From assembly GCA_000697665.1 (NCBI GenBank), contig KL197709.1, positions 1 through 57,026 of the forward strand: a stretch of 57,026 nt of DNA, written 5' to 3'. The position numbers were made by a program, and so were the translations under genes. Position 1 is the stretch's first letter, and each line of letters opens with the position of its first letter. Below, in pieces: positions 1 through 57,026 of the stretch. The stretch is from Jaapia argillacea MUCL 33604 (lineage: Eukaryota; Basidiomycota; Agaricomycetes; Jaapiales; Jaapiaceae). The notes under the pieces were generated by a model. The model did no database searches. It worked only from the letters and a program-made list of their open reading frames with translations, and was not told the DNA's origin.

Positions 1-330
1 CGGGCGGCTGGGTGGCTATGCTTCTGCTTCGCAGACCAATTAGGGGTGCGTTCCTTGTCTCATGGCCTGCTTCGGTGGTCTAGGCCGCTGTCGCGGCCCC
101 CTCGAGCCTGTCGGACGTGAGAGAGAAAGGGTATATCATTCCCGTTGACATGAGAACTTTCCCATGGGAACTCCGGGGTTAATTCGGGCCGGATCCCATG
201 CCAGGTAATATAAAAGCCTAGAGTAAAGAGTCTGAAGAGATTATCGAAACAGTGCTGTCTCCCACCGGAACACCTGTTATTCTTTACTCCTTTCGACTTA
301 GTTTGATTCGCTCGCGCTTCGCGCTCGCTC
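1..330. other. Non-coding flank left of the telomeric tract
   Basis: No open frame of useful length crosses this stretch. It has a TATA-like TAATATAAAAG at about 217-227 and ends in a GC-rich run of short CGC/GCTC repeats that abuts the telomeric repeat. Its position outside a telomeric tract suggests the end of an element (LTR or LINE type) inserted into, or added onto, telomeric repeats. I see no terminal repeat or coding domain that proves this. Confidence 0.3.
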
Positions 331-360
331 CCCCCTAACCCTAACCCTAACCTAACCTAA
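331..360 (+). repeat. Telomeric repeat tract (CCCTAA)n, degenerate at its inner end
   Basis: The tract reads CCCCCTAACCCTAACCCTAA and then two shorter CCTAA units. CCCTAA on the + strand is the orientation of a left chromosome end with the interior to the right. Thirty bases is short for a functional telomere, and 330 bases lie outside it, so this is either an interstitial remnant or a telomere interrupted by an insertion. Confidence 0.85.
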
Positions 361-1690
361 TCCACCTCACTTTGGGTAAACTTATCCAAATAGGATTTGT
401 CAATAACGCACACATCCAAGTGCAGAATCGTCCGAGAAACGATGGGCGCCGCGAGCAACGAAAGGAAGTTTTTTGAAGTGGGAACAACTCGAATACAATG
501 AAATAGTTAGGCAAGTAAAAAGTAAGAAAAGTCAAATAAGTAACCTCACTTATCCCTGGCCCAACCCAGGGCGTGACAACCCTTTTTGGATTTCCCTTGC
601 CATGACCGATTTATCAACGTGCATCTCAAATCACTGGATTCACAGCACGAACCGGTAGCAGCGCTAGCCTGAGCGCTCCTGTACTCGCTTTGGTGGTTGT
701 GGGTTGCCACGATGATGAGCAACGTATATGTAGAGGTACGAGGTGCTGTTGAGCTTGATACTGGGATACAGGGTCGACCGTCGAGGCCGTGCGACGCTGC
801 GAATGGCCGTGTTGTATCCATACAACCCCTGCCACGGTCTATATTGTGTTCAATTTGTGCGGATTAAAATCAAGGGCATACTCGGCCGTCTTGCCCCAAG
901 TTTCGCTCGTCTCACCCTTCTTCTATCATATAAACAGCTGTAAAAAACAACTCCCTACTTGCAAGACCCTACTTAAAAAGTGCGACTGACTGTGTGCAGC
1001 ACCTTTCAGCTGCAATATATCGCCCGTCCAATCGGTCCAAACAACTGCGGCCTAGGAAGTGCTCCACCGGACTACCTCCGTCGACTCGGCCGGCCAATCG
1101 ACGTGCCATCGTAAGTAGCTCGCATCACCCAAGTCCTCCTTCACGTAATAGGCTCCGTCTACTCAGCCGTCCACATGCAAACCAACCATGCCGAAACCAA
1201 TAAATACAACCATATCATCTCATTCCTTTATCTCAGGAGCCAAGGTACACCACAATGACCCCTCCTCAGCTCCGATCATCGTAATGTCAAATCCTTCACT
1301 GTCATTGGCGTCGCACGACTAATCTCCGTCTCAGCGACGTGTATTGGGTTGGCGATGTTGACGTCGCCCAGCTCGCCGACGTGGCCAACAGTCATCATGC
1401 CGTCGCATGTCAACGAGTGGCGGATCCTGATACCCGTTGGTTTTGAATCATCACCCTGCATGTAGACCTCGTTCACACTTTGACCTTGTTCTGGTAGCTT
1501 CGCTTCCATGCTCGGATGCTCCATCTGAGGCCACAGAAAGCGATTCAGGGCACTTGCCCAGCCCACCTGATGACGGTGTGCATCATCCCTCCATCTTACC
1601 AGCTGTTGAGCTGACGGACACACGCTGAACGCATCAGATTATAGATTTTCGCCTGCCCCATGGTGTGCGGCCAACCAGAGCACCATCGCC
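361..1690. other. Stretch without a supported gene
   Basis: Only short ORFs on both strands. One weak candidate is a two-exon ORF starting at the ATG near 1255, with a well-formed 55-base intron (GTAATG...GTCTCAG) and ending near 1448, about 46 residues. It has no recognisable domain and I do not call it a gene. Confidence 0.4.
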
Positions 1691-2287
1691 ATGGACGATG
1701 AATCCAGTGGCAAGTTCCTCTCATCATCGGCGAGGTCATTCTGGTAATCACCTTCCCCAACAGACGACGACTCGAACCTGATCATCGATGCGGTCAGTAA
1801 CTTCACTGGTGAGCGTTCAAGCTGGCACCCGCCTCTCTGAATTTGACCCGGTCCTTCAGATAATTCGCCACCCTTGACGCCGCAACTTGAAGGCCCACTT
1901 CCATTTGCATCCTTGGAACAACTATCTGAAATCAATGCAAAATACAACCGGCTCGTTGCGGGCGACTCTCAGCTTCGCTACGTTATGATATCTGAATTTG
2001 CATTGAGGGATACATTTCAGTTGCATCAATCACAGCTTCAAGCTCTTCACAATCGCCTCAACCAGCTGAACATGGAGCAGGTCGCACTGATGAAGCAGTA
2101 CGACGAGCTCAAAGAGAATGTTGAGGATGTCCTATCGTACCACGCAACCGTCGTGGATGACCACAGAAAGTCGAAGCGCGATCGATCCTCGCTGGTAAAA
2201 GAGTGCAAGATCCTCTGCGCACGATACAAAAACGCACCACGCCTCACCTACGGCAAGCAAATTCCATTCGCTGACCACTATAATTGA
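1691..2287 (+). CDS. Small coiled-coil protein CC1 (about 162 aa)
   Basis: The model is join(1691..1706, 1764..1808, 1860..2287), using GT-AG introns of 57 and 51 bases. The N-terminus is acidic (begins MDDESN) and continues DNSPPLTPQLEGPLPF, which looks disordered. From about residue 45 the protein is predicted helical with heptad-like leucines (LHNRLNQLNMEQVALMKQYD), then a basic patch (HRKSKRDRSS). No enzymatic motif is visible. The third exon is well supported; the two short 5' exons are inferred because they restore the frame and give a start codon. The layout (disordered start, then coiled coil after an intron) recurs in CC2 (2766-3508), CC3 (45459-46296) and CC4 (48191-48886). Function unknown; the coiled coil suggests self-association or scaffolding. 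Confidence 0.55.
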
Positions 2288-2765
2288 CTTCTCCGCTCAT
2301 CCTTCTTTTGGCATAGATTTTCCCTTGATTATCGGACTGTCGCCTGCCAGTGCGTACCTTAGCGAACCCTGTAGTTAGACAGCGGTAAAGTTTGTTTTGG
2401 GAAGGGGTTAGGTTCGAATCATTTTGATGCTCATCTTTTGCATCTTGCAACATGAATGACTGGCGCTAAGGAATCGATGAAGAAGTACGAATGGTGTACC
2501 AAAATTTCGGTTGGCAGCAGCTTTCCGGAGGTAGGGCAACATCAGAGCCGTTAAAAAGACGTTCGAGCAGCAGGGACCAGCAGGTTCGCCTTTCTTTAAG
2601 AAGCGCATCTTCTATGACATTCGTACTATTGTGTAATCCTATCATGATGTCCCTTGGACTACTAGTCACTACCATCACTCCGAGGGATACGGCCCCACAT
2701 CAAACGGTTGGCAGCAACAAGCGTCTTACAATGGCCAATCTTTCTCGAGACCACCTTCAGCTTTT

Positions 2766-3508
2766 TCAACTCGTGATCAAACAATCGAGCTTGAGCGACT
2801 CACCAATCCATCTGGTCGAGATTTCACGGTCCATCTTTGCCAACTCCCTCAGAAGCAAGTTGTTGAGCCGCGTCATTTCTTCCAACCTCCTCCATAAGCC
2901 CAATTCTTTTGAACTCTGCTCATCCATGTCGCTCTCCAGTGCAATAGCTTGATCCTTTGCCAACCGAGTATCTTTCTTAGATGCCTCCAAAGACAACTGC
3001 ACCCTCTGAAACTCATCCTCTAGACCTTCGAAGCGCAGGAGCCGTTCGTTCAATCTCACTACATCCCCGTTCAACGTCCCCAACCAGACCCTCGTCAGAC
3101 CCTCATCGATCTTCAGTCTCTCGTTTTCCAACTCTAGGGACGCTTTCTCCATTTGTAGAGATGCCACCATGGCCCACAATAGGCTGTTCTCCCCGCTCAA
3201 TGTCATGATCGCCTGTAAAATGTATCAACAACTAGGTCATCAAAGTGAGCGTACGTAACTAGCCAACTCACGGAGGTGGAGCAGGCTTTGAGAAAATCTC
3301 CTTCCTCCACCGGGTCGCGATCGAAACCTCCGCTTGGCATAGGCTCTGCAAGGATTTCAGACTGACAAATCGGTGAGCACGTCGTAGGTGGGTCGCTTGG
3401 TGGAAGCAATAAGGTTCCGAGGTCGCAAGCGGAGGACACATTTCCGGTCGATTGTTTGGCATTCGGGAAGCATAACACCCCGGGCGGTCGCGTGCCATTG
3501 TAGGACAT
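2766..3508 (-). CDS. Small coiled-coil protein CC2 (about 227 aa)
   Basis: Two exons, complement(2766..3212, 3272..3508), joined in frame across a 59-base GT-AG intron. Exon 1 (79 residues, starts MSYNGTRPPG) is rich in Pro, Ser and Thr and looks disordered. Exon 2 is almost entirely helical, with long heptad runs (for example LQMEKASLELENERLK) and many Glu, Leu, Lys and Arg. No signal peptide, membrane segment or catalytic motif. The intron falls at the boundary between the disordered part and the coiled coil, as in CC3 and CC4. It is transcribed towards CC1, with about 480 bases between the two stops. Function unknown. Confidence 0.7.
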
Positions 3509-3530
3509 GTTGTAAGACTATTCAACGAGA

Positions 3531-4217
3531 TTAAAAGCGGCTGTGGAAGACGTCAGTGGAACGAATGAGCTGGACAAGAGACTTATGAAGTTGCTCTATG
3601 TTGAAGGAGGTTCCTGGACCTCCAAATATCATGGCTCCCATTATGACAACCTCTGAATCGGGTAGAGAACCGTGGATTTCCCCGGAATCTGAGATGACAC
3701 TGCCCGCGGAGCACAATGAGCGATCAAGGGACGACGCAATTCCATCAAATGTTCGATCAAGAATCCCGGGGCCAACCCTGATTACGGGGTATGAAACCTC
3801 ACGGTCGACGTATCTCCCAAGCGAACGGTGGGTATCTGAGATGCTATACCAAGAGACTCGATTTGCCTCACCCTGTTTTTTTTTGGCGTTCTGCACGTAA
3901 GTTTCATCGTTCAAACTCATTCCCTGCGTCACACGGTCTCGAGGGATTTCCACCCGATATTGACTAAATATCTCAAGGTTCAGGGGTCTTGGTGAAAAAA
4001 AGTTGTTCATGCCGCCGAAGTCCGAATTTCGGAATTTGAGACCCCAAGGGGAAACCTGAAAAGCGACGGAAACCCCACTACACAAAAATAAGCGGTCACG
4101 CACACGATGGAGAAACACTCGTCCATGGACTAGGAAAGTCGTTCTTAGTTTCGATATACGCCCCTGCAGCAAGGAATCGAACCCGAGACTGTAATGAACA
4201 CAAGGTCTGGACAACAT
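3531..4217 (-). CDS. Hypothetical protein (228 aa)
   Basis: A single uninterrupted frame of 687 bases starting MLSRPCVHYS. I do not recognise it. The N-terminal half has basic and aromatic stretches (HGRVFLHRVRDRLF). The C-terminal half has a small-residue segment, VVIMGAMIFGGPGTSF. There is no signal peptide or clear membrane span. An upstream ATG near 4295 in another frame could add an exon. The gene ends 22 bases upstream of the CC2 start on the same strand. Length is the main support, so it may be a chance frame. Confidence 0.35.
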   Translation of the reverse strand: MLSRPCVHYSLGFDSLLQGRISKLRTTFLVHGRVFLHRVRDRLFLCSGVSVAFQVSPWGLKFRNSDFGGMNNFFSPRPLNLEIFSQYRVEIPRDRVTQGMSLNDETYVQNAKKKQGEANRVSWYSISDTHRSLGRYVDREVSYPVIRVGPGILDRTFDGIASSLDRSLCSAGSVISDSGEIHGSLPDSEVVIMGAMIFGGPGTSFNIEQLHKSLVQLIRSTDVFHSRF

Positions 4218-4697
4218 AAGTCAATAACTCCGCTTTGGCCAATCAGAGGAAAAACACTTCAGTCACGAACGACTCAACGGACGCCATCATCATCCTGAAC
4301 AGCTAAAGTACGTACGAGAGTTCAAGAGAGGCGAAACAATAAAGAGAATATCACTTCACAATCAAGATGGACATTCGGGGAAAGGCAATAAAAAAGCGGT
4401 TAAAATGCAGGAGGTGGAAAAGCGATCCAGTCCAGATGCTCACAAAGGAATGTAACCACGGCCATAGAATCTGAAACCGATTCCCTGAAAAAAAAACAAT
4501 TCGGATAGCGGTTTGGAGTTCACAAGACTTACATCGAGTCAACATGGATCAAGATTCCCATGTACTGCCAGTAAAACTCCTTCTGTGTAGCAGAAGCCAT
4601 TCAAGAAGCCGTCAACAAACCTGGTTAGATCCTCCCCCAGTAACCCAGGGGGTTTCGTCGTCGTAAGAATTATCGGGATTTTCCGCCTGATAGCTTG

Positions 4698-5232
4698 CTA
4701 TCCCTCTGACGTAACCTGTCGACCAACTTCCTGCATCATCCTCACATGCACATCCCAGTTGAGGTACCCTTTGGGATTAACGTTGAGGAACAGGCCACCA
4801 CCACGAGCTAAACTCACGGTCACGCTATCGACACGAGGATCTGTGAACCACCCCAGGGCCCGTTGGGTAGTCTCGCAACGTTTCGTCACACTGATCCTCC
4901 ATAGGAACCTTGTAGCGCCAAGAGAACTTTTGAGGAAAATGAAAATTGTCGAAGAGCAACGGGTGGTCGGGGTCGTTGTGGGAGTCGACTATCTCGACGG
5001 CTGATGTGGAGAACATCCAGGGACCCAAACGGGGCCCACGGCTGACAAACTGGAACGACAATGGTGCAGAGTTACATACATATGACCTCTCGTGGCGCGT
5101 GACGAGGTAGGCTTGGAGCGCGGTCAAAGCCCCTTGGTTCCGTTTGATGTCGACAGCTGGGACAGCGCACCCAAGTAGCGGAAGCAACGCAAGCAACCGT
5201 CCAAATGGATCCCGAAGAGCAACCTCGAACAT
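4698..5232 (-). pseudogene. Unrecognised ORF with a frame break
   Basis: The 5' part starts at 5232 (MFEVALRDPFGRLL) and has a hydrophobic stretch, LLALLPLLGCAVPAV, that could be a signal peptide or anchor. It runs on to about 4870 (SAVEIVDSHNDPDHPLLFDN). The similar-looking continuation (LARGGGLFLNVNPKGYLNWD) is in another frame and ends at 4698. The shift falls beside the homopolymer-rich GGGCCCTGGGG near 4855-4865, and I found no intron that repairs it. Either the gene is broken or the assembly has an indel there. Family unknown. Confidence 0.3.
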
Positions 5233-5239
5233 TCGCGCA

Positions 5240-7059
5240 ATCCGGTGTGGATGATACTATCCCTAGCCGGAACGTAAAGGACGGACGATCTTGGTCGTCA
5301 CCCTTTCCAGGAAGCCTTCGACATAAAATTCAAGCAGATTTATCAAAAAAGAAAACAGTGGCAGAAAACGCGCACCAGATGGGCTCATTTCGTTACCACC
5401 TGGCGTCTTACTTCTACTCGAAGCTGTGTTCTAATGCGACAAACTCAACAAAGCACACAAAGGCAAAAAGGGCGTGAAGTCGACCTCTAAAGTTTGAAAT
5501 TAGCTCATCGTGAGCTCTGCGCTTCAAAGCCAAGATCGTTGTGGGATGAAGATAAGGAGCTTCGATTCTATGGGGGTCGATTGACCTCAGGCAACAGAGA
5601 CGTTCTACCAGGGATTTTATATACCCAATAGTATAGCAAGGTGTCAATGTCAAGGTCGAAAGCAACGTTGAGATAAAAAGCAAGGCTCAGCAAACCGAAA
5701 CTTTGGTAGTGGGTCTTGGGGCGAGGAAGTGTGATCATGTATGGCTCAGATACTGAGCGGAGTTTGAATAAATTCACACGATTATCCCAAGCCTCGAGAT
5801 GCTCGTTTGGACGTGGGAACCTCCTGCTGTTTCTCGTAGCTATCAAATGCCCTTTGCAGCTAAATTCAGAACGATATACCAGAGCGATTTTCTCGACTCA
5901 AGCACGTCCGTTGAAAAAATCAAAAATTATATTGATTTCGGGGATTCGGTCAAAGTGCACTTTTATATCCGCGCGCACCGGAGCGCACTCAACTCGAGGA
6001 GCGCTCAACTTTCCCAAGACTTATTTCTTGTTCAAATAACATCTCGTTTCCATCAAAGTCTCCCAAACCTCCCCAAACCTGCCCATTTCGTGCACTGAAG
6101 TCGTCCACCTTGCAGAATGGACGAACGAAAATTGCCGTAGCTTGCTATAAACGGAATTTTCACCTTTCGAAGTTCGAACAGTCACTGCGCTACAGGGAGT
6201 CCCAACTCCTCGTAGAGTCGCTCCTGGCTGAAATCTTCGCTCTTATATCCTTACTCAATCCCTAGAGTTTGACATCGACACAACCTTCACAATCGCCTCA
6301 CCGTAGGTCGGTTTGAGGGCGAGGTGATGATGGTGCACCCTGTAAGATTCCTCTTTCTTGACCGTTCACACATACCCTCATAATTCCAGAAGAGGTTCCA
6401 GCGTTGCCACGACATCTCGATCCTGGCATCTGCGTACATTCAACCGACGGATGGAGTTAGAGACGTGCGCGAGACAGGGACATAGAACGGTACAGCCAAA
6501 CAGCACCAAGTTTGGTGAGGGCTTGACTTGGTGCTGGGTGAACCGGAATCGCATATTACTGCCGTCTGCGGCATGCGGTAAGCCAAGAATTACGCCTTGG
6601 ATTTGCCTTGGGCGGCTTTGCAAACCTGCAAATCCTTTGCATCCCCAGAGTTATTTTGCAGCTTCAGTGCTTGCAAATTCAATTCGTCTGCGATGATAGG
6701 CTCCTTAGTCTTCTCAAGTCAATGTTTCGAGATTGCATCCCAGTAAACAGAATCCTTGAGGGTTCGGATATGTTCTACGGCCAGAAGTCGCATCCGAAGC
6801 GACATCGTGATTTGATCATCATTGGCGCGAAACCAGCCAATTTCCGAGTAAGCGGGCAGCCCCCGCCATGTCCGTTGATGAACCGCCGGATCCGGAGACT
6901 AAATCAACACGACTCGTGGAAAAGGCCAACAGGGTTTTGGAACTAGTTCGGCCAAGCAAAGTTAACCAAGTTAACCCCTACCCTTCTCGCTCCAATACCA
7001 CCTGGAGCTATTTTAGCACGAACCACCCCAGCAATCAACACTACGCGTACTCAAGGCAG
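5240..7059. other. Stretch without a supported gene
   Basis: Several ORFs of 80-112 residues occur in both directions (for example 6358-6696 and 6608-6946), but none shows a domain, repeat or splicing pattern I can defend. It contains one copy of a dispersed repeat at 5869-5948. Confidence 0.4.
5869..5948 (+). repeat. Dispersed repeat, copy 1
   Basis: About 80 bases beginning AGAACGATA and ending TTGATTTCGGGGATTCG, matched in the same orientation at 49870-49953 with a few substitutions and small indels. The internal block AAGCACGTCCGTTGAAAA differs by one base between copies. Neither copy sits in a convincing gene, so it is probably a fragment of an old mobile element. Confidence 0.65.
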
Positions 7060-8651
7060 ATGAAAATGCAAAGAAGGAAAACTTATACCAGTTAAGCCAC
7101 CGCAGTCCGTCGTTAGCACATCGACGATGGCTAATTTGAATCTGAAAATCCCGCAGCATGCGACCCGCTCGCCGCAATCCGCGAACCCGAGATCCGCGAC
7201 TCCATATTTCTCTGTGTCCCAGACGTCCCCTTGACATATAAGGACATGCACGAAGGCAAGGACCCGTGTCTTATATTTTCCCTTGACCAGTTAAAGCCCC
7301 TCCGACTGGTCTCCAAAACGTGGAACAGCTACCTCAGCACCGGCTTCACGTTCGCTAGCATCCACCTGGGACACAATGTGAGAACATACGAGGATGGTCC
7401 ATTCGAGGAGCCGAAATCCTTCGAGAGATGGCAACACTCCGTCCAGCACCTCTCCATCCGCCACTCCCCCGTCGATGCTTCGAGGTGGATCGTGTGGTAC
7501 CAGTGGATCAACCGGATGTTCAACCTGAAGACGCTCAGCATCGTTGGCGATAGTTTCGAAATGTCGAGAGCTCTAAATGACATACAGTTCGGCGCTTTAG
7601 GAAGACTACACTCCGTCGAACTATCGTCCAGGGGGTTGCGCGTAGACTACGGGTCGTTGAAGCAAGCCCCAGCTCTGACCAGGCTGATGATCAGGTTGAA
7701 ACCATCCATCACCATCTTCAGGGAGCTGATATACGACAAAAGCTTCTCCACGTTGCCCTTTGGACGCATCACCAAGTTGACGATCAAGGACCACGACCCG
7801 GAGATCTATTTCTCTGAGCCTGGAGTAGGCTACCAAGATCGCGCAGTTGCATCGCTCTACAGGCAAATTGGCATCGGCGAGGGAGGGCTCGATAAGCTGA
7901 CGTCGCTTCGTTTGAGACAAATTTGGGATTGGACCGCCTTCTCTCGACTCATTGAACGGTTGCCAAACCTTTTGGCGCTGGCTGTTGAGTTAGAAGAGAT
8001 CCATCTTGACTACTCTCCTGTGGTCACCTCCGCGATACCAAACCTGGAGTACTTGGAGGGGTGTCCATATTTTTGCAAAGGTATTATCGGAAATCGGTCG
8101 CTCAAGGCGATCGTCATCCCCGTCGACAACAGCTGGAGAGCAGGTCATATCGAGGATATACTTGAGCTCCTTCCGCTAGGACTTGAGTCGATCTCATACT
8201 CGACCCAGGTGAAGTGGACAATTGGTTTGAGAACGTTTAGGGCTCTATTGGACAGGTGCCGGAGCCTCACAGAAGTCGATATCGATTTCGCAGGTTTGAT
8301 GCCTCCCTCCGACTTGGTGAGAGCCATTCGAACCCTCTAGCACCAAGTCTTACCATTTTTTATAAGGAGGATTTGTTGATCGACATCTTCGACGCCCTAG
8401 TCGAATCGTGCAACAATGTCGTTGCTTTGAGATTTCACCGATTCGCACGAGAGGCAAGCCAGTCGGACCCCGCTATCTCACACGGAGTAGGCGTCCTTAT
8501 GGGTGCGATGCCGTCTCTGCAGTTGATTCAAGCACACGGGTACACTTGGAGACGTGCGGGGAATGACGTTGAAATGACCCGCGATAGATGGGTCATCAGA
8601 TGGTGGCGCCCGGTCAAGAACTACAGACATAGCTGGTATCAGTACGAGTAA
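7060..8651 (+). CDS. F-box/LRR-type protein C (about 491 aa)
   Basis: Homologue of genes A (18754-20353) and B (55265-56810). The N-terminal CDPLAAIREPEIRDSIFL aligns with their CEPLSGIVDPMICDMIFH, followed by the F-box-like LRLVSKTWNSYL and FTFASIHLG, then irregular leucine-rich repeats to the end. F-box proteins tether substrates to SCF ubiquitin ligases through Skp1; here that is inferred from the fold pattern only. The body is 7157..8316, and a 50-base intron (8317-8366) leads to 8367..8651. The conserved start region has no in-frame ATG after the stop at 7132, so I propose a 31-base first exon at 7060..7090 with a 66-base intron; that part is tentative. The first intron of A and B (before their IRVWEPF) is absent here, where coding runs through TSLRLRQIWDWTAFS. 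Confidence 0.75.
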
Positions 8652-9115
8652 CGCCGTCAGCTTAAGCCCTTTCATGTTGTAGTTCGTAGCTTTCCCGCAG
8701 TTTCCATTGGTCCCATGGAACACCACAAATCCGGGATGGAGCCGCTGCTGAAGAAAAAAGAAAAGGGCAAATATGCTCCATTTCTTGTTGCTGTCCTAGA
8801 AGACCTAAAATGAAGTTGAAAATGGGGGAAAAACAGGAAGTGAGAGGGATTGCCAATCAGTAAACCTACAGATCGCTGGTTACAGCTTTTTTCGGCTTTT
8901 TTGGACTTGTTCCGGCCCGTACCAGCCGAGAAGAGGCAAGAGACAAGGAGGGTCTTTTTATTCGCCAGACCGTCTTTCAAAGTTCAAGATTTGAGTCGGC
9001 AAGGACACGCAAGAGTACAAGTTCATGTCACGCCGCAAGATCATAATATATAAACAGTGCAAAAGTCGTTCTCATTTCTTTCGATCTCCTCGTACATATT
9101 GCTGTACAGAGCCAT
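8652..9115. other. Intergenic region between convergent genes
   Basis: Lies between the 3' ends of F-box gene C (+) and the DUF6532-like gene (-). No supported ORF. The left end of the Plavaka element should lie here or further left, but I could not find a copy of the right-end motif CACTCTTTTTGAG in either orientation. Confidence 0.4.
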
Positions 9116-11643
9116 TTACTCCGACTCGTCGTCAGATCCCTGGATAGGGCTACTTGGTATGTAGAGGGAGTCCCGCAGGTACAACGACGAGGTGTCCATC
9201 ACTACCTCCGGAGCGGCATCCTGGGGCGCTTGCACCGAACCACAGGCCTCCAAGATTCGCTTCCATCGGCTCTCACTGAGGGAATGTGCATGCTTGAGAT
9301 ACTGGTTCACGACATCTGTGTAGTTTGCGCGTGAAAACTTTTTGGGCTCGCATTGAGCACCGCTGACATATGCCTGAAATGCGCGCTCGATCTATCAAAT
9401 TCCCGTCAGCTCTGGGAAACAGTGAGCGAAGAGCGAAGCTGTTACATACTGCGGCGGCAGCCATTGCTATCGCACCTTTCGGATAGCCAAAGTCCTCTTT
9501 CGAACCTTTGGTACTCTTGAGGAAGGTGGATAAGAGGGCGATAACAAAGTCGGACTCGAAGATACCTTGGGGTCGCTGAGAGAAATCAGCTTGGGGACAA
9601 AGGGAGTGACCTGAGAACATACTACGTATTTCGGATCCTGGGGTGAAACCTTGCAGTCTATCGGTGTTGGATCCTTGAAGATCCCTGGACCATTCGGGCG
9701 AGAAGCCCATTGAGCATACTTAGCAATCTCGCTAGCATCATGGGCGTAGGGAGAGTTCGAAAAGTACTCGGCGACGATCTCGAGTGCACGTCGACCGATA
9801 AAGGATCGTTTCTCGTTGATCCGATCAATAGCCTGGGCGTGATAATTAGCACGATGAAATGGTAGCATAACATGATCAACATACCGTCTTGAACACCTTC
9901 CCATTCAATGTGATATTGAACTTCACACCAGGGAAGCATTTCGCAAAAACCTTCACCACAATAGGGACAGATTCTATGGTCATGGTGAAGAGGGTCCACG
10001 GCTTGCGGCTGGAGCCGAAACAAGCATATAACGTTGGGAGAAAAACGGATACCCAGGTGGGGAGGGTAAAATCAGGAAGCTTGGATTCATCTTGAGTTGC
10101 GACCGAAAGCTGGAGTTGTTGGAGGACGACCTCGGGTTGAATATTGGTTACTTTTACGGTGGCAGATTTTGGCGTGTTGCGTTTCGGGGTGGCAGTAGCC
10201 TTGGGTTGAGTTTTGGTTCGAGTCGTCTTTGTGACGGGCTTTGGAAGGGTTTTTGTCTCCGTCTCAGAGTCACTGTGGGAATCAATGGCGACAAGCTGGG
10301 AAACATCTGAGCGCGCAAGCCAAATGGCCATGGAAAGAAAGTCGGTGAACCTCGTTTGTTCGTTGAGGGCCCTGAAGCTTGGAGCCCTTCGGTGGTGGAG
10401 CGCCTTCGGCGTCCTCTTCTGCGAGACCTCCTAATGAGACAGAAGAGTCTTTCGACTTCTGTGCGGCCTTCTTCTTGTACGCAGCGGTGAGCCCAGATGA
10501 ATACAGTGGTTTAGCGCCCGTCTCACTGAGTTATTCGTGTTAGGGTATTTGCGTGGGAAGACAGTTCTAAACTTACGTTGTGGGCTTCTTTATGGCACCG
10601 AGAACATCTTTGCCAGCAGCGTCAACAGCAGCTCGGAGCTCCCCTTTGTTTTGGGCTTTCTTCTTCTTCTATAGTCAGATGGATCATGAGCGCTATTCGA
10701 CACTGATCTCGGTAGTCTGGTTCCTTACCACTTTTCTCGTCGTCTGGGAAGCTTCGATGTCTGCATTCGCTGGAACTTCAGCGATGGCCTCGTCATTAAC
10801 ATCCATCTTGTCTTCATCATCCACGCGAGCCTCAATTTCGTCTTGACCATCAGCAACTGCAACTGCTGGGAAGAGACTCAGACTTCAGGATGTGCGAGAG
10901 ATTGAGATGACCATACCCTCTCCATCATCATCTTCCGGATCCTGAAGGTCAGTGATATGCCTGATCGTATTCTGCTCCTCCTCCCCATCTGCTAACATCT
11001 GCTCTACACGCATCCTCGCCATGGTTGCAATTTTTTTCGCCTCCAACTCCTCCAGTTCCGCCTCGAATAGGGCCTTCCGCTTCGCATCTGCTGTAACCTC
11101 CTCGGAGGTTCTTTGAGCAGCAGGCTTATCGGGTGCACCAGGATCGACAACACGCTTGGCACGGGGGGGAAGAGGATCCCGTAGTTGGGGAGTCGTTATC
11201 GAGGTGAGTTGTGCCGGTGCTTGACCAACGTCAACAGGGTCCTGATTTGCGTTTGACTTCTTCGTAGGAGGCTTCCGTGCAATTGTGCTGGCTCCTCGGC
11301 CCCTCTTTTTCTGTTCAGCTCCAGGTATGACGATTTCGGTGTTAGTCTCTGGCAGAACAGTAGAAGCTGATGTCCCCCCTTTCCCTTTCCCCTTTGTTGC
11401 CTTTGTAGGTGTAATGGTTTCCTCTCCTGGTTGTATACCGGGTGCCGCCAGATTGATGGAAGGTCCCTTGATGGTAAGACGGGGTGTTTTCGATTTATTG
11501 TCCGGTGGTATATTTACGGTTGGCTCTGTTTCAGGGCTTGATGATCAAAGAAGAAAGTCCTTTGAAGGGGAAAACATCTTACCTCCACTCGCAACTGGCT
11601 GTGTGGTGTTCGCAAGACGAGTGGACGAACGTCGAGAGGCCAT
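9116..11643 (-). CDS. DUF6532-like accessory gene of the Plavaka element
   Basis: Multi-exon gene starting at ATG 11643 (MASRRSSTRLAN). The N-terminal half is low complexity and basic or Glu-rich: TKATKGKGKGG, a likely coiled coil around KRKALFEAELEELEAKK, and Lys/Thr/Pro runs. The C-terminal third is a folded domain whose pattern I recall as the Agaricomycete domain DUF6532: LPTWVSVFLPTLYACFG, RSFIGRRALEIVAEYF, GYPKGAIAMAAAA, then IERAFQAYVSG and SESRWKRILEAC, ending DDESE at 9117-9119. Introns near 9393-9446, 9576-9625, 9835-9893 and 10504-10575 are clear GT-AG. Around 11170-11230 I cannot join the frames cleanly. It faces away from the transposase, with starts 216 bases apart. Function unknown; the basic tail-like N-terminus would suit DNA or chromatin binding. 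Confidence 0.65.
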
Positions 11644-11859
11644 AGCGCTCGGGACTTGGACAGCAGAAAATGTTTTCTCCCTGCGTCGTGCTTTCCGTGT
11701 ATATTTGGTGTTGTTTTGCTGCCGGAACTGTTTTGGTGACGAGTTCAACGACTTTTGTTACTTCAGATTTTTGTCCGAGTCCTCCTGCTTGGATCATATT
11801 TCTCGTCAATCTCTATCCTCCACATCTTTACTATATATCATATCTCCGTTTGATCGGCA
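11644..11859. promoter_or_regulatory. Bidirectional promoter region, Plavaka/DUF6532-like pair
   Basis: These 216 bases separate the two divergent start codons (ATG at 11643 on - and 11860 on +). They contain CTATATATCATATC at about 11831-11844, a TATA-like element 15-30 bases before the + start. Any promoter for either gene must largely sit here, so shared regulation is likely. This is inferred from spacing only. Confidence 0.45.
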
Positions 11860-14800
11860 ATGGTTCTAACTTGCCCTGACTGCCGTGGCGAATTCAGGAA
11901 TGGTGCTGGATTAACCCAACATCGCAATGCAATGCATCACCCACTATCTGTGGTATTAAATGACGAGGATGATCTTTCAACCTCAACGTTCGCGAAGCAC
12001 CCCACTTGACGGGTGAGCCAGTTTTCCCTTGTATGAAAATCTGCAACTTAGGCCCATGGGTTGTCCGTAATCCTACAGCCCTGCCCTGCGACGAAAACGG
12101 GCACTATTTACCACCTCATTATCAACCACCACCACCTCCTGACGACAACCGACCGGAATTGTATCCCTTCGAGTGGCGAATCGATTTTGACTTCGCATAC
12201 CAACATTTCGTCGAGGTTCAAAACTCTGAGGGTTCCATCAACAAGGCTATTGAATGGTGGGCTGCCGCACTGCTCCAGCATGAAGATTGCCCGCCGTGGA
12301 CGAGTGCGCAAGAACTCTACGAAACCATTGACAACGTCCAGAAGGGCAATGCACCATGGAAAACATACAAGATCCGCTACCAAGGGCCGGTTCCTCCAGG
12401 AACCCCTCCCAAGTGGATGACTGAAACCTACGAGCTAGTCACCCGCGACGCTCTCCAATTGGCTGAAAATCAACTTCTTACTACCGACTTCGAGAAAGAC
12501 ATCACCTCGGTCCCGTACCTACAGTTCGATAAGGAGGGTCGACGAGTTTGGTCAAACCTAATGTCTGGTGATTGGGCTTACAAGCAAGCAGTAAGTGTCT
12601 TGCAATATCTTTGCGATGACATGTTTGACACATTTTTCACTCAGACATCTATCGCGGAGGACCCGAACACCCATGGAGCGATGTTCGTTCCAATCGTCGC
12701 TGGGAGCGACAAGACAACTGTATCTGTCGCAACGGGACATCAAGAATATCACCCTGTTTACATGTCCCCTGGAATTCTCACGAATTCTGCCCGTCGTGCC
12801 CGTGGTACTGGTGTTCTACCAGTTGCATTCTTGCCGATTCCGAAGGCAAATCGTAAACAGCGCAAGACGGTAGCATTCCAAAAATTTAGTCGTCAGATGT
12901 ACCATATGTCTCTCGCTCGGGTATTTGCCCCACTCAAACCAGCCATGACCACTCCCAAGGTCATTCGCTGCTCAGACGGTCACTTTCGGCGTGCCATCCT
13001 TGGTTTGGGACCCTATATCGCCAACTATCCAGAGCAAGTTTGGCTTGCTGGAATTGTGTCTGGTTGGTGTCCGAAGTGAGTAAAATCCCAGTCTCGACTT
13101 CCCTTTCTGATCTGTAATCTGAGTAGATGTGATGCACGTCCTACTGACCTTGATGGAGCCGGTGCCGTTCGAAGAAGCCACAACACGACCGACGTCTTTA
13201 TCAACTCGTTCAGTCCGTCAGTCCTTTGGGATGACTATGGTATCCGGGCAGATGTTATCGTGAGTCCTCATTGCCGATCGATCTCAACAATGGACTAAAT
13301 CATACTCTAGCCATTCACACATGGATTTCCTCGTGCAGATATCCATGAACTCCTCTCCCCGGACCTACTCCATCAAGTCATCAAGGGGACCTTCAAGGAC
13401 CACATTGTGAGCTGGGTAAATGAGTATCTTCATTTAGTTCACGGTGAGACTCGCGCCAATGAAATAATTGACGATATCGATCGCCGGTGAGTAGCCCAAG
13501 CCACCCCCGATTCTTGATTTAACTATTATACCCTCGCCAGAATATCAGCTGTCCCCCCCTTTCCTGGCCTCCGTCGCTTTCCAGATGGACGTGATTTCTT
13601 GCAGTGGACCAGTGATGATTCCAAGGCCCTAATGAAGGTGAGCAGCATGATTACATTGACCATTACCTGATTAATCCTTTCCTCAGGTTTATCTTCCCGC
13701 CATCGCCGGGCACGTTCCCCCCAAGATGGTCAAGTGCGTTGCCGCATTTTTAGACTTTTGTTACCTTGCGCGTCGTAACGCTCTCAATACCGACACCCTT
13801 ACGGAGCTCGATGCCGCCCTTGCACGATTCCACGAGCATCGTACAATTTTCACCGAAACCGGTGTTCGCACCGATATTTCATTACCTCGCCAGCACTTCC
13901 TCAAACATTACAGCCGTTCAATCCAACTATTTGGCTCTCCCAATGGATTATGTTCGTCGATAACCGAGTCGAAGCATATCAAGGCTGTCAAAGAACCCTG
14001 GCGACGCTCAAGCCGATTCAAAGCACTAAAGCAGATGCTCAGGACCAATTGTCGTCTGGACAAGATGGCGAGCGCCCGCCATCATTTTGCCATGCGAGGA
14101 ATGATGGAGGGTACGACATTGTCATATACGGCGAAGATGCTGAGAGGAGAGCCTCCCGAGCCTCCTAATCGTCCAACGGATGACGAGGATGATGATGGCG
14201 GCCCAGCACCCGGCCCCAGGGTGATGTCTTCGGTGGAGCTCGCGCGAACGCTCGTAAGTAACCGCCCTGTTGATCAGGTCATATCAGCTAAACTGGTCAT
14301 TAGAACGAGGCTACCCCAAGAATGTCGAAGACCTTGCGACGTTCATTGGTCAACCTAAATTTCCGGAGTTAATTCGCCGCTTCTTATTCGACCAACTCAA
14401 TCCCAATTCCAAGATTCCGTCCTCTGCTATTGCCGTTGATGATCTGCCTTACTTCGGTGGTTCGATCTCTGTCTTTCACCCTGCGGTTGCACGGTTTTAC
14501 GCTCCAAGTGACCTTTGCGGAGCCGGTGGGATGTGTCAAGAACGCATCCGGTCCAACCCTTGCTGGCGTGGCGAGTACCCCAGACGTGACACCGTCTTCA
14601 TTTCGTTGGACCCAGATCAACCTGGAATGCACGGGATGGTTGTCGGCCGTGTGTTTCTTTTCTTCTCTTTCGTCTTCCAGGATGTCCCATATTCGTGCGC
14701 TTTGGTTCATTGGCTAGTGCCTATCGTGAAGGATGACAATACCGGCATGTGGGTGGTTCGACCCAAGTTCAGTGGGAATGGTCGACGTAGCCTCGCCGTC

Positions 14801-14962
14801 ATCCACCTTGATTCTGTTGTACGAGCCACACATCTTATAGGCGTCTATGGATCGGGACTACTACCAGTTGACTTTCCACACGAGGATTCGTTGGATGCAT
14901 TTGCGGCATTCTATGTTAGTAAATACGCTGACCATCATATGCACGAATTCTTAGTTGCTTAA
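11860..14962 (+). CDS. Plavaka transposase
   Basis: Starts at ATG 11860 with a C2H2 finger (CPDCRGEFRNGAGLTQH, then RNAMH). Family hallmarks follow in order: LPCDENGHYLPP; LMSGDWAYKQA; VPIVAGSDKTTVS; HPVYMSPGILTNSARR; VIRCSDGHFRRAILGLGPYI; NYPEQVWLAGIVSGWCPK joined to CDARPTDLDG; RFLFDQLNPNSKIP; RFYAPSDLCGAGGM; and CALVHWLVPIVKDDNTGMWV near the end. The Asp in SDK and CSDG are candidate DDE-type catalytic residues. GT-AG introns of about 50 bases lie at 13074-13126, 13261-13311, 13487-13541 and 13637-13685. Two joints do not keep frame: after the zinc finger (about 11950-12000) and near 14254-14303. It is therefore either spliced unusually or slightly decayed. Confidence 0.85.
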
Positions 14963-14999
14963 TCCATTGACCAAGCAACCGTAAACACTCGCAGTAGTA

Positions 15000-16250
15000 A
15001 TGAGTACCCCAGTCTTTGAACTTATCCCTCTGGTTTGTCTTGTCAGCGGCTTGTTCGTCTGGTCTGCTTGGTCACCAGCCGAAAAGCCTAAAAAAGCTTC
15101 AACAAGGCACCAGATATCCGTAGATTTGCTGATTCAGTCACTTGAGGTTTCTAGAATGGAAGGTATTCAACCCCACTGCTCGAATCGGCAAAAGTCTGAA
15201 TGTCAACTTCAGAACTGAAGGCAGAGGCAGCCGCTATACTGTGTATTAACAGGTAGAGTTATCCAAGCTGTACAAGCGTCCAGAGCTGGGCGCCAGGTCG
15301 AGAAAGCGTTTGAGTCGGTTGGGAGGAGGCGTGGGACTTTCGACTTGGGAATTCTGTCGCGTCTGTGGCGCGTTTACGCGTCGGAGTTACAACTCAGTTT
15401 ACATAAACTCAGTCTACTCGTCCCTTGCTCTCCCCCGCATCCTTGCCGTCCCTCCGTCGTCCCGCCGTCGACCACTGTCGAGCCAATATTTCTGTTAACT
15501 CATGCAGGGAGGCACAATATGCAGGCTATAAATCTCGTATATCGCGAAAATCAAGTACTCGTAGTGGTTGATTCGCGGATTGTCGCCCTTGTTGTGGTGG
15601 GTCCATCTCCCCCCATCTCCATTGCCATCTACTAGTAACTCAAACATCTCAGCAACTAACCTGCGAGTTTGCACAGGTGTCACATCAGGCCAAGGCATAC
15701 CCGATTCTAGGCAAATTCCATATATGGTGAGTCGGCGCATACATGCCCCTCCGATGTGCTCTATGTGAGTAGTCACCCTCGTTGACAACTCTGACGGCAG
15801 GTACTATGTTACTGAAGACCAACTCTCGAAAGGGTGCGCATATAACCCCAAACCCCGAGTTTGTCCTTTTCCGGATATATGCGTTCGGAAACAACTCGCC
15901 TTATATCCAGAGACTTCATCTCAAATACATTCCGATGTCAAGTACGTGCATTAGTTGCAGTCGTGTCGACTCAATATTCCCTGGGAGGTGTTACTTGCTC
16001 CCCTTGCTGCTCATACGAGCGGCAGTTGGTATATCCAGATCCCGGCTCCACTCAACCAGGGTTATGCGAACTCCCTCAACAATGAAGCAATGTTAGGCCC
16101 TCTTTGGAAGCCCTCATTTAGCTGCTTCAATCCGTGTCGGGGCGAGAAGAGCCTTCTTGCATGGTATGAGTTGTATCCGATTCATCTTCCTTCATATCGA
16201 AACTGATTTCCGACCGCCCACCCACGTTAAGGAGAATGTCCTATAGATAC
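15000..16250 (+). other. Possible small membrane-anchored gene, unresolved
   Basis: ATG 15000 opens a short frame with an N-terminal hydrophobic segment (FELIPLVCLVSGLFVWSAW) followed by basic residues, which would be a signal anchor. A typical 50-base intron (GTATTC...AACTTCAG, about 15162-15211) joins it to LKAEAAAILCIN. After that, coding-like pieces in other frames (RAGRQVEKAFESVGRRRG, ENQVLVVVDSRIVALVVV) cannot be linked with confidence. It lies just downstream of the transposase and could be a passenger or unrelated. I do not recognise it. Confidence 0.25.
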
Positions 16251-16690
16251 CGCAACACTTACTCGACGACGGTTACAATACCCCATCGACCGTCGCTGAC
16301 TCTCGCCATTGTTTGTGACGTGGCCATGAACTCTCTTTTTGCACTGCCACCTTTCATCAAGTCATCTCGCCTGTAACCCTCCCACCCTCCTCCGACGTCG
16401 ATGTCTTTACTGTCCTCACCTTCACGCTCGGACAATGCTTCTTTAGATGTGGTCGACTCCATCTCCGAACAACCAAACTCAAGTAGACTCTCTTTCTTCA
16501 CTCCCTGAATTTGCCCTCGTGCTATCATTTACGTACTTTATTTTTGTTTCAGATGCCTTGATCCCGTTTGACAGCAAGGTCTCGGAGGTGGGGGGGGCCA
16601 TCCAGCTTGCTCGTTGATATGGTCGAACGACTCGAATGGTACTCATTAGGCTACTTTCTATCCTCTTAATTCATCAATTCAATCCAGTTC
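16251..16690. other. No supported gene
   Basis: One charged ORF on the minus strand (16259-16528, 89 codons) overlaps equally open frames on the plus strand, with nothing to choose between them. Contains a G8 run near 16588-16600. Confidence 0.35.
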
Positions 16691-16699
16691 ATAATCCTC

Positions 16700-17016
16700 T
16701 GAAAAACGGTGCTTGGCACTATTGATATGGGGTGCATAGGGATAGCACAGAAATGTGGCAAAGGCTAGTCACATTGAGTGTCCTAGCCGCTTGTAAGAAG
16801 GTGCTATCAGTATTTAAAAACAGTGCCTATCCTCAGAAAACGAGTGGTCGTCGCTCTGGATGTTAAAAAGCAATCATGTCTGTTCCAGAGCTCAAAGCAC
16901 TCCTCGGAAAAGTGACTAAGGCACTTTTTATGCGAGTGCTATGAGCACTTGTGGGCACTCTTTTTGAGAGCGGCGGACACTGGTTTCGTGCCAGAGCCTT
17001 CGTCACTCTTTTTGAG
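16700..17016 (+). repeat. Subterminal repeat region of the Plavaka element
   Basis: Dense in GTGC and GCAC tetramers, some as tiny inverted repeats (GTGCTTGGCAC at 16709-16719, GTGCTATGAGCAC at 16936-16948). Two direct copies of CACTCTTTTTGAG at 16956-16968 and 17004-17016. CACTA-type transposons carry clusters of short repeats inside their ends that bind transposase, and this cluster lies on the expected side of the transposase gene. No matching left end was found. Confidence 0.5.
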
Positions 17017-17020
17017 TTAA

Positions 17021-18233
17021 TTTACTTCCCACATGGCCATGGGTCGGTCAACAAACGAGTAGATATGATCGTGTGACTAGTTACAATTACTAAGGTCCAC
17101 GACTAGGGGATCTGATCAGAGACCTTGATCAGGTTCGTCCAGGTGTGCGTAGGTCTCCTGGTCGGATTTCGAACAGAAAGACTTTTCACGCAGTGATTGC
17201 CTTTGCCAATACTCCCGAATCAAACACCAGGGAAGTGTGTCACAATTCCGACTCGATGAGCCTGCATCAGGAAAGCAGGGAAGCTTCTGACGGCCTCTGA
17301 CGAGTCTCCGTTAGAGGCTTCAGAAGCGAAAGAAGCCGAAAAAAGGCCGTCAGAAGCGAAAGTTCGACATCTGTTCAGTTCCTCAATTTTGGGTCTGTCA
17401 GCGGATTTCGATAAATCTGTGTCAGTTCGCCAGATGTCCTCAGTCGCTGTCAGAAAAATACTGAAAGGTGTTGCAAAGCGATACTGATTCGGGTGAAATG
17501 CAATTCTACAAATACACACCCTCTCGTAGCCAAGGAAGCGAACGGTACAAAATGATCTATTGGGATTTGGGAACTTCGTCCCTCACAATCACACTACAAG
17601 ATCGGGGTCCATCAAAGGATTCTGGAGGCACCAACACAAAGCAGATGCTGATCGATGGCGAGAAGTGGATAAAGAGGAGGGAGACAGAGCGAGAGGGACA
17701 TGCTTCGAAGTCGAATTCTAGCCAAGGACCAAAGCGACAAGAAAATCCGACTCATTTGAATGGGGAGGGAGGGGGTGCAAGTGGCAATGCACCATCAACC
17801 TGCCCTGTTGGCCATACCCCAGAGGCCATCCGTGCTCATCTCGACTCCACCTCATACTTTCTTTGACGCCCTTGCAGAGGGGAGAGGAGGGCCTAAACCA
17901 TTAAGAGGGAGTCTTCCGCTGGTTTGCTGTCATTTTGGTAGGTTCTGAGACTGATTGATGTCCCTCAGCTTGAACGAATCCAACAGGCAAATGGGGGGGA
18001 TTAAATCCGGAAGAGGACTTAGTCATCGAGCACAAGGAATTCAGAGTAATGGGAGATATGAGGGATACAAAGCCAGTCAATGAAGGGAGATATTGGAGAT
18101 TCAGTATAGCGTGCAAGTGATGCAGGTGCCGGTGGTTGGGTTATGGTTGAACATGTTGAATAGTGATATTGGAAGGTAGACCCATTGAGCAAGCTTCTGT
18201 AAGTACGTCCAAGTAGCAGCATCATCAACAAGA
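17021..18233. other. No supported gene; contains a 14-bp inverted repeat
   Basis: The plus strand is open at 17468-17866 (132 codons, Gly/Ser/Lys-rich) but has no domain and is not clearly spliced. The stretch also holds the inverted repeat described at 17283-17357. Confidence 0.35.
17283..17357. repeat. Perfect 14-bp inverted repeat with nested hairpin
   Basis: GCTTCTGACGGCCT (17283-17296) is perfectly reverse-complementary to AGGCCGTCAGAAGC (17344-17357), with 47 bases between. The loop itself contains GGCTTC...GAAGCC, a second stem. It could fold into a stable hairpin or be the core of a small palindromic element about 270 bases beyond the Plavaka right end. Confidence 0.7.
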
Positions 18234-18590
18234 TTAGGTCCAGTCCAGAGGATCGTCAACCAGTGAGCACATTGAGTTAGACACGCCAATAGATGCAATG
18301 GCTTTTGGCGCAGTGATGATAGCGATGTGTCCTATCAAAGCATTTCAAAGGTAGAGTGGGGGGCCACCGGAAGGATATACGTACCAGGATTGAACTCGAA
18401 CTCCTCCATCAAGACGTAACAAATGCTTTGGACAACTTCCAACCAAATGATTATCGACAAGAGCAGGTCTGTGCCAAAACGCCGACGTACGAGCGTCGCG
18501 GTGAAGTAGCAACCAGGTAGTGAAAGGTCGAGGGCCCGAAGATAGAAGCTGAGACCAAGAATAGGAGAGGCTGCAATTCCTATTTATATA
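18234..18590 (-). CDS. Small hydrophobic protein gene (tentative)
   Basis: Two exons joined by a well-formed 53-base intron (GTACGT...TTTGATAG, 18332-18384). The upstream exon is open through a hydrophobic segment with a basic motif (SLPGCYFTATLVRRRFGTD, then LLLSIIIWLEVVQ). Exon 2 ends SMCSLVDDPLDWT. No ATG precedes the hydrophobic part in frame; the first ATG gives a short product starting MEEFEFNPGH. The DLLLSI...NPGH pattern could be a Pmp3-like proteolipid or the start of a seven-helix DUF6534-type membrane protein; I cannot decide. A truncated, similar copy lies at 52126-52197. Confidence 0.35.
18582..18590 (-). promoter_or_regulatory. TATA-like element
   Basis: On the minus strand this reads TATATAAAT, about 35 bases before the hydrophobic coding segment of the 18.2-18.6 kb gene. 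If used, transcription would begin near 18550. Confidence 0.4.
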
Positions 18591-18753
18591 GTTTTCGCTG
18601 CTTAAATTAAACTCCGACGCGCGACGCCAGACTGCTTCAACTCCTCCTCCTCATCATCATCATCATCACTCCTCCCCCTTCCCCCTCCCTTCTGCTCTTG
18701 GGGACTCTGGGGTTTGGTTGCTTGATTCACAATTTCGGAGAACGGTTCCAGTT

Positions 18754-20353
18754 TTATGTATCTCTAAATATTACACCATTGAACATTTGTTCATCTGCGT
18801 TTCCCCTCTCCCCCTGACACCACGCCACGTCCATCATGCAGGGAGGTAGAAGCAACCTCTCCACCCCTCTTCCAACGGAGCGCCACATGTAGGGATCAAT
18901 GAAAACCAGATCGATTGACGGCCTCAGGGCCATTAAGGCGCAAACCTCTCGATTTAATATCCCAACCTCTATGTTGTTGAAGTCGCCCAACTGAAACAGC
19001 CGAATAGACCTCAAAGCAACACAGTTTTTGATCACGGCTTTGAAGAGAGACTTCACCCAACGCTAGAACAAGGACTTAGTCGTGTTGAGCGAGCTTTAAC
19101 CAAAATTTGAAGGGCGCACCTCCTGAACTTCTGCATTACCGATACAATGTGTGAGGTCCAACTCAACATGTTTCAACAAACGACATCTTGCGACAGCGCA
19201 CCCGAATACACCCTCCAGGTCGCCAATTGCAGCGGTGTAGGCTAACGAAGTGAGACCCAAGGGAAGTACATCCACAAGATCACTCTGGCTCAAGTCATTC
19301 GGAGAGTTGAGAAGCGGCTGAATAGATAGTGACCGTATCGGCCTGTCTCCCAGGAGCTTCTGCACCAGAGGCAGGGGAGCTTCTAGGTAGTTCAGCATCG
19401 GGATGGAGGATGGTCTAATCTTGGCCTGGAGGACGTGTGTGGGTGTTTCGTCGAGATGCACAGTCAGTGACATCAGGACAGGAATGGCCTCCAGCAACAG
19501 TAAGAACGGCTCCCAAACTCTGATCTATTCAAGGATTCGTTCAAGAGATTATCGGTAACGGATGCAACAAATACGAAAAAAAGGATCTCACCTCTCTCAG
19601 AAATAGATGCGTAAGCTGACCCGCGCCGTCGAGGGCTCGCAAGCCTTTCAACAACGAATTTACAACCGTGTCGATTGCCCTTCCGCCCCTATCCAGAGCG
19701 AGGTTGTCGTCTGATATCGAAATCCAGTTTAGGGTTCCGACCGATAGTCCAGCAAGCATCCCGTCATCTACCTCCCTTCGGGATAGGCTATTGCAAAATC
19801 TGAAAGTTACCTGCAGCCTCTTCAGGCTCTTTGCCAATCCCAACCCTCCGTACTTCAGCTGGGTGCCAGATACCACAATGGCCACCGAATGAAGCTTCTT
19901 GAGATCCTCGAAGGGTATATTGTTCAACGCAGCTTCCACTCGCAACTGGGGACCCACCAGCAGAAGGGTCCTCAGCTCCAGCATTTGTCCCACCCACATG
20001 CTTTGGGCGTTCTGAAGCTCTGCATCCCTCCCACGGTAGTCCAAGCTGAGGTGCAACACATGTTGCTGCCAGCCAGGAATTGGCCTGTCAAACGCAATGC
20101 CCTGGTACCGCCGAAGTGGCCTACCAAAGTGGATCGATGCGAAAGTGAATTTTTTGAGATATTCGGCCCACTGTTTGTTGACGAGCCTCAAGATTTTGTA
20201 CGCCACAACTATCCTGTCCCAATACCAAGGGCGTTCGATCAGAAGCTCCGCTCGGCTGAGCCCAAGAAGGGGAACGAAGTGAAAGATCATGTCGCAGATC
20301 ATAGGATCGACGATCCCAGACAACGGTTCGCAGGCTTCGACGGGACATGACAT
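18754..20353 (-). CDS. F-box/LRR-type protein A (491 aa)
   Basis: Three exons, complement(18754..19062, 19120..19524, 19592..20353), with in-frame GT-AG introns of 57 and 67 bases. The F-box-like N-terminus (ACEPLSGIVDPMICDMIFHF, then YKILRLVNKQWAEYLKKF) is followed by leucine-rich segments: LELRTLLLVGPQLRVE, LKKLHSVAIVVSG, LPLGLTSLAYTAA and NCVALRSIRLF. The likely role, by family, is substrate adaptor of an SCF ubiquitin ligase. Its start codon is the upstream of two nearby ATGs; the second (20348) is out of frame because of one extra C relative to gene B. It lies downstream of, and on the same strand as, the SNF2 gene. Residues up to about 69 are virtually identical to B, and the rest is not. 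Confidence 0.85.
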
Positions 20354-20564
20354 GGAAACGTTAGGGGGCTTGACAGCGTCTAAATTTATGGAACAAGATC
20401 ACCTGTGACTCCACTCCTGGTCAAACAGGTTTCACCTAAGTTTCGGCACTTAGCAAACTGATTGGATTTCGCTTCTATCAAAGTTGAAACTCACCCATAG
20501 CTGGGACGCTAGACTTGTTGAACCGTCAGCAACCGACAGTGCTGAAAGGCGACCAAGTGAATCA
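20349..20564 (-). repeat. Duplicated promoter, copy of gene A
   Basis: These 216 bases upstream of gene A match 56811-57026 upstream of gene B without gaps and with six substitutions (about 97% identity). The duplication continues into the first 190 or so coding bases. Whether it extends further upstream cannot be seen, because the window ends inside the B copy. Confidence 0.9.
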
Positions 20565-20584
20565 AACCATGTCCTTTCCCCCCC

Positions 20585-20595
20585 TTATATATATA
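20585..20595 (-). promoter_or_regulatory. TATA-like element upstream of gene A
   Basis: Reads TATATATATAA on the minus strand, about 235 bases before the gene A start, between A and the 3' end of the SNF2 gene. The corresponding position for gene B lies outside the window. Confidence 0.35.
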
Positions 20596-20857
20596 GGAGA
20601 GGCTGCCTCGTGGGTGATGGCAGAAAATTTTCTTTTCGTCACAAAATACAACAGCAGCCCAGACAAGAAGGCAGATTTAAGTAGACTAAGATCTGGTCTG
20701 ATACTAGCATTAGCGAATAGGATTCGAGCGGCCCAGTGGATCCAATCAGTGGACACAAACGATGTATAATGGCATCCACCACCCCCGCCCAACTCAGATA
20801 GTACACTATTGTATGTAGTGACCGTAGCCTACATATTCATCCACATCATTCAGTAGC

Positions 20858-23800
20858 CTACTTGCCCCGCTTGCGAGTAGGCAAACCCTTGACTCCCAAA
20901 GAGGACGGAGTCACGGATGGGGCCATTACCTGTTTATGATATAAGTGGTCTAAGAGATCAAGAACAGTTCATGTAAACTCACATGAATCCCCGAATCGAG
21001 AACCCGGCTCATTGAATTCGGGATATCGGTCCTTCTTCTCGAAAACTCGGTCGAAGATCCCGCTGTCCTCTCGCGTGCCAACTTCAGCCGTTTCGGGACA
21101 GCTGGCTTCGACAATCCGTTGGGAGGCGAAACGCTTCGCTGGCGCTTGCGACGGTCGTTGTCATTCACATCGATGTACCGCTCATCGAAAGAGGGATCCA
21201 TCCAAGAAGCGCCCGAGAACGATGCTCCAGGCGAAGGTTCTGGTGTCCTTCGAGCCGAAGAGGAAGATCCAGCTATAGCAGAAGAAGGTATTGTGCCAAT
21301 CGATGACTTTCCCGGACCCTGAGACATGTCCCGTTTCTCGAACAGCGCAGATTGAACAGCATTTTGGGGCTTCTGGGAATGATCAAGGCGAGGTTCGCCC
21401 CCAGGAGCAGGCATGGAAAGTGTGCTGCAGATGTGAGTTCCAACTGATCGATCCCTCCAGTCTCCTATTCTATCGTAATCCATGTCATGGGGCGAGTTTG
21501 AAGACGTGGGGGGATCCGCTCTTGCAGATGGAGTATCGAAATGATCAGGAATTGGATCAGGCATTCTCCTCGGCGATCTGATACTTGGTTCCTCTTCAAC
21601 CTGGAACATAGGGTCGGATCCCGCGGAATTAATGGTCACGGAGGGTGCAACGAAGGTATTCGATATCTCCCGTGGCAGTGCCATGGATGTCGATGGGTTT
21701 AACGATGCAGGGACATCTTGCAGTTGATCGCGATCGGAAACTGGACCGCCTGAAGCGCAGGATGGGAGGGGTGACGCGCTCCGAGAATCGGGAGACTTCG
21801 TACCCATCGTGTTGCGGACATCTCCCCTCGGTGATTCAACTCTGCTTTCCTTGGTTTGCTCGTCACTCCCATGTGCCATAGCCTTGATGAAGGACTTCGC
21901 ACCCCCTCCCTCTGGCGTCTTCACCACCTTTCCCATTTCTTTATTGCTCCTGGCGCCTCGCTTTGGGTCCCTTGTGATATCCTCTAGCTGTGCGACTACC
22001 TCTCGGCCATGCCCTACCTCCGCTTTTTCCCTCGTCCCCTGGCTTGACCCTCTCATACTCCTTCTAGAAACACCCTTCTTCCCACTCGACGCCTTAGCCT
22101 TCGACTTGGTTTTGTAACGCTTTGTCTCATCCTCGCTCACTCCATCGTCGGCGTCTTCCTCCACCCCCTCAAATCCAAACAGGGTCCCTGCCCTCCTTCG
22201 TCAGCACGATGCAAGACTGCCGCGACGTTGTGACTCACTATTCTTGCCCTCTTTTCCAGTGAATATGTCGTTCATGACGCCTTTCTCCATTGCGACGGAG
22301 TTCAGGAATAGATCAGCGCTTCCGGCGATGATAGTCCTGTAGACGAAACACTTTTTCTTTTGTCCTGAGCACCACATCCTGCCGATCAATTGGTGATCAT
22401 CCGTTGCAGACCAGGTCGTGTCCTCAAGGGTGCAGTCAGCCAATTACCCAAGTGATAACTTCATGGACGTAACGCTCACCACGATGATCATAATATTGGC
22501 CCTGAACAAGTTCAACCCAACTTGGGCGGCTCCGGAAATGATGCAGACCCGAGGCCCGTCGATGGCGTTGAATTTGTCCTGGGCAGCCTTTCGCTTGGCA
22601 ATACTCATAGAACCGTTGATGAAGCAAATGTCCTTCTCCGCGACCCCCAACAAAGGAAGCACCTGCCATGAAATGAGTGAGGTCGCTACCAAAACCAATC
22701 GGACTGAAGGATTTACTAACCACCTTGATCAAACCATTTGCGGAGGGCCAAGAACAATAAATGATGATTTTATCTGGCGGGGCGCCCTCGGGAGAGTGAT
22801 GAAACTGAAATGATTTATCCTCCACGAGTATATTTTTCTCGGCGTCGAATTTCAGAGGCGCTGCGTTGTTGCTGGCCAAGTGATGAGCGCATATCGTAGC
22901 AGTCGCGCTTATCTTCGTCGAGGGTTGCTTCTCGTAATCTTCCAGCGATTTAGGTATGTTGGTGACGCTGTCGTTCAGGGGCCACCAAATAAGGCCACGG
23001 CGAATGGGCAAGTAGAAATTCTGGAAGAGGCGGTTTCAGAGCCAGACCCTGAAGGACAAGGTAAAGAACCTCACTGTTCCGACGTTTTTTCGCGCTATAT
23101 TTGGGGTTTGGATGAGCAGGTCCACCAACGTGTTCAACTTCTCCAGCTCCCAGTCATGTAGGGTCATGCAAAGGATAATGTTGTAGTAGTCGTCGAGTTG
23201 GATGATAGACTCGCCGTTGAGATCCACAGAATCCTTTGTCCTACGCAACACTGCGCCAGCAAAGTGGCGACGCATCGACTTTATAGCCAGAGAAACTTCC
23301 TTCCGTTGGTTCCCCGGTTTGTTCGCTTCCTTGGCGAGGTCAAAGTTGTAGTCCTTGTAGTGGTCGTGCTCCCCACGCCTAACCCTCTTCTCCGCTGCAG
23401 CAGAACGCTCCCTACGATCTCGCGCGCTAGCACTATTGACAGCCTTGACCATGGCAACGTATTTGGCGTCGTGAGAGGGTCCGAAGTCGGGAAGTTGCAA
23501 CAGCCTACCTATGTTCCAGAGGTCCTAACGAGCGCAGAATCAGGATCGAACATCTGGAACTAATGACGTACCAACCAAACTCACCTGGGGCCTCGTCGTT
23601 ATTGGGGTGGCAGTAAGTCCAATCTTGCAGTGGGTCACCTTCCCCAAAGCCATCGCTGCAAAATACTTCTCGTTGTTGTTCCTCGTGACATGGATCTCAT
23701 CGATGGCGACAAAATTGTAGTCCGCACGCCAGATCGTGTCTGCCCTATTCTTCTGAAATACGACGTCTCCATGTTTGGGTTTCGGCACCACGGAGGGGTT

Positions 23801-25754
23801 TCGCTTGTCCAAGGCAAAAAGCCGGACAAAGTCGCTTTGCAGCGCCTGAAATATGTCGATGAGTATGAGGCCTCGCAAAACCCAAAACAATCTCACCGCA
23901 GATGTGATGATCGTAATTCTCCGATGCGGGGCGAACATGAGGAACTCCGTGGAGGCTATCAATGTTTGGTAGAATTGACCTCGAGTTTCATAAGAATCCG
24001 ATATGGCTGCAACATGGAACGCGCCCGGGACGAAGAATCGATTGCACTCGTCCAACCACTGCCTATGGAGGCCCACAGGTACCACGACGAGAGCTCCCTC
24101 ATCCGATAGCGATCCTCGAGTGCCAACGGACCATTTCATGTTATCTTTGCACATCATTAGCCTCGGGACCTTCTTCAAAAAGTCGAAGTTCGGACAAGAG
24201 TACTCACGGAACACGCCGGGGAACTTGCCATGCTTTATGCGATGATCGTGGAAGTAGGCGATGGTGGCAAAAAGAGCCAGAATTTGTATCGTTTTGCCTA
24301 CTCCAACGTCGTCCATCAATAGCATGGGCTTCCCTTCGAAGGCGCGAAAGAGCAAGGTGACGAGGGCGATCAACTGGTGCCACTTCAGCCTCAGCGGCTC
24401 CAGCTCGGTCTCGTCGGCTGACTGGAACCATTCCTTGTGTGTTTTTGGGGTCCTCCCCGAGGGATCTATGAAGGCGTTGAACCCGGGAATGATCTTCTTT
24501 TCGCTCAAACCCAACATAGCCCACAGCTCGTCCGTCGTTTTCCGCCCAAGCTCCACACCCACCCCGTCGCTCCAATCAAAACACGGTTCCTCATTTAACG
24601 AAAAGTCCGGAATCTCCTTGTCGACGTCGTCCAGGTTGGCTATGGTTTCCCACAGCATGCTCGACACCGAGCTTATCTCTTCTTCGTTCGAATTTGATGC
24701 CAGGAGGTCGCGAAGGGCCTTCGGTGTCTCTGATAGCAAAGGTCGCAATCACTATTCATGAATCTGCAGGGGATGGCCTGAAACAACACTCACTCAAGCC
24801 CCTCTTACCATCGTTCTTCTGTACCGGCAGCGCACAACCCATTTCCAGCAACAACTCTCGCAATTTCGACAGCCATACCTCTCCATCCGCGAGATCCGCT
24901 TCGGCGTTGTGCTTTTGGCACAGAAGGAAGAAAGACTCCGTCTCTCGGATGTGTACCTGGATGGACTTGACAGTGACATTTGCACCGGACCCATTCTCAA
25001 GCTCTGGATTTGGGTTTCGTCATCGAACGGCGATACAAGGAAGCCAAAGGCTATGGAGCCACTCACCCTCCCAAAAGGTAACAAGCTTCGCCCTCTTCCT
25101 CAAACGAGAGGCTTTGTCTCGACCGAAAGACTTACGTTGCCTGTTAAGGGACCCCGCCGAGATATTGCTCAAGAAATTCTGAACGTGCAGCAGAGGCTTG
25201 CATGGGCGACCCGGCACGTGTCCGTCTTCACCAAAAAAAGCAAGCGTCAGAGCTTCAAAGTGTTGCGCAACCATCAAGTCGTGGGCCCCAGGAAACTGAG
25301 ATCGTCATCAGATGTTTGCATGGCCAGTATGGCACGAGGAATCGCTTACCTTGCCCTTGGTAATCAGGTCATGTTGGTAAGGGTGGCCCCCTCTGTCGAT
25401 CAAAACTCCATCCCAAACGTCGTTCAGGTTCCAACGGGCCCAGGAAGACCTCACCCAATCCATCCAAGCCGTTCGACCTGCCGCGTCGTTGTCATCGACC
25501 TTGTTGAAGTAAGCGGCCTTCTCTTCGTCGGTCGTCAGCGTGAAATAATGGCTTGAAAACACTTGGATCGCATCTAAGTCGTCGGCGTCGACATCGAATG
25601 AAGGCTGAGTGCTGGGATAACATGGTGGGTGGCATCCGTCTGTCCTTATGATCCATTCATCCCAACCCCAGAGACCCGAGGTTAAATAATCCACCCCCCA
25701 ATGGGATGGCGTCGATAGCTCGAGCAAAGCTTGAGCATAGGTGCAAGGGGTCAT
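20858..25754 (-). CDS. SNF2-type helicase-like ATPase
   Basis: Large multi-exon gene (roughly 1,350-1,450 aa) starting MTPCTYAQAL at 25754. The N-terminal 400 residues are not recognised. The ATPase core has Walker A DDVGVGKT (about 24290-24315), Walker B DEIH (about 23690), GLTATPIT (about 23605), then HFAGAVLRRTKDSVDLNG, PPDKIIIYCSW, VCIISGAAQVGLNLFRA and DHQLIGRMWCSGQKKK (about 22340-22400). These are SNF2-family motifs in order. SNF2 proteins use ATP to translocate on DNA and move nucleosomes. Motif VI has Cys where the second arginine of QxxxRxxRxGQ is expected. A disordered C-terminal tail of about 430 residues is rich in Ser, Pro, Arg and Lys, with possible nuclear signals (RRKRQRS, PKRLK). 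It ends TRKRGK, stop at 20858, in a last exon joined at GIHV. Confidence 0.85.
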
Positions 25755-26590
25755 CTATTCAAGCATCAGTCATGGGCGCTCGAGGTCAACTGTGTTTTTG
25801 GTTGACTCACGAGAAAGTCAAAGACCCGAAGAGGTCCAATCGCCACCTATTCCAACCCTGACACCAGTTGGACGTAAGAGTACGGGAGACGCGGGTAGAA
25901 AAAAAGGCCTTAAAATATATAGGGTATGGAGAAGTAGCAGGATGACAAATGTCCTTTATGAAGCGGGCAACCGTCCACTTCGAGCCATATCTTTACCCTA
26001 CCGAAACCATCCATCCCGTATGATCATCCAACACCCCGCAGCTTCTCTGCCTCCGCAACCCGGCCACGGAACAAAACGTATTCAGGGCAATTGATCATTT
26101 GAGTGTTGCCGTTGTTGCCAACATTTCACAGCAATTTATCTGCCCGATCGCTCTCACACGGCAGAAACTGGTCCATCCAATGACAAGCAACGAACGCAAA
26201 TCCCCACGACTCAGCCGGAAAATTCTCTGCGATCGCTGAGGATCGATGATCCCTCACACAGAAGGCGAACACTAACTTCGCAAGCACTTGGCACATCGCC
26301 AAAACCACTGGTACTCAGCGATATAAGGAGTGTGCAGTCGATCGAGTCAATTATTCCTGCCAATGCCTTCTTCTGTCGGCCAACAAAAGAGTCACTCGAG
26401 AGTCCAACTACGAGGCACCTATGTTTGCACCTTATGTTCGGATTCGATGCAACGATCGATCCTCGATGGAGAACTCGACACTTGCAACGGTGAGCTTTGA
26501 ATAAGTGAGTCGTAGGTAAATGCTGGCACAGCGCCTTGCGATGAAGCAACTTATTAGGCATAAAGGCACTCTGAAAAGACTCGATCACCC
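25755..26590. other. SNF2 upstream region; one weak ORF
   Basis: The SNF2 promoter must lie in the first part; a TATATAGGGTATGG lies near 25915. A minus-strand ORF at 26211-26588 (125 codons, begins MIESFQSAFM) has no recognisable domain, and nothing else supports it. Confidence 0.3.
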
Positions 26591-26749
26591 ACCCTCAATA
26601 GTTCACTACAACGCCATGCAAAAGGCTTGAACAAACCCAGACCTCCATACTCCTCCTGCAGCAGCCGCTTCCAGCAAGGGAAAGGGGAGACACCCCGTCG
26701 GTGAGCCGGTGCGTTCAACCACCGAGACTCTTCTTAGGGACGCGCAGAT

Positions 26750-26775
26750 CTTTCGAGAGTTTAAACTCCCGAAAG
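26750..26775. repeat. 26-base near-perfect palindrome
   Basis: Reads CTTTCGAGAG, then TTTAAA, then CTCCCGAAAG. Only one base pair fails to match. It could be a dimeric protein-binding site or a cruciform. No gene is adjacent. Confidence 0.7.
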
Positions 26776-27103
26776 ACGACAGGGACGACGAAAGGAAATA
26801 CTAGTACACCGACCACCGACCGCTAGCTATTTGGGGTGCACGTGACTCGCCCGAACTCACCTACTTATCCCCGACTCCGAACGAAGTGAGAGGAGGGTTT
26901 CTGTTGGCAGCAAAATACAAGGTTCAATACAAAGTCGTTGAAGGCCTTCCCACGCTCACTCTAGAGCTACCATTTACGGACAGATGACCTCATAATAGTT
27001 GACTCTAGATCCATTGACATCATATTGTGGGCGATCTGGACAGCACGTGAGCAGTTCTCGAATACAACAATTTCAAATATTCTTAAACGGGCATTTACAG
27101 GGT

Positions 27104-27249
27104 ATATGAAACTGGAATCGCACTTTTAGAAAGTTATCTGGATCTATTATTTACTGCCTTATCGGGTAATTGTGGCGGAAGTACCCCATACAAGGCAATT
27201 CGAAATAGAAGCAAACAGATTTCATGAATTCACGATTCCAGTTTCATAT
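27104..27249. mobile_element. Possible small inverted-repeat element (MITE-like)
   Basis: ATATGAAACTGGAATCG (27104-27120) is perfectly reverse-complementary to CGATTCCAGTTTCATAT (27233-27249). The total length of 146 bases with terminal inverted repeats and no coding capacity is typical of a miniature element. No clear target-site duplication flanks it, so it may also be a hairpin of another kind. Confidence 0.45.
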
Positions 27250-27539
27250 GCAAGACACTGTATTTGGTCGTGATGGCTAACGAGTTTGGACTCCTGGCGC
27301 GTTCGAGGTTAGGTCCAACTGCTCCTCCTTTCATCCTGCAACAAGGAGGGATGCCCAGAGAAACAAGTTGAATTCGAAGCCCACGTCGATATCTTAGTGT
27401 AGATTGTGTTACTTATACAAATTGATCCTAAAAACGTGGCACGGAGTCGGGGACTCTGGTGCCTGCGCCCTTACCGATCCTACTATTGACCAGAGGAAGC
27501 GTGAGAAAAACTGGTATTGGATAATACGGGAGTAGCACG

Positions 27540-27625
27540 CGCGCTCCTTCGCGAGCCTCAGCGAGCGATGGAGCTCCTATGCACAGACGCGCGACTTTGC
27601 GAGCCCTGGCGAGCAATGGAGCGCC
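27540..27625. repeat. Imperfect GC-rich tandem duplication
   Basis: Two units contain GCGAGCC, a short spacer, GCGAGC and ATGGAGC, about 50 bases apart (GCGAGCCTCAGCGAGCGATG and GCGAGCCCTGGCGAGCAATG). Confidence 0.6.
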
Positions 27626-29216
27626 TGCGTTTCCCGTGGCTGCCCATGGGTTCCGATGCTAGTCTAAATAGTGTTGGAGGAGTCGGTTCCTGACTAACAG
27701 CTGACTAATTGGACAGAGAAGCTAAATAGACACAAATACTCGCCCTGCACTTTCATATTCAAACTCCGACGCTACATTCGACAACAAGTGATATTGTACT
27801 GGAGAGTAATCCCTAGTAAACAACATTTTCACTCCTCTCCGCAATCCACCGCGAGGATTACAACACATCTCAAGCTCTCGTCAGGCGGCCCTGACATTAG
27901 TCTGAAAACACCACTGGTCATCCAGGCCCTAACCCTAGGTCTGGAAGTAAAGGTCTGATGGTGGTTGATTGCAACACCCCATCCGAGTCGTGTAGAGCAC
28001 GGAAGGGGATTCCTTACACAGGGGAAGACCCATGAGGCTGGTTCTGGGTGCTCCTCCTTCGGGGCCTATAGATGTTCCCTCTGGCTTGTGGAGTGACAAT
28101 GTGATTGCTGTGGGGTTATATATGTATATTTCCAGCAAATAGCAAAACGATAGTCAGGTTGAGAAAAGCTGCCCACAGCCAAAATGTTGATGCCCGACAC
28201 TTATCGGTGTCGTCAGAGACCTCTCAAGCGACTTGGAATTGATCGCAATTGCCCTTTAGGGACCGCTTGAGTACCGGCTGAGGGCGGAAGTCTGTCTCTG
28301 TATCGTTCTACGACCTGACCATCGTTTTGCAAAATGCTGTCATCAAAAAACAATACGTGGATTCGCTGTCAGGTTGGTGGTTTGGGCTATTACCGAACTT
28401 TCGTGTCGTGATCGCCGAGCTTCTCGAAGCAGTTAGACTGTAGTTTTGTGGTTTTCGGATTCTCAACGAGGCGGATAGATGGGAATACCCATCAATTGTT
28501 AGTTGTTCTTCTAGCATTAAATTTCCGTGATTATTATTGACTTGCGCACGTCGTGATCGTACTTGCTCATGAGCAGGAGCTGGCCTCCACTGCAGAGGCT
28601 CAAGACAGGTTGATCCAACGGACCTTAGGACAGGATGCCGAAACCACGGGGGACCACTGTTGCAGGTTGCCAATCGAGCGGCGCGTCACAAACAGGCGTC
28701 GAGCGAGTACCGCGGTGGCAGCTGTCACCACTATCTTCTGAGCACAACTACAAATTTGAGGTCATTCGCCAACCACCGCGCACAGCGTTCTGACTCAACT
28801 TGCTCATCCTCTGCTCGAATTTTCAGTGAATATACGAATATCAATGAATACATAAATAGGTTTTCCGAAGGAAGGTACAGCTAACAACTTGAAGTATCAA
28901 AATGGCAATCCAGAGAGCCTCCAGAGGTACACGAGGGAAAACATTTGACCTTCGCTTCATTTCACGGCGCGACGAAGGGATTAATACAACCTACAGGGTG
29001 TTCCAAGTTTATTTCCACGTACACAGAGTCTACTGTCTACCACGAGTCTACCGGAAGTGCTGTGGCTTGTGTGGTCTCGGCATAAAACTCCAACTCTCCG
29101 CTGCTTCACACCTTTAAAACGTCAGCCCCACTCTCCAAGCCTTTCTCGTCCTCCACCATTACCGCTACGTCTAAGCGAAGGCCTTCACCACTACCCAAAG
29201 AAATCTTGATCAGACA

Positions 29217-31080
29217 ATGACTTACACACGAGTTCTGGCGATCCTGGAGTTGCAGCGTATCATCCTCACCAGTTTGCGCGACTGCTCTGATCGCCCCAAT
29301 TCCGACCTACTTTCTGCTGCCCGTTCTCACCATATGTTCCACGATGTTGCAGTTGGGCTGATATGGGAGGACTTGGATTCCTTGGACCCCCTCTGGAGAC
29401 TGATCCCTGAATTGGAGCAGTCTGGTGGTGGGATTTGGGCGAGTCTTATTCAGCTGGTTCATCCTTGCAGTGATCTGATGGAGATGTATTTCACATTTCA
29501 GACGCAGGGGGAGGAGACCGAAGAAAACCCTCGTTACCAACGTTTCCGTCTTTACGCCCCTCTAGTGCGAAGGATAAGGGTAAGATGCGATGAAACTGGG
29601 CTATCCCGGCTTTACAGCTGCAGCGAGTTTCTACTCCCCAACCTTAAGTCCCTGGTTTGGGATTGGAACTCAAGGCTGCGGGTTGATGGGAGTGGGTGGG
29701 CTTATTGGACGCCAAGGGAGTCTGATCGGGAACGTGTCGCGGTCGCCCTATCCAGGTTTCTGACGGGGACGCTGGAGCGGCTAGACGTTGAGGGGAGTGT
29801 ACCGACGATACTCCACGTGGCGTTGACAGGGCTCATCAACTCTCTACCCGCTATGTGCCCATCGCTCAAGGTGTTCAAACTCACAAGCTCCGAGTTTCAC
29901 CTTTCTACAATCATCAAACCGCTTTCAAGTCTACGGGGTTTGGAGTCGATGTGGTTTTTTTCCGATCCTCCATGCCTGGATGGGTTGGATATGCGACGTC
30001 CTTTCCGGTCGCTACATTCACTGCGTCTGGACTCTCTCTCCATGAACGGCGCCCCCAGGTTCCTTGACAATCTCTCCGCCACAGGGAGTCTGAGGGGTTT
30101 ATTGGTTACCATCCGTTCCAAACCTTATGGAGCCAGCATCCCAACCCAACTCGCCAGTGTCGCCAGGTTGAACAACCTTACGAGGCTATGTTTATACATC
30201 GACCTTGGCCTGGATAGCACTGCCGCTGGCAGTGAGCTCTTGGCACCCCTGCTCACTCTCAAATCTATCAAAGAGTTGAGAGTCGTTGGCCGGACTCCGG
30301 CTACTCCTGTGTCCGATTCTACGCATTTCGCGCCCACGGATGTGGCCGAAATGGAACGGTCTTGGCCATGGCTGAGAAGCCTAATCCTTGGCCACCCTTC
30401 ACTTGCCCTCCACCTACACGACATCCATGCATTTTCTTCGTTTACAAATCTTGCCGAGCTACGACTAAACGTGCATCTTCACGACTGGGACTTCAAAATT
30501 GATCCGGAATGGAGGTTGACTTCACGTTTGGTGATCTTCGACTGTGATATTTCACACGCCATGGATGAGTCGCCGTGGTGTACGGGCGGTATCCCATACA
30601 CAAAGATAGCGCATTATCTCCACGCGATCTTCCCAGCATTGCAACCCATCGTTCACGCCGCCCCTGCTTCCAAAGGCTGGAGCAGCTCGTTTCCTGCTGC
30701 TCCTGGCAACATATATTTGCAGTTTGCGATTTATAAGGAAATTTTTTCGAAGCCTTTCCCTCGCGAGCAGGAAGGCTGGTGGGGGGTAGGTTACTGTGGA
30801 GGCTGGGGGAGAGACCAGGGGAAAGACGGGGGGGAAGGCGGAGGGGAAGGCGGAGGGGAAGGCGCGGGAGAAGATGGAGAGGAAGGCGGGGGAGAAGACA
30901 GGGGAGAATGTCGTGGCGTTGAAGAGGTTCCCGAATATGAGAACCCTGCTGAGGAGAGCTTTAGGGAGAGCGACAAATTTCCTCGTTGGTATGCATCCGT
31001 GTGTCCCCACTGTTGCTATTGTCGCTGACTCCCCCTGTTTGTTTCTCAGTCCTTTTGATTGGTATCAGTTTGATAGTTGA
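29217..31080 (+). CDS. F-box/LRR-type protein D (about 600 aa)
   Basis: Start at ATG 29217 (MTYTRVLAILELQRIILTSL), an F-box-like helix pair followed by SDLLSAARSHHMFHDVAVGL, WEDLDSLDPLWRLIPELEQ and leucine-rich repeats. It pairs with gene E (52930-54523): GASIPTQLAS, the TAAGSELLAPLLTLK versus SAGSELLIPLLTLK block, and EESFRESD versus EERSYRESD near the end. A probable intron at 30989-31049 (GTATGC...TTTCTCAG) gives the C-terminus PFDWYQFDS, stop 31078-31080; reading through would instead stop at 31026-31028. Residues about 536-564 are a Gly/Glu-rich repeat (GGEGGGEGGGEG) absent from E. Likely SCF adaptor by family; substrate unknown. Confidence 0.8.
30815..30910 (+). repeat. Coding minisatellite in gene D
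   Basis: Tandem variants of a 12-base unit GGCGGAGGGGAA and relatives (GGAGGGGAAGGC), encoding alternating GGEG and acidic units. Such repeats change length by slippage, so copy number likely varies among strains. Confidence 0.8.
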
Positions 31081-31430
31081 TCATACTGTGAAGGCAGAGG
31101 TCAAAGTTATCACTATTGATTGATAATGCTCTGTAGATAAGTGTAGTTAGGTCCCTCTTCTCAAAGCATTGCATCAGACCTGTCAGCGACTCACTGCTTC
31201 TCGACATGAGTCATAGTCATACCTGTATGCAGTTTACGGAATAAAGCCCAATGTTGCGCGACATAACCAGTTACTGTACTTGGTCCTTGGGTGTGAAATA
31301 TTCAGGTTCGACATTACAAATTGAACAAACCAAATATCCATTCGTAGTTTGGCAATACCGAGTGTTCACAATCTGCAAGACACATTGACCAGTCAATGAG
31401 TATGGCATTTGACCTCAGAAGTACAGGGCA
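31081..31430. other. Intergenic, no gene seen
   Basis: 3' flank of gene D; AT-richer than its surroundings, with no ORF worth reporting. Confidence 0.4.
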
Positions 31431-31432
31431 AA

Positions 31433-32990
31433 TCATAGAGTAGTGAAGGACCCCGACCTCGCAGGATGGGAGGAGTGATAGATTTCATCGTGCAAGCAGT
31501 TGCTCGGAGACGGCAATACAGTTGACAATGCAGACACCTGAGAGGCCTTGAATGGAACGTCCAGTGGGGGATGGGACGGTACAAATACAAGGATTAAGGT
31601 CACCGAGTTGGACACGACAGAAGAATTCAACTTTTTTTTTAGGGATTCGATCAACTCGAACGCAGACGTAATCAAAACATTGAAAGAAGCATCCCCAGAT
31701 AGAATGAGAAGAGGGCGGCGCTCGACGGGGAGGTTGGACTCCACAACCTTGAGGGATCGAAGTTCTTTCGAACGATAATATCCGGCTCATTCGGGTTCTT
31801 TCTTGACCTCGGTTATAGCCCAGCATCTCGGTTTCACGTTGACGATGGCAAGCGTGCACGGTTGCAGTTTGTCACAGGCTTCCCAATGGGGGATGAGGTT
31901 GTTATTGAATTCAGTCCGATGGTGCTGCACGAGCTTCGCCCTATGCTTGAAGAAGGGCCCCGGCAGTCAGGTTGAACCAGAAAGGGTGTCGAGGTGCACA
32001 ACCGTTGGTCGTCAGCAACAGTAGAAGCCAAAAGAAGTTGTTGGAGAAAGTAGAAACATGCCTTCACTCAGGCTCCTAAAACCATCCGGCCTTCACTATT
32101 TGCGCCGTTTGCATTCACGACCTCGTTGACGTCGTTGTTGATCGGAAATTCCTTCTGCGTGACAGGTCTCTTGAATGACGGCGGCGATTTCGACTTCTCG
32201 GTATCTGTACGACATAGACGTGAGACAGACATAAATCAAATCATCGATGAGTACCTCGTATTGTTGGGGCAGTGAATCGCGACAAGGTCCACGACACCGA
32301 AGCCATTGACCTTGGAAGATTTGGTGCGCTCGGTCACGATGGCATCCTAAACGGTACGGTGAGCAAAGGGTGAGCATCGGGAGGATAATCACTAACTACT
32401 CAGATCTGGTGGCCAGCCGTGACTTCCTCCTTGTTGTCAACGTCGGGCATAGAATTGGGTGTGGGCATTGTTTGAGGGAGCAGCTTAATGGCGGCGGTGG
32501 GCTTTCGGAAGACAAGTATGCCCTTGGCTTTGGACTCTGGAGTCGTCGATCATGGGCTGGTCAGGAAGTTCGGGCAACCATAATTCGAGAAAACAATCGC
32601 GGAGAACTACCGGAGTACTCACCCCGTTCTCAACCTTTGAAAGGGAGTTTCCGTTGGGAGAAACGTTGACGCTGTCCGACAACTCGTTGATGATCATGAA
32701 AGGGTTTCCCCTCAGGGATGGTCTGCTTGATGATCCCCTCGTACTCTGAGACTCCTGACTCGGAGTCGTGCTGATTTGTCAAAGTCGATTCGCTGCGTCG
32801 TTGTGGCGATGAGTTGACAATGAGGTCTCGTCCGTCAACGATCCGATGTCATCTAATGTGCAAAAAGGCGCAATTAGCGGGGCGGATATGAAATGAATAA
32901 ACGCAATGCATACCAGTTCTTGCGATCCAATTATGGCCACTGGCATCTTGGGGAGAGTCAGGCAAGCGAGGCATCCATCAAGCATCAACG
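31433..32990 (-). pseudogene. Fragmented coding remnants, family unknown
   Basis: Several minus-strand pieces look coding and are separated by plausible introns, but stops intervene and no single model holds. They include LSDSVNVSPNGNSLSKVENG (about 32640-32690), KAKGILVFRKPTAAIKLLP (about 32470-32530), VNGFGVVDLVAIHC with KSKSPPSFKRPVTQKEFPIN (about 32130-32320), and PLLILSGDASFNVLITSAFE then LIESLKKKLNSSVV (about 31620-31720). I read them as one decaying gene or two partial genes transcribed away from F. Confidence 0.3.
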
Positions 32991-33436
32991 TTCAACATGG
33001 CCAGCGCCACGTGGAACACTGAATACGACGGACACAGGCGGTTGGTCGCCGTTCAAACTCTGTTTTGGAACTTTTTTTTTCCACTCAGCGAACAAGGCCA
33101 TCTCTCCCCCATCTCACCTCTACAATCCCTAAAGCCTCGCGAGGTACCAAGACACGCGTCGTTCCCGAGTTTTTCACTCGTAGACTTGCGACGCCTTGCT
33201 CGTCCAGTTTCCCAACCCCTTCAAATCAGCAAATACACGTCCCAGAACGTTCTATCCTCAAAGGTGTTCTGTTTCAGTCGCCCTTGACAGGTCTTCTCGC
33301 TGTACTTAAATCCTCGAGGGTACGATTCCCCATCATCACTCAATATACACAAATCAACGCTGCTGTCTGTTCCAGTCTTGTTGTAAGAATTGCGCTTATC
33401 TGCAGGTAAGAATGCCGTCGCAATCACGCAGTCGAA

Positions 33437-36116
33437 ATGACTAAGGACTACCATCCCGCAAAGTTCAAGCTCAACCCATGTCACTCCTCAAGCTCAATGT
33501 GCCCAGACTGGGGGTTTTCACTTCTTTCAACATGGATGAAGGACCGGAGTATGGCTCGCCTGGTTTCACCCTCGCACTGCCTGATGTCATCGACGATGTG
33601 GGTGATTTGGTAAACGCTCGAGTCCATTCCAACGTCTATCCCATGCTCCCCTTCCTGTTCAAACGTCCGCTCCGACATGGCGTCATCTTCGAGAGGCTCA
33701 ATTACCGATTCGAAACCTTCCCCATCGTCTACGAATGCGGCAGTTGGAGGTTGGAAGCCAGTGTCAGAGAGCAGTGGGACGTTCTAGAGCAGGTCCTAAC
33801 ATCTCTAGCAACCATTTCTCTCTTGCATGGCTCGCTTCGTTGTTTCCTGGTCAAATCTTGCGCAACCCCAGCGCCTCGCTCGAAACGCTACCTCGACGGA
33901 TTCAGCAGCTCCCGGTCGGCAAGAGTTGCTTGCATGAACAGCCTACACGCTTTTGACCTTCTCATCGCGTCCTGTTCTTTTGGGATTGCTACCTGTTCAA
34001 CCACCAATTGGCGTGAGGAGTTGGCAGTTTATCATCCTACGTATTCCGATCTGCTCTGTGTTTCTCCAATCAATTCGTTCAACCCCGGCTCCCGCGTCGG
34101 AGTGATCATTAACGTTTCCTGCTGTGATTGGATGGACTGGGTGCCGAATCTCGTGTCTCGAAACGTACCCGTTTGGCTATGGTGGGGAACCCCCGAATGG
34201 CCCTTGAGTCCTCCCCAACCACGCCAGAAATGGCCTTTGTGGCTTGACAATGCTGCGCCAAACGATGAAGACAGATGTCGATTCCTATTTGGAAATCCTT
34301 TATCCATATATCACCCCTTGTCGGCACCTCCAACCCCATCCCACCCTAGCACTCCATCCCACCCCGGCACCTCATTCCATCTCAGCGACCAACATCGCCC
34401 CATCCCTCACGACACCTCGGCTCCATTCGAGGGCGAGTCTTTTGTCGATTTTTTCGCCAGGAGAAAACGAACGACGGAGCTAGCTGTACAGTCCGGCGGT
34501 CAGAAGAGTCAGTCAATCATATCCAGAAGGGAACATTCTTTGAGGTTACAATGCCCTGGAAATACTGGAGCAAGGGTCTTTCAGTGGTTTTTTGATGACC
34601 AGGGCTCCCCCGTTCGTGTACCTGTCCCCCAGAACTCCGTCGCATCCACATGGGATTCGTACTCAGACTCGCAGCGCAACTACGACCCCCTCAACAACCA
34701 TTGGGATCTCTGCCTGTATCTCGATCCGACAGCTCTGTCACCACTTCATGCCGCCTCCTACGACATCACCCACGAAGAAAGCATTGTTGGCCGAGATGAC
34801 CCAATCCACGAGCCTCCACCTGAGGTCTATCCCATTCAAAGTCCACCCCGTGTCGCGCCTCCATCCCAGGACAGGCTGGACCGAGACGTCCAGCGGATGC
34901 AGGAGCGCCGTTCGGACACCACCGATGGACCCCTCACCCTCGACCTCGTATTCGAACCCCTCGAAACAATCGCCTACCTACGCTATGGCTGGTGTGTTGC
35001 CGAAAAACACATTCAAGACCAACCCCCTTACTCTTTGACGGAACTCCAAACTTTGCTGTCTCACAACTTGAGAAGAATCGCTTTGGAAGGGCTGGTGGAT
35101 CCTACACCTTCAGCTGTCGTCGAGATGTCGCCTTTCTTTCGTCACTTGTCCAAGCTCCCTACCCCACCGTCGCAGTCTGACCTCTCTCAAAATTCGCGTA
35201 GCCAAATTAGCCTTCCTGGCACATTCTCCATCACTCCTGTCCAAGTCAAAGGACTCACTGGGAGTCGGACGAATAGAGCTGTGCTATACATGGTACGCTT
35301 TCACAGGGGCGACATGCCTTGGCGCGTGGCTTTTGACAGCGCTTCTTCGCTTCTCCACTGCATCCGTAGCTCCCACTGCACCTCAAGCGAGCGATTGGTG
35401 ACCTATTGCGTAGAACGTGGAATAGAATTTCGAACAGTCGTCTGCTTCCCTCCCCAGGTCCTTCGGCCCCCTCCATATAGAGGTTTCCGTTACGATGGCC
35501 TGGGCTGGCGTCCCAAGAGCTACAGGCCCACTTTGCAGGACTACTCGGTGTACGAATCCATACGCGATGGCTTCCTTCTCCGGCAAGCACACTCTCGAGC
35601 CGCATTGATGAAGGGTGGAATCATATGGCGCCTGGCCATCCATGCGCTCGGGAAAGACCACGTTCTGCAAGGACCGTCGCACCACATAATGGTAATGGGT
35701 GTCGGCTTATTGGACAGAAGACTTGGCTCCTCCTTTTGGGACGATGATTTGAGCGAGGGGGAAATGATGCTCATCAGCGGTTGCTACTACGTCGAGACGT
35801 GCTGTAAGTCCACTCCTTTTGTCGCTCTTTGGAACGCGATTCCAATTTGGTGTACAAAGCCCGAAATCAGGAAAGTCAACTATCGTGGTGGCCAAAGTAC
35901 AACATCTGGAAGGAGGGGCCCTTTGACGCAGGGTATTGGACACCAGCCGCTGAGAGCTGGTTTCAGCACAGACTTGGTCAAATACGAAACGGCAAAGCTC
36001 CTTTGAGGAATTCTTCCCAATGGACTGCCTCGTTCAAGATTAACCGGGATGGCAGAAACCTCAATAAGAACAACGAGGTTGTCGCAGCGAATTTCTTGTT
36101 GGGAGATCGCTCTTAA
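33437..36116 (+). CDS. Agaricomycete unknown-family protein F (about 850 aa)
   Basis: Member of a multi-copy family of large uncharacterised proteins that I recall from many Agaricomycete genomes; tandem paralogue of G. Landmarks in order: YPMLPFLFKRPLRHGVIFER, NSLHAFDLLIASCSFGIA, PVWLWWGTPEWPLSPPQP, a Pro/Ser/His repeat (PTPSHPSTPSHPGTS), LQCPGNTGARVFQW, YDPLNNHWDLCLYLDP, GLGWRPKSYRPTLQDYSVYE, SRAALMKGGIIWRLA and FWDDDLSEGEM. A phase-1 intron (35804-35859) then leads to LSWWPKYNIWKEGPFDAGYW and the stop at 36116. The main frame opens at 33478. A conserved-looking start (MTKDYHPAKFKLNP at 33437) is one base out of frame with it. No catalytic motif is known to me. Confidence 0.7.
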
Positions 36117-36970
36117 ACGAGGGTCAACGACACTTCACGTTGGCCATTCTGCCGCTGAGTCTTTTTTTCTCACTATCATTATTACTCTTAGTCTTACCAC
36201 GCTTGTTTGTCTGTCTGTCTGTCGCTCTCTTCGCTCCTCGTCCCCCTCCTGCAGTTGCTATTGTTGCAGCTCCTCTGGGAGTTGCGTCAATGATTGGTCT
36301 CCCTAGATTTATTTCACAACCTCCGAAGACGGCCCGCCTCATTCGACCCATAACCTGGCGAATATCGCAATTTAAGATAGAACATCGCTAACTTCGCTAG
36401 AAGCGTCCCAGCTTCCTGCTTACCTCCTAAAATCGCCGTCGATAGGCTCACGGCCTAAGTTTTCTTCTGCAGCACCACGAGGCATCAACCCAACTGTACT
36501 CGCAACCGACGCCTCATTTTTGCGTTTCGGCCCGAAATAGTGATGTTCGGTGTCTCCTGTAATTTCCACCTCGACATTCCTAAGAGCTACCACTGTACCC
36601 TTCTCGCGTGCCATTGTGTATGCCTTGTGGCAAACCTTAAAAGTCCAGATCGTCTATAGCACAATTTCCGCCTGGGTTCCCTTTTTCTGTCCCGACCTTT
36701 CAACAAAGTCGGATGCCAGATCGACGGTGAACGTCATGCCCCTAATGTTCCACTCAATTAAAGTAGGGTCCGTGTGAATTGGCCGAGCTTTTTTTTCGCG
36801 CCGTTTGCTGAGAACGTAGATCCACGTAACGACGCGTCAGGTCCACGGGAACCGTTCATTGAAAGTCGAACTTGAAACACTCGGTGTTGCCATCCACGAC
36901 TTCTGACCTTCACTTCCACCGCCAAAGGATTGCAACTTGTGGCTTCGCTGACGCATTACATAACGAGCCC
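36117..36970. other. Spacer between tandem genes F and G
   Basis: No supported gene. The first 300 bases are pyrimidine-rich on the + strand (for example TGTCTGTCTGTCTGTCGCTC near 36208-36227), a short tetranucleotide repeat. The G promoter must lie in the right part. Confidence 0.4.
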
Positions 36971-39496
36971 ATGCCTCCCATCCCTCGTCGCTTATTTTTG
37001 ACAGGGGATCCTCTCGCTTTCCACCTGACTCCGTATGACTCTCAGTAAGTTAGACGTCCGATCGCTGCCTCGGTTCGCTGAACTCATATGTTCCAGCTAA
37101 CCCTCAGCTTAACCCAACGCCAGGTGCTCAACAGCCCTACCGAAGGTTCGTTACGGTCGTGCTAGTAGGGGAGTTCACAGAGGAGCTCTTCACGTCTCCG
37201 AATTCGGACCTACCCCCGCCACACTCCACTCGCGCCATATGCAATGGCGAAACCAAAGTGGACCAGTTGGTCCAGTCACGATGGGCATCCCATAGCCTCC
37301 CGATGCTACCCTTCCTCTTTCGGCTTCCGTTGAGACATGGGCCCATTTTCTCTAAGCTCAACTTCACGTTCTCCAATCTCCCCATCATATGTAAGGAAGG
37401 ACGGTGGGCGATGGACTCAGCGTTGGGCGACGACTGGTTGATCTTAGAGAGAAGTTTGGCCAATATCGCGGAAACCTTACTAGCTAACGGCGAAGCGCGT
37501 CCCCCCAGCGGTACTCCGATCCGAGTCCCGACCCCTCTATCGATGGGCTACCGCGACTCTCACCAAAATGAAGACGTGGCCAGGAGAGCATGCCATAATT
37601 CACTTCACGCATTCGACCTCCTCATTGCCACATGTTCGATGGCCATCGCCTACCATCCCACTGCATCTCGGCTCAGAGAGCTTGTGGCGGAGAAACCGAT
37701 CTACTCCGACCTGCTGGTGGTCTCGCCACTTAGTTCCTTTGACCTATCCTCTCGTGCCGGTGTCGTAATCCCATCGTCACAATCCGATTGTCTTCATTGG
37801 GTACCATTGCTTGTGTCTTGTCGCATCCCAGTATGGTTTTATTGGGGGGGGTTCGATCGAGCTTTTTCCCCACCCCCACTAAATCTCCAGTGGCTCCAAC
37901 GCCTTGTTCCCACATTCGACGACTATGTTGCCTTCATTAACAAGCGAGAACTTGCCTCCTCCCTTGCGAGTGTCTCCACCACCCCAAGCGGAAGCGGTAG
38001 GCTCCGCCATGGTTTGCATGTAATGTGTTCCAGAGATCGACGCGACACCACTTGGCCGATGGTTGGCCCAGTTGAAGGGGAGTCGGCCAGGAGCTACTTT
38101 GTGAGGAGACAGCTCCGTCCGCTCCATCTACCCACTCACGGCGTTCAACCGGCTCCTCCATGGATCCAGCTTTCTTTGAGCCAAAAACGGGAGACAGCTG
38201 TATACGTTTGGGTGAATCACAATGGCGCACACGTTCGGCGTCGTCTCTCCAGTGCTGAAGCTGAGATGAAGTGGTGTCACTTCAATGATGCTCAGCGTCT
38301 TTACGATGTCTCCCAAAACTCGTGGGACCTTTGCGACGAGAGTTGTCCTGATGTCTGTCAGGACTTATGGTCCGGCCAAAATGGAGTAGAGGCACTTAAG
38401 AAACTACCTGTCGCTCTCTCCCCTTCGACCACGGCGTTCGCCAAGGACCTTTGCCTGGGATGTACATCTACCGAGGGCGCCCTACCCCGCCTCGAGCATC
38501 TTATGCTCGCAGAAGTGGACCCCATCCGACTCGCTTTCGACACCCTCGAAACGGCTCCAACTCAGCTACCCAATGTCAGGATCGTTCACATCCAGGATCT
38601 GATACTCGTTCGTGGGACGAAGGCACATGAAACGAAGAAAGACCTCATATCTCTATTTATCTTCTCCCCTGCCTCATGTACACTGCCATGGAAGGTAGCA
38701 TTAGACAGCGCCACTTCCACTCTCCAATGCATCCGTGCTGAGGTTTCCGGAGCTACCCATCCATTGGCTGAGTACTGCGTCAGCAAGGGCATAGCCTTTC
38801 GCACGGTGATCCACCTACCCAACGATTTCTTTCCGCCACCCCCATATAGCGGTTTCCGTTTCGTCGGCCTTGGATACCGTCCCCTCCGCTACCTTCCCAC
38901 CTCGGGCGACTATCGCTGTTATGAGCATATCCGTCATCGATTTCTTTGCCGTAATGACCATGCCAGAGCTGCCTTGCTCAGAGGAGGTATAGTTTGGCGA
39001 CTCGCCTTGGAAGTTATAGGGCGCGAGGAGGTTCTCCGAGGTCCTTCCAATCTCGTTACGGCCATGGGAAGCTGTCATCGCCGCATAGGTGACGGTACAT
39101 CCTATTGGGACGACAACTTGAGCGAAGGGGAGGACCGCATAGTTTGCGGGGTCTACGGCGGGGGAGACTGTGGTGGGTGTCTTCAAACCTTTCTGCCTTT
39201 TCTACTTCTAATGTTGTCCCTAAACGTTAGATTCAAGCGACGGGCCGTCCTGGTGGCCCAGCAGACAGTGCTGGGAAAGTGGACCGTTTCATGTGGGCTA
39301 TTGGTCTCCTCCCGCAGAAGTGTGGTATCAATACTACCGGCGCAAAATCGTGGACGGGGACTACAAGTTGAGGACGGACGCTGAATGGAGGGCATCGTTC
39401 CGTGTTGGTGGGTATATTGTTGCTCTCGACGACAGCACCGAGGATGCCTGTCGGGAATTGTTACAGAGATTGACCGGCTCCCCGGCCTCGTCCTAA
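36971..39496 (+). CDS. Agaricomycete unknown-family protein G (about 800 aa)
   Basis: Tandem paralogue of F with the same landmarks: LPMLPFLFRLPLRHGPIFSK, NSLHAFDLLIATCSMAIA, PVWFYWGGFDRAFSPPPL, RLYDVSQNSWDLCDESCP, GLGYRPLRYLPTSGDYRCYE, ARAALLRGGIVWRLALEVIG and YWDDNLSEGED. A phase-1 intron at 39173-39230, at the same site as in F, joins to PSWWPSRQCWESGPFHVGYW, stop 39494-39496. The upstream exon 36971-37044 (MPPIPRRLFLTGDPLAFHLT) is followed by a good GTAAGT donor, but the next acceptor (37096) leaves the frame one base off, as in F. It lacks F's Pro/Ser/His insert. Function unknown; the two probably arose by local duplication and have diverged far. Confidence 0.7.
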
Positions 39497-39544
39497 TGCG
39501 TAGTTTACGTTTTGGTTGCAATGTTAGAACACTAAGTACCCAAT

Positions 39545-40470
39545 TCAGCCCTCTCTGGACTCTCCACATCTGATCTCGAAAGCCGGCCCCACTATGACGC
39601 CATGTGTCCGCAGGTTTGTCCAAGGTTCTCCGCCATTCAGAGCTGAGGCAGGGAGGTGTTCAACTATTACCAGGAATCCATCCTTCCGTTTTGCGTCCAT
39701 GCTGTCCCCTCCCAAGTTAGTGCATGGGGCAGATGTTAGGGGGCTGAACAGGACCAATAAATGGAAAGAGCATTGGTCACCACGAAACAGGTACAACTCA
39801 ATGCTTGGAGGCTTATCGGAGATGGGAAACCGAATATTGCGTCCTGTAAAATTCGCCTCACCCTCCATTTGTTTCACGTTTTTCTTCCCCCATCCGAGGC
39901 AACCCCTTCTGTTGGAGGCTTTCATAGGCATTGCCCTGAAGAAACAAGTTGGGACTCAAAAAAGATGGGTTGCAGCTGGATTGGCCAGAGATGCCCCTTA
40001 GCCATGCTTACTGACCGGCGTTTTGTGGTAGTTTTTCAGCCTCCCCTTCATTGACATTGTTAAAGGAGCGGAATTCGTTGAAGTTGTCCCTCAAGGTGGC
40101 CAGGGGCCGAAACTCGTGGTTAGAGCATACGGCCAGGACTTGGATGCTGAGTGCGATCTGTGTCCCTTCAGGTCCCGGCCCTCATTCTTGTCCGCCGTCT
40201 ATTCGTAGTCCCGGATGTCGAAATAGCGATCAAGATTCAAGTTCTCGACGAAGTGAAGGCTACCCGTACCTGCTTTTGGAGGGTTCATCACGGTCGGGCA
40301 GATGCTCACAGCACTGTATACCTTTCGTTGACCCTGTAATTGCACGGACAGTAAGTGTTGAATCGTCGTGTTCTCTCGTCACTTGTGGTTCGGAAGCTCT
40401 GGGACGCTGGTGACTCGCCCCAAGCAAAAAGCAAGTCCAAAGGCGATTACAAATTGAGGATTGTCCTTAA
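39545..40470. other. Unresolved stretch with coding-like pieces
   Basis: Open pieces occur on the + strand in different frames: AWRLIGDGKPNIASCKIRL (about 39800-39860), FIDIVKGAEFVEVVPQGGQG (about 40045-40105) and VPDVEIAIKIQVLDEVKATR (about 40208-40268). The last two look like beta-rich protein. I could not build one gene model. It may be a short multi-exon gene or a decayed one. Confidence 0.25.
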
Positions 40471-40576
40471 GGTAGATAATTGTTAACTCCACAAGTGCTG
40501 AACCCAATTCCAACATGAAGCTACGTAACTGGGCTCAAAAGCGCAAAGAAATGGTCTAGAAACTGGAAATAAAATC

Positions 40577-41224
40577 TCAAATAAATGGTTTAACCTTTGT
40601 ATGATGCCCAGAGATAAACATAAATGTCTTCTTTGCGTCGGCCCAAGCAACATCGCCAACACGGTCATGGAGAAGATCCAATGCCCACTGACTATTGTAA
40701 TGCATGCCCAAATCTATGCCTGCAGTGATGCGACCATCAGATGTAGCTGTAAGAGCCCGAGATTGAAGGGTGCAAACAACTCCAACAGATTGCCAAGTCT
40801 GTTCCTTGTATATTTTACTTCTTTTTGATGCAGAAGCTTCCTTGCCCAGGTAGTATGGGTCCAGTGTGGTCGTGTGGTGATGTGAGTCGGACCTCCAGAA
40901 AGTCATACAAGGTGTGACTATTCTCATAAGAACCTGGTAATAGTGAGTTAGCAAAACAGGGCTAGAGGTGGGATCTCAATGACTTGCTTTGTGCTCTGCA
41001 ATAATCATAGCGGATGCATATGGGGTAGCAACATCATGGTTTTGCTCCAATGTCAGCCCGGCTGAGAAACCAAGGTCGTATATGTCTCTATGCAATCCTG
41101 CTATGTAACCAACCCCAGCAAATTGGGTGCAAGCGGTTCCTCCAGGTCCACGAGGAGCAGATGCGCCGCATGTTATAGCCTTCCATGTAAGAACAAGGTT
41201 TGGCCATAAGGCTTCCATCATCAT
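40577..41224 (-). CDS. Hypothetical protein I
   Basis: Two exons: from ATG 41224 (MMMEALWPNLVL) through ITCGASAPRGPGGTACTQFA and GLTLEQNHDVATPYASAMII, then a 49-base intron (about 40931-40979) to VLMRIVTPCMTFWRSDSHHH and AGIDLGMHYNSQWALDLLHD, ending FISGHHTKVKPFI. I do not recognise it. The Gly-rich, aromatic composition looks like a folded globular domain. It lies directly downstream of H on the same strand (59 bases between them) and could be its 3' part, but a stop ends H in frame. Confidence 0.45.
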
Positions 41225-41282
41225 ATGACAGTGCCAGCCCGCAGCTACCAGTCGATATTAGCTTCTATCCAGACCAATGAAG

Positions 41283-42872
41283 TCAGGGTAAAATAATACC
41301 AGAATTTTCAATATATACCGCCTCTTTCTGGTGAGCTGCCTTAAGAGCCTCTTCGTCGGAGGGGAGTGCGTTATAATCGTAGAGGTAAGAGCAGGCAGTT
41401 TCTTCATTCGACGCAGCCAAATTGATGGCTTTTCCATTCAGTGGCTTCCACTCACAAAGTTCCTGCTGTTTACGAAGAATCTTTGGCCCAAAGATGCCGA
41501 AGATTGTTCCTTTGCTAAGCTTTTTGTGACGGCTTATAGTACCTTGCAACTCTGATGCATTCCTGATTAATTTAGCGTGCGTCCGGCACAGCTCCAGGCC
41601 TGCCTCTGAGTCGGAATAAATATTGTACGCAGCTGCACACACCTGCCAAAGTTTGTCAGAAATTTTGAACCCCAATGCTGGTGTAGTGATCTTGAACTGA
41701 CCACGTAACTGGTATCCACGTTGTCCAGGGACTTTGGCGACCAACTTGGGTCTTTTAGCCCGGGGTGCGACGGTTCGGAGCGCTCAACCGCTACCCTATC
41801 GAGAACAATGTGAAGCTGTGGCTCATTGCCTTCGGGCTCCACCAGGCTCATTTCCTTCGTTTTGACCACACTGATTGATTTTGGAACAGGTACGCCTTCA
41901 GGAATGACCGAATCTTTCCAGTTGTTTTTAGCATTGGTAAGACCTAACAAAGACGCTACTCCTACCAAGAATGACGAACTTGCCTATAGGCAGGTCCATG
42001 GCGTATCTTTCGACCCAATGCACCTTGATGTTCTGGAGGCACTTTTTTGCTCTTCGAGCAACAAACTCGCGAGTGCCCTTTTCACCCTTCGTAAGTTCAT
42101 ACAGGGATGCAGCAAAGGGGTAGTAGTCCTTCCATACTATGACGAGTTTAATGAACAAGGAGAACATTTCCTCGCTCTCTTTCTGTAAGGAGAGTAAACG
42201 AAGGATCATCGGCCATGTAACTGAGTGCTATAGTAGATCACACCTTCGTCATTTTTTTTGCGGAGATTGTTGGCAGAGCTCTGGCTGCGATGTGGATAAC
42301 AAAGTCAATGGAGCTTAGAAGCCCTTCCCTAAGGTATGTGATACCGCCGTCGGGGTTGAAGTAAACGTCCTGAAGGTGCTCGTCCAACCAAATGAGGCAT
42401 CCGAGAGCGAGTAACCTGGGTCTGGAGTTGCCTAAGGCGAGTTCCCGCTTCACAAATTGGATACATTGTTCAGATTCGCTTGGTTCCAGTGTGAGATGAT
42501 GCTGATTGGAGGGACGATGAATTTCTTACTTTCTTGTGAAGAGGCAGGTTATGTACGCTTCAGTGGGTTTGCACACCATCTTTTCAGTTTCGATGTGCAA
42601 ACGTAGTTCATCGAAGGTTGCAGTGACCTTTTCATATGTCGCATGGGCATCTGCATTCGCTGATATAGCATCGTGAACCTTCAAGCGATGGAACAATCAG
42701 AGACGTCGTTATACAGGGGAAGCTCCGAAGAAGGGCTCACCTCGGAAAGGAGATGAGCCGTTCGTTTGTATTCTTCACGGCCCCTAACAACGCCAGCGGG
42801 TTTTGAGGTATCCTTGGGCATGGACAGGAGACTAAGCTGAAGAAGATCGAAAAGAATAACCAGCACGCGCAT
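41283..42872 (-). CDS. Hypothetical protein H (about 450 aa, six exons)
   Basis: Exons join in frame: MRVLVILFDLLQLSLLSMPK...TAHLLSE; VHDAISANADAHATYEKVTA...; EQCIQFVKRELALGNSRPRL...; ESEEMFSLFIKLVIVWKDYY...FVIL; DSVIPEGVPVPKSISVVKTK...DTSY; VCAAAYNIYSDSEAGLELCR..., ending YIENSGIILP. Introns are about 50-62 bases with GT-AG borders. The first half is largely helical. The N-terminal 17 residues are hydrophobic and could be a signal anchor, unless translation starts at the internal MPKDTSKPAG. No domain is recognised. Confidence 0.5.
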
Positions 42873-42875
42873 CAA

Positions 42876-44095
42876 GTAAGGCAGTGAAAATGGTGGGTGG
42901 AGAAAGGGTAGGGGGATGTAGATTTGCTCACATGTGTCAAAAGTGGGGATTGGCTACCTGGCGCCGCACTTGGCAATGGTTAAGATTTGAAGGTATTGAC
43001 TGAGGAAAAAGGCACAAGATGGAATGGAGGAGCGTGGAAGAGATGATGTCAAAAAGAGAGCGTCGAAGGGTTCCGAAAGTTGGAGAAAAGAATGTCGAGA
43101 GGAGGCGACCGAAAAAAGTGTGTTGAAGATGAGAGACCGGGAGTTGTTACTCCGGGAGGCTCTCCTGGATAAGTTAAGTATGAAGGAGCTGTGCGAGAGA
43201 GGCACAACTGATAAAGAACGGTTGTCGTCGTTCGGCGAAGGCTTACTGACAGCAGATCTCAGCTTCCGACTTCCCTATTGGACTGTGACATAAGTACATA
43301 ACGCGATTAAGCCAACTGGTAGCCGTTGACCACAAGTTCAATTCTGAAGATTCCCCTGCTCAGTCTTCAGTCCATGAATCGTGTGTTCGATGTTGGAGTT
43401 ACAAACATGTACGAGTCTGTCTTCACCCTCTATTGATTCCTTATTGGGATATGTCTCCGACATTTCAATTTCTTTTCCTCCCATGTTCGTCTTGTGTTTG
43501 CCCCACGTTCGTAACGCGCATTCGTACATAGACTTCATTCACTCGTATTGCGAGGCTCACCCTTTGTCATCGTTATCGACGTGAGCCTCTAACAGACTTG
43601 TACATAGTCTCGTCGATTCCTTCAAGGTCAAGAATACATTTATTTCCTCATTCGATCGTCATGGGCAGCTACTTCTGTTCAAACACTAGCTGCGATACCC
43701 GTGGACACCCGTGGACACCAAGGGAGGGTATGAGATGTTTTATATGTGTTTCATGGGAAGCTTTAGAAAGTAAAACTATGACGAAGGCGACAGGCACCGA
43801 GATCATACCCCCAGTCAGTTGCATCCATGCCGAAGGTTTCGGACCCCTGGGGTTCTGAACCTTTGTGTCCAGCGTTTCTCGCCTTATATGCCACTGAATG
43901 ATCATACAGACGCCGACCCTCAAGGTGCCGGTTAGGGCCAAAGCATCTCCCTTCCCCCCAACTCCCCGCACAAGGAATCACTCCCCTTTGGGGAAACGTC
44001 GCTGGTATGTATGTTGATGCACCCTCTGGTTCCTCCATTGTTTGCGTGGTTAGCACCATTAGTATCGCTATATTTCTAACCTCACTTGACCATGC
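42876..44095. other. No supported gene
   Basis: A charged + strand ORF at 43024-43293 (MEERGRDDVKKRAS..., many Glu, Lys and Arg) could encode a coiled coil, but the opposite strand is equally open and Ser-rich, so composition alone explains both. Confidence 0.35.
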
Positions 44096-44470
44096 CCGAG
44101 TAAGTTCTGTTTCTATTAGAAAACCTCCCGTTCTGATCCCAGTACAGCGATGAATATGGGAAATATTATCCTGAGAGTGATTCACCAGGCATCCCCTCCG
44201 ACGTTTTGGACTTCCCAATGTCCGACTCCTTGCCCTCCGAATCCTTTGGTCCTCCGCACCAACTCCAACCACCCCTTCACTCTATGGACAAGTCAATCCG
44301 CAAGCCTATCTGAACGGTGAAGCTCAGGGAGTAGCTGGGCGCGATGGCCACCATGGTGATTTCATGTGTGACGGAGACATCTATGGGGGAGAGATCTTTG
44401 ACGGAGAAGAGTCAGCAACGGTCCTATGGAGAAGGAGCAGAGTGAGAAGGAGCGACGACTTGAGCTAGGG
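44093..44470 (+). other. Possible small acidic protein gene
   Basis: The ATG near 44093 gives MPE, then a typical intron (GTAAGTTC...CAGTACAG) leads to DEYGKYYPESDSPGIPSDVL. It ends shortly after 44300, unless a one-base shift links it to GEAQGVAGRDGHHGDFMCDG. Acidic and disordered. Weak. Confidence 0.25.
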
Positions 44471-45458
44471 CAAGGAGACCAGTTGGAGATAAATCGGAAG
44501 TCGTAGTGGAGGTTATGCATGTACGCATCAACTTTTTACACTTGAATTCGCAATCTTCAGAGCACGAGGACCCGTCCGTTCATTGACGCAGTGCATTGCT
44601 CAGCGTTACCCCCATTATCGTGCCAGTCCCCATGCTTACTCGGCCATCGTGTAACTCATTCTCTGGACCTCTCAATGTCTTCAACTTAGATCCCGAATCG
44701 TAGCTGCGACTGCTCCCATCATGCGTCATCGCCAGAGACAAGTCACGCGTTATTTTTCATCAGAAGGAAACTGTTGCAAGTCACATTCATCCATTGTGTC
44801 AGAGGGTGTGGTGACGATCCGGGGTGTAAACCAGGGTGACCTCAAGAGCGTATTCCTCGACCCTTGCGCCGACCTCGTGCCTAAACAAGGAAAAAAACTG
44901 ACCATGTGTTAGGCATCGTACGACATAAGTACAAGGACTCACCAAACAAACATGCTTCTTCAAAAACTTCTGAAGATCGTCATCCACTCGGGGCTTTGCA
45001 CCAGCAGCCTTGCACTCCGCCTTGTGCGCCTTTCAGTGGCAGGCGTGACATTATATTCCGTCCCCTACAAACATCAACTCTCAGTAAAAGACACCAGTCA
45101 GAGGAGGACTACATACACAATAAACCGCCTGACACCTGCAGACTTTGAATTTGATTCCCCATCTCTCTCCAATTCCCACACCCGTGGCAGCATTGAACTG
45201 AGATCGGAAGGCAATGCCGTCGAGGAACCACAAGTCAAGTGAAATATGGAACATGGAAGGTGTCGAGGTAGTTGCCAAGAGTTATGCGAAGACATTTGGG
45301 AAGATTGCGCCAATACTTAACAATACACGCGCAGATGAAGGGCAGAAGTCATAAGGGGAGCCAAGGAAAGAAAATCTATCCAACTGCACCGAACGCATAA
45401 AGAAGCATTGAGACGGATCCGACTATCAGTACCCATAGGACCCTCATCCACGGACCCA
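44471..45458. other. No supported gene
   Basis: Short overlapping ORFs on both strands only; no domain, repeat or reliable splice pattern. Confidence 0.35.
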
Positions 45459-46296
45459 TCAATACTTGATTCCGTGTTCCTTCAAAACAGATCTCAAACG
45501 TCGCATCTCATCCCATCCCTCCTGACAATCCACCTTCTCAAGCTCCAGATCTTCTTTGACCCTGTCTCGCAATGATGTCACCTCCTCCAATTGATTCGTC
45601 ACAAGTTCGAGCTGCGTTTGCAAGGCATCGATGGCAGAAGACCCAACATTGACCTCTGTCTTCAGGTTTTCAACGGTCTCTTCGAGGTCGCCGATTTGGC
45701 GAAACAGATCCGACTTCACGTCCTTTTCCCACTTCACCGTACTTCGCAGCCTATTTAAAATCCGCCTGGAATTTTCGTTCTTTTTCTCAAACCTCTTGAC
45801 CTCGGCCGTGAGGTGACGGATGTCCTGGGCTCAACGAGTTCAGTCCGTGATCCATCGACATCAAATAAATTCCAACACGCTTCAAGCTCACCATTTCACC
45901 CTTAGAGTATTTTGTTCTCAACTCCTCCACTTCTGCGCCGAGTGTATGATTGATATTGGTGACAATGGCGTCCGGGACCACCGTATCGGGGTCACCAACA
46001 GGAACCTCTGGTCTGTCTTCCAACCACGTTGGATCCTGTGCCGAACCCAGTCGTATTGGAGGTGATAGTGGCTCCGTAGCCGCCCTATCGTCTGGGACAG
46101 GTGCCGTACAGACCGGAGGTATTGTGAACGGGGGCGAAAAGAAGTCGCTGGGATAAGTCAAATGGAGTAAAGGTTGTTCGGACAAGACGGGGGATGGGAG
46201 AGCGGGAGCTAACATCGAAGGAGAGGACAACGACAAGGAGAAGAGGGTTTCTCGGCGAGACAAGCTGCTGCGTTGCTTTTCGACTGCGGGCTGCAT
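45459..46296 (-). CDS. Small coiled-coil protein CC3 (about 256 aa)
   Basis: Two exons, complement(45459..45824, 45892..46296), joined in frame across a 67-base GT-AG intron. Exon 1 (135 residues, starts MQPAVEKQRSSLSRRETL) is rich in Ser and Pro (LAPALPSPVLSEQPLL, PPVCTAPVPDDRAATEP) and looks disordered. Exon 2 begins DIRHLTAEVKRFEKKNENSR and is a near-continuous coiled coil (DLEETVENLKTEVN, ALQTQLELVTNQLEEVTSLR), ending VLKEHGIKY. The intron falls just after the start of the helix (VEELRTKYSKGEM), as in CC2 and CC4. No other domain. Function unknown. Confidence 0.75.
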
Positions 46297-48190
46297 AGTC
46301 GTTAGGAGGAGCGTAGAAAGCTAGGAATGGTGAACGATAGACGATGGGATGTAGGGCTAAATTCGTGCTGGGTTAAATACCTCAAACTTCCAGCGGAATT
46401 TTAAAACTTGAACGCTGGAACCACAGGAGATTGATGGGACGGGCCGTCCCCATCAATAGTGCCTGCTCAAAAATGATGGGTGAAGGCCGCCCTTGACGAG
46501 AACTCCGTAACTTCTATGAGCGATCGACGTCCACCCCTCTCATAAAGAAACCGAGAGGCCGTAGCTTTGAACAGGTGCTATAACGTCCCGCTCCCCACCG
46601 GATCGAGCATATCGACTCCGGAAAAGAACCTAAGTCGTGAGGTATGGAGGGAAATATTTCAGCTCGGATTCAATAGAATGAAACAAGTCGACAACTGACG
46701 TAGTATAATTTGGCATAGTAAGGTACATTACAGGGAAACCATTGCAGAAGTCACCTCGTGAAAAAGGGACAAGCGGAACCCTGCTCTCCTTGACACGAGA
46801 GGTGAACAAGATCGGTATTATTAGCCTAATTTCGCTGACGACTCACAGTCTTTCCAGATCTCTGGCCCACAAACCGTAACCTATTGTTGGCGATAATCTC
46901 ACCCAACTCAAGTTGCAACCACTATGACACCTCCGAAACTCACTACCGACGGAAACATCAGTGAGAAACACCGAGTAACTTTGTTTCAAGCGCCGATCAC
47001 CGACCCTCGCAGTGACACGAAGTAGGGCAGAGGGTTTCGCAAGTCAAGCGGTATAACCTGGAGATGACTGCTTACCCTCCTCATCATTCTATCGATGATG
47101 CTTCGAGTGAAAGCGTTCCACATCGACCAGCAAGAAGACGCCATTACAGATTTGGAGGGATTGGAAGAGGAGGAAGTGAAACCCTGGGTATGGAGTCACC
47201 GTCGCCATGACCAACTACAGACCTAACATTACTGCTTTCACCGGATGGCCCACAAACCTAGAGGATCTAGATAACTGCTCTGTACGTGTTTATATTGCTA
47301 CCAATGTCGCAAATACCCACATCCCCTTCCCATCATCGTGATACTTCATGTGTGGATCCACGGCGACGTATATTTGTGAAAGATTGAGGTCTGGTCGAAG
47401 AACCCTGGTCTTCTGCAAAGGGCATCAGGAGGCTCATTATATGGCAAATGGCGTGGGATGCAAAGTGTAAGGCTTGGATAATGGAAAGGCACCTCTGACG
47501 CTCTCCACCCGAGCAGCACAATTTGTTGGCCCGTTTCGCCACGCTGGCCTCCATCTCATGCGGTGGCGAAGTTTTGAATGTAACGACGAAGAAGAACAAT
47601 CTGGGCGGGGAAATAGGAAGGAGCTCACCTAAATGATACTTGAATACACCACTCGTCACAGAACGATATCATTCATACGGGTCCTTCGAGCTTAGTCCGT
47701 CATTCAAGTCGGGGAAAAGACGGTGAACGCGCGTGGAAAAGGAACTGCATCAATTAAGCAGCGCATGAGCCTGCCAACCATCGATCTCACCTTATAAGCC
47801 GAATAAAATCATCACTAGCTGGAAACGACAACTCACAAACTTCACGCACCATCGAACACAGATGAAACCCACGTTTGCTGACGCCTTACCGCCCACCTTC
47901 GCTTAGACAGCACACGAATGCGAACTTAAAGTCCGTCTCCACAGACACGGGGAATTCACCCACTTTAAAGTCGCCACGGATCGCGTGGGTTGATTAGGTA
48001 GGCATCAACAACACGGATAGCTCCGTCAAACAACGGAATACAAGCTTTGCAGCCAATAACGCCATCCATCCATTCAAATCGATGCCACATCAGCCAGGTC
48101 GAGGCCGACAAAGCTCAAGGGAGACAGCAAATTTTGATCTGAATCGCAAACTCCTTTAGAAAAGTGGGTACGAGATCAGATTATGGATAG
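46297..48190. other. 1.9 kb without a supported gene
   Basis: I see no convincing ORF or repeat. A minus-strand ORF at 47333-47659 (108 codons) has no recognisable feature. Confidence 0.4.
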
Positions 48191-48886
48191 TTACCACACC
48201 AATAGTGCCACCTGCTGAGCAAGTGACCCCTCCGCCAATGCCAGCTGCTCCTTGAAGTAGGCAATGTCGCATTCCAACGATTCAAGCTCATATGCTTTCT
48301 CGTCGATTTCACTCTGCAAGGCCTTCTCCCTCAACAGTCCATCGGCTACAGTGTCCTCCAAATCTTCGATGGTCTGCTCATAAACTTCCGCCTCTTCGTT
48401 GGCCTGTTCTATCCTTTGTTCCAGATCCAACTTTGCCAGCAGCTCTTCATCTGCCTTTCTCGCCAGGGCCTCGTTCAACGTACGATATGCGGCCAAAGCT
48501 TTTTTGGCGTGTTTGTACTTCTGCTCCAGCTTGACGGTCTTCCGAAACATCAGGGTTGATTCAATGCAACGCAACAGAAACATCGCAATACATACCATTA
48601 AATTCTGAGCAATCCCACCACACGAGTCATCTTCGTCGCCGACTTCGATGGGGTTAGAAACTGTGCCTGCATCACGAGAATCGAACTTCATGACAATCGA
48701 CGACTCCTGGACGCCTGCCCTGGAAGGAGGACGGCTGGCCATCGACAACGGCTTGAACTTTTTTGGCGGGGGCATGGTTTCTTCGGACAAAGGACGTTTC
48801 ATCTGTTCCATAGAACTACTGATGTGAGGGAGGGGAGAGCGCCTGGAACGAACAGTATTTTGGGCAACAGATGAGATGTTGGACAT
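48191..48886 (-). CDS. Small coiled-coil protein CC4 (about 212 aa)
   Basis: Two exons, complement(48191..48538, 48596..48886), with a 57-base GT-AG intron. Exon 1 (97 residues, starts MSNISSVAQNTVRSRRSP) is disordered, with a basic PPPKKFKPL motif that could be a nuclear localisation signal. Exon 2 starts TVKLEQKYKHAKKALAAYRT and is a continuous coiled coil (EQRIEQANEEAEVYEQTIED) to the stop. The intron again separates the disordered and coiled parts. Function unknown; nuclear localisation is an inference. Confidence 0.75.
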   Translation of the reverse strand: MSNISSVAQNTVRSRRSPLPHISSSMEQMKRPLSEETMPPPKKFKPLSMASRPPSRAGVQESSIVMKFDSRDAGTVSNPIEVGDEDDSCGGIAQNLMVCIAMFLLRCIESTLMFRKTVKLEQKYKHAKKALAAYRTLNEALARKADEELLAKLDLEQRIEQANEEAEVYEQTIEDLEDTVADGLLREKALQSEIDEKAYELESLECDIAYFKEQLALAEGSLAQQVALLVW

Positions 48887-50600
48887 GTCCGAATGAAGAT
48901 CGTCGATAATAAGCAATGGACAGCAGGCCAATAGGTTATATATGCGAACGATCCAGCAACGTCTTAATCGGGGGCGGTGTTTGAAAGTCAGCGAGGGACC
49001 CCAACCCGTCACCGCGCACGGCCAGGCCGTCCGTGAGATATACAGGCCGCTCGGAAGCTAAGCAACAGGATGTCGACTGATAGACCCACTATAAACCTAC
49101 CGGCAGCAACCAGGAACAACATCAAAGGAATTCACCAGGCTCCACCCCTCTCATAGTCAAAAAAGACCCGTTACCGGTTTCAACACTACGTGGTTGTCGC
49201 AGGTACCTTGTCGACAGACGAAGTTCCCCGACGATGTCACCCTGGGAGTACAAGACTTGCTCGATATCGCTTTCGGCAGAATAACGCATTCTCCATGAAT
49301 TCTCAATTGTGCGCAAGGACGTCATTTCCATCGGAGGAAACATTCCTCTCGATGGGCAGCATGACACAGAATATGAGAGTCGGCAGCCATGCACGTCCAC
49401 AGCGAGGCACCCGAATCCGTTCACATAGACGACCAAGGAAGTGAAACCCGTCAGACAACCGTAAAAAGGCACCAACCCAGACCAACATGGGTACCACAAA
49501 GAAGTTACCAATCCACCCCCATCCTCAGACCATGAATTAGTCGTACAGCCGACCTAAACACCCGCATATTCATCGATCAGCATCATGTTGAAATCCGTGC
49601 CAACCATTTGCCAACTCACACAACAGCCAACAGCGATGGCAAGCTCCCAGCAATCGCGATGTCTTGGGAAAGATCCCCCGAGAGAGCTTCAGCAACACAT
49701 CGATCCGAAGTTGCGTGCGTCTGCGAGGTGTTTGGACACCAGACAGAAGAAATAAGTACTTGTGTGGCATAAACAAAACGAGCTTGCGAAGCAAGAGGTC
49801 CAACCAAGTCGCAGACTGGGTTGAATATTTTGCCTTCGGCATCAGCCGGGAGCCAACCGGCTCGTAACCAGAACGATAGACCACGGCGATTTTGCCAGTG
49901 ACTCAGGCACGTCCGTTGAAAAGGCGGGAAATTATGTTGATTTCGGGGATTCGAACACGAATTGTGGTGCTGGGTGGAGCCAGTCGTCATGGCACTGCGT
50001 TTAACTTGCCTCAAATGGCGGACTGAACCGAGAGGCTTCAGAGAGTGAAAGAAATCCGAATGGTCTACCGTTCTGATCATGACTTTAGCTGTACCTTTCA
50101 GTGTTCACTGGCATAGCGATGGCATATACATATAAATTTGCTTTTTGTTTTCGCTCATGGCTTGATGCATTATTAGATAGTCTACCGCAACCCAGTCGAT
50201 AATATCCTCTCAAATGGATGAAACGTTGATAAAAGTGCAGCTCCTTCCGAGTGGCAAGGAGGAAACCAAAATGGATACTTGGGTAATGGACAACTACAGA
50301 AGAGTAATAGGTGGGGGGAATGATGGGGTGTAAGAAGGTAGAGACGAAGGGAGGTTGTGATATAGAGACGGGCAGAAGGAGAGGATGGAATGGGAAAATG
50401 GGGACAGAGGGACGTAACGTAATGGTGAGAGGGGAGGAAGGTTGGAGGAGAGTGAGAAAGGAGGGCGGGTAGGAATGGAGTGTTAGCCAGATGCTTCTAG
50501 TAGGTGGAAGATCAGCGTCTGAGAATGGAGGAGCGTGAAGAGGGTGAGGGCGTGATATGAATCCGAAGTGGGGATTGGAACAGTGAAGGGATGATGGGAA
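48887..50600. other. No supported gene; repeat remnants
   Basis: ORFs at 49122-49511 (-, 129 codons) and 49616-50080 (-, 154 codons) show no domain, and the latter runs through a dispersed repeat copy. 50320-50480 is strongly purine-rich on the + strand (AGAGGGGAGGAAGGTTGGAG). Confidence 0.4.
49870..49953 (+). repeat. Dispersed repeat, copy 2
   Basis: Same-orientation match of 5869-5948, from AGAACGATA to TTGATTTCGGGGATTCG, with scattered substitutions and small indels. Flanking sequence does not match. Confidence 0.65.
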
Positions 50601-50934
50601 CGGCAGGATGGTGGGTGACGAGATTGAGAAGCCATTAGACCTCGACTACCTCATCAGACAAGGGCACTGCAACCACAAAATTAGCCACCCAACGCCCAAA
50701 AAGATACCTCCAAGTTCTCGTAACTCTCCAAGAATCCCCTTGCCCCCCCCCAATACGACTCCCAAAGCCACCTCTTTTGACAATCTAATAGGCCCCCTTC
50801 CCACTCCCCCTGATGCGCAGCTTCCTCCTCAACTTTGCAACAACTAGCTAAGAGATAAAACTCATTGGTGGACAGACTAAACTCCGCCAAGCACGTCCTC
50901 GCCATAGACGGAGCGTGCAGGCCGAATGTTTTGC

Positions 50935-51260
50935 TTAGTAGGAAGGAGCACATCCTGCCGTTACTGGAGGACCTGGTATGCCGCGAGCTAAGCGATCGTC
51001 CGAAGAGGTCCAGGGATTTGCAAGCAAAATAACTTGAGTGACCGCCAAGGGCTGGGCCTCGACAAAGTGGTCCTTGTGAAGGCGCTTCCACCAGTTAAAC
51101 GGATAAGCACCCTTGTGATATTGTTTGATTTGTTCTTTCAACGACGAATTTGCGGTTGCGACGTCAAGCCCTGCGATCGGGAGTTTGAGGATGCAACGAC
51201 CAGCCCGCCCTAGCGTTTCGGGGAGCTGTTCAGACGAATTTCTGCCCCCGGTTGCGCCAA
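50935..51260 (-). pseudogene. Possible hAT transposase fragment
   Basis: The minus strand encodes ATANSSLKEQIKQYHKGAYP, then FNWWKRLHKDHFVEAQPLAV. The pattern of a Gln/Lys helix, a PF, and WW followed by a Leu-Ala segment recalls the C-terminal part of fungal hAT transposases just before the dimerisation region. The expected continuation (an AIKLF...ERxxS motif) is missing, so this is at best a remnant. Identification is tentative. Confidence 0.3.
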
Positions 51261-52925
51261 GCTCGATGGACGGTGAGTGGGTTCAGGTCCCAGAGGAGTG
51301 TTAGTGCCGCGATAATCTATGATCATTGGCAAGTATCAGACAGCGTCAAACGAACCAGAAATGGGACATCACGCACGTGGGTCAAGAATGAACCCTATGA
51401 GATAGACACCACATGGGGCTTCGTTGATCATCTGGTTAACCCGGGAGTTGACGGCCTTGCGAATTTCTTTCTTCACCGTAATTGACATGAGATTTGTATT
51501 GAGGCCTACTTCGAAGCAAAGACATCATTGAAACCCTACATACCAGGTAAGTCGACTTCTCGCAGACGATGAATGGGCTACTCACTTTCACGCGCACAAT
51601 TCTCTCTGAACAGAGCTCCTTGATCGCCGGATTGCAGTTGAGCAATGACTGCCCAGAGTGGTACATCGTACCGAATCGAGTCTTTCGACTTCAACCCAGG
51701 CTTGATGCCCAATACTTTTTGACGCCGAGTAAGATGTTCAGTCGCAAATGTGGTTTTTGAAGAAGGCAATCGTTCGTCGAAGATTCTTGATAGCATGGAG
51801 CCACATTAGATTTGGAGGTGTGGACGCACTGAGCTGAAGTATGATATCTTGCAACTATCTTTGCAGAGCAGGCTGAGGCAATGACAACTTGAAGGATCGG
51901 GGAGGATAATGATCCACGGAAAATCAGTGCCAAGAGTTCTCGAGCGACGGTGGTGTTCCCAGTGTTGTTGCTCGAAATACCGCGAAACAGATGAGGACCA
52001 ATTTGTTTGACAACCCTTGCGAAGTGGTCAGTCTTTCTGGCACGAGTTCTCTTGGGGAGGCAAACTTTCCTGTTGCAGGTCCTGCAACAGAACTTAACTA
52101 CCTTCGCGACAACGTCAAACCTATTAATCATCGACAAGAGAAGGTCTGTGCCACAACGCCGACGTACGAGCGTCGCGGTGAAGTAGCAACCAGATAAGGA
52201 GAGGGCACAAGACCCGATGATGGAGCAAACGAACAAGCATGCGCAAGGATGAAGCAACGGTGAGGAATTGGCTCGGGGACAATGTTGCGTAATATTTCCC
52301 ACGCTGAACCCTCCCCTGCCAAACTCTTATACAGGTGAAGGGATGATGAGGCAAACGCAGCTGATGAAATGTATCACTGCACACTCTGAGCTGACCAGCA
52401 AGAGGATCTAACCATAGCACTGTTTGGCGAGCTCTCAGTTCACCATGTCGACGTCCGACTTCTGTTCGCTCCAGCACAACGCCGATCAACTTCAAGGAGT
52501 CACCGCCAATCCGTTGACGTTAAGCTCATCGGCTGCCATGAGATTCATGGCATCCCACAAACCATGTTCAGCTTCCAACACCAGCCGGACTGTCAACAGA
52601 CGACAATTTCCACGCGAGAGTGAACGTACAGTGCTGGATTTACGAACTGATCCTTTCACTCGCGGCCAGTTGTCCACTGCCACTTCGTGTGTCCACAAAC
52701 ATCAGGATTACATAGCAAAACCGTGACCGCAGCTACAGTTCGAACTCTGGCTGATTACTGTTCTAACAACAACGTCCGAAGGGCCCTTATGCACTCGTAC
52801 TCTATACGCACTAAGGACCATTATTCCTCGGACTCGACACCATCAGCCCAACTCTCTTGTGCAAAATATGCATCTACCGGTCATCTTTCAAGCCAGTCAG
52901 CAAAAGTGGCAAGAGTGACAAACCG
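51261..52925. other. No intact gene; truncated repeat of the 18.4-kb gene
   Basis: The longest minus-strand ORF (51691-52302, 203 codons) fuses the hydrophobic GCYFTATLVRRRCGTDLLLS segment to unrelated downstream sequence. The rest has no recognised coding feature. Confidence 0.4.
52126..52197 (-). pseudogene. Truncated copy of the small hydrophobic gene
   Basis: About 72 bases closely matching 18460-18530 (shared AACGCCGACGTACGAGCGTC and GGTGAAGTAGCAACC), encoding the same GCYFTATLVRRR..GTDLLLS segment. Similarity stops abruptly at about 52126, where the 18.4-kb gene continues IIIWLEVV, so this copy lacks the rest of the gene. Confidence 0.6.
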
Positions 52926-52929
52926 ACGC

Positions 52930-54523
52930 TTACCAATCACCAAAAGCGTCACTTTCCCTGTAGCTACGTTCCTCGGGGTCCTCATATGCAGGGAGCATTT
53001 CATAATGAAGATATCCCCAGCCACCCGGTTGGGGGAAGTAGCTTGAATAGATGTGTTCATAAAGTGCATATTGTAGGTCTTGGTCACGAGGGACGGGGCA
53101 ACTTGAAGTGGTCCAGAATCGCTGAATTTCTGGGCGGACTGTAGGTCGGATGCATGGGAAGATGGTGCACAGATACCTTGCTAATTTGAGGCGGTCGTCA
53201 TAGTACATGTGACCGATGCCGTCAAGGTCTATAATCACCAACCGGGAAGTTGATTGCCATTCTGGATCCAGATCCAGATCCAAGCCACCTTCTGGAGGAT
53301 TCACTTGTAGTCGTAACTCCCCAAGGCTTGCGCATGCGGCAAATCCAGCGATGGCGTGGAGGTTGATGGTAAGGGACGGGTGGGAAATGATCAGGCTGGT
53401 GAGGAATGGCCACGACCGGACCATGGTGGATACATCCATCGGGGTGCAAGGTGAGGGCCGAAAACTTCCCCGATGTCCGATGACCCTCAACTCCCTGATG
53501 CATTTGAGAGTGAGCAGGGGTATCAGCAGCTCACTCCCAGCTGAAGTGTGACCAAATAATATCCAGAGCCGCGTCAGGTTGGACAACCCAGCTAAACTGG
53601 CGAGTTGCGTCGGGATGCTTGCTCCATTGGGTTTGGAACAAACCGTGACCGTTAAGCTCGTTAACCCCTCTGTAGCTGAGATGGTTCTGAGGAACCTGGG
53701 GGCATCAATGGAAAGACATTCGAGACGGACAGAAAGGATGGGCGGAAAACCAACTGGCACACCCGCCCCACCCTGGAACGGAGGAACGGAGGACAACCAC
53801 ACCGCCCGCAAACGGGGCAGACGCGCGAGCGATCTGAAGATCCGTCCACAGTTGCTCGATGAGTACTTGACCACCTCGAGAAATGGGCACTTGTCTGGAA
53901 GTAACTCGAAGAGTTCCGTGAAAGCTCCTGGTATCGATGTCGGCGCAGAGTCAATCTCTAGCCGGAGAAGTCCCTCCGTCAGCAACTTGGATAGGCCATC
54001 TACGGCAAGTTGCGTATCAGCCTGTTCAACCCTTTCCGGGTCTCCCCCAAAGGCACCCCACCCTGGGCACCAATCCCAATGAAGGCATGTAAGGTTGGGT
54101 AGTCGAAGCCAACCGCAGTCGCGAAGCAGGGATACTTGATATTCGTTGGCACTGACGGTGATCCTTTTCACCCGAGCGGCGTAAAAATCGAAACGTTTTT
54201 GATCAGGGCTTCCTTCCGTTAGCTCCTTCCACGTCTGTAACAGTGTGTCTATGTGAGATCAATTAGGGATGAAAGAGTTGAAGACGACTTGCCCAATTCC
54301 CTTCTGAAGACCGCTCCAATTCTGGGATCAGCTTCAACAGCGGTCCCAAGGAATCGAGCTTCTCCCATATCAAGTCAATTGCAACAAAGTACAACAATGT
54401 GGCAGAGCGGGCAGCTGAGGCCAAGTCGGATTTAGCGCCACGGTGTATCGACTGGGGATTGTACAAAAAACTGAGGATGCGGCGCTGCAACTCCTCGACG
54501 TGAAAAACCGAATGGCAACTCAT
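52930..54523 (-). CDS. F-box/LRR-type protein E (about 517 aa)
   Basis: Paralogue of gene D. Start at 54523 (MSCHSVFHVEELQRRILSFL), F-box-like, then SDLASAARSATLLYFVAIDL and WEKLDSLGPLLKLIPELE, followed by leucine-rich repeats. Model complement(52930..54248, 54289..54523): a 40-base intron with an unusual GTCGTC donor restores the frame and removes an in-frame stop. Conserved blocks with D include GASIPTQLASLAGLSNLTRL and SAGSELLIPLLTLKCIREL. It ends YRESDAFGDW and lacks D's Gly/Glu repeat and last intron. Divergence from D is large, so the duplication is old. Likely SCF adaptor by family. Confidence 0.75.
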
Positions 54524-55264
54524 GTTTCCTTCAAGCTTTCTCTGGGCCCGGGTTCGAGAGCTCGGAGAAGTTCTTTTTCTTCTGGTATACCGCATGAGAG
54601 CAGGGCTTCCTTTTTCAGTGGTATGAGGGACTCACAAAATGATGGAAGCAGTGCTCAGGGCAGAAAAATAGGCAAGGATTGAAGGGGAAGATCCAAGACT
54701 GGCGTTTCACAAATATCGAAGTAGAAGCGAGCGTTAAGTAGAGAATTCGCAGGCCACAGGGTCACCTTCACGGGAGCCCGTTGTGGACTGTGGACTCGAT
54801 GTGGAGAGACTCGGGACACACACAATGGGTCGCAGAATTCAAACAATGTAAGTAGAGAATTCGCAGGCCGCTGAACCACGGACCACCGTCTGTGAACTGC
54901 GAACTCGACGTGGACAGACTCATGTTGATGAACGTGTATGTTACGCAATAGATAGAAAAAGCCTCTCAATATCGAAGGCGGCGGGCGCGCAGAAGCTGAG
55001 TAGCGCTGATTTGAAACGACAGCGGTGACTGGCCGAGATTCTGCGTCCCCGACTCCTTGAGTGATAGGACATCCTCCAATCCCCTTGTATTTAACTAGCC
55101 GCTGCCCGTGAATCCGTCCCGGAGAGCTATGTATCTAAGCTGAAGACAATGGCTTGAAAGAATACAAAAGATGGAAAAACTTGAGCGTTGCTACGAACAG
55201 GCTGATTCGACAGTGCACTACAAATGGGGCCTGTTTAAATAACCATAACCTCCGCTCAGAACCC
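54524..55264. other. Region upstream of gene E with a tandem duplication
   Basis: No gene. Contains the 114-base tandem duplication at 54736-54925. Because B ends at 55265 and E starts at 54523 on the same strand, this is both the B 3' flank and the E promoter. Confidence 0.5.
54736..54925. repeat. Tandem duplication, period 114 bases
   Basis: AAGTAGAGAATTCGCAGGCC starts at 54736 and again at 54850. Each copy is followed at similar distance by a related block (GGACTCGATGTGGAGAGACT and GAACTCGACGTGGACAGACT). It lies 210-400 bases upstream of the gene E start codon. Confidence 0.8.
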
Positions 55265-56810
55265 CTAGACTCTAGTCCAATGTTCCCATGACACGTCCAT
55301 CATACAGGGAGGTAGGAGCAACCTCTCGACCCTTCCCTGCACGGAACGCCACATGTAGGGATCAATGAATACCAGATTGATAGATGGCTTCAGAGTCATC
55401 AAGGCGCGAACCTCTCGATTTAATACACCGACCTCCACAATGTTGGCTTCGCTCATCCGAAACAGCCTAATGGACTTCAAATCTACACGATATTTGGTCA
55501 CGCCTTTGAAAAGCGACTGCACCCAAAGCTAAAATGAGGACTTGTTCAGGGATAGCGAACTTCAGATAAGATTCGAATGACGCACCTCCTGAGCTTGTTC
55601 GTTTCCGATGCAATGTACTAAGTCCAAATGAACCTGCTTCAAAAAACGGCATTTCCTGAGAGCGGATTCGAACGTGGCCTCCAGGTCGCCACTTGCGGCG
55701 GTGTAAGCTAGCGAGGTGAGACCCGAGGGAAGTATATCCACCAAATCGCTCTGCCTCGGCGCATTCAGAGAGTAGGAACGCGGGAGAATCTCCAGTGACC
55801 GTATAGGCCTGTCTCCCAAGAGTTTCTTCACCAGAGGGAACGGAGCTGTTAGGGAGTTCAGCATTGGCATAGCTGATGCTCTCATATCGGCCAGGGGGCC
55901 CATTCTAGACGTTGTGTCGAGATATACAGTCAAGGACGCCAGGGCAGGAAGGGCCTCCATCAACAGTAAAAATGGCTCCCAAACTCTGATCTATTCAAGG
56001 ACGACTCGTCCAAGTAATTATCAGCCGCCAATGCAATAGATGAAAGAAATATCGCACCTCTCTCAGAAGTAGACCTGTAAGCCGACTTGCGCCATTGAGG
56101 GTATGCACGCCTTTCAGCACTGAGTTTACACCCCTATCGACCATACGTCCGCGACCATCCACAGCGAAGTTGTAGTCCGTTATCGAAAGCGAGTTCAGAT
56201 TTCCAACTGGCAGCCCAGCAATCATCCCGTCTACTTGTCCTCGCGATATGCTCTCGCAAAAGTCGAAAGTCACCTTAAGCTTCTTCAGGCCCAATGCCAA
56301 TCCCAAAGGCCCGCAGTCCAGCTTGGTGCCCAATATGACGATGATCACCGAGTGAAGCTTCTCGAGATCCCCAAAAGGTATTTTGCTCAACGCAACTTCC
56401 ACTCGCAACCTAGGACCCATTAACTTAAGGGTCCTCAGCTCCAGCATTTCCCCCACGCACATGCCTTGTGCGTTCTGAAGGTCTCTATCCCTCCCATAGT
56501 AATCCAGTGTGAGGTGTAAGACATGCCGCTGCCAACTGGAGCGTGGCCAATCGAACACAATGCCCTGGTACCGCCGAAGTGGCCTGCCAAAGTAGATCGA
56601 TGCGAAAATGAACTTCTTGAGATATTCGGCCCACTGTTTGTTGACGAGCCTCAAGATTTTGTACGCCACAACTATCCTGTCCCAATACCAAGGGCGTTCG
56701 ATCAGAAGCTCCGCTCGGCTGAGCCCAAGAAGGGGAACGAAGTGAAAGATCATGTCGCAGATCATAGGATCGACGATCCCGGACAACGGTTCGCAGGCTT
56801 GACGGGACAT
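55265..56810 (-). CDS. F-box/LRR-type protein B (473 aa)
   Basis: Three exons, complement(55265..55528, 55586..55990, 56058..56810), with introns at the same places as in A and a second exon of exactly the same length (405 bases). Starts MSRQACEPLSGIVDPM; residues to about 69 are identical to A (CDMIFHFVPLLGLSRAELLI and on), then diverge: LDYYGRDRDLQNAQGMCVGE versus LDYRGRDAELQNAQSMWVGQ, and IIVILGTKLDCGPLGLALGL versus AIVVSGTQLKYGGLGLAKSL. The C-terminus is shorter (ends SWEHWTRV) than in A. Likely SCF-type adaptor. Start codon and reading frame differ from A by a single-base indel next to the start. Confidence 0.85.
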
Positions 56811-57026
56811 GACGTGGAAACGTTAGGGGGCTTGACAGCGTCTAAATTTATGGAACAAAATCACCTGTGACTCCACTCCTGGTCAAACAGGTTTCACCTA
56901 AGTTTCGGCACTTAGCAAACTGATTGGATTTCGCTTCTATCAAAGTTAAAACTCACCCATAGCTGGGACGCAAGACTTGTTGAACCGTCAGCAGCCGACA
57001 GTGCTGAAAAGCGACCAAGTGAATCA
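56811..57026 (-). repeat. Duplicated promoter, copy of gene B
   Basis: Matches 20349-20564 over the full 216 bases visible, six substitutions, no gaps. The window ends inside it, so its outer limit is unknown. Confidence 0.9.

Follow-up and report, generated by a model that had tools for sequence, protein, structure and literature searches.

A near-identical 5′ block in two otherwise diverged paralogues at a Jaapia argillacea contig start, probably copied in a recent ectopic exchange

Two paralogous genes of Jaapia argillacea, here called A and B, are nearly identical at their 5′ ends and then diverge abruptly. This step is real and is more than chance would produce. The probable explanation is an ordinary mechanism, recent ectopic gene conversion, or a one-sided exchange, between two old paralogues. 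Both genes lie in the window, by which we mean the whole stretch of DNA analysed, namely bases 1 to 57,026 of contig C1 (3.43 Mb) in a genome of 43.7 Mb and 95 contigs; the window itself contains no N.

Gene models and the step in identity

Genes A (18754-20498) and B (55265-56960) are both on the minus strand and have four exons at matching places, with reading frames open throughout. The features referred to below are as follows.

18754..19062, minus: gene A exon 4, up to the stop; protein of 486 aa
19120..19524, minus: gene A exon 3, within the predicted LRR-type body
19592..20334, minus: gene A exon 2, within which identity with B breaks
20335..20494, minus: putative gene A intron 1, phase 1, acceptor GAAG/CC, holding the ATG/ACG difference and a 1-base indel (from sequence)
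20495..20498, minus: putative gene A exon 1 (ATGG), with a GTGAGT donor next to it (from sequence)
20154..20564, minus: gene A near-identical block (alignment against B), from visible 5′ UTR through exon 1 and intron 1 to base 181 of exon 2
20091..20155, minus: break interval in A (2 log-likelihood units, shoulder included; change-point fit)
55265..55528, minus: gene B exon 4, up to the stop; protein of 470 aa
55586..55990, minus: gene B exon 3
56058..56797, minus: gene B exon 2
56798..56956, minus: putative gene B intron 1, 1 base shorter than that of A
56957..56960, minus: putative gene B exon 1 (ATGG)
56617..57026, minus: gene B near-identical block (alignment against A), its upstream end hidden by a run of N
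7060..8573, plus: third, distant family member within the window (protein search; about 33% identity to A)

From features shared within the family we infer that A and B begin with a four-base exon and a phase-1 intron, and that their proteins start with MACEPLSG. The layout of ATGG and a GT donor upstream is common to A, B and a paralogue on contig C59, and an AG acceptor stands immediately 5′ of the C-[ED]-P codons in all six genes scanned (A, B, the C59 paralogue, a second C59 copy, a member on contig C63 and the member near 7 kb of the window). In gene A the acceptor reads GAAG/CCTGCGAACC, the phase-1 intron then splitting the alanine of MACEPLSG, and a CTAAC preceding it is presumably the branch-site motif. 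Possible phase-1 donors were picked out by eye for the second C59 copy and the C63 member, and one was tried for the 7-kb member, which has a candidate 31-base exon 1 at 7060-7090, an exon 2 from 7157 and no in-frame ATG directly 5′ of exon 2. Inspection of the DNA upstream of a further member, on contig C12, gave no clear model of exon 1 and intron 1. The start codons adopted in the earlier note on this DNA (A 20353, B 56810) were rejected, as the family-shared phase-1 intron would explain both the ATG/ACG difference and the indel. On the corrected model, the stretch which that note labelled a promoter would be mostly 5′ UTR, exon 1 and intron 1 (66 visible bases, 4 bases and, in A, 160 bases), and the indel it counted as coding would be the fourth base before exon 2, in intron 1. 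What we take to be the TATA element of gene A lies at about 20585-20596, just upstream of the compared stretch; its counterpart in gene B would be inside the run of N.

Comparison of A 20564-20154 with B revealed differences at 7 of 410 sites, in addition to one 1-base indel. Three of these differences fall in the UTR, three, together with the indel, in intron 1, and one at a silent site. Past the block comes a shoulder (A 20153-20095) with 5 of 59 sites differing, followed by 123/500 in the rest of exon 2, 97/405 in exon 3 and 48/243 in the compared part of exon 4; for introns 2 and 3 the figures are 17/64 and 19/57 sites, respectively. The profile thus describes a step and not a smooth gradient, with 20-33% of sites differing beyond the shoulder. 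A single change point yielded a likelihood ratio of 144 against a maximum of 18.7 in 2000 column permutations, the latter scanned on a coarser grid of every fifth column, and the break interval falls within exon 2, close to where the N-terminal segment ends. The earlier description of the step proved accurate in its counts. The 216 bases upstream of its ATG in B carry six substitutions (A 20548, 20532, 20510, 20486, 20397 and 20352), and what it took as the first ~190 coding bases carry one substitution (A 20318) and one single-base indel by alignment. The residues said to be the same to about 69 first differ at residue 65 of the corrected protein (T/I), which is residue 70 of A in the first frame; identity, reported to fall near 20150 in A and 56620 in B, is first interrupted beyond the block at A 20153 (B 56616); and the bodies, said to share about two-thirds of their residues, are identical at 267 of 406 from residue 65 on (66%).

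The assembly gap and the neighbouring sequence

Directly after the window lies a run of 6169 N (C1:57027-63195), perhaps a gap in the assembly, perhaps sequence that was withheld. The block of gene B abuts it exactly, at 57026/57027, so that the upstream edge of the near-identical tract is hidden and a conversion tract is indistinguishable from a one-sided exchange; a single edge of the tract is visible. Since misjoins occur at such places, the position also casts doubt on the B block itself: the last ~410 bases before the gap could be a second allele or copy of the 5′ end of A, misjoined to B. Such an artefact would fit the ending of the block exactly at the N run and a difference from A of 1.7%, which could be allelic, and contig ends commonly lie in near-repeats. 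However, the B block stands seven sites and an indel apart from A and hence is not A's own sequence, and the joined gene B is in frame, with splice signals present and a reading frame of 470 aa. Moreover, sequence comparison of C1:63196-82000, past the gap, with the DNA upstream of gene A gave no match, and other recent tracts are found inside the N-free window. On this evidence we consider a misjoin unlikely.

One of these recent tracts, at 52419-54833, is 2.4 kb long, 95% identical to C63:16932-19350 and has sharp edges; it carries an ORF (52930-54171, minus strand) with no Pfam match at E 0.01, and weaker copies (about 66-67%) are found at C1:29910-30535, C63:42810-43900 and C59:71269-71710. 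Window 32984-34147 matches C1:71773-72920 over about 1.1 kb at 89-92% and takes in the beginning of an ORF (33478-36006) without a Pfam match at E 0.01; past this piece the match from C1:72 kb jumps to window 36639-37996, at 74-77%. Two further pieces, 22357-23381 and 23784-24190, are 88-89% identical to C59:50948-52341, the first matching C59:50948-51935 at 89%, and lie beside or within an ORF with an SNF2 domain (23540-24748, minus strand). The tracts shared with C63, C59 and C1:72 kb indicate that recent exchange or duplication recurs in the region. The window also contains an ORF with a Plavaka transposase domain (12006-13079, E 1.2e-84) and, at 15138-17033, a dispersed repeat, with copies of about 75-76% identity on C9 and C15 and shorter pieces at many other places. 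Together with the many F-box-like loci of the genome, the Plavaka ORF would suit a mushroom-type fungus. Although the window begins at C1:1, no array of four TTAGGG repeats was found in the assembly with up to one mismatch allowed, and its subtelomeric position is suggested only by the contig start.

The patchwork neighbourhood, together with a head shared by bodies of which one third of the residues differ, would suit the proposal that duplication or translocation shuffled a 5′ module, promoter plus head, to another body. Yet the two bodies share introns as well as homology along all of their common length, and the break falls within exon 2. A genome search at the DNA level gave the two copies of the block and only one further relative, 74% identical over 188 bases on C59, with no third body bearing the head. 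Shuffling of this kind is therefore very improbable.

Silent sites, constraint and the gene family

Of the silent sites in codons 1-61, 1 of 39.0 distinguishes A from B, and of the replacement sites 0 of 144.0; for codons 84-490 the counts are 102.7 of 281.8 silent sites and 174.3 of 879.2 replacement sites (dN 0.23). Silent divergence in the LRR part is accordingly not as low as in the head (dS 0.50 against 0.026). At the body rate, 14.2 silent differences would be expected in the block; the binomial probability of one or fewer is 5e-7 if the body silent rate is taken as known, and 0.0013 at the lowest rate of any 30-codon stretch of the body. The same contrast made with the first choice of start codons gave a Fisher P of 2e-5. 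Noncoding sequence behaves likewise, UTR and intron 1 differing at 6/225 sites versus 36/121 in introns 2 and 3 (Fisher P 6e-13). When the same 61 codons of A were compared with the C59 paralogue, the one outgroup used, 26 of 38.3 silent sites differed; the block codons are thus not specially constrained or slow. At the sole silent difference in the block, A shares T with the C59 paralogue whereas B has C, which only suggests that gene B is the changed copy at that site.

An account without exchange, in which purifying selection holds the N-terminus and regulatory DNA while selection on the LRR body is relaxed or diversifying, draws on the greater N-terminal conservation between the A protein and the C59 paralogue (47/63 residues identical versus 84/185 beyond; dN 0.187 versus 0.591), but is exceedingly unlikely, since constraint alone fails where silent sites, intron 1 and UTR step as well and the block codons have diverged silently from C59, pairs with more distant members show a small or modest N-terminal excess (for example 23/63 versus 61/185 and 29/63 versus 60/173), and the body dN/dS of A versus B is about 0.46. 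Diversifying selection on the body was rejected: none of 14 windows of up to 30 codons, spanning codons 66 to 474 in the first numbering, exceeded 1, all lying at 0.23-0.96. N-terminal constraint may operate in the clade of A and C59, but not as the cause of the step. Of the three causes put forward in the earlier note, then, conversion limited to the 5′ end, or another recent exchange, finds support, while the pair of selective pressures is insufficient and the shuffling of 5′ ends does not match the data.

Protein searches placed three family members in the window on C1, two on C59 and one on C63, both small contigs, and one near the start of C12 (C12:2180), with weaker partial matches on C1, C22 and C82; gene A gave no tblastn match to the latter loci at E 0.01. 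Among the 15 pairs formed by six members, the C12 member being left out as a piece without the N-terminus, only A and B share a near-identical head, which gives no support to the idea that the family serves as a variable substrate-recognition set.

The A and B proteins appear to combine a segment of about 65 residues at the N-terminus with an LRR-type solenoid, as judged from the fold of a relative. The model of this relative (window 7144-8340) has a mean pLDDT of 62.9, with 10-residue means of 41-85 from residue 61 on, and its Foldseek and VIA matches, among those listed, are mostly LRR proteins by title. A model of exon 2 of gene A has the same order of strands and helices (mean pLDDT 54.6). 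A PDB sequence search with the family profile returned only weak matches, mostly to LRR proteins (best E 0.061). The assignment of the body to an LRR-type solenoid is thus supported by way of the fold predicted for a paralogue. Other LRR proteins, such as RanGAP, NLRP9 and LRRC8C, score within 1 Z unit of the F-box/LRR receptors.

The F-box identity (PF00646, PF12937) attributed earlier to the N-terminal segment was not supported, an F-box there not being recognised by profile. Pfam searches up to E 10 matched neither of the two full-length A and B proteins nor any of seven family members, and among six N-termini matched one (PF00646, E 0.17). Against a profile built from 20 F-box-like loci found in this genome, A and B were equalled or exceeded by 70 and 57 of 1000 shuffles, respectively, and one relative by none of 1000. 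With a profile of seven F-box loci, an eighth having been dropped for a stop in the match, 4 and 3 of 200 shuffles equalled A and B, and none of 200 equalled two relatives. Alignment to the F-box by hhalign gave probabilities of 13% (E 0.0023) and 27% (E 0.0007) with only 12 and 15 columns aligned, and a PDB search with the N-terminal profile produced two matches (E 0.53 and 1), not F-box-like. The segment was modelled only at 10-residue pLDDT means of 27-49. It may still be a diverged F-box, but as they stand A and B differ from the F-box/LRR receptors FBXL2, TIR1 and COI1 in having no F-box recognised by profile.

Recent ectopic copying and known systems

The following course of events would account for the step. 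The duplication giving rise to A and B would be old, with a silent divergence of about 0.5, and both copies would have retained the exon layout. At a much later time, 410 bp or more, running from the visible 5′ UTR through exon 1 and intron 1 to the first ~61 codons, would have been copied between them by ectopic (interlocus) gene conversion, the molecular route that we infer; alternatively, break-induced replication or unequal exchange may have acted one-sidedly, with the other edge in the assembly gap. Seven substitutions and one indel would have accumulated in the block since then, and no selective reason need be invoked for the copying. Two marks of conversion are found: divergence at neutral sites between the paralogues drops abruptly and locally, and local constraint, judged from the C59 paralogue as one outgroup, does not explain the low divergence. 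The tract is flanked by the edge at A 20155-20091 on its 3′ side and by the N run, 57027 to 63195, on the 5′ side of gene B. The shoulder, with its 5/59 sites, counts against a clean conversion edge.

The location of the break at the end of the N-terminal segment raises another prospect, that heads are exchanged among paralogues at contig ends while the LRR bodies are kept apart, in which case one regulated head would drive a varied receptor set. This reading is still allowed because the promoter of B and the other end of the tract are unseen and because recent tracts occur in neighbouring sequences, but we give it a slim chance. Under recent copying between A and B, the case serves mainly as a caution for estimates of gene age and selection. 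Near-identity confined to one part of two paralogues need not mean conserved function; here the silent and intron sites point to recent copying. Furthermore, the window holds a gene family, apparently of LRR type and without a Pfam match, and the contig end in which it lies is a patchwork with recurrent exchange between copies.

Among the titles and abstract openings of the matches listed, nothing was found on the A/B pair or on conversion in a fungal family of this kind. Interlocus conversion as treated in the accessible part of one review (PMC3924818) resembles the present case in producing a short near-identical tract of a few hundred bp between diverged homologues, and the tract seen here, of at least 410 bp, fits the yeast averages of about 200-500 bp given there. 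The A/B case departs from it in that one tract edge is hidden. The same part of that source puts conversion mainly above 80% identity; had the block formerly matched the body in divergence, presumably with about 75-80% identity, it would have been no more alike than the level for which conversion is described as frequent. The TLO family of Candida albicans, going by the portion of PMC9713401 available, can also be likened to A and B, having a conserved N-terminal domain, a varied rest and a location at chromosome ends. In contrast to the present family, where one pair only shares a head, the TLO head (MED2 domain) is there present in all 189 sequences, and for A and B proximity to a telomere is only a possibility. 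Repeated ectopic conversion has been reported from Aspergillus, according to the excerpt of PMC12844118. A further parallel is MALT434 of Saccharomyces eubayanus, described in the available part of PMC6448821 as a partial ectopic conversion between transporter paralogues of about 80% protein identity. The resemblance to A and B lies in partial conversion yielding a chimera, which in MALT434 involves a stretch of 230 bp whose ends do not coincide with obvious domain boundaries; MALT434 differs in having emerged during experimental evolution, with a new function demonstrated, whereas the A/B tract occupies the 5′ end and is known from sequence alone. A and B are most likely a further instance of this known process, partial ectopic conversion.
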